Below are positions 1-64,000 of a DNA stretch of 64,000 nt, piece by piece. This stretch comes from Limnobacter sp. 130 (GTDB lineage Bacteria; Pseudomonadota; Gammaproteobacteria; Burkholderiales; Burkholderiaceae_B). Every line of letters begins with the position of its first letter. Within the stretch, counting starts at the first letter, position 1. Position numbers and translations under genes: made by a program. Where the stretch lies: positions 372,001 through 436,000 of the forward strand of contig NZ_LR732328.1 of the NCBI RefSeq assembly GCF_902506325.1. Direction: 5' to 3'. The notes below the pieces were generated by a model. That model saw only the letters and a program-made list of their open reading frames with translations. It was not told the DNA's origin and ran no database searches.

Positions 1-2712
1 AATTTCGACCTCACTCAGAAACGTTTTGCCGCAACAGGCACCCAGCCGGGAACGGCTTACCTGGATCCAATCGCCCCTGAAAGCTGGAAAGCGCAGGTAG
101 AGCATTGCTTTCAGCGTGCGCATGAGCAGGCCCATCTGGTTGTTGTGGCTTTGCATTGGGGCAACAACTGGAGCACACAGCCTGACCCGCGCACACGCAC
201 CTGTGCACATGCCTTAATTGAATGCGGCGCAGACTTGTTGCTGGGTGCATCGGCCCACGTGCTGCATGGCGTTGAAGTGCATCGTGGCGTGCCCATTGTT
301 TACGATGCGGGAGATTTCCTGTTTGACTCCATTCGAAAGTGCGTCACCAGCGGCGTTTTTCTCTGTGAACTGGGCATGCATGGCGTTAGGTCTGTTGTTT
401 ATGTACCGGTGGGCTCTGAGTTTGGCTACACCCGCCAGTATCACGGGCATGAGGCTGTGTCCGCTTGCGAAGACTTTGAGCGCAAATGCCAGGCCCTTGG
501 AACTCTGGTTCAGAACCAGGGAGAGCGGGTGCTGATCGTTTTGCCGCAAAAAGAACAAGTGCCTGGCGGCGTGCGAACGTTGCACGATAAATTACCCGCT
601 CCAGCCGATCCCAAAATGATCGGGTCTGTGCCATCTCTCCTGGACACCTGTTGTGTGCCCAGCGTACCAACGGATGCCCTGATCAACCTCAATACTGAAC
701 AATGTCAGTGGGGACCGGTGCGCTTAATGGGCATTCGGATTCATCCACATGAATTAAACCAGCGTGGGATGTTGTGGGTTGAAACCTTTTGGTCTGCGGA
801 CAGCGTCTTGACCAAAGACGCCCGGTTGAATATTCGCGCCCAGAACAGTTGGGACCAACAATTGCCCAACTGGGGGCAGGGGATGGAGCACGACCCTTGT
901 GACTGGATGGCTCCCACTTCCCGCTGGGAGCAAGGCAAAATTTACCGGGACTTGGCAGGCCTTCGCCCACCGGTCAGCAAAGCGGTGAAGAACGGTTTGC
1001 TCGAAGTAAAAATCCAATGGTTGGCCAGCGATGAATTGGGCAATCGCGAACTGGTGTTGAGTCAACAAGCTGTGCGCGTGCTGTTGAAGTATCCCGACAA
1101 GCCTTGCCAGCTCAATGAACCCCTGAAGCAGGTTTCGGTGTGGCTTCTGAACCAGGACATGGGTTTTCAGCGCACAGGTGTCGAAAATGCAGCATTGCTT
1201 CGCAATGAGGTTTTCCATGGACAGTTGGGTGTTTCGACCACGCTGTTAACCTGTCGCTACAATCCACGCCTTCATGAATCTGCCCAACAGTTGATGTCTG
1301 CGGGTGCCTTGCCAAAGCGTCAAATTGTCGAATCTGTTTATGATTTTCTTCAGCAGGCAGACACAGTGAATGCGGTGTTGAACACTGGCGAACAGGTGCT
1401 GAAGAATTCACAGTTTCGCGTGGAGTTTGTTGCAAATACACATGATGTTCGCATCAACGATACGCGCGGCGATCGAGTGATGTATTTGGCGCGCAACCCC
1501 GCCAACAAAGCGCTGAATTACATCAACCACTTTTGTGGTGGTGTGAAGTTTCGCAAAGACAGGTATGACTCCCGAGGTTTCCTCAGTTGTATTCAGTACC
1601 TGTGCAAAAGCACCGGGCTTGCGACGCATGAGCATTACCTGCGGCCCAATGGCAGTTTGGCCATTGCGAAATACCATCAATTGGTTGACGGTAAAATGGT
1701 GTTGCAGAACATCCGCTTGCATGGCCCGGGTGGTGATTTGCTGGCATCGTTGCCCAATGAACAGGCTTTGATTGCCCATGCCCTTTGCGCCATGCTTGAA
1801 AGGCGTGGTGGAAAGCATGTGTTGATCGTGGACAAGAACCGGCTTTTGTACAAACCTGCCCTGATGGCGCAGCAACGCATTCATCAGCAGATGCCAGGGC
1901 AAGTGGCCGTGGTGCCGGTAGTGCATGCCGTCCACACCTCGGGCTACAAAAATATTGCTCATGGTCCGACTAACTCCAATTTTCGGGATATCTTGCATGA
2001 CATTGATCGTGCAGATGCAATCGTTGTTCTGACCGATCAGCAGAAAACCGACATTCAAAACCGTTACGGACAGGGGCGTTTATTCTCGATTGGTCACTCG
2101 TACCAGCCTGTTGAGCCGCCGGTGCCATTTTCTCAAAGAGACCGTTTTCGTTTGGTTTGCGTGGCACGCTACAGCCCGGAAAAAAATCAGCACATGGCGA
2201 TCTCCGCGTTTTCAAAAGTGGTGCACCGTTATCCCCAGGCGTCACTGGATTTTTACGGATTTGGTAATCCAGGCGACCCTACCTTGCCTGGGCTGGAGTC
2301 ATTGATTCAGTCCCTCGGCCTGCAAGGGCGGGTTCGCCTGAACGGCTGGACCGACAAGCCAGCTACCCAATATGAAACTGCAGGCCTATCCGTTTTAAGC
2401 AGTCAGGGAGAAGCCTTTTCGCTGACAATCATGGAAAGCCTGTGTCATGGTTGTCCGCCAATTGCTTTTGACGTGCCCTACGGTCCTTCTCATTTGATCG
2501 ACCACGGCAACACTGGCCTGTTGGTGCCGTTTGGCAATGTGGATGCCATGGCCAATGCAATACTTTCACTGTTTGACAATCCTGCTTTGCACGAAAGGCT
2601 GTGTGAGCAAGCCCGCCAGAAATCCTTGCGTTTCAGGCCTGAGGCAGTCGCCCTGCAATGGCAGGATTTGTTTTCATCTTTGGGGCTTGTGGACAAAGGG
2701 AGGCACCCGTGA
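1..2712 (+). CDS. CapA-like metallophosphatase domain fused to a GT4-type glycosyltransferase (5' partial)
   Basis: The reading frame is open from base 1, so the true start lies outside the window; the GTG at 145 is internal. The visible N-terminal ~110 residues match the end of a CapA/PgsA-type (PGA_cap) domain: a V-A-L-H-W-G-N-N-W stretch, then G-A-D-L-L-L-G-A-S-A-H-V-L and a V-Y-D-A-G-D-F-L-F-D strand. A middle part of about 450 residues resembles the N-terminal half of poly(glycerol-phosphate) glucosyltransferase-like enzymes. The last ~220 residues are a GT-B C-terminal domain with the sugar-nucleotide pattern around E-A-F-S-L-T-I-M-E-S (about 2410-2440). This suggests an envelope polysaccharide or teichoic-acid-like glycosyl transfer enzyme, but the substrate is unknown. 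The stop overlaps the start of the next gene, so the two are probably co-translated. Confidence 0.75.
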   Translation, partial: NFDLTQKRFAATGTQPGTAYLDPIAPESWKAQVEHCFQRAHEQAHLVVVALHWGNNWSTQPDPRTRTCAHALIECGADLLLGASAHVLHGVEVHRGVPIVYDAGDFLFDSIRKCVTSGVFLCELGMHGVRSVVYVPVGSEFGYTRQYHGHEAVSACEDFERKCQALGTLVQNQGERVLIVLPQKEQVPGGVRTLHDKLPAPADPKMIGSVPSLLDTCCVPSVPTDALINLNTEQCQWGPVRLMGIRIHPHELNQRGMLWVETFWSADSVLTKDARLNIRAQNSWDQQLPNWGQGMEHDPCDWMAPTSRWEQGKIYRDLAGLRPPVSKAVKNGLLEVKIQWLASDELGNRELVLSQQAVRVLLKYPDKPCQLNEPLKQVSVWLLNQDMGFQRTGVENAALLRNEVFHGQLGVSTTLLTCRYNPRLHESAQQLMSAGALPKRQIVESVYDFLQQADTVNAVLNTGEQVLKNSQFRVEFVANTHDVRINDTRGDRVMYLARNPANKALNYINHFCGGVKFRKDRYDSRGFLSCIQYLCKSTGLATHEHYLRPNGSLAIAKYHQLVDGKMVLQNIRLHGPGGDLLASLPNEQALIAHALCAMLERRGGKHVLIVDKNRLLYKPALMAQQRIHQQMPGQVAVVPVVHAVHTSGYKNIAHGPTNSNFRDILHDIDRADAIVVLTDQQKTDIQNRYGQGRLFSIGHSYQPVEPPVPFSQRDRFRLVCVARYSPEKNQHMAISAFSKVVHRYPQASLDFYGFGNPGDPTLPGLESLIQSLGLQGRVRLNGWTDKPATQYETAGLSVLSSQGEAFSLTIMESLCHGCPPIAFDVPYGPSHLIDHGNTGLLVPFGNVDAMANAILSLFDNPALHERLCEQARQKSLRFRPEAVALQWQDLFSSLGLVDKGRHP

Positions 2713-3416
2713 TCAGTTGTCGATGGATTCAATCCCTGATTGGGCTGCTTGTTTTTTGTTGTGTAAATGCATTTGCACAAAACGGGCACTTGTCATTTCC
2801 AGTTCAGGTGGTGATGTTGACCGAGTCCCGGAAGGCCGCTGACTTGATTGACGAGCGCCGTGTGCTGCAATGGATTGAACATTTAAATGCCAGTTTTCGT
2901 ACTCGCGAGGGCGCGATCTTGGTGAATTTTGGCCCTGTGGTTTTTCGCAAGTATTCGGAAATTCAAGACAGTCAATGTGCGCTTGCACAGGCGGGCGATC
3001 GGGCTTCCCCCTATGAGGGTGACGTGGTGGCGCGTTGGGTCAATGAGTGCCATGATGAGGTTGTGCGTAGTGCCACCCACATCAATGTTTACATCGTCGA
3101 CAGCTACAGCACGGGCAAAGGTTTTTCCCATCAAGATGGGCATGGTCGGCGCAACAGCAATCGCCCTTATGTGTTGCTGGATTGGGAGCGGCTTTTAAGT
3201 GGCTATCAAAGCCCGCTGGAGCATGAAATGGGGCATGCTTTTGGCTTGGGGCACGTTTGTGCACCGGGTGCCACGGTGAGAACGCCAACAAATATCATGG
3301 CGAGTGCCGACTGCAAAAAAGGCAGCGGGGGCTTGCGCAATATCGGATTTGATTCGGACCAAGCCAACACCATCCGAAAATATGCAGAACTCATTCACAA
3401 AAAACTTAGACAATAA
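2709..3416 (+). CDS. Exported metzincin-like zinc metallopeptidase
   Basis: 235 residues from a GTG start that overlaps the stop of the upstream gene (GTGA). I chose this start because AGGGAGG sits 5 bases upstream and the product then opens with a clean signal peptide ending A-F-A-Q at about residue 24. The zinc site H-E-M-G-H-A-F-G-L-G-H (His172, Glu173, His176, His182) is the complete metzincin motif, and a downstream T-N-I-M-A-S gives the Met-turn. It should act in the periplasm or outside the cell. Substrate and peptidase family are not recognisable beyond metzincin. Translational coupling to the CapA/glycosyltransferase gene suggests a role in the same envelope process. The fold and motif are clear; the function is inferred. 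Confidence 0.75.
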   Translation: MISCRWIQSLIGLLVFCCVNAFAQNGHLSFPVQVVMLTESRKAADLIDERRVLQWIEHLNASFRTREGAILVNFGPVVFRKYSEIQDSQCALAQAGDRASPYEGDVVARWVNECHDEVVRSATHINVYIVDSYSTGKGFSHQDGHGRRNSNRPYVLLDWERLLSGYQSPLEHEMGHAFGLGHVCAPGATVRTPTNIMASADCKKGSGGLRNIGFDSDQANTIRKYAELIHKKLRQ

Positions 3417-3424
3417 AAACTGAC

Positions 3425-4126
3425 ATGACCGCCGTTCAAAACGCAATTTCCTTACTCACAGTATTTGACTGGATCGCCGTGGCATTTTTTGTCATTTGCT
3501 TTCGTGGTTACAACTATGTATTCGATGGCCGCACCCGTTTTGGTCGGCGTGGCCTGTCGCAAAAAACGCATGAATTTCGAAAGCTGTGGGCCCGTGAAAT
3601 GCTCGGGCGCAGCAACCGGGTGGGTGACACGGCGCTGATCGGTAACCTGGTCAACAGCGTGACCTTTTATGCCAACACCACCATTTACATTATTGCGGGT
3701 CTGTTTGCATTGCTGGGTACGCTTGATCAACTGGTGAATATCACCAGCGATTTGCCGTTCAGCCGGGAGGTTAGCCGTGGTTTGATGGAGATTAAAGTGC
3801 TGTTGGTGCTCACCGTGTTTGTGGTGGCCTATTTCAAGTTTACCTGGAGCCTGCGGCAGTTCAACCTGCTCACTATTTTGGTGGGTGCTGCACCAGACGG
3901 AAATCCTGACAAGGATTACAACGAAGCCTATGTGTCACGCATGGCCCGCATTAACAGTTTGGCTGGCGATGAGTTCAACCGTGGTTTGCGCAGTTATTAC
4001 TTTGGTATTGCATCGGTCACCTGGATGATTCACCCCGGCTTGCTGATGGCATTCAGCGCATTGATCGTGTTTGTGCTGATCCGCAGGGACTTCTATTCCG
4101 AAGCCCTGCAGATCATGTCGAAATAA
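3425..4126 (+). CDS. DUF599 family membrane protein
   Basis: 233 residues with about four hydrophobic segments (roughly residues 10-30, 68-92, 120-140 and 195-218). The pattern matches DUF599: an N-terminal W-I-A-V-A-F-F helix, an R-x-x-W-A-R-E-M-L segment and a polar loop ending in R-G-L-R-S-Y-Y-F. It is an inner-membrane protein with no known activity. It starts 8 bases after the stop of the metallopeptidase gene and probably belongs to the same transcript, although DUF599 genes occur in many unrelated contexts. The next gene is convergent. Confidence 0.75.
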   Translation: MTAVQNAISLLTVFDWIAVAFFVICFRGYNYVFDGRTRFGRRGLSQKTHEFRKLWAREMLGRSNRVGDTALIGNLVNSVTFYANTTIYIIAGLFALLGTLDQLVNITSDLPFSREVSRGLMEIKVLLVLTVFVVAYFKFTWSLRQFNLLTILVGAAPDGNPDKDYNEAYVSRMARINSLAGDEFNRGLRSYYFGIASVTWMIHPGLLMAFSALIVFVLIRRDFYSEALQIMSK

Positions 4127-4139
4127 ACCAGGCTGTGAA

Positions 4140-5345
4140 TTACCAGCTGCTGGTTTCGCGTTCGGGGCTTGCGCTGACTTTGTGAATGGTCAGGTCTGCG
4201 CCATTGAACTCTTCTTCGTCGCTTAGTCGAATGCCAACGGTTATTTTGAGCAATCCATAGACCACAAAGCCGCCCAGCAATGCAAACGCCACCCCGGCCA
4301 GTGTGCCGATCAACTGGCTCATGAAGGACACACCACCCATGCCGCCCAAAGCCTGCTGGCCGAATACACCGGCTGCGATGCCGCCGAATGCACCACAAAT
4401 GCCGTGCAAAGGCCACACACCCAACACATCGTCTATTTTCAAGCGGTTCTGCGTGAAGGTGAACATGTAAACAAACAGCACACCAGCCATTGAGCCCACC
4501 GCCAGCGAACCCAAGGGGTGCATGATATTGCTGCCCGCACACACGGCTACCAGGCCAGCCAGTGGGCCGTTGTAGGCAAAGCCCGGGTCATTGCGGCCAG
4601 CGGCCAAAGCACCCAGCGTGCCGCCCACCATCGCCATCAGGCTGTTCACAGCCACCAGGCCTGAAATGCCTTCAATTTTCTGGGCGCTCATGACGTTAAA
4701 GCCAAACCAGCCCACTGCCAGTACCCAGCTGCCCAGCGCCAGAAAGGGGATTGATGAAGGTGGGTGCGAGCTGATGCGACCATCCTTGGTGTAGCGGCCA
4801 CGGCGTGAGCCCAGCAGCAACACGGCAGCCAGAGCGATCCAGCCACCTACTGCATGAACCACCACACTGCCAGCGAAGTCCATGAAGGGCGCACCAAAGC
4901 TGGTGGTCAGCCATTCTTGAAAGCCATAGTTGCCGTTCCACACCATGCCTTCAAACACCGGGTAGATCAGCCCGACCAGCGCGGCGGTGGCCACCAGCTG
5001 GGGCACAAAGCGTGCGCGCTCTGCAATGCCGCCCGACACAATGGCGGGAATGGCTGCAGCAAAAGTCAGCAGGAAGAAAAACTTAACCAGTGAGTAGCCG
5101 TTGCCTTCATTGAGTACGGTGGCCGGTTCGTAAAAACCAACACCGTATGCAATGGCATAACCAATGAAAAAGTAGCTGATGGTACTGACCGAAAAATCGG
5201 CCAGAATTTTGACAAGCGCATTGACCTGGTTTTTGTGGCGCACTGTGCCCACTTCCAGAAATGCAAAACCGGCGTGCATTGCAAGCACCATGATGGCGCC
5301 TAGAAGCACAAAAAGAGTGTCCAGTGCGAGAGTGATTTGTTCCAT
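4140..5345 (-). CDS. amt: Ammonium transporter, Amt family
   Basis: 401 residues with about eleven hydrophobic segments. Family hallmarks are visible: M-H-A-G-F-A-F-L-E-V-G near the N-terminus, D-F-A-G-S-V-V-V-H-A-V-G-G-W in the middle (pore Asp and the first of the His pair) and the later W-P-L-H-G-I-C-G-A-F-G with the second pore His. It conducts ammonium or ammonia across the inner membrane. Length is close to E. coli AmtB after processing, but there is no obvious cleaved leader. It ends 13 bases from the convergent DUF599 gene. No glnK lies beside it here, which is unusual for an amt gene though not rare. Confidence 0.93.
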   Translation of the reverse strand: MEQITLALDTLFVLLGAIMVLAMHAGFAFLEVGTVRHKNQVNALVKILADFSVSTISYFFIGYAIAYGVGFYEPATVLNEGNGYSLVKFFFLLTFAAAIPAIVSGGIAERARFVPQLVATAALVGLIYPVFEGMVWNGNYGFQEWLTTSFGAPFMDFAGSVVVHAVGGWIALAAVLLLGSRRGRYTKDGRISSHPPSSIPFLALGSWVLAVGWFGFNVMSAQKIEGISGLVAVNSLMAMVGGTLGALAAGRNDPGFAYNGPLAGLVAVCAGSNIMHPLGSLAVGSMAGVLFVYMFTFTQNRLKIDDVLGVWPLHGICGAFGGIAAGVFGQQALGGMGGVSFMSQLIGTLAGVAFALLGGFVVYGLLKITVGIRLSDEEEFNGADLTIHKVSASPERETSSW

Positions 5346-5427
5346 TTTGGTGAATTTTCAGGTTTGTGGTTGAAAGTGGGGCATTAGCTGCAAAAACAAT
5401 GCCCGTTTCAAAAGCCAAAAATGCACG

Positions 5428-6672
5428 TTATTGGTGCGCCCCAGGTTTTCTGCGTTCTTCTTCCTGTTGGCGCTTTTTGTCGGGTAACTGATTGCTTCCA
5501 TACCAAAAGCCAAGATTCCAGGGCAGTTGCTGATTGGCCTGAAATTCGGTGACCCGTCCTTGCAAATGCTGAATTTGCTCCAGCGCCTGTTCGACGGTGC
5601 AGGGTGGTTGGTTTGCCAGGTGTGCAATGGGTAAATTGCTGGCGATGAGCCCAATGTGTTGAAACGCCTGCATGACATGTTGTGTCAATTCACTGTGCGG
5701 TCGCAGTTTGACTTCGCTGTAATCGTCATTGAATTGCAGGCATTGCTCCAGTTCAATGGCGTGGCCAAATTCAGCCTGAATCATTTGGCGCAAAGGTTCT
5801 GTTTTAAGCTGTTCCGTGGGCATGCCAGTGGAAAGGCAATGTGTGGTCAAGCTGGTCAGGTGGCTGGCAATTTTATCGGCCACGGCAGCAGCCAGTGCAG
5901 CGGGCGTCACTGTTTTTTCAAGCAAAGCCTTGGCCATTTCACCGGCCTGGTCTTGGTATTCCCGGGTTGCATAGCGATCCTCTGTCACCGACAGTCCCCA
6001 ATCCGTGGCCACATGGTTTTTAAGTGCTTGCACATGGTGAATTTCAAGGTCTTTCGCCTGTTTGGTGCCAAGGTGGCGGCTGTCTTGTTGCCGAACAAGC
6101 TGCAGCAAGTGCTGGTCGATCAGGTCATTTTTGGTTTGAATGACCAAGCCGGCCAGCCCGTGTTGCTGCTCAACAAGGTCGCTTGCGCAGCTCAGGATAT
6201 TCAGTGTGGTCCCCTCGATGCACACGTTTAGCCCTTCTGCAAGGCTCAGCACGGCGCCGATTCTTTTGGGAAGTGCAATGGTCTCGTTACTTAAATGGCT
6301 GGAAATCAGGTGCAGGTTGCGCCGGTTTTCATTCACCATCAGTGGCGTGAGGCTGGTCGGCCTGCAATTCACTTTGGTGGCTTCAAAATCGCGGAGTGAA
6401 TTCAGTGCTGCATTTTTTTGCGCCCCAGCGGCCGCATGTTGCTGAATGAACTGACGAATGCCCTGAATGGATTGCGAGAGGTGCTCTGTGTAAGGTTTGC
6501 TGTTGGTGGGTGTTGCGGTGAATTGAGCCCAAGCCTTGCCGGTGGGGGGAATTGCAGGTAACTGGGGTGTGTGCGCCTGGGTGGTGGCTGTTGGGCCGGG
6601 GCCGGTACAGCCTGTCTGCCTGCTCACCTGTTGCCACACGGAGGCGTTTGACAGTTCAATGTGAAATGACAT
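5428..6672 (-). CDS. Hypothetical protein, unrecognised, mostly helical
   Basis: About 414 residues if it starts at the ATG at 6672. A longer form could start at the TTG at 6729, two bases after the TetR stop, which would couple it tightly to that gene; neither start has a strong ribosome site. No signal peptide or membrane segment is visible. The sequence is rich in Gln, His, Leu and Thr, has Pro/Thr-rich stretches near the N-terminus and long helical stretches after about residue 90, and ends in a charged tail (K-K-R-Q-Q-E-E-E-R-R-K). I recognise no domain. It follows the TetR gene on the same strand, so it may be in that repressor's transcript. Codon use looks native. Confidence 0.55.
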   Translation of the reverse strand: MSFHIELSNASVWQQVSRQTGCTGPGPTATTQAHTPQLPAIPPTGKAWAQFTATPTNSKPYTEHLSQSIQGIRQFIQQHAAAGAQKNAALNSLRDFEATKVNCRPTSLTPLMVNENRRNLHLISSHLSNETIALPKRIGAVLSLAEGLNVCIEGTTLNILSCASDLVEQQHGLAGLVIQTKNDLIDQHLLQLVRQQDSRHLGTKQAKDLEIHHVQALKNHVATDWGLSVTEDRYATREYQDQAGEMAKALLEKTVTPAALAAAVADKIASHLTSLTTHCLSTGMPTEQLKTEPLRQMIQAEFGHAIELEQCLQFNDDYSEVKLRPHSELTQHVMQAFQHIGLIASNLPIAHLANQPPCTVEQALEQIQHLQGRVTEFQANQQLPWNLGFWYGSNQLPDKKRQQEEERRKPGAHQ

Positions 6673-6730
6673 GCTGGTAAATGGGGATCCGATTGAACTT
6701 AAGTGTTCTACTCGCGGCAACAGTTCCAAA

Positions 6731-7357
6731 TCAAGGTGCTTTCAGGGCTCCCCATAGAATTGCAAACAAACCATCGAACTGATCGATCAGGCGGTCGGTT
6801 TCTTTGCGCAAAAAGTGCATTTGCGCCACACGGCCAAACACGCCCATGAATACATCCAGCAGCATTTTGCTCGACACGCTGTTGTTCAACGCACCTTTTT
6901 GCTGACCCTCCTTTAGCATGCCCAAAAATGCGCCCATCAACTCCGGGCTTTCATACACGGGCAAGTCGTGATAACGGCTGGCAGGTATCGACACAGTGAG
7001 CAGCAAGATCACCTTGGGGTGCTTGTCAAAATAGTCCAACATCACCCACAGTGTCTTTCTCAGGCGTTCACGGTAATCCTCAATACCCTCCAGGTGGTCG
7101 ATCATTCGGTCGGCCAGGCGGCTCAAGGTGGTGTCCAGTACATAAGCGACCAATCGTTCTTTGCTGCCAAAGTACTTATAAATGGTTTGCAAGCTCACGT
7201 TGGCCGTACGTGCCACTTCAATCAGCGGTACGCTATTGAAATCGTGATTGGTGAACAGTTCCAGTACAGCATTTTCAATGCGGTCCAGTGTGGCTTTGCG
7301 CATTTTCGCCGGGCTCACATTCAGATCAACTTTGCCAACAGCAGTGCTTGCATTCAT
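6731..7357 (-). CDS. TetR family transcriptional repressor, probable fatty-acid regulator
   Basis: 208 residues. Residues ~20-70 form the TetR DNA-binding domain: R-K-A-T-L-D-R-I-E-N-A-V-L-E-L-F, then V-P-L-I-E-V-A-R-T-A-N-V-S-L-Q-T-I-Y-K-Y-F-G-S-K-E-R-L. The rest is a helical ligand-binding and dimer domain. It is divergent from the thiolase/fadB/fadE genes. The shared 233-bp gap holds two copies of GGTAA-N6-TTACC, the kind of spaced palindrome a TetR dimer binds. I infer repression of the beta-oxidation operon and of itself, with relief by an acyl-CoA or similar ligand. The ligand is not deducible from sequence. Confidence 0.88.
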   Translation of the reverse strand: MNASTAVGKVDLNVSPAKMRKATLDRIENAVLELFTNHDFNSVPLIEVARTANVSLQTIYKYFGSKERLVAYVLDTTLSRLADRMIDHLEGIEDYRERLRKTLWVMLDYFDKHPKVILLLTVSIPASRYHDLPVYESPELMGAFLGMLKEGQQKGALNNSVSSKMLLDVFMGVFGRVAQMHFLRKETDRLIDQFDGLFAILWGALKAP

Positions 7358-7438
7358 TTTGATTAACCGGGTGTGAAGTGGGTTTCATGAATTATTCACC
7401 AAATCATCACATTAATTACAACGGCAAATGGGAAAACC

Positions 7439-7454
7439 GGTAACTCAAATTACC
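7439..7454. promoter_or_regulatory. Probable TetR operator, copy 1 (GGTAA-N6-TTACC)
   Basis: A perfect inverted repeat with 5-base half-sites and a 6-base spacer, in the divergent gap between the TetR and thiolase genes. It lies nearer the TetR gene, so it may mediate autoregulation. Half-sites and spacing equal those of the copy at 7549-7564, which is the main evidence for a shared binding protein. Confidence 0.6.
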
Positions 7455-7548
7455 ATATGCATAGAGGGGGTACTCTAAAGTAACTTCTTGGGTTGATTGT
7501 GCGTTTGCACATCGCCATTCTGGATTCTGACGAATTCACGATACCTTC

Positions 7549-7564
7549 GGTAATTTCGATTACC
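7549..7564. promoter_or_regulatory. Probable TetR operator, copy 2 (GGTAA-N6-TTACC)
   Basis: Second copy of the same palindrome. Its symmetry extends to 9 bp per arm (7546-7554 and 7559-7567, loop TTCG). It sits 26 bases before the thiolase start, just upstream of the ribosome site, where a bound repressor would block the fad transcript. The centre-to-centre distance to copy 1 is 110 bp, about ten and a half helical turns. As RNA the same bases could form a UUCG-capped hairpin in the leader, an alternative reading. Confidence 0.62.
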
Positions 7565-7590
7565 GAATTCCGAAAATCCAGGAGGCACAG

Positions 7591-8796
7591 ATGCCATCGG
7601 CACTGATATTTGACGCAGTAAGAACCCCACGGGGCAAAGGTAAGAAAGACGGTAGCCTGCACCAGGCCACACCAGTATGGTTGCTAAACAACCTGCTGAC
7701 CGCTTTGCAACAGCGCAATGATCTCGACACCAGCCTGGTGGACGATGTGGTGCTGGGTTGCGTAACCCCAGTGGGCGAGCAGGGTGCCGACATTGCGCGC
7801 ACTGCGGTGCTGGACGCAGGTTGGGCCGAAACGGTGGCGGGTGTTACCCAGTCGCGTTTCTGTGCGTCAGGCCTGGAGTCGGTAAACCTGGCTGCAGCCA
7901 AAGTGGGCAGCGGCATGGAAGACATGGTGGTTGCTGGCGGCGTAGAAAGCATGAGCCGCTGGACCATGGGCAGTGATGGCGGCGCGTGGTTCATGGACCC
8001 CCGCATCAACGACAAACTCGGTTTCATTCCCCAAGGTATTTCTGCTGACCTGATCGGCACGCTGGAAGGCTTTAGCCGCACCGACGTAGACACCTACGCT
8101 GTTGAAAGCCAGCGCCGTGCCGCCAAGGCGCAGGCTGAAGGCCGTTTCAACAAAAGCCGCGTGCCTGTGAAAGACCTGAATGGTTTGATCATGCTGGACC
8201 ACGACGAATTCATTCGTGGCAACGCCACCGTGGAAAGCCTGGCCACGCTGCAACCCTCGTTCGCAATGATGGGTGGCATGGGCTTTAATGCCACGGCTCT
8301 GCGCAAGTACACCACCGTTGAAACCATTAACCACATTCACCACGCTGGTAACAGCTCGGGCATCGTGGACGGTGCAGCCTTGGTGCTGGTTGGTAGTGAA
8401 GAGGCTGGCCGCAAGGCTGGCATGAAGCCACGTGCACGCATTCGTGCAGCGGCGGTCATCGGTTCCGAGCCAACGATCATGTTGACTGGCCCAACAGCAG
8501 CCTGTTTGAAAGCGCTGCAAAAAGCAGGCTTGAAAGCGTCTGACATCGATTTGTGGGAAATCAACGAAGCCTTCGCTGTTGTGCCCATGCAAACAGCACG
8601 CAACCTGGGTGTCAGCCTGGACCGCGTGAACGTCAACGGCGGTTCAATCGCCATGGGTCACCCACTGGGTGCAACCGGCGCAATTATTTTGGGCACCTTG
8701 CTCGATGAGCTTGAGCGGCAAGACAAAACCCTGGGCCTGGCCACACTGTGTGTGGGCGGCGGCATGGGTATTGCCACCATCATCGAACGCATTTAA
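7591..8796 (+). CDS. fadA: Acetyl-CoA C-acyltransferase (3-ketoacyl-CoA thiolase)
   Basis: 401 residues, soluble. It performs the last step of beta-oxidation, thiolytic cleavage of 3-ketoacyl-CoA. The thiolase catalytic set is present: Cys91 in S-R-F-C-A-S-G, His357 in [15 protein letters not shown] and Cys387 in C-V-G-G-G-M-G. The start has a strong site (AGGAGG, 5-6 bases upstream). It is first in a unit with the FadB-type gene 21 bases downstream and the FadE-type gene beyond. Length fits acyl-CoA thiolases. Chain-length preference cannot be read, and it could equally be annotated as an acetyl-CoA acetyltransferase. Confidence 0.92.
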
Positions 8797-8817
8797 TCGG
8801 CCGAAGGAGAAACAACA

Positions 8818-10962
8818 ATGAGTGCAGTGAAATTTGAACTCGGTCAGGATGGCATCGCAGTGGTAACACTGGACATGCCCGGCCGTTCCATGAACGTATT
8901 GAATGAAGAATTGATGGGCCCGTTTGCGGAAGCCCTGACCCGCATTGAAACCGACGCCACTGTGAAAGGTGTGGTGTTGACCTCTGGCAAGCCAGAATTC
9001 TTGGCGGGTGCTGATTTGGACACGGTTTACAAAATCACCGACCCACAGCAGGCGTTTGATTTGGCTGAAGCCTTCAAAACCCTGTTGCGCCGCATGGAAA
9101 AATGCGAGAAGCCGATCGTGTGTGCTTTGAACGGCACCGCATTGGGCGGTGGTCTGGAACTGGCCATGGCCTGTAACCACCGTGTTGCATTGAACAACCC
9201 CAAAGCCAAATTCGGTTTGCCCGAAGTGAAGCTGGGTTTGTTGCCCGGCGGCGGTGGCACACAGCGTTTGCCCCGCATGATCGGTATTCAGGGCGCGTTG
9301 GAAATGATGACTCAAGGTTCCGAGCTGCGCGTTGAGCAGGCTGTGAAGAAGGGCATTGTGCAGGAAACTGCGGACACGCTTGAGGAAATGATTGCCAAGG
9401 CCAAAGCCTGGGCAGTGGCCAATCCAAAGGCATTGCAGCCCTGGGACGTCAAGGGCTTCAAGTTCCCCGGTGGCGATTCCAAGCACCCCGCCATTGCGCA
9501 AATTTGGGCGATTGCACCGAGCATGGCCAACGCCAAGGCGTTTGGCAATTACCCAGCGCTAACCCACATTGCAAGCTGCGTGTTTGAAGGCGGTATCACC
9601 GACATCGACACTGGCCTGAAAGTGGAAAGCCGTTACTTCGCTGCTTGCGTGTTGTCGCAAGAAAGCAAGAACATGATGAACACGTTGTGGTACCAACTCA
9701 ACAGCATCAAGAAAGGCCAAAGCCGCCCAAGCGCACCTGCGAAAAGCAAGGTCAAGAAAATTGGCGTGCTGGGTGCAGGCATGATGGGTGCCGGCATTGC
9801 GTATGTGTCTGCGAAAGTGGGCATTGAAGTGGTGCTAATCGACGCCACGCAAGAAGGCGCCGACAAAGGCAAGGCCTACAGCACCAACCTGCTGGACAAA
9901 GCCATTGCCAAGAAGCGCAGCACACCTGAAAAGAAAGACGCACTGCTGAGCCTGATCACCGCCACCACCGACTATTCCAAACTGGAAGGTGCTGATTTGG
10001 TCATTGAAGCCGTGTTTGAAGACCGTGGTGTGAAAGCAGACGTAACCGCCAAAGCAGAAGCAGTGATTCCTGCCACAGCAGTGTATGCATCCAACACATC
10101 GACCTTGCCAATTACCGGCTTGGCCGAAGCGTCCAAGCGCCCCAACCAGTTCATCGGTTTGCACTTCTTTTCCCCCGTGGACAAAATGCCGCTGGTTGAA
10201 ATCATCATGGGTGAAAAAACCGACGATGAGACACTGGCCAAAGGCTTCGACTTTGTTCAGCAAATCGGCAAAACACCGATTGTTGTGAACGACAGCCGTG
10301 GCTTCTTCACCAGCCGTGTGTTCGGCACATTCCTGATGGAAGCCGCAGCCATGGTTGGCGAGGGTGTTCACCCACGTTCAATCGAAATGGCGGGTCTGGA
10401 AGCCGGCATGCCCATGCCACCTTTGGCGCTGTACGACGAAGTGTCATTAAGCCTTAGTTTGCTGATCATGAAGCAAACCAAGAAGGACATGGAAGCTGCG
10501 GGCCAAACATTCCCTGAGCACCCAGGCTACAAAACTCTGACCACCGTGGCTGAAAAGCATGGCCGTATTGGCAAGAAAGACGGCAAGGGTTTCTACGATT
10601 ATTCCCCAGCAGGCAAAACCCTGTGGAAAGGTTTGAACGAAGAATTCCCATTGGCCAAAGCGCAGCCCAGTTCACAGGAAATTCAGGACCGTTTGATGTA
10701 CATCCAGGCCAATGAAGCCGCGCGCTGCTTGCAAGAAAAAGTGCTGCGTTCGGTGGCCGACGGCAACATCGGTTCCATTTTCGGTTTGGGTTTTGCGCCG
10801 TTCACAGGCGGCATGTTGCAGTTCATTAACGCGCAGGGCTTGCCCCAGTTTGTAAAGCGTTGTGAAGAACTGGCTGCCCAATATGGCGAACGTTTCAAGC
10901 CTGCCAGCATGCTGGTGGAAATGGCCGCTCAAGGCAAAAAGCTTGAAGATAATCTGGCGTAA
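8818..10962 (+). CDS. fadB: Bifunctional enoyl-CoA hydratase / 3-hydroxyacyl-CoA dehydrogenase (FadB/FadJ type)
   Basis: 714 residues. Residues 1-190 are a crotonase domain with both hydratase glutamates (Glu114 in G-G-G-L-E-L and Glu136 in L-P-E-V-K-L-G-L-L-P-G) and the oxyanion loop G-T-A-L-G-G-G. From about 315 there is an NAD-binding Rossmann start (G-V-L-G-A-G-M-M-G-A-G), then N-T-S-T-L-P-I-T and the catalytic His in G-L-H-F-F-S-P-V (about residue 449), followed by two C-terminal 3HCDH domains. It forms a beta-oxidation complex with the thiolase encoded just upstream. A typical ribosome site (AAGGAG) precedes the ATG. Length matches E. coli FadB and FadJ. Confidence 0.95.
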   Translation: MSAVKFELGQDGIAVVTLDMPGRSMNVLNEELMGPFAEALTRIETDATVKGVVLTSGKPEFLAGADLDTVYKITDPQQAFDLAEAFKTLLRRMEKCEKPIVCALNGTALGGGLELAMACNHRVALNNPKAKFGLPEVKLGLLPGGGGTQRLPRMIGIQGALEMMTQGSELRVEQAVKKGIVQETADTLEEMIAKAKAWAVANPKALQPWDVKGFKFPGGDSKHPAIAQIWAIAPSMANAKAFGNYPALTHIASCVFEGGITDIDTGLKVESRYFAACVLSQESKNMMNTLWYQLNSIKKGQSRPSAPAKSKVKKIGVLGAGMMGAGIAYVSAKVGIEVVLIDATQEGADKGKAYSTNLLDKAIAKKRSTPEKKDALLSLITATTDYSKLEGADLVIEAVFEDRGVKADVTAKAEAVIPATAVYASNTSTLPITGLAEASKRPNQFIGLHFFSPVDKMPLVEIIMGEKTDDETLAKGFDFVQQIGKTPIVVNDSRGFFTSRVFGTFLMEAAAMVGEGVHPRSIEMAGLEAGMPMPPLALYDEVSLSLSLLIMKQTKKDMEAAGQTFPEHPGYKTLTTVAEKHGRIGKKDGKGFYDYSPAGKTLWKGLNEEFPLAKAQPSSQEIQDRLMYIQANEAARCLQEKVLRSVADGNIGSIFGLGFAPFTGGMLQFINAQGLPQFVKRCEELAAQYGERFKPASMLVEMAAQGKKLEDNLA

Positions 10963-11036
10963 TGTTTAACCTGCGAAGCCGACTGCCCTTGGGGTGGTTG
11001 GCCTCGCGATGATTGACGAAAACAGGAGCAGTAATC

Positions 11037-13382
11037 ATGGTATTCAAAGCAATCATGAATGGCTTGATCAAAGCCAAGGCCATGCCGCAAATTTCTGCAA
11101 CCGAGCGCCAGGCGCTGGAAGCGGGTACGGTGTGGATCGACGGGCAGGTATTTTCCGGCAAGCCCGACTTTGCAAAAATGTTTGCCGAACCCTATTCGAA
11201 ATTGAATCAGCGCGAGCGTGATTTCATTGATGGTCCCGTGCAGCAATTGTGCGAAATGTGCGATCCGCATGAAATTGCGACGACACGTGTTATTCCGAAA
11301 AACGCAGTCGACTTTTTGGCGTCGGCAGGTTTTTATTCTTTCCTGATTCCACAAAAGTTTGGCGGTCTTGAGTTTTCGGCCAACGCCATTTCAACCATCA
11401 TGTCGGTGATCACGGCGCACAGTCCCTTGCTGTCCACTTTGGTGGTCATTCCCAACAGCTTGGGTGCAGCCGAATTGATCAAACACTACGGTACACAGGC
11501 GCAGAAAGAGCACTACCTGCCACGCCTGGCCAGTGGTGAATATCTGCCGTGTTTCGGCTTGACTGAGCCCACAGCAGGTTCAGACGCAGCCTCCATTCTG
11601 GCGCGTGGTGTGGTGTTCAAAAACGCCGAAGGCAAGGTTCAGATCAAACTGAACTTCCGCAAGCGTTACATTACCTTGGCACCTGTGGCCAACCTGATTT
11701 CGCTGGCTTTCAAGCTGCAAGACCCCGAGAACCTTTTGGGTAAAGGTACCGACGCTGGCATTACAGTGGCCTTGGTTCACCGCGGCATTCCCGGCCTGGA
11801 AATGGGCAAGCACCACCAGCCAATTGGTGATGCGTTCTACAACGGTCCAATCATTGGTAACGATGTTGTTATTGACGCCGATGAAATTATTGGTGGCGCA
11901 GAATGTGCAGGCCAAGGCTGGCGCATGCTGATGGAACAGCTGGCTGGTGGCCGTGCAGTTTCATTGCCTGCTGGTGCAGTAGGTGGTGTGCGTGCAGCAG
12001 CGGCTGCATCGGGCGCCTATGCCCGCGTGCGTCAGCAGTTCGGCATGCCCATTGCTGAAATGGAAGGCATTCAGGAAAAGCTGGCTGAAATTGCAGCCAT
12101 GGCTTACCTCAGTGAAGCAGCGCGTGTGTATGCACTGAGCGCACTGGACAATGGCGAGCAGCCACCCGTGGTCTCGGCTGTGTGGAAGGCCTACCTCACC
12201 GAGCTTTCACGCGAACAAGCAAAAAATGCCATGGATGTAATGGCAGGCGCAGGCGTGATGCAAGGCCCCAACAACGTGATTGGTCGTGGCTATTGTTCAG
12301 CCCCGGTTGCCATCACAGTTGAAGGCGCAAACATCATGACTCGTTCACTGATTACCTTTGGTCAAGGTGCTGTGCGTTGCCACCCCTATGCGTTCAAAAT
12401 TGCGAATGCACTGGAAGCCAACGACCTGCCCACATTCAGCAGTGCGTTGAAAGGCTGGATTGGTCACATGGTAGTGAACACCAGCCGCTTGGTCGGCCTT
12501 ACGCTGACTCGCGGCCACTTGGCCAGCACGCCCAAAATTGATGGCGTAACGCCTTACCTGCGCAAGCTGGCTTGGGCTTCTTCACGCTATTCATTCCTGA
12601 CCGACATGGCCCTGATCACCGTGGGTGGCAAACTGAAAGCACGCCAGCAGCTTACAGGTCATTTTGCGGATGCCCTGGGCTGGCAGTTGTTGGCCATCTC
12701 GACCATTCGCCGCTATGTGGCCGAAGGCGAGATCAAGGAAGACTTGCCGCTGGTTCAGTACGCTTGTGAATATGCTTTGGCGAAAGTGCAAAAGGCATTC
12801 GAATCCATTTATGCAAACTTCGGCAACAACGCAGTGGGCTTTTTGCTGCGCACTGTGGGCTACTTCAGCCTGCGCGTGAATCCGATCGTGGGTTCAGGTC
12901 TGGATCGTTTGGTGCCCACTGTGGCCAAAACAATCACCAAGAGTGGCGCACAATTTGGCCGCATTACTGGCGACTTGTACATGCCCAAGTTCAACCTGGC
13001 TGATTTGGATAACGATGAAGTGCTGGCCAACACCACAGGCGTCAAACGCTTGATGGCAGCATTCCAGGCTGTGCAAGAAGCCGAAGTGGTGCAAATGAAA
13101 GTGATTCAGGCGCGTCGCTCCAAATTGGTTGACAAAGGTTCTGTGCAAGAAATGGCAGAAGCAGCATTGGCCAAAGGCATTATTACAGCGGCAGATAAAA
13201 AGCTGCTGGACCGTGCCAACCGCATTAGCCTGGAAGCAATCATGGTCGATGAGTTCACACCGCAAGAGTTCTTCGGTGACAACTCGGTGACCTATGCGCC
13301 AGGTTTTGAATGTGCCAACGTGCCCAATGTTAGCCACGGCGCGGCGGTACAGGGTGAGCGTTTGAGGGTTGTGAACTCTTAA
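11037..13382 (+). CDS. fadE: Acyl-CoA dehydrogenase, FadE type
   Basis: 781 residues from the ATG at 11037, chosen for AGGAG 8 bases upstream; an ATG at 11013 is also in frame. It catalyses the first, FAD-dependent oxidation of acyl-CoA. The acyl-CoA dehydrogenase core spans roughly residues 75-480 with the signature C-F-G-L-T-E-P-T-A-G-S-D-A-A-S and the C-terminal-half motif V-M-A-G-A-G-V-M-Q-G-P. It is followed by the ~280-residue extension typical of FadE-like enzymes and absent from short mitochondrial-type ones. It lies 74 bases after the FadB-type gene with no terminator, so it probably shares the transcript under the GGTAA-N6-TTACC operators. Confidence 0.93.
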   Translation: MVFKAIMNGLIKAKAMPQISATERQALEAGTVWIDGQVFSGKPDFAKMFAEPYSKLNQRERDFIDGPVQQLCEMCDPHEIATTRVIPKNAVDFLASAGFYSFLIPQKFGGLEFSANAISTIMSVITAHSPLLSTLVVIPNSLGAAELIKHYGTQAQKEHYLPRLASGEYLPCFGLTEPTAGSDAASILARGVVFKNAEGKVQIKLNFRKRYITLAPVANLISLAFKLQDPENLLGKGTDAGITVALVHRGIPGLEMGKHHQPIGDAFYNGPIIGNDVVIDADEIIGGAECAGQGWRMLMEQLAGGRAVSLPAGAVGGVRAAAAASGAYARVRQQFGMPIAEMEGIQEKLAEIAAMAYLSEAARVYALSALDNGEQPPVVSAVWKAYLTELSREQAKNAMDVMAGAGVMQGPNNVIGRGYCSAPVAITVEGANIMTRSLITFGQGAVRCHPYAFKIANALEANDLPTFSSALKGWIGHMVVNTSRLVGLTLTRGHLASTPKIDGVTPYLRKLAWASSRYSFLTDMALITVGGKLKARQQLTGHFADALGWQLLAISTIRRYVAEGEIKEDLPLVQYACEYALAKVQKAFESIYANFGNNAVGFLLRTVGYFSLRVNPIVGSGLDRLVPTVAKTITKSGAQFGRITGDLYMPKFNLADLDNDEVLANTTGVKRLMAAFQAVQEAEVVQMKVIQARRSKLVDKGSVQEMAEAALAKGIITAADKKLLDRANRISLEAIMVDEFTPQEFFGDNSVTYAPGFECANVPNVSHGAAVQGERLRVVNS

Positions 13383-13411
13383 GACGCGTGCGAATGTGAG
13401 CGGTGCCCTGG

Positions 13412-13532
13412 CTTGGCTTGGGGCACTGTTCGCTTCGCCCGGCTTTGCAAGGTTTCCCGGCGGATTCGCAGCGCGGGGCGATTGCGAAGCAATCGATGCG
13501 AAGACGCCGAGGCGTTTCGCATGCCCCAAGCC
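13412..13532. repeat. Structured intergenic element with nested inverted repeats
   Basis: Outer arms GGCTTGGGGCA (13415-13425) and TGCCCCAAGCC (13522-13532) are perfect complements about 100 bases apart. Inside lie a perfect hairpin CGATTGC-GAA-GCAATCG (13479-13495) and a second hairpin 13496-13522 (13- and 12-base arms, one bulge, loop GA). As RNA this gives a branched cruciform between fadE and the CaiB-type gene. No U-run follows, so it is not a standard intrinsic terminator. It resembles REP/BIME-like or mRNA-stabilising elements. I saw no second copy in this window. Confidence 0.5.
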
Positions 13533-13661
13533 AGAAGCATCAAGCCGGAAAAAGAAACCTTGCTTAGGGAGAGGCGAATAGCGCTCCGAGTCAAGCTGTG
13601 TCATTCACGTTCAAAATCAACAAAGTTATTCACAACCAATCAATCACCGAGGCTGCTACAC

Positions 13662-14663
13662 ATGTCACCCATTCAAGACCCCACCTTGCTCGAAGGCATC
13701 ACCGTGCTGGATTTGTCGCGCAACTTGCCCGGGCCTGCCACGTCGCTGATCTTGCAGCAAATGGGTGCCACGGTCATCAAGATGGAGCCTCCTCACGGGG
13801 ACGATGCTAAAAGCATGCCCATGCTTTACGCCGCTTTGAACAGCAGCAAAAAAATCGTGACTGCCGACTTTCGCACCCCTGAAGGCATTCAGGCATTGAA
13901 AGACCATGCAGCCAAAGCCGACGTACTTATTGACGGTTTTCGCCCCGGCGTGATGGCAGACATGGGTTGCGGCTACGACACCTTGAAAGCCTTGAACCCC
14001 AAGCTGGTGATGTGCTGCATTACCGGTTACGGGCAAAAAGGTGCGCTGGCTGAAAAAGCCGGGCACGACATCAATTACATGGCCCTGAGCGGCCTGCTTG
14101 ATGGCTTGCAAACCGCTGAGGGCGACATTCCGGTGCCCGCCGTTCAGTTCGGTGATTTGTTCGGAGGCACGGCAGCAGCGGTGCAGGGTATTTTGGCGGC
14201 CTTGTTGAAGGCGCAACGCACTGGGCAGGGTAGTTTTGTGGATGTGTCCATGACGCACAACCTGTGGAAGCAAAACATCATGCCCGAGAGCATGGAGCAA
14301 ATGTGGATCATGCTCAGCGGCAAACCGGCCAAACACCAAGACGATTTGCTCAGTGGCGGGCTGGCTTGTTACAACGTGTACCGCACGGCTGATAATCGCC
14401 ATTTGGCGGTGGGCTCACTGGAGCACAAATTCTGGAAAGTGGCCTGCGAAGCCATGGGCAAGCCCGAGTGGTCCAATATTCACTGGAGTCGTGGCGCCAT
14501 GCCCAGCACCCCGGCAGCTCTGCAAATGCTCACAGACATGAAAGCGCTAATTGCTTCCCAGCCGCTTGCGCACTGGGAGCAGGTGTTTGGCAATGTGGAT
14601 GCCTGTATTACTCCCGTGTTGACTCGTGCTGAAATCAAGCAGAGAAATTTGCTGCGTATTTGA
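13662..14663 (+). CDS. CaiB/BaiF family CoA-transferase or alpha-methylacyl-CoA racemase-like protein
   Basis: 333 residues from the ATG at 13662, preceded by GAGG at 13649. An open frame upstream runs through the structured intergenic element and is not credible as coding. The CaiB fold signature is clear: L-D-L-S-R-N-L-P-G-P-A-T near the start, A-D-V-L-I-D-G-F-R-P-G-V-M, and G-H-D-I-N-Y-M-A-L-S-G with the family's catalytic Asp. Length and sequence fit the alpha-methylacyl-CoA racemase branch better than carnitine CoA-transferase. In a fad cluster a racemase would make branched acyl-CoA suitable for FadE. Substrate assignment is inference. Confidence 0.82.
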   Translation: MSPIQDPTLLEGITVLDLSRNLPGPATSLILQQMGATVIKMEPPHGDDAKSMPMLYAALNSSKKIVTADFRTPEGIQALKDHAAKADVLIDGFRPGVMADMGCGYDTLKALNPKLVMCCITGYGQKGALAEKAGHDINYMALSGLLDGLQTAEGDIPVPAVQFGDLFGGTAAAVQGILAALLKAQRTGQGSFVDVSMTHNLWKQNIMPESMEQMWIMLSGKPAKHQDDLLSGGLACYNVYRTADNRHLAVGSLEHKFWKVACEAMGKPEWSNIHWSRGAMPSTPAALQMLTDMKALIASQPLAHWEQVFGNVDACITPVLTRAEIKQRNLLRI

Positions 14664-14851
14664 TGCTTTTTCTGGTGTAAAAGTAACGCCGGTAAATCGA
14701 GTACACCGCCTAAAATGCTGAAATCTTTGGGTTAACTTACGTGATTCTTACCAAAATCCCGGGAAGAATGGTATTGTTGATTCTGCCGGAAGTCTTATAC
14801 AACACTTATAAAAACCGAGCCCACGCAGGCTCCGCCGGGGAGACATAAAAA

Positions 14852-14866
14852 GCCACTCGAAGTGGC
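14852..14866. other. Small perfect hairpin upstream of the acyl-CoA ligase gene
   Basis: GCCACT-CGA-AGTGGC forms a 6-bp perfect stem in the leader, 43 bases before the ligase start. The gap (14664-14909) also holds TACCA and TGGTA arms around a CCCGGG near 14750-14775. I found no GGTAA-N6-TTACC copy here, so this gene may not be under the same repressor as the fad operon. Confidence 0.3.
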
Positions 14867-14909
14867 ACCTCCTTGGCCGCATTCGCTCGGTTTACAGGAG
14901 ATTAGTTAC

Positions 14910-16679
14910 ATGTCAGCACGTCCCGATGAGGCCGCCCCAAAGGTGTCGCCCGATCAATTCAATGGTTTTGTCAGCAAAGAAGCGCAAGAATTATTTGAGT
15001 CCCGTTATTGGACCAAAAGTTATCCCCCCGGCGTGTCCGGTGACATGCCTGCGCTGCGTTACAACAGCATGCTGGAATTGATTCAAGAGTGCTTGAAAAA
15101 GTTTGCTGATCGTCCGGCTTTCGTATCTGCAGGCACAGAATTTTCATACAAACAGGTCGATGATTTGTCAGACCAGTTTGCGGGTTACCTGAAATCCATC
15201 GGTGTCAAAGCTGGCGATGTTGTGGCCATTATGTTGCCCAACTGCGTCCAGTTTCCCGCATGTTTCGTGGGTGCCATGAAGCTGGGTTGTACCTTGACCA
15301 ATGTGAACCCTCTGTACACCGTGCGTGAACTGAACCACCAGTTGAAAGACTCTGGTGCAACCACCATTGTGGTGTTCGAGAACTTTGCCAACACCTTGCA
15401 GCAATCGCTTGAAGGCACCCAAGTCAAGAACATCGTCATTACACAGCTGGGCGACTTGCTGGGTGGGTTGAAGGGCTTGATCGTCAACTTCGTGATGCGC
15501 AAAATCAAGAAGATGGTGCCAGCCTACAATTTGCCCCAGGCCGTGCCAATTAAAAAGGCCCTGGCTGCAGGCAAAGGTGTTGCATTCCCCAAGCCGACTC
15601 CCAAGTTGGACGACGTGGCCTTGCTGCAATACACCGGTGGAACCACAGGTGTGTCCAAGGGTGCCATGCTGACTCAACGCAACCTGATGAGCAACATGGA
15701 ACAAGGCTTGGCCTGGATGAGCGAAGCCATTGGCAAAGACCCCATTTGTGTGGTCACCATGCTGCCGCTGTACCACATCTACGCCCTGGCCGTGAACTGC
15801 ATGCTGTTCATGACCTTCGGTGCGCGTAACATTCTGATTGCGAACCCCCGTGATGTGGGCACCGTCATGAAGGTGCTGCGCAAGGAAAAATTCCATGTCA
15901 TTACGGCGGTGAATACGCTGTTCAATGCATTCCTGAACAACGAAGAATTCTGTAATCGCGATTTCTCGGACATGAAGTTTGCAATGAGCGGCGGCATGGC
16001 ACTGCAACAGCCCATCGCCGAGCGTTGGTTCAAAGTCACCGGTTGCGCGATCTCTGAAGGCTTCGGCATGACAGAAACCTCGCCGGTCGTTACTGTGCCG
16101 CCTCTGCACGGTGGCGAACGCCCAGCCTTCCGTGGCAATGTTGGTTTGCCAATTCCTGGTACCGAAGTGCGCTTGAAGCGAGACGATGGTTTGTGGGGTG
16201 GCTTGAATGAGCCTGGTGAAATTTGTGTGCGTGGCCCGCAAGTCATGTTGGGTTACCTGAACCGTCCTGAAGAAACAGCCAAAACCATTGACGCTGAGGG
16301 CTGGTTGGCCACAGGCGACATTGGCACCATGGACGAGCAGGGCTTTGTGAAGATCGTGGATCGCAAGAAAGACATGATCATCGTGAGCGGCTTCAACGTG
16401 TTCCCGAACGAGATTGAAGACGTGGTTGCGCAGCACCCTGGCGTGCTGGAATGTGGCGTGGTTGGTGTGCCCGATCCAGTGACTGGCGAAAAAGTGAAGT
16501 TGGTGGTGGTCAAGAAAGACGCCAGTGTGACCAAGGAAGATTTGATCGCGCATTGCCGTCAAAACCTGACTGGTTACAAAATCCCGTCATTCGTTGAGTT
16601 CCGCGACGACCTGCCTAAAACTCCGGTGGGTAAAATCTTGCGTCGTGAGTTGCGCGACAAGCCGAAAGAGACTGCATAA
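14910..16679 (+). CDS. fadD: Long-chain acyl-CoA synthetase (AMP-forming)
   Basis: 589 residues from the ATG at 14910 (AGGAG 9 bases upstream). It activates free fatty acids with ATP and CoA before beta-oxidation. The adenylate-forming signatures are complete: Y-T-G-G-T-T-G-V-S-K-G (P-loop-like A3), G-F-G-M-T-E-T-S-P-V (A5), the T-G-D-I-G segment (A7), D-R-K-K-D-M-I-I-V-S-G-F-N-V-F-P-N-E-I-E (A8) and the C-terminal K-T-P-V-G-K-I-L-R-R with the catalytic Lys. It closes the beta-oxidation block and is followed by a strong terminator. Confidence 0.95.
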   Translation: MSARPDEAAPKVSPDQFNGFVSKEAQELFESRYWTKSYPPGVSGDMPALRYNSMLELIQECLKKFADRPAFVSAGTEFSYKQVDDLSDQFAGYLKSIGVKAGDVVAIMLPNCVQFPACFVGAMKLGCTLTNVNPLYTVRELNHQLKDSGATTIVVFENFANTLQQSLEGTQVKNIVITQLGDLLGGLKGLIVNFVMRKIKKMVPAYNLPQAVPIKKALAAGKGVAFPKPTPKLDDVALLQYTGGTTGVSKGAMLTQRNLMSNMEQGLAWMSEAIGKDPICVVTMLPLYHIYALAVNCMLFMTFGARNILIANPRDVGTVMKVLRKEKFHVITAVNTLFNAFLNNEEFCNRDFSDMKFAMSGGMALQQPIAERWFKVTGCAISEGFGMTETSPVVTVPPLHGGERPAFRGNVGLPIPGTEVRLKRDDGLWGGLNEPGEICVRGPQVMLGYLNRPEETAKTIDAEGWLATGDIGTMDEQGFVKIVDRKKDMIIVSGFNVFPNEIEDVVAQHPGVLECGVVGVPDPVTGEKVKLVVVKKDASVTKEDLIAHCRQNLTGYKIPSFVEFRDDLPKTPVGKILRRELRDKPKETA

Positions 16680-16696
16680 GTTTTGTCGGACTCAAT

Positions 16697-16727
16697 AAAA
16701 AAGCCACCTGCAAAGGTGGCTTTTTTT
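16697..16727. terminator. Intrinsic terminator, bidirectional
   Basis: GCCACCT (16703-16709), loop GCAA, AGGTGGC (16714-16720), then seven T; six A precede the stem, so it can work on both strands. It serves the acyl-CoA ligase gene and the convergent OmpA-like gene. Confidence 0.9.
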
Positions 16728-16741
16728 ATGCATCGAACGGT

Positions 16742-17410
16742 TTAGTTGCGCACGTACATTTCAACGCGGCGGTTTTGTGTACGGCCTGCTTCAGTGTCGT
16801 TGGTGGCCGCTGGAAAACGCTCACCCAGACCCGCAGCTGTTAGTCGCGCTCCGGAGATTCCTTTGGTGGTCAGGAAGCTGGTCACAGACTGCGCACGGCG
16901 CACTGACAAATCCTGATTGTATTCATCGCTACCGGTGCTGTCGGTGTAGCCAATCACACACACAATCGTGTTGGGGTTGTCACGCAAGGTGGCAGCAATT
17001 TGATCCAGTGTGCCTGCAAACTGGGGCTTGATTGCTGTTTTGTTGGTGTCGAACAAAGCAGCACCGGGAATGTCCAGCATCACTGAGCCGTCGCGTTGTT
17101 CGCGCACAGCGATCTGGCTGCCCACCAGGTAACCAAACAGACCGCCCAATGCGGCACCACGCACAGTGTCCTTGCCATCAATGCTGTTGCCTACAATTGC
17201 GCCACCAATTGCACCTACGGCGGTACCGATTGCTGTTTTGGTGTTGTCTACCTTGCGCTCAGGGGCTACAGGGCAACCCGCAACCGCCACGGGTGATCCG
17301 GGGGCAGGTTGTTGTGGCGCTTGCGGTTGTTGGAAAACGCCGCCACCATTGCTGGCACAACCTGCTGCGAACAAAGTAAGGGCAATTGCTGAAAGTTTGA
17401 ATTTATTCAT
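16742..17410 (-). CDS. OmpA-like lipoprotein with glycine-zipper domain
   Basis: 222 residues from the ATG at 17410, chosen because GAGGA precedes it and the protein then begins with a lipoprotein leader ending L-F-A-A-G-C. A glycine-zipper region follows (A-I-G-T-A-V-G-A-I-G-G-A-I-V-G and later A-L-G-G-L-F-G-Y-L-V-G), then a C-terminal OmpA/MotB peptidoglycan-binding domain with G-Y-T-D-S-T-G-S-D-E-Y-N and Q-N-R-R-V-E-M-Y-V. It would be anchored in the outer membrane and bind the cell wall. It resembles the Pal/YiaD group, but no tol genes are adjacent. Confidence 0.88.
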   Translation of the reverse strand: MNKFKLSAIALTLFAAGCASNGGGVFQQPQAPQQPAPGSPVAVAGCPVAPERKVDNTKTAIGTAVGAIGGAIVGNSIDGKDTVRGAALGGLFGYLVGSQIAVREQRDGSVMLDIPGAALFDTNKTAIKPQFAGTLDQIAATLRDNPNTIVCVIGYTDSTGSDEYNQDLSVRRAQSVTSFLTTKGISGARLTAAGLGERFPAATNDTEAGRTQNRRVEMYVRN

Positions 17411-17499
17411 GGTGTCATTCCTCGAGTTTTGTATTGACTTGTTTTCTGTCTGTTTCATTCTAACGCCTTAACCTTTTACAGGTTGACTATAAAAATTTC

Positions 17500-17892
17500 A
17501 TGGCGCTACACTCCAACATGCTTAAATCATTAACGATACTTCTTGCGTTTCAGGCCTTGGGCGAGTTGCTCAGCTTCTCGTTGTTTCCATCCATTCCGGG
17601 TCCGGTGCTGGGTTTGATCGCCTTGCTGGCATTTTTCTTCATCAAGGGCGGTGTGCCTGCCGATATTCAATCCACAGCCAATGTGTTCACTGCCAACTTG
17701 GGGTTGCTGTTTGTACCCGCGGCGGTGGGGGTGGTCGTATTTTGGCCAGTGTTGGCTGAATTCGGGGTGGTGATTCTGATTACCTTGCTTGTAAGTGTAG
17801 TGGTCACCTTGGTGGGTACGGCATGGTTGCTCGATCGGCTCGCTGCCAGGTTTATGCCTGGTGACGTCAGTGAGGCCCCCAAGAATGACTGA
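17500..17892 (+). CDS. lrgA: LrgA/CidA family holin-like membrane protein
   Basis: 130 residues with four hydrophobic segments and the CidA/LrgA pattern F-P-S-I-P-G-P-V-L-G-L near the N-terminus. Members form small membrane proteins linked to murein hydrolase control or to export of small organic acids such as pyruvate. The ATG at 17518 is an alternative start; neither has a clear ribosome site. It overlaps the next gene by 8 bases, the usual lrgAB or cidAB pairing. It is divergent from the OmpA-like gene. Confidence 0.85.
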   Translation: MALHSNMLKSLTILLAFQALGELLSFSLFPSIPGPVLGLIALLAFFFIKGGVPADIQSTANVFTANLGLLFVPAAVGVVVFWPVLAEFGVVILITLLVSVVVTLVGTAWLLDRLAARFMPGDVSEAPKND

Positions 17893-18634
17893 ATCGGCCC
17901 GTCGTGTTCTGGAGCTTCCCGAGATCTGGGTTTATCTCAGCGGGAATCCGCTGAGCGCGTTGTTTTTGACCCTGCTGGCTTATCAAATTGGTTTGTGGTG
18001 CTACAAAAAAAGCGGGCAGCACCCGTTTACCAACCCGGTCATGATTGCTGTGTTGTTGCTGGCCGCATTTTTACAAATTACAGGTTTAAGTTATCAGCAG
18101 TATTTTGAAGGTGCACAGTTTGTTCACTTCTTGCTGGGTACAGCCACCGTGGCGTTGGCGGTTCCAATTTACCAGGGCCTTACCGCGGTGAAAGGTCAAA
18201 CCGTGCGCACGCTGGTATTGTTGAGCGTGGCTCTGTTGGTGGGTGGTGCTTTGTCGATTGGTAGTGCTTTGGGCACGGCCTATTTATTGGGAGCCAATCT
18301 CGACATTGTACAAAGCCTGTGGGCGAAGTCTGTTACGGCACCGATTGCCATGGGCGTTAGCGAGCGCATTGGGGCCTCGCCAACACTCACCGCCTTGTTT
18401 GCCATTGTCACGGGTATTTTGGGTGCAGCAGTTGGCACTTGGTTGTTCAATTACATGGGTATGAAGCGTTGGTGGGTTCGTGGTTTTACCATGGGCCTGG
18501 CGGCTCATGGTATTGGTACAGCGCGTGCGTTTTCAGTGCACCCCGAGGCGGGTCGCTATGCCAGCCTTGGCATGGGTTTGCACGGTATTTTTGGTGCGCT
18601 TTTAATACCGTGGGTGTTTGGTTTTTTCAGCTAA
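17885..18634 (+). CDS. lrgB: LrgB/CidB family membrane protein
   Basis: 249 residues from the ATG at 17885, inside the end of lrgA. Several membrane segments and the LrgB signature K-S-V-T-A-P-I-A-M-G-V-S-E-R-I-G-A are present, as is the later G-L-A-A-H-G-I-G-T-A-R-A-F. It works with the LrgA-type protein encoded upstream; functions reported for the pair include autolysis control and organic acid transport. No lrg-type two-component regulator is adjacent. Confidence 0.88.
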   Translation: MTESARRVLELPEIWVYLSGNPLSALFLTLLAYQIGLWCYKKSGQHPFTNPVMIAVLLLAAFLQITGLSYQQYFEGAQFVHFLLGTATVALAVPIYQGLTAVKGQTVRTLVLLSVALLVGGALSIGSALGTAYLLGANLDIVQSLWAKSVTAPIAMGVSERIGASPTLTALFAIVTGILGAAVGTWLFNYMGMKRWWVRGFTMGLAAHGIGTARAFSVHPEAGRYASLGMGLHGIFGALLIPWVFGFFS

Positions 18635-18646
18635 CAGCCAGTGTAT

Positions 18647-18760
18647 TCAAAAGCACGCCGCCCATGCAGCCACATACACAGCCCGCATGTCGGGGCTGGT
18701 GTAGCCCAGCATCACCAGCAAGGCGAACACCACCAACACCACTTTGGCCCAACGTGGCAT
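18647..18760 (-). CDS. Possible 37-residue single-pass membrane peptide
   Basis: An ATG-to-TGA frame on the minus strand beginning 25 bases after the MFS stop. The product opens M-P-R-W-A-K and continues with a hydrophobic helix (V-V-L-V-V-F-A-L-L-V-M-L-G-Y), then a short tail ending W-A-A-C-F: a basic N-terminus followed by one membrane segment. No good ribosome site is visible, so it would rely on coupling to the MFS gene. It could be an accessory peptide of that transporter or chance. Confidence 0.35.
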   Translation of the reverse strand: MPRWAKVVLVVFALLVMLGYTSPDMRAVYVAAWAACF

Positions 18761-18785
18761 CAGTGGTGTGCTGGTCTGTGAATTC

Positions 18786-20072
18786 TCAAGCGGCTTGTGT
18801 TGCGGGCTCATTCGGTGTTGCGCTTTGTTCCTTGATAGGCCAGTTTACCGCAGCTGCGATCACACTCAAAGCAACACAGATCCACCACACCATCATGTAG
18901 CTGCCGGTGGCATCGAACAACAAGCCCCCAAGCCAGCCACCCACAAAGGCACCAATTTGGTGGAACATGAATACCAGTCCACCCAGCATTGACAGGTTTT
19001 TAACACCAAACATGGACGACACAGTGCCTGTGGTTAAAGGCACAGTCGACAGCCAGAGAACCCCCATCGCAGCCGCAAACAAATACACGCTCCAGGTGCT
19101 TAAGGGCGCCAGCACAAAAGCCACAATGAGCACACCGCGCAAACCATAAATGCCGGTCAGCAGCATGGGCTTTCTGAATTTGCCGCCCCACAGCCCGGCA
19201 AGATAACTGCCCAGAATGTTGAACAGGCCAATCAAGGCCAAAGCAGTGCTGCCCACGCTGGCGGGTATGCCACTGTCTTGCAGATAGCTGGGCAGGTGTA
19301 CGCTAATGAACAAAATTTGAAAGCCGCACACAAAGTAGCCCACGCTCAACATGAGGAAGGCTCGGTGCTGAATGGCTTGCCCCAGCGAAGCCCACATGCC
19401 CAGCTCTTTGCCCGCAGGCGTTTCCTGATGGCTGGCGGCAGTGTTCGGGCACTCGGCGCTGCAAGGCGTGTCGTCGGTATTCAATGGCTTGGCTTTTGGC
19501 TCGATCAGTTGCCATGCCAACACCAAAATGATGACGGCAAAGCAGGCCAGAATGGTCAGTGCCGAAGACCAACCAACCTGGTTGATCAAGAACAGGCCAC
19601 CGGGCAAAAATGCAAATTGTCCCAGTGAACCCAAGGCCATGGAAATGCCCATGGCCATGCTGCGTTTTTCAGGGGGCATGGCACGGCTGACCGCACCAAA
19701 TACAACCGGAAAAGTGGTGCCGCTCAAGCCCAGTCCGATCAAAATACCAGCGCTGAATGTCAGCATGCCAGGGCTTTCAACCATGGCCATTAAAAACAAA
19801 CCGAGCGCATACAGTGCGCCGCCAAGAATCATGGTGATGGCTGAGCCCAAGCGATCGGCCATTCGGCCTACAAATGGCTGCGCAATACCCCAGACCAGGT
19901 TTTGCATGGCAATTGAAAAGGCAAATACTTCGCGCCCCCACTCGTTGCTCAAACTCATGGGCTGCAGGAAAAGCCCGAATGAATGGCGTATGCCAAGCGA
20001 GATGGTCATGATAAAAGCCCCACACCACAGAATGGTGAGGGGTGATACGGCCTTGTGGGGTGTCAAGCGCAT
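18786..20072 (-). CDS. Major facilitator superfamily transporter
   Basis: 428 residues with 12 predicted membrane segments in two halves, split by a polar loop near residues 200-230. The first intracellular loop G-R-M-A-D-R-L-G-S fits the MFS A-motif. It looks like the monocarboxylate/oxalate-formate antiporter-like branch (G-I-R-H-S-F-G-L-F-L-Q-P in helix 1). Substrate unknown. The DsrE-family gene lies 12 bases upstream on the same strand, so the two probably share a transcript. Confidence 0.85.
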   Translation of the reverse strand: MRLTPHKAVSPLTILWCGAFIMTISLGIRHSFGLFLQPMSLSNEWGREVFAFSIAMQNLVWGIAQPFVGRMADRLGSAITMILGGALYALGLFLMAMVESPGMLTFSAGILIGLGLSGTTFPVVFGAVSRAMPPEKRSMAMGISMALGSLGQFAFLPGGLFLINQVGWSSALTILACFAVIILVLAWQLIEPKAKPLNTDDTPCSAECPNTAASHQETPAGKELGMWASLGQAIQHRAFLMLSVGYFVCGFQILFISVHLPSYLQDSGIPASVGSTALALIGLFNILGSYLAGLWGGKFRKPMLLTGIYGLRGVLIVAFVLAPLSTWSVYLFAAAMGVLWLSTVPLTTGTVSSMFGVKNLSMLGGLVFMFHQIGAFVGGWLGGLLFDATGSYMMVWWICVALSVIAAAVNWPIKEQSATPNEPATQAA

Positions 20073-20084
20073 GGTGATTGCAAA

Positions 20085-20555
20085 TTAAGGTTTGATGTAA
20101 GCAAAGCCCTGTTGGGTTTGCAGGTCGGCAACACGCACTACACCCGATGGTGTGTAGTTGGCATCCAGCACAAATTGGTCTTTGTTCAGTTTGCGGTTTT
20201 TCAAAGTGATTTCGCAAATCTCGAACACCACACCGCGCGCGGTCAGTGCACTGACCAAGGGGGCGTACTGAGTGCCCGTTTCAGCGTGTTTGGCACCCTC
20301 CATGAGAAAGTCCACGCCATTGGCATGGGTCACCACGATAATCGTGGTTTTGGGCGACACGTCCAGGTGATTGCGAATATTGCGCAGCGCCTTCAATGGT
20401 TGCTCGGCACCGTCAATGTGATACACCACCTTCGAGGTAATGTCCTGTGTGTTCATCCGCTTCACAGGGGCAGATTCCTGTGCGTACACCGTGCCAGTCA
20501 ACATCAAGCCTGCTGCAAAGGCCACCACGGTATTTCTGATCAAAAGCCAAGTCAT
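20085..20555 (-). CDS. Exported DsrE-family protein
   Basis: 156 residues with a signal peptide (hydrophobic core at residues 8-20, likely cut after V-Y-A-Q). The rest fits a DsrE/DsrF-like fold: K-V-V-Y-H-I-D-G near the start, T-T-I-I-V-V-T-H-A-N-G-V-D-F-L and one Cys in F-E-I-C-E-I. Members handle or sense reduced sulfur; the exported subgroup is uncharacterised as far as I know. AAGGAG precedes the ATG. It is divergent from the pilus operon, which begins about 140 bases away, so the gap may hold both promoters. Confidence 0.78.
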   Translation of the reverse strand: MTWLLIRNTVVAFAAGLMLTGTVYAQESAPVKRMNTQDITSKVVYHIDGAEQPLKALRNIRNHLDVSPKTTIIVVTHANGVDFLMEGAKHAETGTQYAPLVSALTARGVVFEICEITLKNRKLNKDQFVLDANYTPSGVVRVADLQTQQGFAYIKP

Positions 20556-20581
20556 TTTTTTTCTCCTTCAATGTCGGTTAA

Positions 20582-20609
20582 CCCCACCTTATCCCACGAA
20601 AAGGTGGGG
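20582..20609. promoter_or_regulatory. 9-bp hairpin in the divergent gap before the pilus operon
   Basis: CCCCACCTT (20582-20590) and AAGGTGGGG (20601-20609) are perfect complements with a 10-base loop. It lies about 90 bases upstream of the secretin start and 27 bases upstream of the DsrE start on the other strand. No T-run follows on either side, so a leader structure or protein-binding site is more likely than a terminator. Confidence 0.45.
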
Positions 20610-20696
20610 CCGTTGAGGTGACTCCTTAGAGGGATGTTTAACCCATCGCCCATCTGGATACTGAACTGTACCGAATTGGAATGGATGAGCAACAGT

Positions 20697-22253
20697 ATGA
20701 AACCCAACACCGTATTAAACACCGCTTTGTCGGTGAGCAAAATTGGTGTTTACGCGGCTGTCGTCCTTGGCGCTGCGGCTTGTTCATCGCTTCGACCCTT
20801 TGGCCAGGAGGACGAGTTTCGTGCCAAATTGAAGGCGCCGGACATCACTGGCGCCAGTTCGGCAGCTTCCCAGGTTACGTTGCCAATTGAGCGCTTGCCC
20901 TCCGACACGTTCTGGGTTCGTCCCCAAATCTCGGAAGGTGATTTGCCTGATCGACGTGTCGACAACCTGTCGGTCACAGAACGCGGTTTATTTGATGTGT
21001 TGCAGCTGATTTTCGCCAGCACCAACATGCCATTGAGTTTTGAGGGTGGGGCGGATGCAGCGTCCCGTTATGGGGTGGTCACGCTGAACAACTTGAGCGG
21101 TAGTCTGCCGCAGGTCATGAACAAGTTGGGCGAGATCATGGGGTTCTTCTGGACTGTGACCGAGTCGGGTGTGCTGAGGATCATGCCCGAACAGCAGTTT
21201 GTGGTCACCATGCCACCCGTGCTGAATGAGGACAGCATGGCTGGCATTACCAACACCATGCAGTATCTGGGGGCGCGTGACGTGTACCTGGATCGCATTA
21301 ACAGGTCGTTGGTTTTTCGTGCCAATCGCCGCGCATTAAGCGACATCCAGAATTATCTGGAGCGGGCACGGGCCACACGATCGTTGATTGTGTATGACAT
21401 GAATGTGTTGCAGGTTGATCTGAATGACTCCAACAACATGGGTGTGCGTTGGGAGTTGTATAAAACCGGAAACGGGATCAACACGGCGCCGGATTCGGCG
21501 CTTGCCGGTGCCTCAAGTACGGCAGACCGAATTACCCAGTTGACCCGTACCGCATCGGGCATTGAAACCCTGATTTTCGGTGAAAACTTTTCAACCAATT
21601 TTCTGATTGATTTTTTAAAGTCGCAAGGCGACGTAAAAACGTTGAGTCAACCCAAAATTGGTTTAATGAATGGCACCAACGGCAATATTCGTGTGGGGCA
21701 ATCCACCACCTTCGTCTCGCGCGTGGGGTCTCAAATTGTCAATGGCGTGGCGCAGTCTACTGCGGACACGCAAAACCTGCGGACTGGTCTTGAAGTCTCG
21801 CTGACTGGCGAGGCGCACGACTCAACCATTTACACCCGCATCAATATTTCAATCACTGAATTGTTAGCGTTAAAGCGCTTCACTGCCTTGGGCGTCGATC
21901 TGAATCTGCCCGAAGTGGCCGACCGTGAGCTGAAAACACAAGTGCGTTGTCGCCCTGGTGACACGATATTGCTGGGTGGCATTACCGTGTCCAGGGCGCA
22001 AGACGATTTTCAAAGTGGTTTGGGCACGCGCAGTCGAACCGAGGCCACGAAACAAACTGAACTGGTGGTGACCATTCGCCCACGCCTGTTGCTGTTCGGG
22101 GAAGTGGCCAAGCAGGAGCAGCCTGCAGCACAAACGCCTGTGTTGGAACCTGTGGAAACGGCGACACGCGCTTTGCGTTTGTCCACAAGCCTGGGCTTTG
22201 TTCCGGCACCGGTTCAAATGATTTCCAAACTGACCCAGGTTCAGGAGCGGTAA
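20697..22253 (+). CDS. pilN: Secretin lipoprotein, type IVb pilus (PilN/BfpB) type
   Basis: 518 residues from the ATG at 20697. ATGs at 20634 and 20685 are in frame, but this one gives a compact lipoprotein leader ending G-A-A-A-C (Cys29). About residues 80-170 fit the N0/STN-like domain, then a short N1-like part, and ~210-480 the secretin C-domain, with L-S-Q-P-K-I-G-L-M-N-G and the closing R-P-G-D-T-I-L-L-G-G-I. It would form the outer-membrane pore of the machine encoded downstream. A lipidated secretin points to the type IVb/PilN class rather than PilQ. It is first gene of a tightly packed operon (3-base gap to the next). Confidence 0.85.
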   Translation: MKPNTVLNTALSVSKIGVYAAVVLGAAACSSLRPFGQEDEFRAKLKAPDITGASSAASQVTLPIERLPSDTFWVRPQISEGDLPDRRVDNLSVTERGLFDVLQLIFASTNMPLSFEGGADAASRYGVVTLNNLSGSLPQVMNKLGEIMGFFWTVTESGVLRIMPEQQFVVTMPPVLNEDSMAGITNTMQYLGARDVYLDRINRSLVFRANRRALSDIQNYLERARATRSLIVYDMNVLQVDLNDSNNMGVRWELYKTGNGINTAPDSALAGASSTADRITQLTRTASGIETLIFGENFSTNFLIDFLKSQGDVKTLSQPKIGLMNGTNGNIRVGQSTTFVSRVGSQIVNGVAQSTADTQNLRTGLEVSLTGEAHDSTIYTRINISITELLALKRFTALGVDLNLPEVADRELKTQVRCRPGDTILLGGITVSRAQDDFQSGLGTRSRTEATKQTELVVTIRPRLLLFGEVAKQEQPAAQTPVLEPVETATRALRLSTSLGFVPAPVQMISKLTQVQER

Positions 22254-22256
22254 TTC

Positions 22257-23114
22257 ATGCAAATCTACTCAAACCGAATTCTGATGTGTACCTTGATTGT
22301 GCTTCTTGTTGCCCGGTCTGGCGTGGCCTTGTCCCAGCAAACAATCGCAAATCCATTGATTCGTCCAGCCGTGTCGCAAGCGATACCCTCAGGCAGTGGA
22401 TCGGGGTCTGCCAATGCGTCACAAAGTCAGCCTGATTCCGATGCTGGCGGTGGTGCCGCTGAGCTGCGCAGGCAGGCCGAGCGCAGAATTACCCAGGAAG
22501 ACCTGAACATTCGGCAGCAAGCCTTGAACTCTCCTGTAATACCAGTTCCCCTGATCAACCTTTTTGCCAACATGCAGGTCACTGCCCATTTCCAGGGGGC
22601 CATTGTCATGCGCAGGGTTGAAAACGATTTTGCGTCCCCGCAGGTGATTCAGTCTGCGGCTGTTCAACAATCGAGCAACGGCCGTGGCGAATCTCCTCCC
22701 GCTGTGGTTGTACCTCGTCCCGTGTCTCGCTCATCGGGTGCACTTCGATTGCGGGTGGGAAAAACTGAAAATGTCAGTGGTTATCCCTTGCGAGCCAAGG
22801 TGAACGGGCAAGACATCACGGTTGATTGGCTTAGTGAAAATGGTGCCTGGGTCAACGTCTTTTATGGTGCGCTTGAATCCAGTGCGGGCGGCCTTCCTCA
22901 AGTACCCAGTGATTCTCAGTTATTGAAAGTGGAAACCGATCGGTTTGATCATTTGGTCCCTGTATTGCGAACTCAAACCTTCTCGCCTTCCGGTACCTTG
23001 GGCGGCCAGCAGGGCGGTAACTTGGGCTCTGGGTTTGGCGGTGGAAACGGCGGTTTCGGTGGTGGCCCGGGTGGCAACAATCAACCAGGTTTTGGTACTG
23101 GCTTTCCCAACTGA
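22257..23114 (+). CDS. Exported Gly-rich protein of the pilus operon, unrecognised
   Basis: 285 residues with a signal peptide (core at 9-24). After a Ser/Gly-rich linker (about 45-65) comes a region with predicted strands (V-I-P-V-P-L-I-N-L-F-A-N-M-Q-V-T-A-H-F-Q-G). The last ~40 residues are almost only Gly, Asn, Phe and Gln. I recognise no family. Its position between secretin and ATPase matches where R64-type pil operons carry accessory periplasmic proteins, so it may link the secretin to the inner-membrane parts. Start: ATG, 3 bases after the secretin stop. Confidence 0.7.
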   Translation: MQIYSNRILMCTLIVLLVARSGVALSQQTIANPLIRPAVSQAIPSGSGSGSANASQSQPDSDAGGGAAELRRQAERRITQEDLNIRQQALNSPVIPVPLINLFANMQVTAHFQGAIVMRRVENDFASPQVIQSAAVQQSSNGRGESPPAVVVPRPVSRSSGALRLRVGKTENVSGYPLRAKVNGQDITVDWLSENGAWVNVFYGALESSAGGLPQVPSDSQLLKVETDRFDHLVPVLRTQTFSPSGTLGGQQGGNLGSGFGGGNGGFGGGPGGNNQPGFGTGFPN

Positions 23115-23128
23115 AGGAAACATGCAGC

Positions 23129-24829
23129 ATGAAATCACTTGAGGCAGATTTGATGCAAGCCGGGCTGGATGATCATCAGCTTAATTTGCTTCGCCAACAA
23201 CACACCCATCTGCGTGGAGAAGGGCGCTCGGCGGAATTGGGCAGCCTTGCTTTGCGCTCACGGTTTTTGAATCTTGATGATCTGATCGATTCGGGTTCTC
23301 AGGAAGACTCCAATGTGATTGGCGACCACTTCACGCTTCAAACTATTTTGCCGCTTGAGTTCTGTCGGCGTTTTGTTTGTGTGCCCACCGAGTTTTCAAA
23401 AGGTGTGCTGACCTTGCGTTGCGCCCAGCCACTGAAGGCAGCGCAACAGGATCGAATACGTCAGATTTTGCGGGCCCCTGTTTCGGCATTGAAATTTTTA
23501 CCTTCCAGCCGCCAGGAAGTGTGCGAGCTGTTGCTGCGAATTGAGCAATCGGGTTCAGTAAATGGTTTGATCACAGTTCTTCGGCATGAGGGGCTTGAAG
23601 CCGGGCGCCTACGCAGCCTGGTTTATGCGGTGCTCAAAGAGGCTTTGTCCTTGCGTGCCAGCGACATACACCTAAGCCGCAAAGGCGACCCCGATGCCTG
23701 GATCGCGTATCGGGTGGATTCGGTCATGCGCCAAACCCACTTGTTGCCTGAGTTGCTAATGCAATCGCTGGTGGCCCGTATCAAAATTGAAGCGGGTATG
23801 GATGCATCCAATAGCCGCACGGCTCAAGATGGTCGTTTGACCGTTGAACATGAAGGCAGGGTGGTGGATTTTCGAATTTCCACGCAACCGCTAGTAGATG
23901 GCGAGTCCGTTGTGCTGCGTGCATTGGATGCATCGCTGTTGCCCAGTCTGGGGGCTTTGTTTCCAGGCCAGCCCAAGATGACGGAGTTGATCCGAAGCAT
24001 CACCAATCAAACCGGGAAAACCGGTGGATTGGTATTCATTTCCGGTGCAACAGGCTCGGGCAAAAGCACCACGCAGTACACCGTGGCTTGCGGCTTTCGG
24101 CGTGATGCCATGAATGTGATCACGGTAGAAGATCCGGTTGAATACATTTTACCCTTCGCCAAACAAATTCAATTGCAGGCCTTGGTGAAGCAAAAGGCAA
24201 TTGAACTTGAACGTTCGATTTTACGCCAAGACCCGGACATCTTGATTTTTGGTGAGGTGCGGGATGCCGATTCTGCGCGTGCCGCCCTGGCCTTCGCCGA
24301 AAGTGGTCACTTGGTGATTTCTACCATTCACGCCAACAGTGTGTTGCAGGTGAGTGAGCGCTTTTTGTCCATGATTGACCCGGCCCACCGTGCTGATTCC
24401 GAGTTTTTGCTTGCGCATTTCTTGCGGGTCGTGATTCACCAGCGTCTGGTGCGTCGACTTTGCTCATGCGCAAAACCTGTTCAGGCGGAAATACTGGACA
24501 TGTTCCATTCACAGGCGTATCGACTCACGGGCGGCTTGATCCTGCCGCGCGCGGGTTTACGTCAAAAGGTCGGTTGCACGCGTTGTGCCGGTTTGGGATA
24601 TTCAGGTCGGGTTGCTGCACATGAAACCATGCATGTGCCTGTTGACGAGTCAATGCGTGGCCGTTTTGTGAAGGCATTTAAAAGTCACAATCTTGAGCTG
24701 CCTGTTGATTTATGTACAGAGAACGGTGTTGATTACACCAGCCGGCTACAAACCCTGCAAACCCTGTTGGATCAAGGCTTGGTCGATTGGCCCAGTGTCC
24801 TTCAGGTTCTTGGTGTGGCAGGGGATTAA
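23129..24829 (+). CDS. Type II secretion / type IV pilus assembly ATPase (GspE/PilB family)
   Basis: 566 residues. It is the cytoplasmic motor that powers pilin polymerisation. Walker A is G-A-T-G-S-G-K-S-T (306-314, Lys312). The Asp box, Walker B (D-I-L-I-F-G-E-V-R-D) and His box (S-G-H-L-V-I-S-T-I-H-A-N-S) follow in the right order. The C-terminal zinc module is only partly kept, as C-S-C and C-T-R-C instead of two clean CxxC pairs. The ~140-residue N-terminal domain is poorly conserved, as in BfpD- or R64 PilQ-type ATPases. No second, retraction-type ATPase is visible nearby. Confidence 0.9.
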   Translation: MKSLEADLMQAGLDDHQLNLLRQQHTHLRGEGRSAELGSLALRSRFLNLDDLIDSGSQEDSNVIGDHFTLQTILPLEFCRRFVCVPTEFSKGVLTLRCAQPLKAAQQDRIRQILRAPVSALKFLPSSRQEVCELLLRIEQSGSVNGLITVLRHEGLEAGRLRSLVYAVLKEALSLRASDIHLSRKGDPDAWIAYRVDSVMRQTHLLPELLMQSLVARIKIEAGMDASNSRTAQDGRLTVEHEGRVVDFRISTQPLVDGESVVLRALDASLLPSLGALFPGQPKMTELIRSITNQTGKTGGLVFISGATGSGKSTTQYTVACGFRRDAMNVITVEDPVEYILPFAKQIQLQALVKQKAIELERSILRQDPDILIFGEVRDADSARAALAFAESGHLVISTIHANSVLQVSERFLSMIDPAHRADSEFLLAHFLRVVIHQRLVRRLCSCAKPVQAEILDMFHSQAYRLTGGLILPRAGLRQKVGCTRCAGLGYSGRVAAHETMHVPVDESMRGRFVKAFKSHNLELPVDLCTENGVDYTSRLQTLQTLLDQGLVDWPSVLQVLGVAGD

Positions 24830-24831
24830 GC

Positions 24832-26082
24832 ATGTCCATTTCTAACTTCCGGGTCGATTACCTGGCTCCCCAAATGCTGGATGCGACTGCACGACCTGAC
24901 GACAGGCTAAGTGGTTACTTTCGCCATCAATTGGTGATTACTGCGTCTAGAAAACGCGAGGCAATTCAGCAAGTGATTGACCGTGGTGGCGTTGTGCTGG
25001 ATGTATTTGAACTGCAAGCCAAAGGCCGTTTGTCCCGCCTGTTTGGTTCGAAAGTGAGTCGCAGTTACAAACAAAAATTTTTGCAGGCGCTTGCGTTTAA
25101 TGTGCGTTCAGGCTTGTCACCCGAGAAGTCACTGGAGCAGGTAATTTTGGGTGAATTGGGTGAGCCGCGTTTGATGTTGAACCAGGCTTTGAATGCATTG
25201 CGGCAGGGTTTCGGATTTGTGGCCGCAGTCGAGCTGCTGAACTGGTTTGATGATTCTACGCTGGCGGTATTGAGCGCAGGCGAGGCCGCCGGCCAGTTGA
25301 GCGAGGCCCTTGAAACTGCCGTGAGTTTTTATGAAAAAGGCTCAGCCACTTTGAAGTTGATGTTTGGTGCGGTCACCTGGACTGCACTTGATCTGATTAT
25401 GGCGGTGTCTACAGTTGTTGGCATGCGTTTTGGTTTGATTGAGCAGTTAAAGGCAACGCCACTCATGAGCGAAGATCCCGCCAAGGTTGCACAATACAAC
25501 AGCTCCCTTGCATTGGCTGAATGGGTCAACAATGGTTTGCTTGTATTTTCATTTCTGTTTTTTCTCATCCTGATCTACTTCACCATGCTGGTGTTGTCAC
25601 CTGACCAGAAAACGCGTACGCAGGCGTTTGGCATGCTTGAGAAAGTACCGGTGATCGGCGAGTTGCTGATTTCCTCTGGCATTGCCGCGACCACACGGGT
25701 GTTGGGTTCTTTGTTGACTGGTGGTGTGGCATTTCTAAACGCTGTACAAATTGCGCGCAAAGGCACCATTACGCCCACCGTGTCCCTGTTCTGGAAAACC
25801 ATCACCGATCGCAGCGAGATCGGCGAGCAGCCTGCAGTGGCATTCAATCATCCCTTGCTCGACAGCAGTGAGCGCCTACTGATTCGCGCACACAAAGATC
25901 AGGCGCAACTGGCTGAGTGTTTGGCCTCGATTTCACAAACCCGCGATGACAAAGCCAACAGTGCGGCACGCAAATTTGCGGTTATTGCGTTTGTGGCTTC
26001 ACTCGCTTATTCGGGCATCGCAGTGCTGTTCAGTTTGGCAGTGGTGTATTTGCAAAACGAAGTTGTGCTGTCAGGAGCCTAA
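24832..26082 (+). CDS. Inner-membrane platform protein (GspF/PilC family)
   Basis: 416 residues from the ATG at 24832 (AGGGG just upstream, overlapping the ATPase stop region). It has two T2SSF repeats: a cytoplasmic helical domain with G-L-S-P-E-K-S-L-E, then a membrane segment near 180-200, a second near 225-255, a second T2SSF domain and a last segment near the C-terminus. It anchors the ATPase to the membrane and to the pilin fibre. The diverged sequence fits the PilR/BfpE (type IVb) group more than canonical PilC. Confidence 0.82.
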   Translation: MSISNFRVDYLAPQMLDATARPDDRLSGYFRHQLVITASRKREAIQQVIDRGGVVLDVFELQAKGRLSRLFGSKVSRSYKQKFLQALAFNVRSGLSPEKSLEQVILGELGEPRLMLNQALNALRQGFGFVAAVELLNWFDDSTLAVLSAGEAAGQLSEALETAVSFYEKGSATLKLMFGAVTWTALDLIMAVSTVVGMRFGLIEQLKATPLMSEDPAKVAQYNSSLALAEWVNNGLLVFSFLFFLILIYFTMLVLSPDQKTRTQAFGMLEKVPVIGELLISSGIAATTRVLGSLLTGGVAFLNAVQIARKGTITPTVSLFWKTITDRSEIGEQPAVAFNHPLLDSSERLLIRAHKDQAQLAECLASISQTRDDKANSAARKFAVIAFVASLAYSGIAVLFSLAVVYLQNEVVLSGA

Positions 26083-26085
26083 GTC

Positions 26086-26955
26086 ATGGAAGCCATCAAT
26101 TTAAAAAGTATTTATTCCAACTTGATTGCAGGGCGTTTGCCCGTGGGTACCGGCAGTGCACAAAAGGTGGTCATGAATCAGGCCTATGCCATTTTGGGTA
26201 CCAACCGCCTTCATGCCTATTGTATGGAGCGCTCGGGACATGTGTATTACTTTGCCATTGAAAGTGCCTGGCTCAGTTCAGCACCTGGCTTCAATTTGCC
26301 CTTCGTTGATGTATTGCCCGACGGCCCTTTGCATGTAGGCGATGCGATCTATTTGATGCACGGCGCGGATTACTCAGCCGCCCTGATCATCGAAGGTGGC
26401 AGTGTGCGATTGCTTTGCAATGATCAAGATGTGTTGAAAGACTATCTCATTGGTCTGGACCTGCAAATTGTCGAAATTGATCACAAGGGTGGTAAACCGC
26501 TCAGCAGTATTCCGCAGGCCATTCAAGGCATTACCGAGCGTTTTAGTGCATTGATGATGAAGGGATCAATTGGCGTGCTGATCTCGGCATCCATGGTTTT
26601 TCTCGGTTCACAGGCAGCAAGTGCCTACACCAATAGCCAAGCCGCCAGTGGCCTGAATGCACAGGCTGTTGAGAATGACCTGAATGCCACACTGGTTAAG
26701 CTCAGCGTTCAACAGCCACTTGCCCGGCAAATTTCCCGAATACAAAAAGTGTCGGCGACTGTGGTGCGCTCAGGTGGCTGGATCGAGAAATACAAGATGA
26801 AAGGTGAAGACGACGAGTCTTTTGAATTGGTACTGCCGAGTTGGGTAAGCCAGGATTACCTCGATTCCCTGGGGCGCGACGTGATCACCGATCTTAGGGA
26901 TATGGAAGGGCTGCTAAGTGTACGTAAACAAGGCAAGAAGGAGTCAGTCAAGTGA
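26086..26955 (+). CDS. Bitopic membrane protein of the pilus operon
   Basis: 289 residues. The N-terminal ~155 residues are a probably cytoplasmic domain without a signal peptide. One hydrophobic segment (about 160-182, G-V-L-I-S-A-S-M-V-F-L-G) is followed by a charged C-terminal part, presumably periplasmic. This architecture matches GspL/PilM-N-like or R64 PilO-like assembly proteins, but I see no motif that proves homology. Three bases separate it from the platform gene, and the next gene overlaps its end by 4 bases, so it is an integral operon member. Confidence 0.68.
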   Translation: MEAINLKSIYSNLIAGRLPVGTGSAQKVVMNQAYAILGTNRLHAYCMERSGHVYYFAIESAWLSSAPGFNLPFVDVLPDGPLHVGDAIYLMHGADYSAALIIEGGSVRLLCNDQDVLKDYLIGLDLQIVEIDHKGGKPLSSIPQAIQGITERFSALMMKGSIGVLISASMVFLGSQAASAYTNSQAASGLNAQAVENDLNATLVKLSVQQPLARQISRIQKVSATVVRSGGWIEKYKMKGEDDESFELVLPSWVSQDYLDSLGRDVITDLRDMEGLLSVRKQGKKESVK

Positions 26956-27437
26956 AACTGGATATAAAGAACAACAGCTCATTGTGGATTGCCGAGGCCA
27001 GCCGACTCATGGGCCTTGCGCCGGTTTTCGCCATGATGTGTGCCGTAATCATGGTGATTTTGGCTGCATTTTCGGTCAACGATTTTCTTCGCGCAACCGA
27101 GCTTGAACGAAAAAGTCAGGAGTTGCCTGAGTTCACTTTAAAGCGTGTGCCAGTTGGCAAGGTGGTCTACGAGGAGTATGCCCGAGTGCTTTCCAGGTTA
27201 AGCCCAGACGTGCAAGTGCTTGCCAATCGCGACAGCATCAAGATTGATATTGCCGACCCCTCCAAATATGCCGAATTCATGTACGTATTGAATAGCGTAC
27301 AGGGCATTTCAAAAGACGTGGTGTGGCATGCAGAGGAAATATGTCTGGCGGGCTGCTCGGGGCACGCTTCGCTGGCCGTTGTTAAAGGTATGACAGAGAA
27401 AGTGGAAGTCAAATTGAGAGGGCAAGGCGATGAGTGA
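26952..27437 (+). CDS. Small bitopic membrane protein of the pilus operon (PilO/GspM-like position)
   Basis: 161 residues: a short cytoplasmic start, one membrane helix (about 20-42), then a periplasmic domain that reads as an alternating helix-strand fold with a possible disulfide in E-I-C-L-A-G-C. Size, topology and place next to the previous bitopic protein suggest a partner in an inner-membrane alignment complex, like GspL/GspM or PilN/PilO. It overlaps both neighbours (ATGA at 26952; 8 bases at the end). The assignment rests on topology and context, not on recognised sequence. Confidence 0.65.
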   Translation: MKLDIKNNSSLWIAEASRLMGLAPVFAMMCAVIMVILAAFSVNDFLRATELERKSQELPEFTLKRVPVGKVVYEEYARVLSRLSPDVQVLANRDSIKIDIADPSKYAEFMYVLNSVQGISKDVVWHAEEICLAGCSGHASLAVVKGMTEKVEVKLRGQGDE

Positions 27438-28284
27438 ATCCGACAACAAAGTTGGCGTACCGTTTGCCAAACAAAAAGTGACCCTGGGGGTTGCGGCCTT
27501 GGGCATGGTGGGTTTGGTGTCATGGGCCGGTTGGACTGCATTTCAGGGTCCTTCCAATACAGGTGTTTCTCCGGTGGCCAGCGCATTTGCTGCTGGCACT
27601 TCTGCCAACAAATCTGACCGGGAAGTGGCCAGTATTAATGGTATGAAAATTACTGAAATGGAGTTGGGCAGCATGCTGCAGTCGGGCGTGGACCGCGCAA
27701 TTGTGATCGACCGTTACATCAATAAAGTGGTGGCTGCGGAGCGCGGTCGCGAGATGTATGTGGAAGAGGCCAAAGCTGCCCTGCGCGCAGCTGAGCGTGA
27801 AGTACTTTCTACTTTGTACACCACCAAGCGAATGGAAGAGTTGCGGAAAGCCGTAAGCGACGATGAAGTAAGGGCTTACTACGATGCCAACGTACTCGAC
27901 CAAAACTTTCAGCAGTGGAAAGTCAGTTATTACCTGAGCAATGATCAAAACGATGTGCAGCAAACCCTGGAGAAATTAAAGAAGGGCGAGAAGGACGCGC
28001 TTGATCAGTTAAAGCCACTGGTGGAGCAGGGTGACGGCTATGCCGTAGCTCAGGCGCTGCCTTACAACCTGGGGCGAGTGGTATCGAAAATGAAGAAAGG
28101 TGAGTTCAGCGAAGTGCTTAGATTGCGAAATGGCCTCTTGGTTTTGAAGATTGAGGACAGCAAACAATTTAAAAAACCCACCATGGAAGAATTGAAGCAA
28201 GACATAGTTCAGGCCCTTGCTTTAGAAAAATTCAATGCCGAACTTGAGCAGGCCCGCAGGCAGGCCAAGGTGGAGTTGGGTTAA
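27430..28284 (+). CDS. Membrane-anchored parvulin/SurA-like peptidyl-prolyl isomerase
   Basis: 284 residues. Residues ~16-36 form one membrane anchor. Then comes a SurA-N-like helical part (V-A-S-I-N-G-M-K-I-T-E-M-E-L and Y-I-N-K-V-V-A-A-E-R) and a rotamase-like domain at ~160-250 ending L-R-L-R-N-G-L-L-V-L-K-I-E-D, as in parvulins of the EpsD/PrsA type. The parvulin active-site signature is weak, so it may act as a chaperone more than as an isomerase. It overlaps the previous gene by 8 bases. A dedicated foldase inside a pilus operon fits a large, hard-to-fold client such as the fibre protein encoded downstream. Confidence 0.72.
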   Translation: MSESDNKVGVPFAKQKVTLGVAALGMVGLVSWAGWTAFQGPSNTGVSPVASAFAAGTSANKSDREVASINGMKITEMELGSMLQSGVDRAIVIDRYINKVVAAERGREMYVEEAKAALRAAEREVLSTLYTTKRMEELRKAVSDDEVRAYYDANVLDQNFQQWKVSYYLSNDQNDVQQTLEKLKKGEKDALDQLKPLVEQGDGYAVAQALPYNLGRVVSKMKKGEFSEVLRLRNGLLVLKIEDSKQFKKPTMEELKQDIVQALALEKFNAELEQARRQAKVELG

Positions 28285-28326
28285 TTAAACAAGGCTTGAG
28301 CAACACAGGTAATCAAGGAGAACATC

Positions 28327-29019
28327 ATGAAAGGTATTTTTAATCCCGTCGCCGGATTGCGAAAGCAAAAGCAATCGGGTTTTATTCAAGCAGCCTTGCT
28401 CTTCGGCATTGCCTTGATGACAGCCGTGCTGGGTGGCTTTGCATTGGCCAACCGAAGCCCAACCTCACAAACCGATGTGGAGCAAGCAAAAGTCAATGCC
28501 TCGGTTATTTTGAAACAGGCCAGTGATTTGCGCGATGGGGTGGCCAGGTACTCAAGCGATTTTGGTTCATCTGCAGTGTTGACCATGGATTTTTCGAATT
28601 CATCAGGGCAAGGTTTGTTTGATCCTGCGGCCCGGTACGCATCGCCACAAATTATGCCGACCTCTGCATTTGCAGCGGGTGCAGACACCAGCATCAAGCC
28701 GCCTTCAGCGCCATCGGCTGGGCACTGGTACATCAACAAGGCAACCGCGGGTAAATTGTTGGCGACAACTGAAGAAGACCCCATGGTGATTTTGCCTGAC
28801 CTGCGTGAGGATGTGTGTGGCCGAGTCAACACGCTCTTGTACGGCAGTAACATCGTTCCTTCAGCAAGCAACGCTTTGTCGGACTGGCTCGCTGGCACTG
28901 ACGGCGGAATTTCAGCAATCTCGACTGCTGCTCCGGCGGATGTGTCGGGATGGCCAGAAGGCTGTATCGAAACCAGCGACAATAAGTTTGTGTATTTCAA
29001 GGTTGTTCAAGAAAACTAA
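28327..29019 (+). CDS. Prepilin-like protein 1 (probable major subunit)
   Basis: 230 residues with a prepilin-type N-terminus: positively charged leader, then Q-S-G/F-I with the likely cut after Gly18, followed by a ~20-residue hydrophobic helix (A-A-L-L-F-G-I-A-L-M-T-A-V-L-G-G). Glu at mature position 5, common in type IV pilins, is replaced by Ala. The globular part carries one Cys pair (D-V-C-G-R and E-G-C-I-E), typical of pilin D-regions. It would be cut by a prepilin peptidase, none of which is encoded in this window. A good ribosome site (AAGGAG) precedes it, and a terminator right after it suggests high, separate expression. Confidence 0.72.
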   Translation: MKGIFNPVAGLRKQKQSGFIQAALLFGIALMTAVLGGFALANRSPTSQTDVEQAKVNASVILKQASDLRDGVARYSSDFGSSAVLTMDFSNSSGQGLFDPAARYASPQIMPTSAFAAGADTSIKPPSAPSAGHWYINKATAGKLLATTEEDPMVILPDLREDVCGRVNTLLYGSNIVPSASNALSDWLAGTDGGISAISTAAPADVSGWPEGCIETSDNKFVYFKVVQEN

Positions 29020-29036
29020 GCCACCAAGACATCATC

Positions 29037-29061
29037 AAGCCCGCAATTGCGGGCTTTTTTT
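29037..29061 (+). terminator. Intrinsic terminator after prepilin-like gene 1
   Basis: The perfect palindrome AAGCCCGCAA / TTGCGGGCTT (29037-29056) runs into seven T (29055-29061). It lies 18 bases after the first prepilin-like gene and about 100 bases before the second, so it should reduce read-through into the fibre gene or mark a separate transcript. Confidence 0.88.
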
Positions 29062-29159
29062 ACGTTGTATTTCACCAAAGCAAGGGATGTGGGCTTGCGT
29101 GAATTCACCCGTTAACCCGGTATGCACCGAATTCCGTGCCAAGAACCGAGGTGAAAAAA

Positions 29160-29696
29160 GTGAATTGGAAAGCCATTCAACAGCAAAGCGGATTCATCGC
29201 TTCCTACATTTTGTACGGCATTGGTTTGCTGGCCATTGTGGGCGCGGCCTATGCGCGCTTGAATACCAGCGCACAGCAGGGTCAGTCTGTTCAAGACACC
29301 GTCAGCGAGGTTGCCGTACAACTCGAAGTCATTAAGGGAAAAATCATGCTTTGTGCGGCGGTTTATCCCGATGGCGACCATGAACAGTTCGACACACGGC
29401 ACGCCTACCCCGCACCAGCCACCACGGGCAACGCTGCAGTCATTTCATCTGTTGTTTGTCCCGCACCCAATGGCGATTTGTCGCTTGCCCTGATGCCCGA
29501 CGGAATTCCCTTGCCGGTCAGTCCTCCTGATTTCGACGAGTGGGTGTACGAGCACACGGAAACCGGGGGAATACGGCTGCGATTAATACCCCGTGTAAGC
29601 GGTGGTGCAGCAGCAACCCGAGAGCGCCTGTTGCGTCAGTACGAGGGGTCAGTCATCGCCTCGGGCGATGAACTTGTGTTTGCGGTATTGAACTAG
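29160..29696 (+). CDS. Prepilin-like protein 2 (probable minor subunit)
   Basis: 178 residues from the GTG at 29160, chosen because GAGGTG lies 6 bases upstream; a GTG at 29136 is an alternative. The N-terminus repeats the pattern of prepilin 1: a short charged leader, Q-Q-Q-S-G/F-I (cut after Gly11) and a hydrophobic helix (Y-I-L-Y-G-I-G-L-L-A-I-V-G-A-A-Y). Again no Glu at mature position 5. Two Cys occur (M-L-C-A-A-V, V-V-C-P-A-P). It sits 8 bases before the giant fibre gene, so it may be the pilin-like element that anchors or primes that fibre. Confidence 0.68.
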   Translation: MNWKAIQQQSGFIASYILYGIGLLAIVGAAYARLNTSAQQGQSVQDTVSEVAVQLEVIKGKIMLCAAVYPDGDHEQFDTRHAYPAPATTGNAAVISSVVCPAPNGDLSLALMPDGIPLPVSPPDFDEWVYEHTETGGIRLRLIPRVSGGAAATRERLLRQYEGSVIASGDELVFAVLN

Positions 29697-29704
29697 GAGT
29701 TCAC

Positions 29705-32700
29705 ATGAAGAAAAATAATTCCGGAATCAACACCGCCAGTTTTCAACCGAAACCCATTGTGCTGGCTGTTCAAAAGGCCTTGCCGTATTTGGTGGCCTTC
29801 AGTTTGAGTGCAGCTGCTGTGTCTCCCGCGGTGGGCCGCTCGGGCGATTCCGCTGCTGCCTTCACCGCGACCCAGCTAATACGTCAATTCACACTAAAAA
29901 ACACAGTGGCGCAGGTCAGTCAAGGCATGCAAGGACATGTCGAAGAGGTCAACGGCGTGCTGCGCGCCAAGGAAATGGGTGCCAGACCTACCGGGTATCC
30001 TGCCGACATGGGGTCTGTGCCATCCTCGGCCAATTTGCCACAACGCGACGGTGCAGGTCGCCCTCTTGGATACTGCGCTTGGGACAACAATTCATCAACA
30101 TCCAACAGCAGTTTTCTGGCCGGGCAGGGCGTACCCAACCCACTCGTGTACGCCGTGGTGTCCCCAGGTTTGAATGGCAGCATGGAAACCAGTTGCACGT
30201 ATGTTCTGGCCAATCTTGGTGGTCTGGGCGACGATTACGTGCAGGTCACCGCGCCATCGCAAACATCTTCGAGACAATTCAGAAGTGCCGTCGGCACTTA
30301 TGCGGACTTAACCGCCATGCCTGGTGAGGAAGGCGACGTTCGATTGGTGCTGGATACCAACAAACTTTACAGCTATGTAGGCGGTGCTTGGCAGCCAGTG
30401 GATGCCAGCAAGTTTAATGATGATTCGGCCAGTAACGGGGCAGGCGCCATTGCCTACACCACTGGCAAAGTCACAGTGGCTGATTTTCAGGCAGCCAGTG
30501 CAACTATCACAGGCGCTCTGGCCGGAAGTACGGCCACATTTTCAAGCAGTGTAACTGCCTCTGGTTTTATCGGAAACGGTGCCGCTTTGACTGACCTGAA
30601 TGCAAGCAATGTCAGCAGTGGGGTTTTGGGTGCTGCATTTGGTGGCACAGGGGTTGATTCAAGTGCGGCCGCGCAGGGTAGTTTGCTGATTGGTACCGGC
30701 GCAGGTTTCGCGTTGGGTGCAATCAGTGCCGGTGACGGAATTGGCGTATTGAACGGTGCTGGCAGTATCACCATTTCAAACACAGGTGTAATTAGCATTG
30801 CCGGCACAAACAACCAGGTAATCGCAAGCGCCATGAATGGCGATGTGGTGCTGAGTTTGCCACAAGACATAGCCATGACCAGTACGCCCACTTTTGCGGG
30901 CGCATTCTTCAACGGCAATGTCGATGTCGCCTCGATCAGCCAGGCGGGCGTACCCGCCACATTGGCTTTTCAATACGCCAGCGATACAGGTTCAACTTTT
31001 TATGCCGAACCCAATCTGGGGTTGGGAACTGGTGCATTGGCTGGTCGCAAGAATGCAGGCAATGTGGCGGTGGGCAACGGCGTACTCGGACAAATGACTA
31101 CGCTCGGCTATGGCGAGGAGTCGGGTACCTGGAACACTGGCGTGGGTTATCAAGCCTTGTACACCAACGATTACGGAGATGAAAATACGGCGTTGGGTTA
31201 CAAGAGCATGTTCAGTAACACCACGGGTTACTACAACACGGCATCGGGTGCCTGGTCGATGTATGCGAATACGACGGGCAGTTTCAATACGGCCAGCGGC
31301 TACTACAGTTTGCAGGCCAACACCACAGGCTTTGACAATGTGGCGATTGGCGCTTATGCACTCATGACAAATACCTCGGGCAGCAGCAACGTGGCAGTGG
31401 GGGAGTTTGGGTTGGGCCGCAACACAACGGGTTACTACAACACGGCTGTGGGTGATGCCGCCCTGAATGGCAACACCACTGGTTTCTACAACACAGCGAT
31501 AGGCTCATATGCCGCTGACAATATAAGCACCAGTGCTTATGTCACTTCGATTGGCGCATTTTCAATGTACAGGGCAACCGCCACCGAGAGTGTCGCTGTC
31601 GGTACCAACACCCTGTATTACTCGGAAGGCCAATACAACACGGCTGTGGGCAACAACACATTCGGCGAGTTGCGCACAGGGGGCTCCAACACAGCGCTGG
31701 GTCACTACGCCATGCCTGCGTTAACAACAGGCGATACCAACATTGCCGTCGGTCATCGTTCGGGCAACACCATCACAACAGGCAGCCGCAACATCTTGAT
31801 TGGCGACCACGCGGGCAATGGCACTTTGACCAGCACCAGCAATATTGCGTTGGGTAATAGCGCAACAATTGGCGATGCGCTGTCTTATGCAGTCACCATT
31901 GGCAATGATTCGTCGGTCACGACATCCAACACAGTGGTGCTTGGGCGCACCACGGATAACACTGTAATTGGCGCAACCGCCGACGATGGCAGTGGCAACA
32001 AACTTCAAATTACCGGTGGTTTGCGGGCCTCTGGCAATGTGTTTTTGAATACAGGCAGTGCTGCCAACTACACGCAGTTAAGGGACTTGCGGGTGATGTC
32101 TTCAAACAACGATGCTGGCTGGGATCATCTGCGGATTTATTCCGGTGCCCGTTCAACCACCATAGATGTTGGTGGAGCCGAAGATGGGCTTATTTTCCGT
32201 GTGGGTCAAGGTGGATCCGGCGGGGTAGGCGACCAAACCTACAACACAGTGCTCACCCTGAAACCGGATCAGTCAGCTGTATTCGCGGGCCGTGTTGATG
32301 TTCAAAGTTTGTACGTCAATGGTGAGCAGGTGGCACCCGTGAACAAGGCAAACATTGATGCAGCACTTACCTTCGCAAGTACTGTAGGCGCAGCATTTCC
32401 ACAAAGCAGTTTGGCCCTGGGCATTAATGCACTGGGTGCTGATCCACGCGCAGGCAATATCGCAATTGGCGAGGGCGTACTTACAAGCCTGTCACCCAGC
32501 GCTGTTTCTACCGAGGGAATTTTTAACACAGGTGTGGGCTTTAATGCGCTCACCGTGAACAGCACAGGTTCGTACAATACAGCGATAGGCACGTACACAC
32601 TGAATGCCAACACAAGCGGCTACAACAACACCGCTGTGGGTGTGTATGCCATGGTGAATACCACCACGGGTTTCGACAATACCGGTGTGGGCCGAAATGC

Positions 32701-35200
32701 ATTGAACCTGAATACAAGCGGTAGCCGCAACAATGCCGTGGGTGTGAATGCGCTTCACAGCAACACCACAGGTGTGCAAAACAATGCAATCGGTACCAAC
32801 GCGATGTTCTCGAATACCACGGGTTATCAAAACGTGGCGTTGGGTGACAATGCCTTGTACACCAATAGTGTGGGGTATCAAATTGTGGCCATTGGTCAAG
32901 ACGCCCTGTACAACAACACCACCGGCTATCAAAACGTTGCGATCGGTTTTAATTCCCAACGCAGCACTACCTCGGGCTATCGAAATACCGCGGTGGGTAT
33001 TAATTCGCTACTGAACAACACCGATGGTTTCGAGAATAGCGCATTTGGTGTGAACGCCTTGTTGGCCAACACCAGCGGCGACTACAACAGCGCCTTTGGT
33101 GTAAACAGTTTGTTAACCAACACCACAGGTGAACGAAATGTGGGTGTGGGATTCAACACCTTGTTAAGTAACACCACGGGCTCGAACAACGTGGCGGTGG
33201 GGGTCAATGCGTTGTTGAAAAATACCACGGGCAATGAAAATACGGCTGTGGGCGACAATGCCCTGTTCGAGAACACCACAGGGCATTCGAATGCCGCTGT
33301 CGGTCGTGGCGCCATGAATAACAATACCACTGGTTATTACAACATTGCCATGGGTCGAAACGCCCTGCTAACCAACACCACCGGCTACAACAACAGTGCT
33401 TTGGGTTACAACAGCCTTATTTTTAACACCACGGGTTACAACAACGCAGCATTGGGTCGCAACGCATTACAAAACAACACCACGGGGTTTAATAACACAG
33501 CGATCGGCACGTTTTCCATGTTTGGCAGTACCACTGGCCTGGACAACACTGCAGTGGGCTTGAACTCCCTGTACTCCAATACCGCTGGTAATGCCAACGT
33601 TTCCTTGGGTAAAAACGCTTTGCTAGGCAATACAACCGGCAGCTACAACATGGGTGTCGGCACTTCTTCCGATGTATTGGTAAACAGTGTGAACTACGCA
33701 TCTGCGGTCGGTGCCTTTGCGCGTGTCACCACATCGAATACTCTCGTGTTGGGTGCTTTGGGTGTTGCCAAAGACGGTGTCGTATCTTCAACGGACGATC
33801 AGGTGGTCATTGGCGCCACATCGCGCAGCGACACCTATGTGAACACCAAGTTGCATGTCAATGGTGCCGCCAGCTTCAGCGGGCAAATCGCAGCAACTGG
33901 CGGTGCGCTGGTGTCGAGTAACCAGTACTTGCGTTTTGGTGAGCCGACAGAAACCTCTGATCCAATGGCCATATATAGAACCAATGCTGCAGCCGATCAA
34001 AGCAGGTTGAGGATAGGTATTGGTGACAACGCAAGTACATTTGGCGGGGTCAACGCCGATGAACTGCAGGTGGGCTTGTTGGGGCTCGACTTGGTAAGCT
34101 ACACGCCCGTGTTCAGAATTGCAGGCAGTGGCGATGTGATTGCCAACGGCTATGTTCAAGCCACCGCATTCAATGTCAGTTCAGATCGGCGTTTGAAAAC
34201 CAATATTCAGGCACAAAATTCCGATTCGGTATTAAGCAGGCTTGAGCAACTACAAACTTACAGCTACGAGTACCTGGCCAACCCCAATCTGGGGCGACGC
34301 ATTGGTGTAATTGCGCAAGAAATCCAAAACCTGTTCCCCGAGGCTGTGGCAACCCGGGCCGACGGCATGATGTCCGTGGATTACAGCGCATTGGGTGCCA
34401 TGGCAGCCATGGGTGTTGGTCAGTTGAGTAAACAAGTCAAAGTGCTTGATAAAACGGTATTGGAACAAGGGCAGCGGATCGATGTGCTCGATGATCGAGT
34501 GAATCAACATGACATGCGCATTACTTCCCTGGAAGGATGGAAAACCGAGGCAGTGAAACGCATGGATGGCATGCAAAACGCGATCGATTTGAATATCCAA
34601 AAAATTGCCGAAAACGCGGTGGCCATTCAAACCAATTCAATTGCGATCGAGCGTTTGGACGATGCTTTATTTACCCTCGATGGGCAAGTGAAAAACAATT
34701 CAGATTCAATCAACCACATCAATTCACGGTGGGCAAAAAACTTTAGCGAATCGACCGACGGTTCTTTGCTCACGATCAATGCAGTGGAACTGAAAGTGAG
34801 CAACTTCACGGCGCAGCAGGTGCGTTCGAACTCAGTTTATTCTCAGCGGCTTGAAGCGGAAATGGCGCGAATCACCGACCTGGAGGTCAACAATCTTCGA
34901 GCCAACTCAGCAGTTGTCAACACCGTACAGGCTGAGCAATTAAATACTGGATCTGTTCAGGTTTATGCCGGAGTGGGTTTGCCTGCCGTGCTGTTTGCTG
35001 CCAAATCAGACGGTCATTACACCGTGAGTACCAGTGCACTCGATGGTAGCTATGCCACGGCTACTGTGATTGTGAATGCGGGACAAGCCAAAGTGATCTC
35101 GGTGGCCAGCGAGGGCATTGAATTGTATGCAGAAGGCAATCAGGTCAAGGTGATTGCCGCAGGCAAATCGATCAAAGCGAGTTGGATCAAAATGGGTTAA
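29705..35200 (+). CDS. Giant fibre-like protein with 17-residue repeats and S74 self-cleaving chaperone domain
   Basis: 1,831 residues; GGAG lies about 5 bases before the ATG. Order: a signal-like hydrophobic segment at ~22-45 ending near P-A-V-G; an N-terminal domain with two Cys (Y-C-A-W and T-S-C-T-Y); stalk-like Gly/Ala/Ser/Thr-rich sequence; a repeat block from 488 (at least eight 17-residue units, then degenerate ones); an interruption; 22 in-register 17-residue units at 952-1325; a further head; the S74/endosialidase chaperone start S-D-R-R-L-K (1493-1498) with A-Q-E-I-Q-N-L-F-P-E-A-V; a coiled coil at ~1550-1750; and a terminal beta-like domain. Members of the S74 group trimerise and cut themselves before that Ser. 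I infer a trimeric surface or pilus-tip fibre. Its receptor is unknown. Confidence 0.8.
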   Translation: MKKNNSGINTASFQPKPIVLAVQKALPYLVAFSLSAAAVSPAVGRSGDSAAAFTATQLIRQFTLKNTVAQVSQGMQGHVEEVNGVLRAKEMGARPTGYPADMGSVPSSANLPQRDGAGRPLGYCAWDNNSSTSNSSFLAGQGVPNPLVYAVVSPGLNGSMETSCTYVLANLGGLGDDYVQVTAPSQTSSRQFRSAVGTYADLTAMPGEEGDVRLVLDTNKLYSYVGGAWQPVDASKFNDDSASNGAGAIAYTTGKVTVADFQAASATITGALAGSTATFSSSVTASGFIGNGAALTDLNASNVSSGVLGAAFGGTGVDSSAAAQGSLLIGTGAGFALGAISAGDGIGVLNGAGSITISNTGVISIAGTNNQVIASAMNGDVVLSLPQDIAMTSTPTFAGAFFNGNVDVASISQAGVPATLAFQYASDTGSTFYAEPNLGLGTGALAGRKNAGNVAVGNGVLGQMTTLGYGEESGTWNTGVGYQALYTNDYGDENTALGYKSMFSNTTGYYNTASGAWSMYANTTGSFNTASGYYSLQANTTGFDNVAIGAYALMTNTSGSSNVAVGEFGLGRNTTGYYNTAVGDAALNGNTTGFYNTAIGSYAADNISTSAYVTSIGAFSMYRATATESVAVGTNTLYYSEGQYNTAVGNNTFGELRTGGSNTALGHYAMPALTTGDTNIAVGHRSGNTITTGSRNILIGDHAGNGTLTSTSNIALGNSATIGDALSYAVTIGNDSSVTTSNTVVLGRTTDNTVIGATADDGSGNKLQITGGLRASGNVFLNTGSAANYTQLRDLRVMSSNNDAGWDHLRIYSGARSTTIDVGGAEDGLIFRVGQGGSGGVGDQTYNTVLTLKPDQSAVFAGRVDVQSLYVNGEQVAPVNKANIDAALTFASTVGAAFPQSSLALGINALGADPRAGNIAIGEGVLTSLSPSAVSTEGIFNTGVGFNALTVNSTGSYNTAIGTYTLNANTSGYNNTAVGVYAMVNTTTGFDNTGVGRNALNLNTSGSRNNAVGVNALHSNTTGVQNNAIGTNAMFSNTTGYQNVALGDNALYTNSVGYQIVAIGQDALYNNTTGYQNVAIGFNSQRSTTSGYRNTAVGINSLLNNTDGFENSAFGVNALLANTSGDYNSAFGVNSLLTNTTGERNVGVGFNTLLSNTTGSNNVAVGVNALLKNTTGNENTAVGDNALFENTTGHSNAAVGRGAMNNNTTGYYNIAMGRNALLTNTTGYNNSALGYNSLIFNTTGYNNAALGRNALQNNTTGFNNTAIGTFSMFGSTTGLDNTAVGLNSLYSNTAGNANVSLGKNALLGNTTGSYNMGVGTSSDVLVNSVNYASAVGAFARVTTSNTLVLGALGVAKDGVVSSTDDQVVIGATSRSDTYVNTKLHVNGAASFSGQIAATGGALVSSNQYLRFGEPTETSDPMAIYRTNAAADQSRLRIGIGDNASTFGGVNADELQVGLLGLDLVSYTPVFRIAGSGDVIANGYVQATAFNVSSDRRLKTNIQAQNSDSVLSRLEQLQTYSYEYLANPNLGRRIGVIAQEIQNLFPEAVATRADGMMSVDYSALGAMAAMGVGQLSKQVKVLDKTVLEQGQRIDVLDDRVNQHDMRITSLEGWKTEAVKRMDGMQNAIDLNIQKIAENAVAIQTNSIAIERLDDALFTLDGQVKNNSDSINHINSRWAKNFSESTDGSLLTINAVELKVSNFTAQQVRSNSVYSQRLEAEMARITDLEVNNLRANSAVVNTVQAEQLNTGSVQVYAGVGLPAVLFAAKSDGHYTVSTSALDGSYATATVIVNAGQAKVISVASEGIELYAEGNQVKVIAAGKSIKASWIKMG
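31166..31573 (+). repeat. Coding tandem repeat, block 1 of the fibre gene (51-bp unit)
   Basis: Eight units of 51 bp, each encoding a 17-residue motif of the form N-T-T-G-x-x-N-T-A-x-G, closing with a hydrophobic pair. Later units up to about 31850 are degenerate and irregular in length. Each unit would add one coil to a YadA/tail-fibre-like beta prism. Confidence 0.8.
32558..33679 (+). repeat. Coding tandem repeat, block 2 of the fibre gene (22 x 51 bp)
   Basis: 22 units, exactly in register with no insertion (1,122 bp). The 17-residue consensus is N-T-T-G-x-x-N-x-A-V-G-x-N-A-L-x-x. The DNA of units differs at many sites, so the array is old and not freshly amplified. Units around 33100-33500 are the most alike and the likeliest place for copy-number change. 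Confidence 0.88.
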
Positions 35201-35279
35201 CCGCCCTGGGTGAATGCGAGCTTTGCAGATTGGAATATGCTGCTTTGGAATGATCTTGAAACCAGGGCAGGGAGTGGGC

Positions 35280-36398
35280 ATGATCCACGCACAAAGTACA
35301 TTGCAGACACAGCAGTCACACACAGAAGTACATTGCAACCCCGAGTGGGTGCAGCTGCAAAAAGAGCTGGGTTTCAGTTTGTTGCTCGGTACTCGGAGCA
35401 TGGGTGATCTGCACGTGATTGGTTTTCCACCGCAGGGCAATGCCCTGCATTTTCAGGTGGCAAATTTCCCTTTGTGTATGGGCATGGCCTTGCACGGGGA
35501 ACAGCTTGCAGTTGCTTGCCAAACTGATGTGCGCGTTTATCACAATATATTGTCCTTGCCTGGTATCGAGAGCCCGGTGTATCAGCGTTGTTATAGTCCG
35601 CGCAGTTTGCTGTTTACAGGCGATCTCGATGCGCATGAACTGGCTTTCACCGCCGATGGAGAAGTGCAGTTTGTTGCGGCGAAATACAGCTGTATTGTTG
35701 CCCCCAGTGCCTCCCATAGCGTGCGCGAAGTGTGGCGCCCCCGGTTTATTTCAGCCTTGTTGCCCGAAGACCGCTGCCATTTAAATGGCTTGTGTATGGA
35801 AGGTGGCGAACTGAAATACGTGACCTGTTTTGCGGTTACAAACGAAACAGCTGGTTGGCGGGGGCAGCCCTTCAACAGCGGGGTTGTGTGGTGTGCGCAA
35901 ACTCAGGAGGCAGTGTGCACGGGTCTGGTTCAGCCACACAGCCCACGAATTCACAACGGTGACTTGTATGTGCTGAACAGCGGTGCTGGCGAATTCGGTC
36001 GCATCGATCAACGCACTGGTCAATACGACTGCATTGCTTTTGTGGGGGGCTATGGCAGAGGCTTGAGTTTTGTAGGTGATTACGCCGTATTTGGCATCAG
36101 CAAGCCCCGGCACGATGGCTATATTCCCAATTTCCCGCTTCACGAAAGACTCAAGTCGCTTGGGCTGGCGGACCGTTGTCAACTGGTTGCGGTCAACCTT
36201 AAAACAGGCGATGTCATGCAGGCAATTACTTTTGAAGGTGAAGCCCGGGAGCTCTTTGATACCGTGGTCATTCCCGATTGTCGACAAGCGGCAGTCCTGT
36301 CGCTGGATGAAGCCCAGCATCCAGGTCTGCGGGTGATTGATCAATTAATTTCAGCCCCTGCTGCTGAAGTGGCGCGTGGCGAGGTGAGTGCGTGTTAA
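35280..36398 (+). CDS. TIGR03032-type (DUF4915) family protein
   Basis: 372 residues from the ATG at 35280, chosen because AGGGAG precedes it by 5 bases; ATGs at 35214 and 35250 are in frame but lack a good site. The pattern R-S-M-G-D-L-H-V-I-G, C-H-L-N-G-L-C-M-E-G-G, P-H-S-P-R-I-H-N-G-D-L-Y-V-L-N-S-G and G-Y-G-R-G-L-S-F-V fits TIGR03032 proteins, which I take to be beta-propeller-like. Their activity is unknown; I recall them near sulfotransferase and glycan genes. The gene begins 79 bases after the fibre gene and overlaps cysC, so these genes probably extend the fibre operon. Confidence 0.72.
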   Translation: MIHAQSTLQTQQSHTEVHCNPEWVQLQKELGFSLLLGTRSMGDLHVIGFPPQGNALHFQVANFPLCMGMALHGEQLAVACQTDVRVYHNILSLPGIESPVYQRCYSPRSLLFTGDLDAHELAFTADGEVQFVAAKYSCIVAPSASHSVREVWRPRFISALLPEDRCHLNGLCMEGGELKYVTCFAVTNETAGWRGQPFNSGVVWCAQTQEAVCTGLVQPHSPRIHNGDLYVLNSGAGEFGRIDQRTGQYDCIAFVGGYGRGLSFVGDYAVFGISKPRHDGYIPNFPLHERLKSLGLADRCQLVAVNLKTGDVMQAITFEGEARELFDTVVIPDCRQAAVLSLDEAQHPGLRVIDQLISAPAAEVARGEVSAC

Positions 36399-36973
36399 CC
36401 GGTGTACCGGCTGCGCAACGGCAAGCAATCAAAGGACACCCGCCAGGCGTGGTTTGGCTGACAGGGTTAAGCGGCGCAGGCAAGTCCACACTGGCTGCCG
36501 CGTTGGAGACAAACCTGATTCGCCGGGGGGCGCACACCATGCTGCTGGATGGCGACAGCCTGCGTAGCGGCTTGAACTCAGACCTTGGCTTTTCTACCCA
36601 TGATCGCGCGCAAAATGTTTTGCGTGCAGCACAAGTCTGTAATTTGATGGTCGATGCAGGTTTGCTGGTTATTGTCGCCATGATTTCTCCGCTTGCACAG
36701 GCGCGCGAATTGGCCCGGTCACAATTGAGGCACACTGCGTTCCTGGAGGTGTACATCAATGCGCCGCTTGCTGTTTGTGAACTGCGTGATCCAAAAGGTT
36801 TGTACAAACGGGTGCGGCGTGGCGAAATAGGCCACTTCACCGGTGTTGATTCGCCGTACGAACCACCGCTGTCACCGCACCTGGAGTTGCACACCGACGC
36901 CATGTCGCCTGATCAGTGTGTTGATCAACTTGTCTTTTTGCTCAAAAGCCACCGACTACTGCCGCCGGATTGA
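36392..36973 (+). CDS. cysC: Adenylylsulfate (APS) kinase
   Basis: 193 residues from the GTG at 36392, overlapping the previous stop by 7 bases. It phosphorylates adenylylsulfate to PAPS, the sulfate donor of sulfotransferases. The P-loop G-L-S-G-A-G-K-S (25-32) is intact, as are the L-D-G-D-S-L-R-S-G-L-N-S-D-L-G-F-S substrate loop and the F-T-G-V-D-S-P-Y-E-P-P lid motif. It stands alone, without cysD, cysN or cysH. That points to PAPS for a modification reaction, here probably of a polysaccharide or the neighbouring surface fibre, rather than sulfate assimilation. No sulfotransferase is visible in the window. Confidence 0.88.
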   Translation: MLTGVPAAQRQAIKGHPPGVVWLTGLSGAGKSTLAAALETNLIRRGAHTMLLDGDSLRSGLNSDLGFSTHDRAQNVLRAAQVCNLMVDAGLLVIVAMISPLAQARELARSQLRHTAFLEVYINAPLAVCELRDPKGLYKRVRRGEIGHFTGVDSPYEPPLSPHLELHTDAMSPDQCVDQLVFLLKSHRLLPPD

Positions 36974-37027
36974 CTTTTTCACGGTTTCAAGGGAGTCTTG
37001 CAGACTGTCTCATGGCATGTGCGCACT

Positions 37028-38188
37028 ATGGCTATAAAAATGGAGGCCTTCCCGGCCCCGGACAAGCTGAAAAATGCAGCATCCGAAACTGAAAAGCTGC
37101 AAACCAAAGAGTTGGCAGAATTGGAAGCAGTTGACCCGGGTCTAATCAAACAGGCCGATCAAAAGCAAACGGTTTTGGTCACCGGGCACGCAGGTTTCAT
37201 TGGCTTTCACACTGCAAAAGCGTTGCTTGAACGTGGCGACAAAGTCATCGGTTTTGATTCCCTGAACAGCCATTACGACACCCGGCTTAAGCGCGAGCGC
37301 CTCACCATGCTGGAGGAAATCGCCAAGGCCACTGGCAGCAAATACCACACCGTGCGCGCCGACTTGTGCAACGGCACAGAACTGCACGAATGTCTTGAGA
37401 CCTACAAGGTGCAGCGGGTCATTCATCTGGCCGGCCAAACGGATAAATTTTTGTCACACGACAAACCCGCCGAATGCGTGCAAAACAACATCAACAGTTT
37501 TGTGTCGCTTCTGGAGGCCTGTCGTCATTTCAAAATTCATCATTTAACCTACGCCAGTAGCCACGCCGTCTATGGCGCAGGTTTTCAAAAACCCATGAGC
37601 GAACGCGACAGCGCCAATCACCCGCAGCGTCTTGATGCCGCAACACAACGAGCCTGCGAGTTAATGGCGCATTCGTACAGCCACCTGTTTAATCTGCCCA
37701 CAACCGGTTTGCGCTTTTTCTCGGTGTATGGCCCTTGGGGTCGGCCCGACTCCGTGTTGTTTGCATTTACAAAACGCATTCTCGAGGGCAAGCCCATACA
37801 AATTTACAACGATGGGCGAAATACGCGCGACTACACTTACATTGCCGATTTGGTTGAAGCCATATTGCGGGCAAGTGACACACCTGCTGAGCCGAATCCG
37901 GCCTGGCTGGTTGAAGCGCCCGACCAGGCCAGCAGCAATGCGCCTTGGCGTATTTTGAACGTAGGCAACAGCTTGCCAGTGTCCATTGAAGAATTAATTG
38001 CAGCGCTTGAGCGTGCTTTGGAGAAAACCGCAATCAAGGAGTACATCACGGGGCCTATTCTGGAAAAAAGCCAAAGTTGCGCCGATGTAAGCGCCCTGGA
38101 ATTGGCCACCCAATTCAGGCCGTCCACACCCTTGGCGCAGGGAATCGCTCAATTTGCGGCTTGGTACCGCATGTACCATCAGGTTTGA
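37028..38188 (+). CDS. UDP-glucuronate epimerase-like SDR protein with lost catalytic Tyr and Lys
   Basis: 386 residues from the ATG at 37028; a TTG at 36998 behind AAGGGAG is an alternative, and the start is uncertain. The fold is clear: NAD site G-H-A-G-F-I-G-F-H, the R-F-F-S-V-Y-G-P-W-G-R-P-D sugar-binding motif and the T-R-D-Y-T-Y-I-A-D segment, all typical of UDP-glucuronate 4-epimerases. The catalytic Y-x-x-x-K, normally Y-A-A-T-K-K-A, reads D-A-A-T-Q-R-A here (Asp at 37634-37636), so both key residues are replaced. Nucleotide binding may remain while normal epimerisation should not. It carries an unusual ~45-residue N-terminal extension. Could be a regulatory or binding pseudoenzyme. 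Confidence 0.78.
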   Translation: MAIKMEAFPAPDKLKNAASETEKLQTKELAELEAVDPGLIKQADQKQTVLVTGHAGFIGFHTAKALLERGDKVIGFDSLNSHYDTRLKRERLTMLEEIAKATGSKYHTVRADLCNGTELHECLETYKVQRVIHLAGQTDKFLSHDKPAECVQNNINSFVSLLEACRHFKIHHLTYASSHAVYGAGFQKPMSERDSANHPQRLDAATQRACELMAHSYSHLFNLPTTGLRFFSVYGPWGRPDSVLFAFTKRILEGKPIQIYNDGRNTRDYTYIADLVEAILRASDTPAEPNPAWLVEAPDQASSNAPWRILNVGNSLPVSIEELIAALERALEKTAIKEYITGPILEKSQSCADVSALELATQFRPSTPLAQGIAQFAAWYRMYHQV

Positions 38189-38209
38189 ATTTTCTGACCT
38201 TGTCGGCGT

Positions 38210-38229
38210 AGTGTCGGTAATCCGACACT
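38210..38229. promoter_or_regulatory. Perfect 8-bp inverted repeat upstream of the esterase gene
   Basis: AGTGTCGG (38210-38217), loop TAAT, CCGACACT (38222-38229), starting 21 bases after the epimerase-like stop. There is no T-run. It may be an operator for the esterase gene (start 75 bases downstream) or an mRNA-end structure for the upstream operon. Confidence 0.45.
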
Positions 38230-38303
38230 TCAATCGCATCCATTTCCTGTCACACCCCGGTAACAAAGGGATAACACACCAATACCGTGGCAGGAGACAA
38301 ACC

Positions 38304-40439
38304 ATGACAGCAGTACCTTTTCGCAAACTTTGGATGTTCGCCTTGGTGGGTGCCTCCGTGGGCCTGGCCGCCTGTGGAAGTGACGATTCCGCCCTGACAG
38401 CGGCAGCCCCCAATAATCCGACCAGCCCAAATGAACAGGTAGAGCCCGCCATCGCGGTCGTGGCCAACTTCAAGAATCCCGATGCGGTGCAACGTCAGTT
38501 CACCTCCACGGCGTGTACTGACAACGCTACCCAACCCCGGGCTGGCGGCAACAGTTACAGCGTGAACCTGCAATCGGCCAGCGGTCACAATATCGCCTTC
38601 ACTGTGTTTGAGCCCGCAGAGTTCAATTGTGCATTGGGTAACCCAGTGGTGCTTGAAGGGCACGGGTACGGCGGCTCACGCGCCACAAGTCCTCGCGGCA
38701 TTATGGGCAAGCTGATCGAAGCGGGTGCGGGTGTCATCAGTATTGATCAGCGTGGATTTGGTGAAAGTGGCGGCTCCGTGCGCGTGATGGACCCTGACTT
38801 CGAGGGCCAAGATCTGCTGCAAATTCTGGACTGGGCTGAAGACAATCTGGATTGGCTGCGCTACAGCAACAACAAGTCCGCTGGCGATCGCGAATTCAAT
38901 ATGGTGGCTGGCGCAACGGGCGGCAGCTACGGTGGTGGTTATCAATTGCTGATTCACAATGTGGATCCCTTGAAGCGGCTTGATGCGCTGACCCCCGACA
39001 TTACCTGGAACGACCTGCGCTACAGCCTGAACCCAGGTGGCGCATACGGCATTGAGAATTCCGCACCCACAGAAGGGAGTATCAAACCCACAGGCACTGT
39101 GAAATCAGGCTGGGCCTTGTTGCTGGTTGCGGGTGGTGAATCCGGTTCGTTGAGTCCCAAGCTACAGGGAGGCGACCCCATGGCCCTGCAAACCAGCGGT
39201 CAGGACAACCTGATTCGAGAAACCTTGTTGCGCGGTGCCACCGCCAATCGTTTCCCCGAGGGTGCGCTGGAGTTTTTCCGTTATCACAGCCCCAGCTATT
39301 GGTGTGATGCCGAGGCCGCAGGTGCGCAAACCTTCCTGCAAAGCGAAGTAACACCCGGTCTTGCCCAGAAAACACCAGACCCTGTGGATATTCTGTTTAC
39401 TCAAGGTTTCCGCGACACCTTGTTCAACTTTAACGATGGTTTTCACAACTTTGCCTGTTATCGCGCACTGGAAGACGACAAAGGCAAGAAAGCCGATGTA
39501 CGTTTCCTGACCCATCAAAGTGGCCATATTTTGCCCCTGTCGCCTTCTACTGTTCCTGGCCTTGCTGACTTGACTGAGCAAGGTGCGCAAAACGGTCTGA
39601 ATGAAATTGAATTCCAGAAACCGGGTGGTCCTTTTGCGTGCGGTGACCTTTCCATTTCTGAAGCCCAGTTTGCGTTTCTGATTGAAAAATTATTTACACC
39701 CCAGGAAGTTGCAGCCATTAAAAACGCCAGCGATTCCAATGCATTCACCACCTTGGCGGCCAATAAGGGCAAAGTTTGCCTGAGCTTGAACGACGATATT
39801 GGACAAGGCCAGGCATCAGAGAACGCTGCTGTCTGGGTGAACGAAAATACACTGTTTTCCAAATTGGGACCTGCGGCCAAAGGGCAGGCTACGAAAGCCA
39901 ACTTGCAACCCATCGCAGTTGATTTCACACCCGGTGTCGATCCGCTGACCGCGCTGACCAGTGCTGCCACTGGAATTCTGCGCTATCCATTTGCACCCGC
40001 TGTTTTGCCGATTGAATTGCCTGCCGGAGTGAACACCGTGGCAGGTATTCCAACCGCCACCTTTGAAATTGCCCCGCCGGTGGACATGCTCATGAACCCG
40101 GTTTGCAATGAAATTTACGCCGCTACAGCCATGCTGCCCCTTGGGTTGGCCGGCTTGGAACCTGGTTGCGATCCCATGCTGTTTGTTGGCCTTGGTGTCA
40201 ACAGAAATGGCGCTTGGCGTTTGATCGATGATCAGATAACACCCATTCGCGGATTCGGTAAACGCCATGTCGAAATGACCGGTGTGGCTGAACGTCTCGC
40301 CGAAGGCGAAACACTGGGCTTGCTGGTTTATGGGTACCATCCGCAATATTTGGCAACCGCTTCGCGAGACCTGGTTACCCCCGTGGTGGCCCTACGTGGC
40401 ACTTTGAATTTACCCACATTGCAAAATTTAATGCCATAA
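38304..40439 (+). CDS. Alpha/beta-hydrolase lipoprotein, CocE/S15 peptidase-like
   Basis: 711 residues from the ATG at 38304 (AGGAG 8 bases upstream); an upstream in-frame extension overlaps the previous gene and lacks a signal. The lipoprotein leader ends L-A-A-C (Cys24). The alpha/beta-hydrolase parts include V-L-E-G-H-G-Y-G-G, S-I-D-Q-R-G-F-G-E-S-G and the nucleophile elbow G-G-S-Y-G-G-G-Y (Ser208), like X-Pro dipeptidyl-peptidase/CocE enzymes. A likely catalytic Asp lies in the F-T-Q-G-F-R-D-T-L-F segment and the His in T-H-Q-S-G-H-I-L-P. A jelly-roll-like domain forms the C-terminal third. Substrate unknown: an ester, peptide or polyester. Confidence 0.78.
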   Translation: MTAVPFRKLWMFALVGASVGLAACGSDDSALTAAAPNNPTSPNEQVEPAIAVVANFKNPDAVQRQFTSTACTDNATQPRAGGNSYSVNLQSASGHNIAFTVFEPAEFNCALGNPVVLEGHGYGGSRATSPRGIMGKLIEAGAGVISIDQRGFGESGGSVRVMDPDFEGQDLLQILDWAEDNLDWLRYSNNKSAGDREFNMVAGATGGSYGGGYQLLIHNVDPLKRLDALTPDITWNDLRYSLNPGGAYGIENSAPTEGSIKPTGTVKSGWALLLVAGGESGSLSPKLQGGDPMALQTSGQDNLIRETLLRGATANRFPEGALEFFRYHSPSYWCDAEAAGAQTFLQSEVTPGLAQKTPDPVDILFTQGFRDTLFNFNDGFHNFACYRALEDDKGKKADVRFLTHQSGHILPLSPSTVPGLADLTEQGAQNGLNEIEFQKPGGPFACGDLSISEAQFAFLIEKLFTPQEVAAIKNASDSNAFTTLAANKGKVCLSLNDDIGQGQASENAAVWVNENTLFSKLGPAAKGQATKANLQPIAVDFTPGVDPLTALTSAATGILRYPFAPAVLPIELPAGVNTVAGIPTATFEIAPPVDMLMNPVCNEIYAATAMLPLGLAGLEPGCDPMLFVGLGVNRNGAWRLIDDQITPIRGFGKRHVEMTGVAERLAEGETLGLLVYGYHPQYLATASRDLVTPVVALRGTLNLPTLQNLMP

Positions 40440-40464
40440 TCCGGCTGTTAATCGATTACTAGCA

Positions 40465-40485
40465 GCGCCCACTCCATGTGGGCGC
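40465..40485. other. Perfect 8-bp GC-rich hairpin across the start of the TetR gene
   Basis: GCGCCCAC (40465-40472), loop TCCAT, GTGGGCGC (40478-40485). It lies 25 bases after the esterase stop and contains the first possible ATG of the TetR gene. No T-run follows. It may end the esterase mRNA or restrict translation of the regulator. Confidence 0.55.
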
Positions 40486-40496
40486 GCTCATTTCCA

Positions 40497-41156
40497 GTGA
40501 AAAACCAAGCCAAAGCAGCAGCGATAGAAAATACCCAGGGTGTGCGCCCAGCAATGCAAGCGCGCAGTCTTCAAAAGCGACACGACCTGCTCAAGGCCGG
40601 AAGAAAGCTGTTGCACACCCGCGTGCTCGAGGAAATTTCCATCAAAGACATTTGCACCGAAGCAGGGTGCACCGTGGGTTCTTTTTACAGCCGCTTTGAA
40701 GACAAGGAAAGTTACTTCGACGCATTGATCGCTGAAAGTTGCCAGGAACTGCTCATGAGCGCAGCCAGCCAGTTTGACGACCGGAACTGGGTTGGCGTCG
40801 AAGGTAAATTGATTTGTGATGAAGTGGTCAGTTTTCTTGTAAGTATTTTTCAGGGTGAATACAGTTCAATTTTGACCGAATCATTCATTCGAGAATCCAA
40901 GGGTTTCATTAAATCTACGCCCATGCGAGATGTCGGTTTTGGTTTCATCACGACAGTTTCAAAACCGCTTCTGCCACACATCGACTGCACCGTTCATCCA
41001 GACCCCTTGCGGGCCTTGGCGTTTGTCATTCAGGTGGTTTATGGTGCACTTCACAATGCCCGCTTGCGCGACGCAGGCCCAATCAAGTTCCGCACTCAAG
41101 AATTTGAAACGCGAATTCAGAATGTGGTAAGTCGCTACCTTGGAATCAAGTACTGA
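40497..41156 (+). CDS. TetR family transcriptional regulator
   Basis: 219 residues if it starts at the GTG at 40497; an ATG at 40476 lies inside a hairpin and an ATG at 40554 is also possible, none with a clear ribosome site. The HTH domain is plain: L-L-K-A-G-R-K-L-L, then I-S-I-K-D-I-C-T-E-A-G-C-T-V-G-S-F-Y-S-R-F-E-D-K-E-S-Y-F. A helical ligand domain follows. It sits between the esterase and the DUF1302 cluster. The downstream leader holds repeated AAATTAC motifs and a GTAGT/ACTAC palindrome that could be its targets. Regulating the DUF1302-DUF1329-MMPL genes is the likeliest role. Confidence 0.82.
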   Translation: MKNQAKAAAIENTQGVRPAMQARSLQKRHDLLKAGRKLLHTRVLEEISIKDICTEAGCTVGSFYSRFEDKESYFDALIAESCQELLMSAASQFDDRNWVGVEGKLICDEVVSFLVSIFQGEYSSILTESFIRESKGFIKSTPMRDVGFGFITTVSKPLLPHIDCTVHPDPLRALAFVIQVVYGALHNARLRDAGPIKFRTQEFETRIQNVVSRYLGIKY

Positions 41157-41535
41157 TAAGCCTTGTAGTGAAATTACTACTAAATTACGAGGATTAACAA
41201 TTCGCGCAACATTTCATGTTACTCCAGTGGTACATTTTTAGATAAGGCGCTCTAAATTACTAAAACTGTAATTACGGTTTTATTTTTTCGAAAGCTGCTT
41301 TACACTAAGCAAAAATTAGCAAAAAGCATCAATCAAGGTGCATTACTGGAGGTGACATGTCTTATTTTTCTCAAGGTTCTCGAAGTTCCCCATAACTAAA
41401 TGTTGGTTCGCGCCTTTTGCAGGCCGGAACAACTATTCGATTTTTCAGTTGATTTTCCGACATCCTTGGTTTGAGGGTGAATCGGCAATCGCAGGTGTAT
41501 TGCACCTGTCTACTCGATAAATATTTGGGGGCTAC
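41157..41535 (+). promoter_or_regulatory. 379-bp AT-rich leader region of the DUF1302 cluster
   Basis: No full-size gene. Visible signals: palindrome GTAGT-GAAATT-ACTAC (41165-41180); AAATTAC at 41171, 41182 and 41254 plus GTAATTAC near 41269; a 12-codon ORF with a very strong ribosome site (41357-41395); and CAGGTG-TATTG-CACCTG (41492-41508), close to the DUF1302 start. The AT-rich part (about 41200-41330) probably holds the promoter. The repeated AAATTAC motifs are the best candidates for binding of the upstream TetR protein. Confidence 0.5.
41357..41395 (+). CDS. Possible 12-residue leader peptide
   Basis: ATG to TAA, product M-S-Y-F-S-Q-G-S-R-S-S-P. GGAGGTGA lies directly upstream with proper spacing, the best ribosome site in the neighbourhood. 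It precedes the DUF1302 gene by 140 bases. Five of twelve residues are Ser, which could matter if translation of the leader controls the downstream genes. It could be chance. Confidence 0.3.
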   Translation: MSYFSQGSRSSP

Positions 41536-43314
41536 ATGAACAAACATTCTTTTTCTAAAACAAGAACACACGTTGCCGTGCGCAACATGATCGCAGCAGG
41601 GTTGTTTGCTGCGGCAGTAATGCCCGTGCAGGCGGCGCAATTCAAGGTTGGCGATTTTGACCTGAGCGTGAACTCAACCGTTAGCGCGGGTACTAGTTTC
41701 CGGGTGGAGGGGCGTGATAGAGCGTTGTTTGCCGCGAGCAACACGGACGAGCAGGGTCTGGCGGGAACCGGTCTCTCAAGCACTGGGGATGACGGCAATC
41801 TGAACTTCGATTCAGGTGATGCCTTTTCTACAATCATCAAAGGTGTTCACGACTTTGAATTAAAGAAAGACAATTACGGTTTTTTCTCGCGTGTAAAGTG
41901 GTTTTATGATTACACCCTAAACAAGTCAGGTGTCCCTCACGGCAACGGTCCCAACGGCTACACTCCAGATGCACGACTTGATGATAACGGCTTTCATCCT
42001 TATGCAAGGTTCGATGGCATTGATCTGTTAGATGCGTTTGGCTATATCAACACCGAAGTTGGCGGTATGCCGCTTGATTTGCGCTTGGGTAAGCAAGTAA
42101 TCAGTTGGGGTGAAAGCACCTTTATTTTGAGCCCGATTGCTGGCTTGAATACTATTGACGTTTCTGCTTTCCGCCGTCCTGGTGCCGAATTGAAAGAGGG
42201 CTTTACACCTGCTGAAATGTTGTATGCCAACTTGGGCGTTACCGATAATACTAGCGTTGAAGCTTTTTATCAGTTGAAATGGCGGAAAACAGTACCTGAA
42301 GGTTGTGGTACCTATTTCTCAAGCTCAGATTTTGCAGCAGACGGCTGTAACTTTGTAACTTTTGGTCCCCAGCCTGATCAGACTGCAATTACTACAAATG
42401 CGCTGTCCGTGTCTCGAACACTTGATCGCCAACCTGATGACGGTGGTCAATATGGCTTGGCCATTCGTACTTACGCAGCAGAACTGGATACCGAGTTTGG
42501 TGCTTACTATCTCAACTATCACAGTCGCTTGCCGTTGGTGAGTATTCTCACGTCAAGTACAGGTGCGCCTTACGGGCTCGCCGCTGGTAAAGATGGTCGC
42601 TACCTGATTGATTATTCGGAAGACATTAGCGTGCTTGGTGGCAGTTTCGCGACTAACGTTGGTGGCTGGGCTTGGTCAGGTGAGCTCTCTTATACAATGG
42701 ATCAGCCTATTCAGTTGAACGCTTTTGATCTTTTGCAAGGTTCTCTTGCTTTCAACCCACAATCTAACTTTACTCAAAGATTGCAGGCAGCTCCTCCAGG
42801 ATCGATCGTCGAGGGTTTCGATCGATTTGACGTAACACAAATCCAAAACACTTTGATCAAGACTTTTGACCGTGCTCTTGGCGCAAGTCAGGTTGTCTTT
42901 GTTGGTGAAGCGGCGGCTGTGTTCGTCTCTGGTTTGCCTGAAGCCGGACCAGGGCAAGATCGTTACGGTAAAGCAGCTGTATTCGGTTTCGCACCAGCAA
43001 CTGGAGACTTCAATGGCTTTGTAACTGATTTCTCGTGGGGTTATCGCTTGCGCGCGGCCGCAACATACCGCGACGTGTTTTTGGGCACCGACCTGATTCC
43101 ATCTATCGCCTGGTCGCATGATGTGGATGGTTGGTCACCAGAACCTGGTCAGGCATTCAACGAAGGTCGTCAGTCTGTAGGTTTGGGTTTGGGTTTTGAG
43201 TTTGACGCCAATACCAAGGCATCGATTAGTTACACGACCTTCACCAACGGGGCAGATTATGACGTTTTGCGTGATCGCGACTTCGTTTCATTGACTGCAT
43301 CTTACTCATTCTAA
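41536..43314 (+). CDS. DUF1302 family outer-membrane protein
   Basis: 592 residues with a signal peptide (cut near V-Q-A-A) and a beta-strand-rich body ending in an aromatic strand (L-T-A-S-Y-S-F), as in outer-membrane barrels. Features of DUF1302 are visible: the early S-T-V-S-A-G-T-S-F-R-V-E strand, L-R-L-G-K-Q-V-I-S-W-G-E-S-T-F and N-T-I-D-V-S-A-F-R-R-P-G. Such proteins are nearly always encoded next to DUF1329 proteins and MMPL transporters, as here. It is probably the outer-membrane component of a hydrophobic-compound or lipid transport route. GGGGG precedes the ATG. Confidence 0.88.
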   Translation: MNKHSFSKTRTHVAVRNMIAAGLFAAAVMPVQAAQFKVGDFDLSVNSTVSAGTSFRVEGRDRALFAASNTDEQGLAGTGLSSTGDDGNLNFDSGDAFSTIIKGVHDFELKKDNYGFFSRVKWFYDYTLNKSGVPHGNGPNGYTPDARLDDNGFHPYARFDGIDLLDAFGYINTEVGGMPLDLRLGKQVISWGESTFILSPIAGLNTIDVSAFRRPGAELKEGFTPAEMLYANLGVTDNTSVEAFYQLKWRKTVPEGCGTYFSSSDFAADGCNFVTFGPQPDQTAITTNALSVSRTLDRQPDDGGQYGLAIRTYAAELDTEFGAYYLNYHSRLPLVSILTSSTGAPYGLAAGKDGRYLIDYSEDISVLGGSFATNVGGWAWSGELSYTMDQPIQLNAFDLLQGSLAFNPQSNFTQRLQAAPPGSIVEGFDRFDVTQIQNTLIKTFDRALGASQVVFVGEAAAVFVSGLPEAGPGQDRYGKAAVFGFAPATGDFNGFVTDFSWGYRLRAAATYRDVFLGTDLIPSIAWSHDVDGWSPEPGQAFNEGRQSVGLGLGFEFDANTKASISYTTFTNGADYDVLRDRDFVSLTASYSF

Positions 43315-43341
43315 GAACAGAGACACACTGGAGGAATTTTT

Positions 43342-44709
43342 ATGTTGAAGTTTCAAACAAAAATCACAGCACTGGCTCTGGCAGGCTTGTTCGCTGTTGG
43401 CACCGCGCAAGCGGCTGTCAGCGCGCAAGAAGCCGCAAAGCTGGGCACAACCCTGACTGAATTTGGTGCTGAAAAGGCGGGCAATGCCGCCGGCACCATT
43501 CCAGCCTACACGGGTGGTTTGACCAAGGCGCCTGCTGGCTACAAAACAGGCCAGCACTTGGTTGATCCGTTCGCCAGTGAAAAGCCATTGTTCACCATCA
43601 CTGGTGCCAATGCTGAGCAATACAAAGCCAACCTGTCACCAGGTCAGCTGGAAATGCTGAAAAAGTACCCCACATTCAAAATGAATGTGTATAAATCCCA
43701 TCGCTCTACTGCGTATCCCAAGAAAGTTCTGGACGCAGCCAAGAAGAACGCCACTAACGCAAAAACTGAAAACGACGGTAACTCCATCGTTGGTTTTGAG
43801 CAGGCCATTCCATTCCCGATTCCACAAAATGGTGTTGAGGTAATCTGGAACCACCTGACTCGTTATCGTGGCGGTGCGGCCAAGCGCGATTTCGTGCAGG
43901 TGCCCGTTGAGCGCGACGGCTCTTTCATCATTAACCGGATTGAAGACACGCTGGTGTTCCCTCGTAACCTGCCCAATTTCTACAAGGCTGGTGAAGATGA
44001 CAACATCAACTTCTACTTCTATCAAATCCTGAAGAGCCCTGTTTCCGTATCAGGTAACGTGCTGTTGGTACACGACACACTGGACCAAGTGAAGGAAGGA
44101 CGTCGTGCCTGGGCCTACAATGCGGGTCAGCGTCGTGTACGTCGCGCACCCCAGGTGGCCTACGACTCACCAGGTACAGCGGCTGATGGCCTGCGTACAA
44201 CCGACAACTACGATTTGTACAACGGTGCACCAGACCGTTACGAGTGGAAGTTGAAGGGCAAGAAGGAATTGTTTATCCCTTACAACTCCTATCGTTTGGC
44301 CAACAACAAACTGACCTACAAGGAAATTCACCAGCCACTGCACATGAACCCAGAGTTCTTGCGCTATGAGTTGCACCGTGTGTGGGAAGTAGAAGCAACC
44401 TTGAAGGATAGCGCACGTCACATTTACGCCAAGCGCGTGTTCTTCGTGGACGAAGACAACTGGCAGGCCTCTGTTATCGATCACTACGATGGCAAGGGCG
44501 CACTGTGGCGCGTTGCTGAAGCCCACAACATCCAGTACTACAACGAAGACGTGCCTTTCTACACCGCAGAGGCGCTGTATGACTTGCAGTCAGGCCGTTA
44601 CCTCACCATTGGTTTGACCAACGAGGCAGCACAGCCATTCGTGTTCGACTTCACGCCAGACCGCGCAAATTACACACCAGCCGGCCTGCGTCGACTCGGC
44701 GTACAGTAA
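43342..44709 (+). CDS. DUF1329 family periplasmic protein
   Basis: 455 residues with a signal peptide (L-F-A-V-G-T-A-Q-A). Typical DUF1329 segments: an early T-L-T-E-F-G-A-E-K-A-G-N, then Y-P-K-K-V-L-D-A-A, P-F-P-I-P-Q-N-G-V-E-V-I-W-N-H-L and P-Y-N-S-Y-R-L near the C-terminal half. I recall this family as having a LolA/LolB-like lipid-binding fold (unverified). It would be the periplasmic carrier between the MMPL pump and the DUF1302 barrel. The gene follows DUF1302 by 27 bases and ends in a terminator-like stem, so DUF1302 and DUF1329 may be made in excess over the genes behind. Confidence 0.88.
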   Translation: MLKFQTKITALALAGLFAVGTAQAAVSAQEAAKLGTTLTEFGAEKAGNAAGTIPAYTGGLTKAPAGYKTGQHLVDPFASEKPLFTITGANAEQYKANLSPGQLEMLKKYPTFKMNVYKSHRSTAYPKKVLDAAKKNATNAKTENDGNSIVGFEQAIPFPIPQNGVEVIWNHLTRYRGGAAKRDFVQVPVERDGSFIINRIEDTLVFPRNLPNFYKAGEDDNINFYFYQILKSPVSVSGNVLLVHDTLDQVKEGRRAWAYNAGQRRVRRAPQVAYDSPGTAADGLRTTDNYDLYNGAPDRYEWKLKGKKELFIPYNSYRLANNKLTYKEIHQPLHMNPEFLRYELHRVWEVEATLKDSARHIYAKRVFFVDEDNWQASVIDHYDGKGALWRVAEAHNIQYYNEDVPFYTAEALYDLQSGRYLTIGLTNEAAQPFVFDFTPDRANYTPAGLRRLGVQ

Positions 44710-44724
44710 TCGCTAGGTAAATTC

Positions 44725-44762
44725 AGGCTACAGGGAGCATGCGCTCTTTGTAGCCTTTTTTT
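44725..44762 (+). terminator. Intrinsic terminator or attenuator between the DUF1329 and YCF48 genes
   Basis: AGGCTACA (44725-44732) pairs with TGTAGCCT (44749-44756). An inner GAGC/GCTC stem lies in the loop and seven T follow. The YCF48 and MMPL genes continue on the same strand 20 bases later, so partial read-through is likely. Confidence 0.8.
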
Positions 44763-44780
44763 AATTTCAAAGGATTTTCA

Positions 44781-45953
44781 ATGTTTCTCCGGAATCGTTT
44801 TTCTAACAGGGCAGTTTCCACCCTGCTGCTCGGCGGCGTTGTATGCGCTGGCCTGATTGGTTATGGCGGCCTGTCTTCGGCCAAGGTCGATTTGTTACAA
44901 ATACCGGCAGTTCCAAGTGTTAATGCAACCCGATCTTTGCTGCTGGATGTTGAACGCGTGGGCAACAAGCTGTTTGCAACCGGTGAGTTTGGGCAAATAT
45001 TGAAAAGCGAAGACAACGGAAAAACCTGGATTGCAGGCAAGGTGCCTGTGTCAATTACGCTGACATCGGTTGCTTTTGACAACGACGCTGTTGGCTATGC
45101 CGTTGGGCACGATGGCGTGGTTCTGAAAACTGAAGACGGCGGAGTGAATTGGACAAAGCTGATCGACGGCGCAACGATTAACCAGTTCGTGCTGGACATT
45201 GCTCAAGCAAAAGCAGATGGCTTGCAAGAACAACTGGATAAGCTGTCCGAGAACGCTGCGCCTGAAGAGCGTGAAAGGCTTGAGATTGCAGCAGAAGAAG
45301 CCATGTTTTCTCTGGATCTTGCGCAGGGCGATTTCGAAGTGGGTCCATCCAAGCCTTTGCTGGATGTGATCGTGAATGGCAATGGCAATGTATTTGTAGC
45401 GGGTGCATACGGTCAGTTGCTAAAAAGCACCGACCAGGGCGCCACCTGGGAATACCTGGGTGACCGCACCAATAACCCCACCAACTACCACTTCAACACC
45501 ATGATGTTGAGTAAAACCGGAGAAATCTGGGTGGGCGGTGAGCAGGGTACCGTGCTGGTGAGTGCTGACGAAGGTGAAACCTGGACAACACGTAAAATTG
45601 ATTACGACGGGTCGGTATTTGCCCTGGTCGAAGCGCCCGACACGCGCACTGTGGTCGCCGTTGGCCTAAGAGGCAACGCGTTTCGACTTCCTTTTGGCAG
45701 CAGTCAGTGGGAATCAGTGAACACCAATTTACGGGAAACATTCAGCGGCGCAACTGTATTGAACGATGGCTCCGTTGTGGTGGTCGGCTCGCGCGGCATT
45801 TTGGCGCGCAGTACCGATGACTTCCGAACACTTCAAGTGACGCGTCGTTCCGACAAACTGCCTTCGGCCAGTGTTGTGCAATTGAATGACCAGGAAATTC
45901 TGTTGGCGGGTATGCGCGGTTTTAAAACCTTGTCCCTGTCTGAATTCAAGTAA
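44781..45953 (+). CDS. YCF48/BNR-repeat beta-propeller protein, exported
   Basis: 390 residues with an N-terminal hydrophobic signal or anchor (about 12-32). At least four repeats of the YCF48/BNR type are visible: Q-I-L-K-S-E-D-N-G-K-T-W, V-V-L-K-T-E-D-G-G-V-N-W, Q-L-L-K-S-T-D-Q-G-A-T-W and T-V-L-V-S-A-D-E-G-E-T-W. An inserted helical, Glu-rich segment lies near residues 140-180. It belongs to the conserved DUF1302-DUF1329-YCF48-MMPL set and is probably a periplasmic partner of the transporter encoded next. Confidence 0.85.
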   Translation: MFLRNRFSNRAVSTLLLGGVVCAGLIGYGGLSSAKVDLLQIPAVPSVNATRSLLLDVERVGNKLFATGEFGQILKSEDNGKTWIAGKVPVSITLTSVAFDNDAVGYAVGHDGVVLKTEDGGVNWTKLIDGATINQFVLDIAQAKADGLQEQLDKLSENAAPEERERLEIAAEEAMFSLDLAQGDFEVGPSKPLLDVIVNGNGNVFVAGAYGQLLKSTDQGATWEYLGDRTNNPTNYHFNTMMLSKTGEIWVGGEQGTVLVSADEGETWTTRKIDYDGSVFALVEAPDTRTVVAVGLRGNAFRLPFGSSQWESVNTNLRETFSGATVLNDGSVVVVGSRGILARSTDDFRTLQVTRRSDKLPSASVVQLNDQEILLAGMRGFKTLSLSEFK

Positions 45954-45982
45954 ACAGACCCCTCAAACGGATCCAATTAAAA

Positions 45983-48325
45983 ATGACTTCTCCAGATAAA
46001 GACATTAAGGCGAATGCGCCGTTAGCCGAGCGGCTGGTTTTCAACAATCGCGTGCTCGTCATTCTATTAATGGTATTGGCTACAGCTATATTGGCATGGC
46101 AGGCAACGCAACTGAAAGTGGCCGCCAGTTTCGAAAAAATGATTCCGACCAAGCACGAGTATGTGGTCAATTTCCTTGAAAACAGAGACGATCTAACCAG
46201 CCTTGGCAATGTGGTGCGCGTGACCGTACAAGCCAAGGAAGGCGATATATTCACGCCTGAGTACCTGGAAACCCTGAAGCAGGTTACCGACAAAGCCTTT
46301 TATATTCCTGGTGTGAACCGGCCTGAAATGGCGTCTTTGTGGACCGCAAACACACGTTGGACTTCAGTGACCGAGGAAGGTCTTGAAGGCGGTCAGGTTA
46401 TTCCTGCCACCTACAACGGCGATCCTGAAAGTATTGCGCAAGTGCGTCAGAACGTAGAGCTTTCCGGTCAAATTGGTCGATTGGTGGGCAACGATTTCAA
46501 AAGCACTATTGTGTATTTGCCACTGTTGGAAATTAATCCGGAAACCGGCAATCGACTTGATTACAAAGAATTCTCAGAGCGCATTGAAACAGAGCTGCGC
46601 GACGAATTCAATTCCGACAAAATTGAAATTCGGGTGACCGGTTTTGCGAAAATTGTGGGTGACCTGATCGAAGGCGCAACTCAGGTTGTCATGTTCTTCG
46701 GCGTGGCGGTGCTGATCACTCTGGTTATGCTGTTCTTGTATTCCCGCAGTGTGAAAAGTACCCTGGCCACCCTGGCTTGTTCAATCACCGCAGTGATTTG
46801 GCAGTTGGGTTTGCTCAATGCGTTGGGTATGGGGCTTGATCCTTACTCCATGCTGGTGCCTTTCCTGGTGTTTGCCATCGGCGTGAGCCATGGCGTTCAA
46901 ATCGTCAATGCAATTGCGCACAAGCAAGGTGACGGCCACAACAAACTCAATGCAGCGCGTCTGGCATTCCGCGGTTTGTACATCGCGGGCCTCACCGCCT
47001 TGTTGTCCGATGGTTTCGGTTTTGCCACCCTGATGGTGATCGATATTCCAGTCATTCGTGATTTGGCCATTGCCGCGTCTGTGGGTGTTGCCGTCATTAT
47101 TCTCACCAACCTGGTTTTGTTGCCGCTCATCATGAGCTACACGGGAGTAGACAACAAAGCGGTTGTCAAGCTGCAGGAAGCTGAGTCCGGCAGCAACAAG
47201 TTGTGGCATTTCATTTCCGGTTTTGCTCAGGCAAAAATGGCCAAAGGCGCTTTGGCAGTGGGCTTGGCCCTGCTGGCATTGGGACTTTGGGGAAACTCCA
47301 ACGTACAAATTGGTGATTTGGACAAAGGCGCACCTGAACTGCGTGCGGATTCCCGCTACAACCTGGACAACGCCTACGTCACCGACAACTACTCCACCAG
47401 CACCGATGTGTTTGTGGTCATGGTTGAAACCAAAATGGACGGGTGTATCAAGTACAACACGTTGGCCGCAGTTGATTTGTTCCAATGGACCATCGAACAG
47501 GTGCCTGGCGTGCAAAGCAGCGTTTCATTGGCTGATCGTTCCAAGTTTGTTATCAGCGCTTACAGCGAAGGTGACATTAAATGGAATGCACTGAACCGCA
47601 ACCAGTTTGTGTTGAACGGTACCATTAGCGGCATGAACTTGTCCGATGGTTTGTTCAGTTCCGATTGTTCCTTCATGCCCATTATTGTGTTCCTTGAAGA
47701 TCACAAAGCCGATACCCTGAAGCGGGTCGTGGCTGCTGCTGAAGACTTCATTGCCAAGAATGACACGGGCGACGCCGTATTCAAACTGGCTGCCGGCAAT
47801 GCCGGTATTGAAGCGGCCACCAACGAAGTGGTTGAGCGTGCCCAAACCGAAATGTTGATCTGGGTGTACGGCGTGGTCGCCATTCTGGTGTGGCTGGCTT
47901 TCCGCTCGGTGCGTACCGTCATTTGCATCATTGCTCCCTTGGCACTTACTTCGCTGTTGTGTTCAGCGCTCATGGTTGCACTGGGTATTGGCGTGAAAGT
48001 CGCGACATTGCCGGTAATCGCACTGGGTGTGGGTATTGGTGTGGACTATGGCATTTATATCTATGGCAAGCTCGAGGAATACCTGAAGCAGGGCATGCCG
48101 TTTGCCGACGCCTATTTTGAAACCCTGAAGTCCACGGGTAAAGCAGTTGTGTTTACTGGCCTGACGCTGGGTATTGGTGTCGCAACCTGGGCATTCTCGC
48201 CCATCAAGTTCCAGGCCGACATGGGCTTGCTGCTCACCTTCATGTTCTTGTGGAACATGGTGGGTGCCGTGGTATTCCTGCCTGCGTTGGCTTACTTCCT
48301 CGATCGTCGGGGCGAGAAAGCGTAA
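45983..48325 (+). CDS. MMPL/RND family transporter
   Basis: 780 residues. One N-terminal helix, a large periplasmic loop (about 50-220), five helices, then a second loop and a second block of five or six helices: the RND/MMPL (hopanoid, lipid or sterol exporter-like) layout. The membrane part contains F-A-I-G-V-S-H-G-V-Q-I-V-N-A-I-A and G-V-G-I-G-V-D-Y-G-I-Y-I-Y. It lacks the membrane-fusion and TolC partners of classic drug efflux pumps; the DUF1302, DUF1329 and YCF48 proteins probably replace them. Cargo is likely hydrophobic but unproven. Confidence 0.88.
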   Translation: MTSPDKDIKANAPLAERLVFNNRVLVILLMVLATAILAWQATQLKVAASFEKMIPTKHEYVVNFLENRDDLTSLGNVVRVTVQAKEGDIFTPEYLETLKQVTDKAFYIPGVNRPEMASLWTANTRWTSVTEEGLEGGQVIPATYNGDPESIAQVRQNVELSGQIGRLVGNDFKSTIVYLPLLEINPETGNRLDYKEFSERIETELRDEFNSDKIEIRVTGFAKIVGDLIEGATQVVMFFGVAVLITLVMLFLYSRSVKSTLATLACSITAVIWQLGLLNALGMGLDPYSMLVPFLVFAIGVSHGVQIVNAIAHKQGDGHNKLNAARLAFRGLYIAGLTALLSDGFGFATLMVIDIPVIRDLAIAASVGVAVIILTNLVLLPLIMSYTGVDNKAVVKLQEAESGSNKLWHFISGFAQAKMAKGALAVGLALLALGLWGNSNVQIGDLDKGAPELRADSRYNLDNAYVTDNYSTSTDVFVVMVETKMDGCIKYNTLAAVDLFQWTIEQVPGVQSSVSLADRSKFVISAYSEGDIKWNALNRNQFVLNGTISGMNLSDGLFSSDCSFMPIIVFLEDHKADTLKRVVAAAEDFIAKNDTGDAVFKLAAGNAGIEAATNEVVERAQTEMLIWVYGVVAILVWLAFRSVRTVICIIAPLALTSLLCSALMVALGIGVKVATLPVIALGVGIGVDYGIYIYGKLEEYLKQGMPFADAYFETLKSTGKAVVFTGLTLGIGVATWAFSPIKFQADMGLLLTFMFLWNMVGAVVFLPALAYFLDRRGEKA

Positions 48326-48351
48326 TTTTTGTAAGAAAGCTGTAAGTTATT

Positions 48352-48382
48352 GAAAAAACGGGCTTTATCGGCCCGTTTTTTC
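48352..48382 (+). terminator. Strong intrinsic terminator after the MMPL gene
   Basis: GAAAAAACGGGC (48352-48363), a 7-base loop and GCCCGTTTTTTC (48371-48382) form a perfect 12-bp stem that includes the T-run. It ends the DUF1302-MMPL transcript. Confidence 0.9.
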
Positions 48383-48463
48383 ATTTCCACACAGTTCATT
48401 TGAGGGGGTTGTGTACAACTGTTAGCGCCCCCACAATCGAATCTCAGTCACACGGAGAATGGA

Positions 48464-49903
48464 TTGTTGGATCGAGTCGATAACCTACAACTGGTCAGTG
48501 GACGATTGCAGGATGTGTTCGATTGCCAACAGCGAACCTACCGGGCCAATCCTCACCCCAGCAAACAAGAACGCATCAGCAACCTTGAATTGCTTGAAGA
48601 AATCATTCTTCGCAATGAAGGGGAATTGCTGGATGCGATGTCGGAGGATTTCGGCCATCGTTCACGCCATGAATCCACCATGCTCGACATCGTCAGCAGC
48701 CTGTCTGCGGTTAGGCACAGCCGCAAACATGTTGGCATGTGGATGAAGGTACGCAAAGTGCCCACACCTTTGCAACTTCGCCCGTCGGTGTCGTACATCA
48801 AACCCCAGCCGCTTGGCATCATCGGCATCATTACACCCTGGAACTTTCCGGTGTATCTCAGCTTTGCTGGCCTGGCCTCTGCCTTGGCGGCAGGCAACTG
48901 CTGCATGCTCAAACCCAGCGAGTACAGCCCAAGAACTTCGGCGTTGATGGCGCGTTTGCTTGAAAACAATTTCGGGGAAGAACATGTGGCGGTCATTGAA
49001 GGCGATGAAACCGTGGCCGATGCGTTTTCCCGTTTGCCATTCGATCATTTGTTATTCACTGGTTCGCAAAGGGTAGGGCGTTTGGTGGCCAAGGCCGCGG
49101 CGGAAAACCTTACACCCGTCACCCTTGAAATGGGTGGCAAGTCTCCCTTGATTGTTGCACCCAGTGGCAATGTGGCGCAGGCGGCTGCATGTGCCGCCCA
49201 CGGCAAAATGATCAATGCGGGGCAGGTGTGCGTCGCACCCGATTACGCCATGGTGCATGAAAGTCAGCTCAGGCGTTTTATTTCCGAGGTAAAGCGGGCC
49301 TCCCACAAGCAGTACCCCACCATTCGAAACAACCCCGATGTGTCATGTGTCATCAATTCAAAGCACATGGCTCGTTTGCGTGATCTGGTCGAAGACGCCC
49401 GAAAAAAGGGGGCAGAAATCATCGAGATCAATCCTGCCCATGAGGTATTCGAGCCTTCAGCCAAGAAGTTTCCTCTCACGCTCGTGGTCAACCCCAGCGC
49501 CGATATGCGAGTCATGCAGGAGGAAGTCTTCGGCTCTATTTTGCCAATTCTTGCTTATCGAACCCTTGAAGAAGCTGTCGCGCAGGTTCAATCCAAAGAA
49601 AGGGCAATCGCGCTTTATTTGTTTGTCAGCAAGCAGGCCGAAAAAGAACTGGTATTGAGCCAAACCGTGTCCGGCGGTGTTACTGTGAACGATGCAATGT
49701 GGCATGTGCTGAACGACCACATGCCCTTTGGTGGCGTCGGTGCAAGTGGCATGGGTGCCTATCACGGCTTGGTGGGGTTCAATGCAATGTCCCAACTCAA
49801 ACCCGTCCTGGAGCAATCCAGATTCAACGCCGCGCCTCTGCTGCGCGCTCCCTATGGCACAGTGTTCGAAAAAGTTGTTACAGTATTGAAAAAAATCGTC
49901 TAA
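48464..49903 (+). CDS. Aldehyde dehydrogenase, coniferyl-aldehyde dehydrogenase-like
   Basis: 479 residues from a TTG at 48464 with GGAG 6 bases upstream; no in-frame ATG is better placed. The NAD(P)-dependent ALDH fold is complete: I-T-P-W-N-F-P-V, F-T-G-S-Q-R-V-G, the catalytic Glu in T-L-E-M-G-G-K-S-P and the catalytic Cys in N-A-G-Q-V-C-V-A-P. Family features (early S-K-Q-E-R, C-terminal G-M-G-A-Y-H-G) match the coniferyl aldehyde and long-chain fatty aldehyde group. It has its own promoter region after a strong terminator. It could oxidise fatty aldehydes linked to the neighbouring lipid genes. Confidence 0.85.
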   Translation: MLDRVDNLQLVSGRLQDVFDCQQRTYRANPHPSKQERISNLELLEEIILRNEGELLDAMSEDFGHRSRHESTMLDIVSSLSAVRHSRKHVGMWMKVRKVPTPLQLRPSVSYIKPQPLGIIGIITPWNFPVYLSFAGLASALAAGNCCMLKPSEYSPRTSALMARLLENNFGEEHVAVIEGDETVADAFSRLPFDHLLFTGSQRVGRLVAKAAAENLTPVTLEMGGKSPLIVAPSGNVAQAAACAAHGKMINAGQVCVAPDYAMVHESQLRRFISEVKRASHKQYPTIRNNPDVSCVINSKHMARLRDLVEDARKKGAEIIEINPAHEVFEPSAKKFPLTLVVNPSADMRVMQEEVFGSILPILAYRTLEEAVAQVQSKERAIALYLFVSKQAEKELVLSQTVSGGVTVNDAMWHVLNDHMPFGGVGASGMGAYHGLVGFNAMSQLKPVLEQSRFNAAPLLRAPYGTVFEKVVTVLKKIV

Positions 49904-49916
49904 AGGGAGTGTTTAC

Positions 49917-50714
49917 ATGCGTCGGGTGGTCTTCAACCAAAAAGGTGGGGTTGGCAAATCCACCATCACCAGCAACCTGGCGGCCATCTCGGCCAATAGT
50001 GGCCTGAAAACCCTGCTGATCGATCTAGATCCCCAAGGCAACAGCACCCAATACATCATGGGCCGAGGCTCGGCCCCACTTGAATATTCCCTTGCCGATT
50101 TCTTCGATCAAGCCTTGAACTTCAAAATTCGCCCCAAGAAAAGTGCTGAATTTGTGGTTGAAACACCTTATGAAAATCTGGATTTGCTAGGCAGTCACCC
50201 CGCACTTGAAGAGCTTCAAGTCAAACTTGAATCGCGTTATAAAATTTTCAAGTTGCGTGAAGCGCTCGATGAACTGAAAGGTCAATACGACCGCGTTTAC
50301 ATCGACACGCCCCCCGCCTTGAACTTCTTTTCACGATCGGCATTGATCGCAGCCGACTCAGTGCTCATTCCTTTCGATTGCGATGAATTTTCACGCCGTG
50401 CTTTGTACAACCTCATGGATGCACTCAATGAAATCCGTGCCGACCACAACCCTGCGCTTGAAGTGGAAGGCATTGTGGTGAACCAGTTTCAGCCGCGCGC
50501 AAGCCTGCCGCAAAAATTGGTGGCTGAATTACTGGAAGAGGGGCACCCAGTGTTGAATACCTGTCTTTCTTCATCCGTCAAAATTCGTGAAAGCCATGAG
50601 GCGGCCAAGCCAATGATCCATTTCATGCCTGCGCACAAGCTCAGTCAGGAATTCGTGGCCATGCACGCTGAAATTGAAGCGGCTGCTGCAAAGCGCAAGA
50701 AGAAGGTCGCCTAG
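49917..50714 (+). CDS. ParA/Soj-family ATPase
   Basis: 265 residues. The deviant Walker A (N-Q-K-G-G-V-G-K-S-T) is near the N-terminus, followed by L-I-D-L-D-P-Q-G-N-S-T (A') and Y-I-D-T-P-P-A (Walker B). The C-terminus is basic (K-R-K-K-K-V-A). Such ATPases position plasmids, chromosomes or protein complexes. No parB or parS-like site is visible beside it, and it is 13 bases from the aldehyde dehydrogenase gene. With a second ParA, a receiver-like protein and a TadG-like protein downstream it more likely positions an envelope complex than DNA. Confidence 0.88.
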   Translation: MRRVVFNQKGGVGKSTITSNLAAISANSGLKTLLIDLDPQGNSTQYIMGRGSAPLEYSLADFFDQALNFKIRPKKSAEFVVETPYENLDLLGSHPALEELQVKLESRYKIFKLREALDELKGQYDRVYIDTPPALNFFSRSALIAADSVLIPFDCDEFSRRALYNLMDALNEIRADHNPALEVEGIVVNQFQPRASLPQKLVAELLEEGHPVLNTCLSSSVKIRESHEAAKPMIHFMPAHKLSQEFVAMHAEIEAAAAKRKKKVA

Positions 50715-50758
50715 GTTTTAAACTGCCTTTGTCATATCTTTGAAACCTGAAAGCTGCA

Positions 50759-50791
50759 CACTCACGTTTTGGAACCAGTTCAACGTGAGTG
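50759..50791. promoter_or_regulatory. Perfect 10-bp inverted repeat
   Basis: CACTCACGTT (50759-50768) and AACGTGAGTG (50782-50791), 13-base spacer, 6 bases before a small basic ORF. No T-run follows. It could be an operator or a stem that hides the ribosome site of that ORF. Confidence 0.55.
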
Positions 50792-50797
50792 TATTCA

Positions 50798-50920
50798 ATG
50801 CGCCAAGCCATGGTTTGGGTCAACAAGTTGGGTGGGCAGTTCAAGGCAGCCCGCCAGCAGCGACTCCAGAAAAAACTCCAGAAACGCTTGGGTAAGCTGG
50901 TCTCCTACGGTTTGTCTTAG
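50798..50920 (+). CDS. Possible 40-residue basic peptide
   Basis: ATG to TAG between parA and the Ntn hydrolase gene. The product is strongly basic and amphipathic (residues ~16-34 are mainly Lys, Arg, Gln, Leu and Ala), ending V-S-Y-G-L-S. It has no clear ribosome site; the 10-bp inverted repeat lies just upstream. It could be a small DNA- or membrane-binding peptide, or chance. No family recognised. Confidence 0.35.
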   Translation: MRQAMVWVNKLGGQFKAARQQRLQKKLQKRLGKLVSYGLS

Positions 50921-50952
50921 GGGCTGTCCCGAGTTAAGTTGCCTCACCCGTT

Positions 50953-53247
50953 GTGTTCAAATCTCTTGGCCCATCTCAAAACCCCCTGCTGCGTAAACTT
51001 GCACGGGGGCTTGCCCGCTTGTCCAGTACCATGGGCTGGTTGTCGGTTCGCTACCCCATCTACACGCTCGAAGACCGGCTACAGCAATTCAAGGCTTTGA
51101 ATCTGTCGTTTCCCGCGGGAACATTCGTTCGATTCAATGAATTCTTTGTCCCTTATGTGTTCTCAAATTCAGACCGTGACGGTGCTTTTGCACTGGGCAC
51201 TGTCACCGAATTTCAGCGCGGCCCGCAGTTGCAATTTCTCAAACGCCTGGCGCAAGGGCGTCTGTCAGAAATGGGTGGACGTGGGTTTGTCGACATGGAC
51301 CATCTCATTCGTCTGCTTGATTTTGGTCGTGCCGCTCCCGAAATATGGGCCAACATGCCCAAAAGCAGTCAAGCGTGGGTCGAAGGTTTCGTAGCCGGGC
51401 TTAACTGCGTGCAGGCGCAACGAAAGCGTGGAGTCGATGAAAGGTTTCTTGGAATCACCCCCGAACCCTATACCCCTTTGGATATTCTCTTGTTTGGTCG
51501 GCTTGCTGGCGCCGATGTGAACTGGCCCATTTACTTTTCATTGATCGAGCATCGTTTGTCCGGAGATTTCATTGAATGGTGGAACCGGTTGCGTCGGGTC
51601 GGAGCAGGTGTTTCCACCAGTTTCGATGGCCCTGAACCCGGCAAACCCAGTACAGCTCAGCAAATCGGCGACTTTCTTAACAGCTTGTCCCGCTCAGGCA
51701 GCAATTCAATTGTGGTGCATGGCACACGCACTCAAAGTGGCAAACCACTCATGGTGAACGACCCGCACTTGGGGCAACACCTGCCCAATGTGTGGATGAT
51801 GGTGGGGCTGCGCACGCCAGGCTATCAATGTGTCGGTTTGATGTTTCCCGGCGTGCCCATTTTGGGGCTTGGGCGAAATTCTGATCTGGCCTGGGGTGGT
51901 ACAAACTTGCGGGCAGCATCATCTGACCTGGTTCGTCTGGACGAAACCACCATTCGAAATACAGTCGAGCAACTGGTAAAAATCAAGGTCCGGTTTTCGT
52001 GGGCCAGAACCAGAAGGCTGAGGTTTTCTCCCCACGGCCCAGTGCTCACCGATTGCGCCGCTTTGGGGCGATTGTGCGGCAAAGACAACCTGGCCTTGCG
52101 TTGGGCGGGGCATTGGCCCACCGACGAGATCACCAGTTTCTTGCACGGCATGCAGGCACACAATGTGGCGCAGTTGCAAAAAGCCATGCATGGTGTGGGC
52201 GTCACACCGCTTAATGTGCTGGGCGCAGATACCACCGGCAATATTGGGCACGTGTTGGCGGCTACTTTGCCCAAACGCCCCGGGTTTCCCGAAGACGACT
52301 GGGTATTGCCCGAGTCCATGGCCAGTGAACATTGGTCGGTGCAAGTGTGTGCACGCGATTTCCCAAGCGTGATCAATCCCGCCGCCGGGTTTATCGTGTC
52401 TGCCAACAACCGGCCTTCGGAAGTCACGGGTTTGGGCTTCTTGTTCAATGGCGATGATCGTGTCATGCGCGCACGGGCCTTGTTCAATTCACAAAAGCGC
52501 TTAAGTCCCCAGGCATTGTTAACCTTGCAGTTGGATGTAACTTCTCCGTTGGCGGATCAATTGTCGAGTCGTCTGGCAGATTTTTGTCGTCCGCACTTAC
52601 AAAGCAGTGAACAAAAAGTGCTGTGCAATTCGATCGACCTGTGGGGTGGTGCCTACACGGCAGACAGTTTTGCTGCCCTTCAGTTTGAGTTTTTGTTGGC
52701 CGCTTTGGTGAAGCAGTTGTCGGTTTTGCGCCACGCGGGCCGAACGCCCAGCTTGATGGATCAGTGGTCTTATCTGTCTGCCTGTTTGATGGAAGACCTT
52801 GAAAATCTCACAGACACTGAACGGGCAAGCGTGGTGCCATTGTGTGTTGATGAGGCAAACCGCAGGGCGCAGCACTGGCAACTTTGGGGTAATTTGCACA
52901 AAATCCGATTGCGCCATGTGTTGGGCCATGTGCCCTTGCTGGGCAAGCTGTTCTCGTCCAAATCGTTTCCTGCTGCGGGTTCGCGTGAAACCTTGATGAA
53001 AAATGCACACAATCTGATTCGGGGTTTTGATGAAACCAGTTACGGGTCTCAAAGCAGGCATCTCTCTGACCTTTCTGATCCCGACGAGAATTATTTTGTC
53101 TTGCTAGGTGGGCAAGACGGTTGGGTTGGCAGTCAATTGCTTATAGATCAAATCCCGCTTTGGCAAACCCGTCAAAGTATTCAGATGCCGTTGCGGCCAA
53201 GCCGCATTGAACAACTTTTTCCCCACTGCGCAGGCAGGTTAGAATAA
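50953..53247 (+). CDS. Penicillin acylase family Ntn hydrolase
   Basis: 764 residues from a GTG at 50953 (weak start; the ATG at 51031 is an alternative). The family autoprocesses into alpha and beta chains, exposing a Ser nucleophile. Here it is Ser250 in R-S-G-S-N-S-I-V-V, followed by K-P-L-M-V-N-D-P-H-L-G, the typical beta-chain start. N-N-R-P-S further on fits the catalytic Asn region. Unlike most members it shows no clear Sec signal, only a weakly hydrophobic start. Possible substrates are amide-linked acyl compounds such as acyl-homoserine lactones or lipopeptides; sequence does not decide. Confidence 0.82.
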   Translation: MFKSLGPSQNPLLRKLARGLARLSSTMGWLSVRYPIYTLEDRLQQFKALNLSFPAGTFVRFNEFFVPYVFSNSDRDGAFALGTVTEFQRGPQLQFLKRLAQGRLSEMGGRGFVDMDHLIRLLDFGRAAPEIWANMPKSSQAWVEGFVAGLNCVQAQRKRGVDERFLGITPEPYTPLDILLFGRLAGADVNWPIYFSLIEHRLSGDFIEWWNRLRRVGAGVSTSFDGPEPGKPSTAQQIGDFLNSLSRSGSNSIVVHGTRTQSGKPLMVNDPHLGQHLPNVWMMVGLRTPGYQCVGLMFPGVPILGLGRNSDLAWGGTNLRAASSDLVRLDETTIRNTVEQLVKIKVRFSWARTRRLRFSPHGPVLTDCAALGRLCGKDNLALRWAGHWPTDEITSFLHGMQAHNVAQLQKAMHGVGVTPLNVLGADTTGNIGHVLAATLPKRPGFPEDDWVLPESMASEHWSVQVCARDFPSVINPAAGFIVSANNRPSEVTGLGFLFNGDDRVMRARALFNSQKRLSPQALLTLQLDVTSPLADQLSSRLADFCRPHLQSSEQKVLCNSIDLWGGAYTADSFAALQFEFLLAALVKQLSVLRHAGRTPSLMDQWSYLSACLMEDLENLTDTERASVVPLCVDEANRRAQHWQLWGNLHKIRLRHVLGHVPLLGKLFSSKSFPAAGSRETLMKNAHNLIRGFDETSYGSQSRHLSDLSDPDENYFVLLGGQDGWVGSQLLIDQIPLWQTRQSIQMPLRPSRIEQLFPHCAGRLE

Positions 53248-53292
53248 ATTCTCGATATCGCATTAATTTCCTACCGCACAGGATGTCCACCC

Positions 53293-53916
53293 ATGAAAAC
53301 CATCATCATTAGCAGCCGCAAAGGCGGGGCTGGCAAAACAACGCTCTCTTTGAATCTTGCCGCCTTGGCAAGCCAACAGGGCAAGAAAAAAGTAGCTTTG
53401 CTTGATCTTGATCCACAAGGTTCCAGCCGTTTTTGGGATTCGCTGCGCGAGGCCGATTACCCCGATGTGCGCAAGGTGGGTTTCAATGACATCGTCATTG
53501 TGCTTTCGGAACTTGATGATGAGGGATATGACTATGTTTTCATCGACATGCCCCCTACAGATAAAAAATGGGTCAAAGACGCCATGGAGCATGCTGATTT
53601 GGTGCTGATTCCGACCAAGGCCAGTCCGCTGGATATTCACAGTGCAAGCAGTACCCTTGAATGGGCCTCTGATGCTGGCAGCAAAGTAACCTGGGTCATC
53701 AACGGTGCATCGGTCTTTAGCAGCACACCCGAAATCGTATTTGAGCAACTCAAGACCACAGCCAAAATTTGCCGCACCATCGTGCACGAGCGCAACGATT
53801 TTGTGATCAGTGTTGGTTTGGGTAAATCCGTTAACGAATTTGCACCCAACTCCAAGGCTGCGGCGGAAATTGAAAGCTTGTGGAAAGACGTCAAAGGCTT
53901 GCTTGGCAGGGGCTAA
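53293..53916 (+). CDS. MinD/ParA-family ATPase (CpaE ATPase-like)
   Basis: 207 residues, short for the family. Walker A is S-R-K-G-G-A-G-K-T-T, then L-L-D-L-D-P-Q-G-S-S-R-F-W, and Y-V-F-I-D-M-P-P as Walker B. The compact size matches ParA-like partition proteins without an N-terminal HTH. Its neighbours are a degenerate receiver and a TadG-like protein; in Tad systems CpaE combines a receiver and a ParA-like ATPase in one chain, so the two genes here may be a split CpaE. The gene is 45 bases after the Ntn hydrolase gene. Confidence 0.87.
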   Translation: MKTIIISSRKGGAGKTTLSLNLAALASQQGKKKVALLDLDPQGSSRFWDSLREADYPDVRKVGFNDIVIVLSELDDEGYDYVFIDMPPTDKKWVKDAMEHADLVLIPTKASPLDIHSASSTLEWASDAGSKVTWVINGASVFSSTPEIVFEQLKTTAKICRTIVHERNDFVISVGLGKSVNEFAPNSKAAAEIESLWKDVKGLLGRG

Positions 53917-54008
53917 GTACCGGCGCTGCACCAAAACAGACCATGTCGTCATCGGGTTTCTGGCACCCAAATTGCTAAATAACTTCCAGCGATCAAAAGG
54001 AGGGGGCA

Positions 54009-54419
54009 ATGACCACGGTGCTGATTGTCGATTCGGACAAGGATTCTCGCTTGGCGCTGGAAGCTCAATTAATTGCGTCTAACCAGTTCGAGCAAGTCTT
54101 GTCCTGTCCAGGCCTGCAAACGGCCGAAGCTTCAATCGATGCATATGAAGTAAAGGTCATGTTGGTCGATGCCGAGCAGGCCGGCCAATCCCCCTTGCTT
54201 CAGCATATCAAGGCAAATAACCCAGAGCTGGGCGTTGTTTTGCTTCAGGGTAAAACCGGCGTTATCGATAGTGCAACATTGCTGGAATTGGGGGCACATG
54301 CACAAACTTCACGCCTTGCCGCGCCCATGGAAATTATTGTCAGTGTGGCCAAGGCTTTGGTAGGTCGTCTAAAGCCTGGCAAGCGCATTCTTGAAAAATT
54401 TCTCAAAGACGGTAAGTGA
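54009..54419 (+). CDS. Degenerate response-regulator receiver domain protein
   Basis: 136 residues, a lone receiver-like fold: V-L-I-V-D-S-D (acidic pocket Asp8, Asp10) and M-L-V-D-A-E with the phosphorylatable Asp54. The conserved Thr/Ser (position 80, Gln) and Lys (position 105, Ala before Pro) are lost, so phospho-signalling is unlikely. The C-terminal tail is basic. Such pseudo-receivers occur at the N-terminus of CpaE/TadZ, where they target the ATPase to the pole. AGGAGGGGG precedes the ATG, a very strong ribosome site. Confidence 0.7.
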   Translation: MTTVLIVDSDKDSRLALEAQLIASNQFEQVLSCPGLQTAEASIDAYEVKVMLVDAEQAGQSPLLQHIKANNPELGVVLLQGKTGVIDSATLLELGAHAQTSRLAAPMEIIVSVAKALVGRLKPGKRILEKFLKDGK

Positions 54420-54525
54420 GCCTGTACTGAAAACCTGATCTAGACGCTGAATCGCCCTTAGCTTCAGATATCAAATTCACTGTTTTTCGTGCAGAATCAA
54501 GCTTGTTTGTCTTTGCTGCACCGAC

Positions 54526-56019
54526 ATGTCTTTAAAAAATTTCAACCACGCATCCTCGTCATTTCGCCAACGCGGAGCCATGACCATTCTCACAGTGTTC
54601 ATCATGCTGATGACAGTGGGTGCCTTGGCTGTGTTGGGTTTGGGCCAGGTGATTTGGGAAAAAGAGGAAGTGCAACGCATCGCAGACCTTGCTGCCAAAA
54701 CGGCAGCCAGCGATATTGGCAATGCTCCCCAGGGTTTTACAGCAGCGGTGGATTACGCAAGGCGCAATGGTCTTGACGACACCACTGACAGCATCTCGAT
54801 CAGTTGCAATGTTCGCGGCACAGACACCTTATTGCCCGCTAACGCTTGCGACCGTTCTGTGTTGGTGCGCGTGGTGCGCAATGTGCCTGCTGCGTTTCTG
54901 GGTACCGAGCCTGTTGTGGCTGTGGCCGAGGCCACAGTGGCACCGGTTATCTCCGGTTTGGTGGGCACCAATTTGTTGGCATTGAATTTGAATGGTTCCA
55001 GCCTGTCTCCATTGATGAGTGCGATTGGTACTCAATTGAATCTTAATTTGTTGGGATTTCGGGGTCTCTTGGCCTCCAATGCCCAAGTGGACTTGCTGCA
55101 ATTGGGCGTTGAGTTGGGTGCGTTCAGTGCGGGCGATCAATTGGACATGGCCCGTTTGTTGAATACGCGGGTTACAGCAGCAGGTTTGCTGGATGCCGCA
55201 CTGAATGTCGCCGGTCCGGAGGCACCTGTCATTGCAATACCCGGTAGCGGTCCGGCAGATACAGTCAGTTTCTTGTTGAGAGATATATTGGCCGCAGACA
55301 CCAGCGGCGACTCCGAGTTCGCAGGTGCGTCGGTGCGTTTGGGTAATTTGGCTTTCGCATCCAGCTTGGCAGCTGCTCGCGGCGTGGGCGGAACTGGCAT
55401 TCGCTTGAATTTGGGCAATACTTTGAATGTCTCGGTGCTTAGTCCTCCCCAGCTGTTTGTGGCCACCAAGCTGAATAATGACGGCAGGGTTATCGCAACA
55501 GCGCGTACCGAACAAATTGCAGTGTCTACACGAATCAGTGGTTTGTTGGATTTGCGGGTAACAGCAGGTGGCGGCTCAGTTGACATTAAAGACATTGATT
55601 GCAGGCTACCTCAATCTGATTCTGCTGTTGTGGTGGATTTGGACTCCACGCCCATCATAGCGGCTTTGGGTCTTCCATCTTTGCCGTTGTTGGGTCAGCG
55701 TACCATCAATGCCAATGTTGGTAGTGGCAGTGCCAACGATGTTCCAATGGTGGGTTATCCAGATCCTGTCGTGACAACTTCTTACAGTTTCGAGGCGTCC
55801 CAGGGGGTCGGCAATTTGCTCGCCAATTTGAACACAGGCGTTAATGCGTTAAATGGAATCTTAACTGTGCTGGCTACCAACCCGGTTTTGAGCGCTGCAT
55901 TGAACTCACTCGGCGGTGGGCTCGATGAGATTCTTGAAGTGTTGGGTCTTGAGGCCAATGAAGTTTACGTACAAGTCGACAACATGGATTGCTTCAACAC
56001 AGCAGTGCTCACCCGTTGA
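54526..56019 (+). CDS. TadG-like protein with N-terminal Tad pseudopilin domain
   Basis: 497 residues. Residues ~17-65 fit the TadE/TadG-like (Tad) domain: R-Q-R-G-A-M-T-I-L-T-V-F, a ~22-residue hydrophobic helix and I-W-E-K-E-E-V-Q-R-I-A-D-L-A-A-K-T-A-A-S-D. The remaining ~430 residues are an exported beta-rich, Ala/Leu/Asn-rich part without a domain I know (no VWA motif). No tadA, tadB, tadC, flp or rcpA gene is visible here, so it is an orphan. The start lacks a good ribosome site; an internal ATG at 54580 is preceded by GGAG. Confidence 0.75.
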   Translation: MSLKNFNHASSSFRQRGAMTILTVFIMLMTVGALAVLGLGQVIWEKEEVQRIADLAAKTAASDIGNAPQGFTAAVDYARRNGLDDTTDSISISCNVRGTDTLLPANACDRSVLVRVVRNVPAAFLGTEPVVAVAEATVAPVISGLVGTNLLALNLNGSSLSPLMSAIGTQLNLNLLGFRGLLASNAQVDLLQLGVELGAFSAGDQLDMARLLNTRVTAAGLLDAALNVAGPEAPVIAIPGSGPADTVSFLLRDILAADTSGDSEFAGASVRLGNLAFASSLAAARGVGGTGIRLNLGNTLNVSVLSPPQLFVATKLNNDGRVIATARTEQIAVSTRISGLLDLRVTAGGGSVDIKDIDCRLPQSDSAVVVDLDSTPIIAALGLPSLPLLGQRTINANVGSGSANDVPMVGYPDPVVTTSYSFEASQGVGNLLANLNTGVNALNGILTVLATNPVLSAALNSLGGGLDEILEVLGLEANEVYVQVDNMDCFNTAVLTR

Positions 56020-56059
56020 GTTAAACTTCCCCTACATCAATAAAACGAGGGGCTAAGGC

Positions 56060-56326
56060 ATGGGCGAACAACGGGTTTGGTATGGACTTCAAGCGGGTCT
56101 GGTGGTTTTTTGGCTGATCGTGCCCTTGGTCGGGCTGTTGGGTTTCCATGTTCCCTTCCTTACCTTGTTCGCAGCGATCATTTTGCTGGCGCATGTGCTT
56201 GAAATTCCTCTGGCGATCAATCGCCTGCGCGCACTGAATTTGCCAGTCGGTAAGGTGGTTCTAAAAACATTGGTGTTCGGTTTTACCTGGTGGCTGCCTT
56301 TGAGCAAAGGCTATACCAAAGAATAA
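56060..56326 (+). CDS. Small membrane protein, possibly DUF1145-like
   Basis: 88 residues with two or three hydrophobic segments (about 10-30, 33-52 and 65-80) and the ending F-G-F-T-W-W-L-P. It reminds me of the DUF1145 (YhhL-like) small membrane proteins, but I am not certain. AGGGGC lies upstream of the ATG. It stands alone, convergent to the next gene. Confidence 0.65.
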   Translation: MGEQRVWYGLQAGLVVFWLIVPLVGLLGFHVPFLTLFAAIILLAHVLEIPLAINRLRALNLPVGKVVLKTLVFGFTWWLPLSKGYTKE

Positions 56327-56330
56327 AGCC

Positions 56331-56349
56331 AAGCCGCCCTTGGCGGCTT
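56331..56349. terminator. Shared hairpin between convergent genes
   Basis: AAGCCGCC-CTT-GGCGGCTT, an 8-bp stem overlapping the stop of the minus-strand gene. No long T-run, so termination may be weak. Confidence 0.5.
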
Positions 56350-56803
56350 ACTTCACGCGAATCACTTTCAAGCCGTCGGGCAGCTTTGGTTTGCTGCCAT
56401 TGGGCATCCAAAGATAACCAATGCCGCCAGGCTGTTCTTTAAGCGTGGTAAACAACTCTTCCTTGGTGTCAACTTCTGTCGGTGGCGTGCCTTGGCCGGT
56501 GTACCGTCGCACGTGCCAGTATCCCGTGTAGTCCAGCTCGTTCAACTCCATGATTCGTTCTAAAAACGCATCGCGATCGTTGGTGCCGGGGGCTAGGTTC
56601 AAAGGCGTCAATCGATAGCCATTGACCTGGCTCAATCGCCCCTTGTAAATGCTGCGCAGTTCACGAATTGCAATTTCATTGATAGGCAGTGTGGCAGACG
56701 ACACCACATACACCTCTGCAGAGGCTGCGCCAACCACGCCCAACATTAAGTACAAGCCGATCGACGCGGCGGCCTTAACAAAACTGGCGGTGCGCGTAAT
56801 CAT
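56348..56803 (-). CDS. Periplasmic PstS/PBP-like domain protein
   Basis: 151 residues from the ATG at 56803, which overlaps the stop of the upstream porin gene (ATGA). It has a signal peptide (cut near A-S-A-E). The short body, with Y-V-V-S-S-A-T-L-P-I-N-E-I-A-I-R-E-L-R-S-I-Y-K-G and P-G-G-I-G-Y-L-W, resembles one half of a phosphate-type periplasmic binding protein (the PBP-like small group). No ABC transporter genes are adjacent. Translational coupling to a porin suggests the pair handles one ligand, perhaps an oxyanion. Confidence 0.72.
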   Translation of the reverse strand: MITRTASFVKAAASIGLYLMLGVVGAASAEVYVVSSATLPINEIAIRELRSIYKGRLSQVNGYRLTPLNLAPGTNDRDAFLERIMELNELDYTGYWHVRRYTGQGTPPTEVDTKEELFTTLKEQPGGIGYLWMPNGSKPKLPDGLKVIRVK

Positions 56804-57963
56804 TGCCACACCCAGTTGTAAGACACGCTCAGGAAATTAAACGTGGTGTTGGGAATGCGGTTGTCGGACAACTGCGGGCGCGTGTTTTTTTCGACGACGT
56901 GCTGCAATTCAAGCTTGATCGAGTCCGATGGGCTCAGATTGTATTTGCCACCAATCGCGAATGAGTACTGATCATCGAATTCTGAAATGAATCGACCGTA
57001 GCTTCCATAAACTGCATGTTGTTTAAATACTTTGCGGATCAAAAGAATGTTGCCGCCATGCTCCTCATACTTGGGCGCCGATTGCGTAATTCTTGGCAAG
57101 CCACTGCCTGTGATAATTCCGCTTTGGGATGCTGCCAATTCAGTCTGGCTCAACTCTCCGCGCAAGGTGTAAAGATCCCATCGGTATTCAGCACCAAGGT
57201 TTGTGAATCTGGCGTTTGCGTCAAGCCGTCCGTCTGTTAATGGAACACCGCCAACTTGAGTCAAGACCCGGTCTACTTCCGCACCGTGGTGTGCAATTTG
57301 GATGCGGTAACGCTCACCTTGAACGCTGAGTACCAGGCCGCCAATTTCAAATGAATTCAGCGGAAAGTCCTGGTTAAATCCAGCAAGCCGCTGAACAATA
57401 TCCCGCTTGCCTGTGATCGCTTGAAATCCCCAATATCTCCCGCCAGCATCCTCAAAGTTGTAATTGGCTGAGAATCCATCCAGCGATAGAACGCCCGCGT
57501 TGTAGTAAACCTCTGGGCTTAAGTTGGCTGGCACATAGGTATGCCCAACGTCGAGATTCTCGGAGTCAAGATAGTAATTAAGTCGTTGGCGACCTAATTT
57601 AAAGTGCCAGTTGTCATTGGGCTTGAACTTCAAGAATGCCCAGCGATTGTCAAACTCGACACTTTCATCACGTCTTTGCTTGGGGGCGACCACGTACTGC
57701 ACCGTTGCACTGAGCTGATCTGACAACTGCACATCCAGTTGCGCACCCAAAATCGAATTGACCTTGAACGTGCCGTCTTCATTGATGAAGCGCAGGTATT
57801 TTTGTTCGTTATCACCCTGCGTGTATTGAATCGTGCCAAATCCGCTGAGCGAATAGTCCACAGCCATAGCCTGCGCATGGCATAGCGCCAGGGCAATCGC
57901 AAGTGCGGTGACCTTCAACAGCTTGGTCAATGTGGCGGAAAGGTTCAAAAGCAGGCTCAACAC
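56800..57963 (-). CDS. Outer-membrane porin-like beta-barrel protein
   Basis: 387 residues from a GTG at 57963 without a clear ribosome site; the start may be further in. The signal peptide ends A-Q-A-M-A. The body shows alternating strands and R-Q-R-L-N-Y-Y as in the G-R-Q motif of anion-type porins, ending in the aromatic S-Y-N-W-V-W-Q. It is coupled by ATGA overlap to the PBP-like gene. It lies downstream of tRNA-Phe on the same strand. Substrate unknown; phosphate or another anion is a guess from the partner. Confidence 0.75.
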   Translation of the reverse strand: MLSLLLNLSATLTKLLKVTALAIALALCHAQAMAVDYSLSGFGTIQYTQGDNEQKYLRFINEDGTFKVNSILGAQLDVQLSDQLSATVQYVVAPKQRRDESVEFDNRWAFLKFKPNDNWHFKLGRQRLNYYLDSENLDVGHTYVPANLSPEVYYNAGVLSLDGFSANYNFEDAGGRYWGFQAITGKRDIVQRLAGFNQDFPLNSFEIGGLVLSVQGERYRIQIAHHGAEVDRVLTQVGGVPLTDGRLDANARFTNLGAEYRWDLYTLRGELSQTELAASQSGIITGSGLPRITQSAPKYEEHGGNILLIRKVFKQHAVYGSYGRFISEFDDQYSFAIGGKYNLSPSDSIKLELQHVVEKNTRPQLSDNRIPNTTFNFLSVSYNWVWQ

Positions 57964-58040
57964 ATATTATTTTTAGAGTGCAGCCATTATCCGGTGCTTG
58001 ACGGTCAGAAAACAATCAAAGACCCGAGCGTTCCCGTTTC

Positions 58041-58062
58041 GTTGTCGACAAAAGGCGACAAC
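58041..58062. other. Perfect 7-bp hairpin between tRNA-Phe and the porin gene
   Basis: GTTGTCG (58041-58047), 8-base loop, CGACAAC (58056-58062). It lies downstream of the tRNA on the minus strand and may end or process the tRNA transcript. There is no U-run. Confidence 0.4.
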
Positions 58063-58101
58063 AAAATGCTGAAGAAAGCATGGTTTGGTCTGTCAGTACT
58101 T

Positions 58102-58111
58102 GGGGGGGGGG
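58102..58111. repeat. Homopolymeric G10 tract (C10 on the minus strand)
   Basis: Ten G in a row, 16 bases beyond the 3' end of tRNA-Phe and about 140 bases before the porin start. Length variation here would not change a coding frame but could alter RNA processing or porin promoter spacing. Confidence 0.85.
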
Positions 58112-58126
58112 CGTAAATTGGGATGG

Positions 58127-58202
58127 TGGTGGCCGAGGACAGAATCGAACTGCCGACACAAGGATTTTCAATCCTCTGCTCTACCGACTGAGCTACTCGG
58201 CC
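58127..58202 (-). tRNA. tRNA-Phe (GAA anticodon)
   Basis: 76 bases on the minus strand, from GGCCGAG (acceptor, paired with CTCGGCC) to an encoded CCA at 58127-58129. The D-arm contains AGCTCAGTCGGTAGAGC, the anticodon loop reads TTGAAAA with GAA at 58167-58169, and the T-arm contains GTTCGATTC. All stems form, with a G-U pair in the anticodon stem. Confidence 0.96.
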
Positions 58203-58329
58203 ACGCGTTTTCGGTGGTGTTCACTACCGAAGCCCGCAAGTTTATCCGAAACTTTGACGTTGCGCAAACAAGAAATGCAAAATCGCTGTAGCATGTTCAA
58301 TAATTCACGATGCCGGCCATTTAAAGACC

Positions 58330-59565
58330 ATGAGCAACCCAGTAAGCACGCAGTTTCAGAATACATCCAGTCATGATGTCGCCATCATTGGTTGTGGTGT
58401 GGTTGGCCTGGTGGCTTCACTCGTGCTGGCCAGTTCTGGTTTCAAGGTACTGGTGGTGGGGGCTCGTCCGCCCCAGTTTCAGCCCAATCCCGATCAGCGT
58501 TTTGATCCCCGGGTATTTGCCTTGTCGCATCGCAGCCAGCGGGTACTAGACCGCTTACGTGTTTGGGACAACATTCCTAGCGAAAAGGTACAACCCGTCA
58601 CCGAAATGCAGGTATGGGGCGATTCCAATGGTGATGCTCAAGGTCACCTGCGTTTCAATGCCAGCGACACGGGGGTTGATTACCTCACCTGGATTATTGA
58701 GCAAAGCTGTCTTTTCGAAGTGCTGTTTTCAGCAATGCGCTATCAGCCCGGCATTGGCTGGCTGGATGCGAAAGTCGAGGGACTTTCCCGCGAAAAAGAA
58801 GGTTGGGCTGTGGTCACCAACCTGAAAACCGTTCGCGTGCCTTTGCTGATCGCTGCTGACGGCGCTCAAAGCCAAACCCGCAAGCAGGCAGGGCTTGATT
58901 TCACGCTTGATGATTACAGCGCCGAGGGCGTTGTAACAACCTTTGCCATTGAAAAGCCTCACCATGGGGCCGCACGCCAATGGTTTGTTGGCGATTCTGT
59001 TTTGGCCATGTTGCCCTTGCCTGGTCCCCATGTCTCCATGGTGTGGTCCATGCCCTTGTCCCAGTCTCAGGCCTTGGTTCAACTCAGCCCATCCGACATG
59101 GTCAATCGCGTGCAATCCCTCTCCGGTGGAGCAGTTCAGGAACTGTATGGCGACTTGGTGCCTGTGGGTAAAACTTATGCCTTTCCGCTGAAACATGGCG
59201 TTGCGCCTGTGTGGTTTGACAATGGGGTTGTGTTGATGGGCGACGCTGCGCATGTTATTCACCCATTGGCAGGGCAGGGTTTGAACCTTGGATTGGAAGA
59301 CGCCGCAGAGTTGGCCAATTTGCTGACTTCTCGCAAGCGGCTTCTGGCCGTGCAACGCTTGGGTCTCGCAGACGAGCAATTGTGGCGCGCTTGGGAACGC
59401 CGCCGCAAGGCTGCCTGTAAACCAGTGCATTTTCTAACAGATGGATTACACACCTTGTTCCGACTCGATTTGCCCGGCGCAGCCTGGGTACGCAACAAAG
59501 GCATGCACCTGGTCAACCAGCTCCCCATGCTCAAGCGTTGGTTGTCTCAACAGGCCATGCGGTAA
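58330..59565 (+). CDS. ubiH: UbiH/UbiF-family FAD-dependent monooxygenase
   Basis: 411 residues. The FAD-binding GxGxxG is I-I-G-C-G-V-V-G-L-V-A-S at the N-terminus, R-V-F-A-L-S-H-R-S precedes the substrate part, the D-G motif is A-A-D-G-A-Q-S-Q-T-R and the second FAD motif is M-G-D-A-A-H-V-I-H-P-L-A-G-Q-G-L-N-L-G-L-E-D. These define the ubiquinone-biosynthesis hydroxylase family. Which ring position it hydroxylates (UbiH, UbiF or UbiI type) cannot be told from sequence alone. The next gene encodes DsbC, an arrangement I recall from other Burkholderiales. Confidence 0.85.
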   Translation: MSNPVSTQFQNTSSHDVAIIGCGVVGLVASLVLASSGFKVLVVGARPPQFQPNPDQRFDPRVFALSHRSQRVLDRLRVWDNIPSEKVQPVTEMQVWGDSNGDAQGHLRFNASDTGVDYLTWIIEQSCLFEVLFSAMRYQPGIGWLDAKVEGLSREKEGWAVVTNLKTVRVPLLIAADGAQSQTRKQAGLDFTLDDYSAEGVVTTFAIEKPHHGAARQWFVGDSVLAMLPLPGPHVSMVWSMPLSQSQALVQLSPSDMVNRVQSLSGGAVQELYGDLVPVGKTYAFPLKHGVAPVWFDNGVVLMGDAAHVIHPLAGQGLNLGLEDAAELANLLTSRKRLLAVQRLGLADEQLWRAWERRRKAACKPVHFLTDGLHTLFRLDLPGAAWVRNKGMHLVNQLPMLKRWLSQQAMR

Positions 59566-59651
59566 ATTCGTTCTTATATTCCTGACGCAATGAACAAATT
59601 GCCTTCGGGCCTGTCCTAACTACAATTCATCATTTTTACCCAAGCAGACCT

Positions 59652-60461
59652 ATGAAATTCAATTTACCTTTGTCCTTCCGCAAACGCAGCAGTGCTGTTG
59701 TGTTCTCTGTAATCGCGTTGTCAGCAGGCGCATGGGCATTGTCCCAGTCTGTGCAACCCGCACAGGCCGCTGCAAGCAAATCGCAGGTTGAACGCATCAC
59801 GGCAGCCGTGAACGAGTCGTTGGGCGCGTCAGGCGTAAAAGTGGTTTCAGTCAATGACATTGAATTCATTGATGGCTTGTTTGAGGTTGTTGTGAATCAC
59901 AACGGCACCAAAAAAATCATTTACACCAATGCAAGCGGTAGTCACCTGATTTTGGGTGAACTGATGGAAAGCAAATCCATGGCGAATTTGACTGAAGCCA
60001 GGCTGGACAAACTCAATGCCATCAATTTCGAAAAAGATCTGCCTCTGGGCCTGGCCTTGAAATCAGTGTACGGAACGGGTAGCCGGAAAATCGCTGTATT
60101 TGAAGACCCCAACTGTGGCTATTGCAAGCGTTTCCGCAAAGAAACCCTGTCCAAGTTGCAGGACACCACGGTTTACACCTATGTCTATCCTGTGTTGGGC
60201 CGCGACTCGGTCGACAAAGCGCAAAAAGTAATGTGTGCCAGTGACAAATCCAAAATGTGGGATGACTGGATGCTGAAAGACCAGTCCCCCACAGGAAACG
60301 GCAATTGCAACCCGCCGATCGACGAGTTGGTCAGCTTGGGCCGAGGCATGGGTGTGTCAGGTACACCCACCGTATTTTTCCAGGACGGCACACGCGTTAG
60401 TGGCGCCATTCCATCTGCCGACCTGAATCGCCGCATCGCTGCGGCTTCCCGGTCTAAATAA
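59652..60461 (+). CDS. dsbC: Thiol:disulfide interchange protein DsbC
   Basis: 269 residues. An N-terminal hydrophobic signal (about 14-38) leads to a cystatin-like dimerisation domain, then a thioredoxin domain with the active site C-G-Y-C (Cys155, Cys158) and the cis-Pro in V-S-G-T-P-T. A second Cys pair (V-M-C-A-S and N-C-N-P) fits the structural disulfide. It isomerises wrong disulfides in the periplasm. It is longer than E. coli DsbC because of the N-terminal extension. Confidence 0.92.
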   Translation: MKFNLPLSFRKRSSAVVFSVIALSAGAWALSQSVQPAQAAASKSQVERITAAVNESLGASGVKVVSVNDIEFIDGLFEVVVNHNGTKKIIYTNASGSHLILGELMESKSMANLTEARLDKLNAINFEKDLPLGLALKSVYGTGSRKIAVFEDPNCGYCKRFRKETLSKLQDTTVYTYVYPVLGRDSVDKAQKVMCASDKSKMWDDWMLKDQSPTGNGNCNPPIDELVSLGRGMGVSGTPTVFFQDGTRVSGAIPSADLNRRIAAASRSK

Positions 60462-60480
60462 TTACTTCGGCTCCCGGGGT

Positions 60481-61725
60481 TCAGCTTCCGCTTTCGGGCA
60501 GGGGAGTACCCTTGGGCCAAATCAACCACATCTTCAATGGCTGGCGAGTCAAGCCGGCTGCTGTACCCGCTTCCTCGCCGGTTCCCCAAAAATAGTCGGC
60601 ACGCACCCGTCCCCGAATGGCCCCCCCAGTGTCTTGCGCCAGTGTTCCCTGTGTAATTGGCGTGTTGTTCACGGGGTTGCTTGATTCGATCCAGATCGGG
60701 CTGCCATAAGGTACTTTTTCCCGGTCTATGGCCAAGCTGAGTTTGCCAGTCAGGGGCACACCCATGGCGCCCACCGGGCCTTCCTGCGGTCGCAGTACCT
60801 TGTTTTCCTTAAAAAACACCACGCTTGGGTTGGCATTCAGCAAATCATCCAGCTTGCCAGGGTTGGCTTTCGCCCAATTTCGGATGCCGGGAATTGTGGC
60901 TTGGGCTGCGGTCAATTCTCCGCGGTCCACCAGCACTTTGCCAATGGATTTGTAAGGGTGGCCATTCTGCTCGGCATAACTCAGCCGAATCACGCTGCCA
61001 TCGGGCAAAGTCACCCGGCCCGAACCCTGCACCTGCAGTAAAAAAGCATCCAGTTTGTCATCTACCCAAACAATCGGTTTCTCGCGATCAGGTCCCAGGC
61101 GTTCCCATTCCGCCCTGTCGAAGAAAGGTACCAGCGTATTGCCCTGAAGGCGGCCGCGCAGGCGCTTGCCTTTCAGTTCCGGGTATTGTTCATCCAGCTT
61201 CACCGTGATCAAATCCGCAGGTACACCGTAAAGGGGGGCTTTGTAAGCGCTTTGTTCTTTGCGTGCACCTTTCAGCATGGGTTCGAAATAACCGGTTAGC
61301 AAGCCTTCTTTCTTGCCGTCTTCCTGTTGAAATTGCCACACATCAAAGTTGGCTTCCATCCAGATTTGTGCCGGTAAAAGTGTATTGCCACTTAAATTTT
61401 GTCGGGCTTTGCGGCAAGCGTCCAGCAGGCCGGTGGGCGTGGCTTTGCGTTTTGCAAGGGCATTGCCGTTGACTGAGCATTGCTCTGCAAAGGCCTCCAG
61501 AAAGCGGCTGTGGTTGCTTGTGTTCCAACCGGGCAAGCTTGAAAAATCTGACTTCACAAACAAGGGCAAAGCCGGTTTGTCGTCTTTTTTCTCGGTTTGC
61601 GCCGGTTTTTCTCCTGTCGGGCATGAACATTCAGCCGCTTTTGGGGTCGGAGAAGTAGCGCATCCAGATAAAATCAGGGCAGCCAGCATGGTGCTGGGCC
61701 ACCAACAACGGAGTGAATTGAACAT
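60481..61725 (-). CDS. mltA: Membrane-bound lytic murein transglycosylase A
   Basis: 414 residues from the ATG at 61725, which gives a lipoprotein leader ending L-I-L-S-G-C; upstream in-frame starts add a polar segment before it. The MltA domain carries L-L-T-G-Y-F-E-P near its start, and the 3D domain the catalytic Asp in A-Q-D-T-G-G-A-I-R-G and R-A-D-Y-F-W-G. It cleaves peptidoglycan from the outer membrane. Its start codon shares the bases CATG with a small gene on the other strand. Confidence 0.92.
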   Translation of the reverse strand: MFNSLRCWWPSTMLAALILSGCATSPTPKAAECSCPTGEKPAQTEKKDDKPALPLFVKSDFSSLPGWNTSNHSRFLEAFAEQCSVNGNALAKRKATPTGLLDACRKARQNLSGNTLLPAQIWMEANFDVWQFQQEDGKKEGLLTGYFEPMLKGARKEQSAYKAPLYGVPADLITVKLDEQYPELKGKRLRGRLQGNTLVPFFDRAEWERLGPDREKPIVWVDDKLDAFLLQVQGSGRVTLPDGSVIRLSYAEQNGHPYKSIGKVLVDRGELTAAQATIPGIRNWAKANPGKLDDLLNANPSVVFFKENKVLRPQEGPVGAMGVPLTGKLSLAIDREKVPYGSPIWIESSNPVNNTPITQGTLAQDTGGAIRGRVRADYFWGTGEEAGTAAGLTRQPLKMWLIWPKGTPLPESGS

Positions 61726-61870
61726 GTGGTTACTCATTGCGGAAATGGTTTTGGCTTTGGGCCTGATCGTGTTCATTATGTGGTGGACTTTGAGGGCCAG
61801 GGTGGATCATCCTGTGGAAAAACCGGATACGGAGTCTTCCAAAACAGACTCACCCCCAAACAAGGATTAG
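61724..61870 (+). CDS. 48-residue single-pass membrane protein, head-to-head with mltA
   Basis: ATG at 61724 with GGAG 10 bases upstream. One strong N-terminal membrane helix (L-L-I-A-E-M-V-L-A-L-G-L-I-V-F-I-M-W-W) is followed by a charged tail rich in Glu, Lys, Asp, Ser and Pro. Helix plus polar tail is not what chance antisense usually gives. Its start codon overlaps that of mltA (CATG), and its stop overlaps the convergent apaG stop by 3 bases. Function unknown; a small envelope accessory protein is possible. Confidence 0.6.
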   Translation: MWLLIAEMVLALGLIVFIMWWTLRARVDHPVEKPDTESSKTDSPPNKD

Positions 61871-62250
61871 TGCAACACCCGCGGCATTGACAGCAAAAAC
61901 TCGGGCACGGGCACATCAAATTGCTCGCCGCCTTCACCCACAAAAGTGTAACTGCCCTTCATGGTACCCACCGGGGTGGGCAGCGGGCAGCCGCTGGTGT
62001 ACTCGAAACTCTCGCCAGGGCGTAGTGTGGGTTGTTCGCCGACCACGCCATCGCCTTTTACTTCTTGAACAATGTTGTGGGCGTCAGTAATGATCCAGTG
62101 GCGACTCAGCAATTGTGCTGTTCTTTCACCCACATTTTCTATTTCAATGGTGTAGGCGAAAACATAAGGACCTTTGTCTTTGTCGCTTTGCTCCTCAAGA
62201 AACTGGGTGCTGACTCGGACTTCAAACTGATAGGGTGACGGGCTACTCAT
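61867..62250 (-). CDS. apaG: ApaG protein (Co2+/Mg2+ efflux-associated)
   Basis: 127 residues, the usual ApaG/F-box-like beta sandwich: an early V-R-V-S-T-Q-F-L-E-E-Q-S, F-A-Y-T-I-E-I-E-N-V-G, R-H-W-I-I-T-D, V-V-G-E-Q-P-T-L-R-P-G-E-S-F-E-Y-T-S-G and M-K-G-S-Y-T-F-V. Cytoplasmic; its role is poorly defined. It is divergent from rpe. Confidence 0.93.
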   Translation of the reverse strand: MSSPSPYQFEVRVSTQFLEEQSDKDKGPYVFAYTIEIENVGERTAQLLSRHWIITDAHNIVQEVKGDGVVGEQPTLRPGESFEYTSGCPLPTPVGTMKGSYTFVGEGGEQFDVPVPEFLLSMPRVLH

Positions 62251-62400
62251 GCGGTGTGGCTTGTTTCTGTTGCTCTGGGCATTAAGTATGACTTCAAACC
62301 CCCGTTTTCACAAATCCGAAGCCGCTTTCAAAGCCATTTGCCCGGGGTAACTTCGTTTAAACTCTTGCTTTGTGTCTGAATTTTTCTTCGAAGGCCTGCC

Positions 62401-63081
62401 ATGAACCCGTTTGTTATTGCTCCCAGTATTCTTTCAGCTGACTTTGCCCGTCTGGGCGACGAGGTGAAAAATGTCATTGCAGCGGGCGCAGACTGGGTTC
62501 ACTTTGACGTCATGGACAATCATTACGTGCCCAACCTCACCATTGGCCCTTTGGTTTGCGAGGCCCTGCGCCCCCACACCACTGCGATGATTGATGTGCA
62601 CCTGATGGTGCGTCCGGTCGATCGGATCATTCCCGATTTTGCCAAGGCGGGTGCCAACTTGATCAGCGTGCACCCAGAGGGAACGGATCACCTTGACCGA
62701 ACGCTTGGCCTGATTCGCGACTCCGGTTGTCAGGCAGGCATTGTGCTCAACCCGGCCACCCCGATTTCCTGGGTGGATCACGTCATGGACAAACTCGACC
62801 TTATTTTGGTGATGTCGGTAAACCCTGGTTTTGGCGGGCAAAGTTTCATTCCACAAGCCTTGGTGAAGCTGACCGAATTGCGCAAGCGAATTGATGCACA
62901 TGTGGCCAAGGGCGGTCAAAATATTCGCCTTGAAGTGGATGGTGGCGTGAAGCCTGACAACATTGCGCAAATTGCACGCGCAGGTGCTGACACCTTTGTT
63001 GCCGGCTCGGCCATTTTCGGCAAACCCGACTACAAAGCCGTCATTGACCAAATGCGGGCAGAGTTGGCCACTACGAGATAA
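62401..63081 (+). CDS. rpe: Ribulose-phosphate 3-epimerase
   Basis: 226 residues. It interconverts ribulose-5-phosphate and xylulose-5-phosphate in the pentose phosphate pathway. TIM-barrel signatures are complete: [40 protein letters not shown] and L-E-V-D-G-G-V. First gene of rpe-gph-trpE, 6 bases before gph. Confidence 0.96.
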
Positions 63082-63087
63082 GCGACC

Positions 63088-63768
63088 ATGACCAAGAAAG
63101 CAGTATTGTTCGACCTCGATGGAACGCTTTTGCACACGGTGCCCGATCTGGCTGCCGCGGTGAATGCCATGTTGGCGGATTTGGGCAAACCCGTGTTACC
63201 CGAGGAAACCGTTGCAGTGTATGTGGGCAAGGGCGCAGAAAATCTGGTCAACAGAAGCCTTACCGGCAGCATGACCGAGAAGGCCTCCCCCGAACTGTAT
63301 GCCCAAGCCATGGCCAACTGGCAAGGTCATTACACCCACATCAATGGCAATCACTCGGTGTTTTATCCGGGCGTGAGGGAAGGGCTTGATCTGCTGAAGA
63401 ATGCCGGTTACAAACTGGCGGTGGTCACCAACAAGCCGGAACGTTTCACCAAGCCACTTCTTGAGCGCACTGGCATTGCCCATTACTTCGAGGTGGTCGT
63501 AGGCGGAGATACCTGCCCCGTGAAAAAACCCGACCCCATGCCCGTAACCCACGCCTGCAAGTTGCTTGGTGTTGAGCCCTCGCAGGCCCTGATGATTGGT
63601 GATTCCGTGAACGACGCGCTTGCTGCAAACGCAGCCGGCGTAGAGTGTTGGCTTTTGCCCTATGGTTACAACGAAGGGCGATCTGTTCACGACACACCGT
63701 GCGATGGCATCGTGAGCACGATCGAGAAAGCTGCACAACGCCTGCTGGGCACACGGGTACCACAATGA
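63088..63768 (+). CDS. gph: Phosphoglycolate phosphatase (HAD family)
   Basis: 226 residues. HAD motif I is F-D-L-D-G-T-L (Asp9, Asp11), motif II is V-V-T-N-K-P, the Lys is in K-K-P-D-P and motif III is M-I-G-D-S-V-N-D. It removes 2-phosphoglycolate made during DNA repair or by side reactions. Its stop overlaps the trpE start (ATGA), so all three genes are probably one operon. Confidence 0.93.
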
Positions 63769-64000
63769 TTTCTAAAGCTGAATTTGATGCATTCGCAACA
63801 CAGGGGTATAACCGCATTCCGCTGATTGCGCGTTGCTATGCCGACCTCGATACACCCTTGTCGGTGTACCTCAAGCTTGCCAACAAGCCAAATACATTCT
63901 TGCTTGAATCGGTGGTGGGTGGCGAACGCTCTGGCCGTTATTCGTTTGTAGGTTTGCCTTCCACAATCACCATCAAGGTGGTTGAACATTCCGTGGTGGT
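63765..64000 (+). CDS. trpE: Anthranilate synthase component I (3' partial)
   Basis: 78 codons are visible, cut by the window end. The N-terminus shows [10 protein letters not shown] and the regulatory-site region S-V-Y-L-K-L, then [20 protein letters not shown], the L-L-E-S tryptophan-binding motif of TrpE. First step of tryptophan synthesis from chorismate. The start overlaps the gph stop. Confidence 0.93.

Follow-up and report, generated by a model that had tools for sequence, protein, structure and literature searches.

The chromosome of this Limnobacter strain carries a ten-gene operon that probably encodes a distinct type 4 filament machine, with a trimeric phage-tail-like fibre as the dedicated cargo that it exports and displays. 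The operon is located at positions 20634-35200 (forward strand) of the window, a term used here for the whole stretch of DNA that was analysed (64,000 nucleotides, corresponding to positions 372001-436000 of contig C3 in a genome of 3.28 Mb), and the fibre gene is its last gene. The individual parts are of known kinds; their combination, the separate clade formed by the machine and the C-terminal domain (CTD) of the fibre are new as far as searched.

Gene content of the operon

The features of the operon are as follows.

20634..22253, forward strand: secretin, probably lipidated (PF00263, E 4.9e-14); translation may start at 20697
22257..23114, forward strand: p2, exported periplasmic protein with an N-terminal hydrophobic segment, an NPLxRP motif and a Gly-rich tail
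23129..24829, forward strand: assembly ATPase with an MshEN domain (T2SSE PF00437, 3e-73; MshEN PF05157, 6e-7; Walker A GATGSGKST)
24832..26082, forward strand: inner-membrane platform protein (T2SSF PF00482, 9e-19) with membrane segments, its start set by comparing loci L040, L041 and L045
26086..26955, forward strand: bi1, bitopic protein with one membrane segment (155-173), ~155 residues N-terminal and ~115 residues C-terminal of it
26952..27437, forward strand: bi2, small bitopic protein with one membrane segment (22-40) and a periplasmic domain
27430..28284, forward strand: ppi, membrane-anchored parvulin-like foldase (Rotamase_2 PF13145, 3e-12; one membrane segment, 17-35)
28327..29019, forward strand: pilA, prepilin and probable major pilin, with the leader QSG/FIQAALLFGIAL and a helix, lacking Glu5; a terminator lies downstream
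29037..29056, forward strand: intrinsic terminator-like hairpin followed by a T run, between pilA and pilB; top-ranked site, with compensatory changes in relatives
29136..29696, forward strand: pilB, second prepilin (Tyr5) and probable minor or tip pilin, adjoining the fibre gene in all fibre loci
29705..35200, forward strand: fibre gene, 1,831 aa

All ten open frames of the original prediction are present in the order and with the gaps that it gave, and its naming of the genes is borne out by protein families and membrane segments. The intergenic gaps measure, in order, 3, 14, 2, 3, -4, -8, 42, 116 and 8 bases, so that neighbouring genes overlap or are 2-42 bases apart throughout, except for the 116 bases upstream of pilB. 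The lipobox Cys of the secretin is kept in six of seven relatives. The p2 gene occupies the same position in every complete locus, homologues of bi1 are found in all loci where the region is sequenced, and homologues of bi2 are found at the equivalent position in most. The ATPase contains four Cys residues (445, 447, 483 and 486) that are invariant in the three sequences compared and follow the pattern CxC...CxxC rather than the paired CxxC...CxxC. The products of p2, bi1, bi2, pilA and pilB have zero Pfam matches; pilA and pilB each encode a single membrane segment.

The ATPase (PF00437), the platform protein (PF00482) and class III prepilins with a G/F leader and a hydrophobic helix are encoded together, which is the combination that marks a type IV filament. 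A single Peptidase_A24 gene is found in the genome, outside the window (C4:36245-36574), and its product (PilD) is the candidate prepilin peptidase for these prepilins. PilT is encoded outside the operon at C3:617938, and the genome also has a T4aP PilB, a GspE and a TadA elsewhere.

Hairpins equivalent to the one downstream of pilA, with compensatory changes, are found in most Limnobacter pilA-pilB gaps and in those of Rhodoferax and Noviherbaspirillum; none is found in this gap in several other loci. The hairpin may act as a partial terminator that would yield much pilA and little pilB and fibre, a ratio that fits a tip complex.

Directly downstream of the fibre gene (35214-38188 of the window) are genes for a DUF4915 protein, an APS kinase and an epimerase, with spacings of 13, -7 and 24 bases. 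The DUF4915 and APS kinase genes are present in some Limnobacter and absent from others, and on the Rhodoferax plasmid a sulfotransferase and an APS kinase gene follow the fibre. These neighbours could possibly serve in the sulfation of the fibre or of a surface sugar.

Fibre architecture and proposed route of export

The fibre is composed of the following segments.

29705..29836, forward strand: signal segment, residues about 1-44, hydrophobic at 25-43 and without a prepilin motif
29837..30406, forward strand: N-anchor, residues 45-234, with a long helix, a GYCxWDN domain and a small trimerisation-like unit
31010..33695, forward strand: variable shaft, residues 436-1330, with 17-residue repeats in two blocks
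34181..34348, forward strand: S74 intramolecular chaperone, residues 1493-1548 (PF13884), predicted to be self-cleaving (SDRRLK)
34937..35197, forward strand: CTD, residues 1745-1831, ending KASWIKMG and kept in all 18 S74 fibres aligned

The N-terminus is predicted to be a Sec-type signal and not a prepilin leader, and the fibre would accordingly be a Sec substrate. The N-anchor is common to the Limnobacter and Rhodoferax fibres (E 8e-19), and its structure model has a pLDDT of 85. The shaft has 33 repeat units with 17 as the commonest spacing, rising to as many as 92 units in other fibres, and it matches PHROG tail-spike and structural families. The match to Peptidase_S74 (PF13884) is strong (E 4e-15, 56.4 bits vs a cut-off of 22), and the motif SDxR[LF]K is found in 18 of the 18 pilus-type fibres aligned; self-cleavage and trimer formation are predicted from this motif. 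A coiled stretch separates the S74 domain from the CTD, which is about 85 residues long, ends in the pattern K-[AT]-[ST]-W-[ILT]-[RK]-[TM]-[GH] and is modelled as all-beta (pLDDT 88). The length of the fibre ranges from 840 to 4,315 aa across loci. Within Limnobacter, identity is 72-97% for the CTD and 53-88% for the anchor; for the shaft it is 26-47% in more distant species. The CTD lies C-terminal of the S74 site, so that cleavage would remove the most conserved part of the fibre. The CTD may clamp the trimer or may be read by the machine before release; it may also be an ordinary part of the fibre rather than a docking signal, given the resemblance of its model to trimer domains of tailspikes.

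Relatives of the S74 domain are found in hundreds of phages. Searches with the CTD gave no match by tblastn in 50,697 phages and nothing in a pattern scan, of low sensitivity, over 2.9 million viral contigs. The sole match of the N-terminal part by tblastn in phages is a stretch of 57 residues in Rhodococcus phage ChewyVIII (E 7e-4); the N-anchor alignment contains no stretch conserved enough for a pattern scan. A phage origin of both fibre ends was rejected on the tblastn searches and the viral pattern scans. Foldseek searches with the anchor and CTD models gave no PDB match at E <=0.001, and PDB profile searches gave nothing credible. A second structural look at the CTD model identified trimer-type tailspike domains at middling scores (Z 8.3, 7.4 and 6.4), a hint of a trimeric form, and the end of the anchor resembles the 45-residue unit by which collagen XV/XVIII and tailspikes trimerise, again at middling scores that amount to a hint (Z 4.8-6.4, rmsd 1.2-2.4).

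The Rhodoferax fibre features the same anchor followed by other tail-fibre modules, without the S74 domain and the CTD, and a tail-fibre-assembly protein (PF16778) is encoded downstream of it. The presence of these modules and of PF16778 with the same anchor indicates that the fibre and the type of chaperone were exchanged together. A Gly-rich open frame lies between the Rhodoferax fibre and the tail-fibre-assembly gene (28845-29750 of locus L011) and perhaps encodes a second fibre tip.

From the gene content, gene order, conservation, linkage and motif, we infer a route of export, docking, passage and display. Directed by its N-terminal signal, the fibre would be exported across the inner membrane by Sec, and in the periplasm the membrane-anchored parvulin-like foldase would keep it competent. 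The S74 domain would then assemble three chains and cleave itself. The N-terminal anchor may dock on pilB, by analogy with the docking of TcpF and CofJ on TcpB and CofB. TcpF and CofJ are Sec-exported cargoes encoded in the pilus operon, whose mature N-terminus hooks a trimeric minor pilin and which leave with the pilus, and TcpF forms a trimer on the pilus (PMC9565799). A tie between fibre and pilB is suggested by the adjacency of their genes, and the conserved helix at the mature N-terminus, taken with this coupling to pilB, fits the TcpF/CofJ precedent. The ATPase and platform protein would polymerise pilA beneath the pilB-fibre unit and drive it out through the secretin. The fibre would finally be displayed as an adhesin, with fixed ends that fit the machine and a shaft that diversifies or is replaced. 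The observations that bear on the display step are the conservation pattern, with fixed ends and a variable shaft, and the replacement in Rhodoferax.

The prepilins leave the nature of the filament less certain. Glu5 pairs with the neighbouring N-terminus in filaments and usually drives polymerisation, and it is missing in tip-capping subunits (PMC10191384). It is found in 0 of 25 prepilins of this system, as read by eye from the sequences after a few regular-expression rows had mis-hit, and pilB has Tyr5 instead. The lack of Glu5 in all prepilins makes a true surface pilus uncertain. The operon might instead encode a short periplasmic piston, similar to that of a T2SS, that drives the fibre, already folded, out through the secretin, with the fibre held at the surface or released and no surface pilus formed. 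Besides the prepilins, this reading draws on the predicted Sec export of the cargo, on the lack of a retraction ATPase in the operon and on the best named model for the ATPase, which is GspE, at 244 bits under the cut-off of 630 and short of assignment to a T2SS. Against a piston, the terminator after pilA points to a single abundant pilin, the tree separates the ATPase from the GspE encoded elsewhere in the same genome, and T2SS-specific genes are absent from the operon. The piston is a variant of the dedicated-machine idea, with a probability that overlaps that of the pilus-borne fibre, and we regard it as a serious alternative, if an unlikely one.

Distribution of the operon and linkage of its parts

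Among 268 genomes of the family searched with the secretin profile, 16 Limnobacter and two sister-genus genomes gave strong matches, with a weak match in one more. The operon order is fully or almost fully preserved in about 12 Limnobacter genomes, with the fibre last; the fibre runs off the contig in one locus (L046) and its frame is interrupted once in another (L040). Limnobacter alone was matched in the order-level survey. A scan of the genomes of 84,980 species also identified the operon in two Noviherbaspirillum species and in Burkholderiales MAGs (L073-L075, L077, L080 and L081), together with core-only versions without a nearby fibre in Micavibrio MAGs and Piscinibacter. The whole gene set is encoded on a conjugative plasmid in Rhodoferax ferrireducens, and a Methylibium plasmid carries the core genes without the foldase and fibre. 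The original prediction had proposed looking across genera for this arrangement of genes, parvulin, prepilins and S74 fibre included; the search was run and the order recurs. The same gene order in other genera argues that the arrangement is not due to chance.

Several loci depart from this arrangement. The core operons of Methylibium (PM1 plasmid RPME01, L012) and Piscinibacter (MQ-18, L084) are nearly identical and adjoin an integrase gene and a Tn3-type transposase, which together point to recent transfer. The Rhodoferax locus (L011) contains a second, diverged secretin gene immediately upstream (14398-15813) and a duplicated pilA (24459-25094). In Limnobacter MAG B02.bin.52 (L049, 9928-12515), pilA and pilB are separated by an insertion of two unrelated genes, which encode 462 and 400 aa. 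In MAG UBA6064 (L050/L071), a pilA-type gene precedes the secretin gene with a uvrA-like gene after it, and several fibres are suggested by the CTD, which is partially matched four times on separate contigs.

Within the family, the CTD and the secretin are found together in 17 of the 268 genomes, the secretin is found alone in one, and neither is found in 250. The 17 genomes matched by the CTD profile are identical to the secretin-bearing set minus one genome (G148), in which a deletion joined the start of the ATPase gene to the end of the DUF4915 gene and took most of the operon and the fibre. Of these 17 genomes, 14 have the CTD inside the operon; the assemblies of G149, G150 and G152 are broken and place it on separate contigs. 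The association of secretin and CTD has a nominal Fisher p of 6e-26, a value inflated because kinship is ignored, and recurrence across genera is therefore the stronger argument. This fusion is seen at about 15965-16564 in MAG CACIAM 66H1 (L039), where everything between the two genes is deleted, fibre included. At class level, the CTD was found in one of 369 genomes, the genome of the window itself, which indicates that the system is rare outside Limnobacter. In the 268 genomes the CTD is confined to those that bear the pilus genes, and the outcome that the original prediction had named as counting against it, a fibre gene mostly found without pilus genes, was not seen. Its claim that a trimeric phage-like fibre has a dedicated machine is supported by the cross-genus order and by this linkage. 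A point against a dedicated machine is the existence of core loci without a nearby fibre in Methylibium, Piscinibacter and Micavibrio. A Micavibrio genome that has the core pilus also contains S74 fragments (L085 and L094), which lie at contig ends and do not adjoin the pilus genes.

The foldase profile matches the fibre-bearing loci tested and gives no match in four fibre-less loci (Methylibium, Piscinibacter and two Micavibrio); locus L082 ends before the foldase position. The profile was weakened by two sequences that are out of frame (L051 and L052), and its matches are unaffected. With about eight lineages compared against only two, this distribution is suggestive of a foldase that belongs with the fibre and is likely its chaperone.

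Linkage of this kind could also reflect co-inheritance only, where a phage gene for the S74 fibre was domesticated and shares the regulation of the pilus genes, and the fibre crosses the outer membrane by another route. The phage tail-spike families matched by the shaft and the S74 relatives in hundreds of phages are in keeping with such an origin, as is the locus of L. litoralis NBRC 105857 (L048), in which p2, the ATPase, the platform and half of bi1 are lost and the prepilins and a fibre frame of 2,384 aa are intact. The deletion in L. litoralis, at about 17500, extends from just 3' of the secretin into bi1, and this is a natural strain without a motor. Set against co-inheritance are the strict linkage over several genera, the conserved anchor and CTD that were not found in phages, the foldase found only with the fibre and the lack of a beta-barrel domain in the fibre by Pfam search. 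On this evidence co-inheritance alone is improbable, and a machine dedicated to the fibre remains the preferred reading.

Relation to known systems

The operon had originally been described as a set of core parts matching type IVb pili, with the fibre in the place of PilV, and neither description is supported. In trees that have long branches and few references, TCP and BFP not being among these, its ATPase and secretin fall in a supported clade of their own, distinct from R64-type PilQ/PilN, Msh-type, GspE/PilB and TadA proteins. The family does contain a genuinely R64-like cluster (G162, L056), and that one groups with R64. The secretin scores 53.5 bits with the PilN model, for which the cut-off is 287.65, and p2, bi1 and bi2 exhibit no significant match to the R64-type PilM/O/P profiles, at a level where remote similarity is possible. 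The R64-type reference prepilins PilS and PilV have Glu near position 5, the residue lacking in all prepilins here, and PilV is itself a prepilin, whereas the fibre has a predicted Sec signal and follows a separate prepilin. An R64-type IVb pilus in which the PilV adhesin was swapped for a phage fibre would account for the similar layout, in which secretin, ATPase, platform and prepilin genes are followed by a large variable adhesin, and for the occurrence of both systems on conjugative plasmids. It is contradicted by the separate clades, the profiles, the prepilins and the absence of a shufflon recombinase from the operon, and it is very unlikely; R64-type membership was rejected on the trees, profiles and Glu5. 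The machine is a type 4 filament and is not of the R64 type. Variation in the thin pilus with its PilV shufflon adhesin is generated by a recombinase, in contrast to the shaft change and replacement observed here.

A prophage or tailocin remnant mistaken for a pilus operon, which the phage-like fibre and the Rhodoferax tail-fibre-assembly gene might suggest, was rejected on a flank annotation without phage genes and is exceedingly improbable, with no adjoining phage structural gene within the window and with both the order of the ten genes and their amino-acid sequences conserved from genus to genus.

Other systems share single features with this one. The MSHA pilus is similar in that the best named model of the secretin is MshL (99 bits vs a cut-off of 250, below assignment to MSHA) and the ATPase has an MshEN domain; it differs in that the present system forms a separate clade and the MSHA gene set is absent. 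The toxin-coregulated pilus and CFA/III, with TcpF and CofJ, likewise have an operon-encoded cargo with a Sec signal. Unlike these cargoes, the fibre is a phage-like protein of 840-4,315 aa with S74 and CTD, and the machine differs in its prepilins without Glu5, its small minor pilin and its added foldase; the core machine falls in a different clade from the IVb pili that were compared, the toxin-coregulated pilus itself not being one of those. Phage S74 fibres and tailspikes, such as the L-shaped fibre of T5 and the endosialidases, also feature the S74 chaperone, a beta shaft and trimer-type end domains. The present fibre differs from them in its Sec signal, its bacterial operon and its anchor and CTD, which were not found in phages by sequence.

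The mosaic adhesive trimers (MAT) of Bdellovibrio are trimeric fibres at the surface of cells, with a signal peptide, a conserved N-terminal domain just after it and many proteins per genome; S74 with SDxxxK is present in 13 of 21, and the tips are variable (PMC10769870). The MAT paper names no exporter and leaves the surface anchor open (PMC10769870). In architecture only, the Limnobacter fibre resembles MAT proteins in its signal segment, its conserved N-terminal domain and its S74 domain on a trimeric beta shaft. It differs from them in that each genome has one such fibre, linked to a pilus operon, and in that the chain continues past S74 into a C-terminal domain. In the open-licence literature, no paper was found that ties S74 fibres to pili or that describes this system in Limnobacter.

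PMC6668835 lists the known classes of the type 4 filament superfamily, and there is a reasonable chance that the system merits one to itself. A broader proposal, which we offer tentatively, is that it represents a separate class without Glu5 pilins that evolved for the export of domesticated phage tail fibres and their display, in which a machine-specific N-anchor and CTD would take swapped phage receptor-binding modules with their chaperones (S74 or a tail-fibre-assembly protein), and that also moves on conjugative plasmids. In genome after genome an S74-type fibre accompanies one pilus-type machine, and the exit route of such fibres becomes testable. The system is a case of bacteria adopting phage receptor-binding modules in a filament system, where the ends are fixed and the middle can be replaced. 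If the separate-class reading is true, MAT-like bacterial fibres would have in this machine their first identified exporter and anchor.
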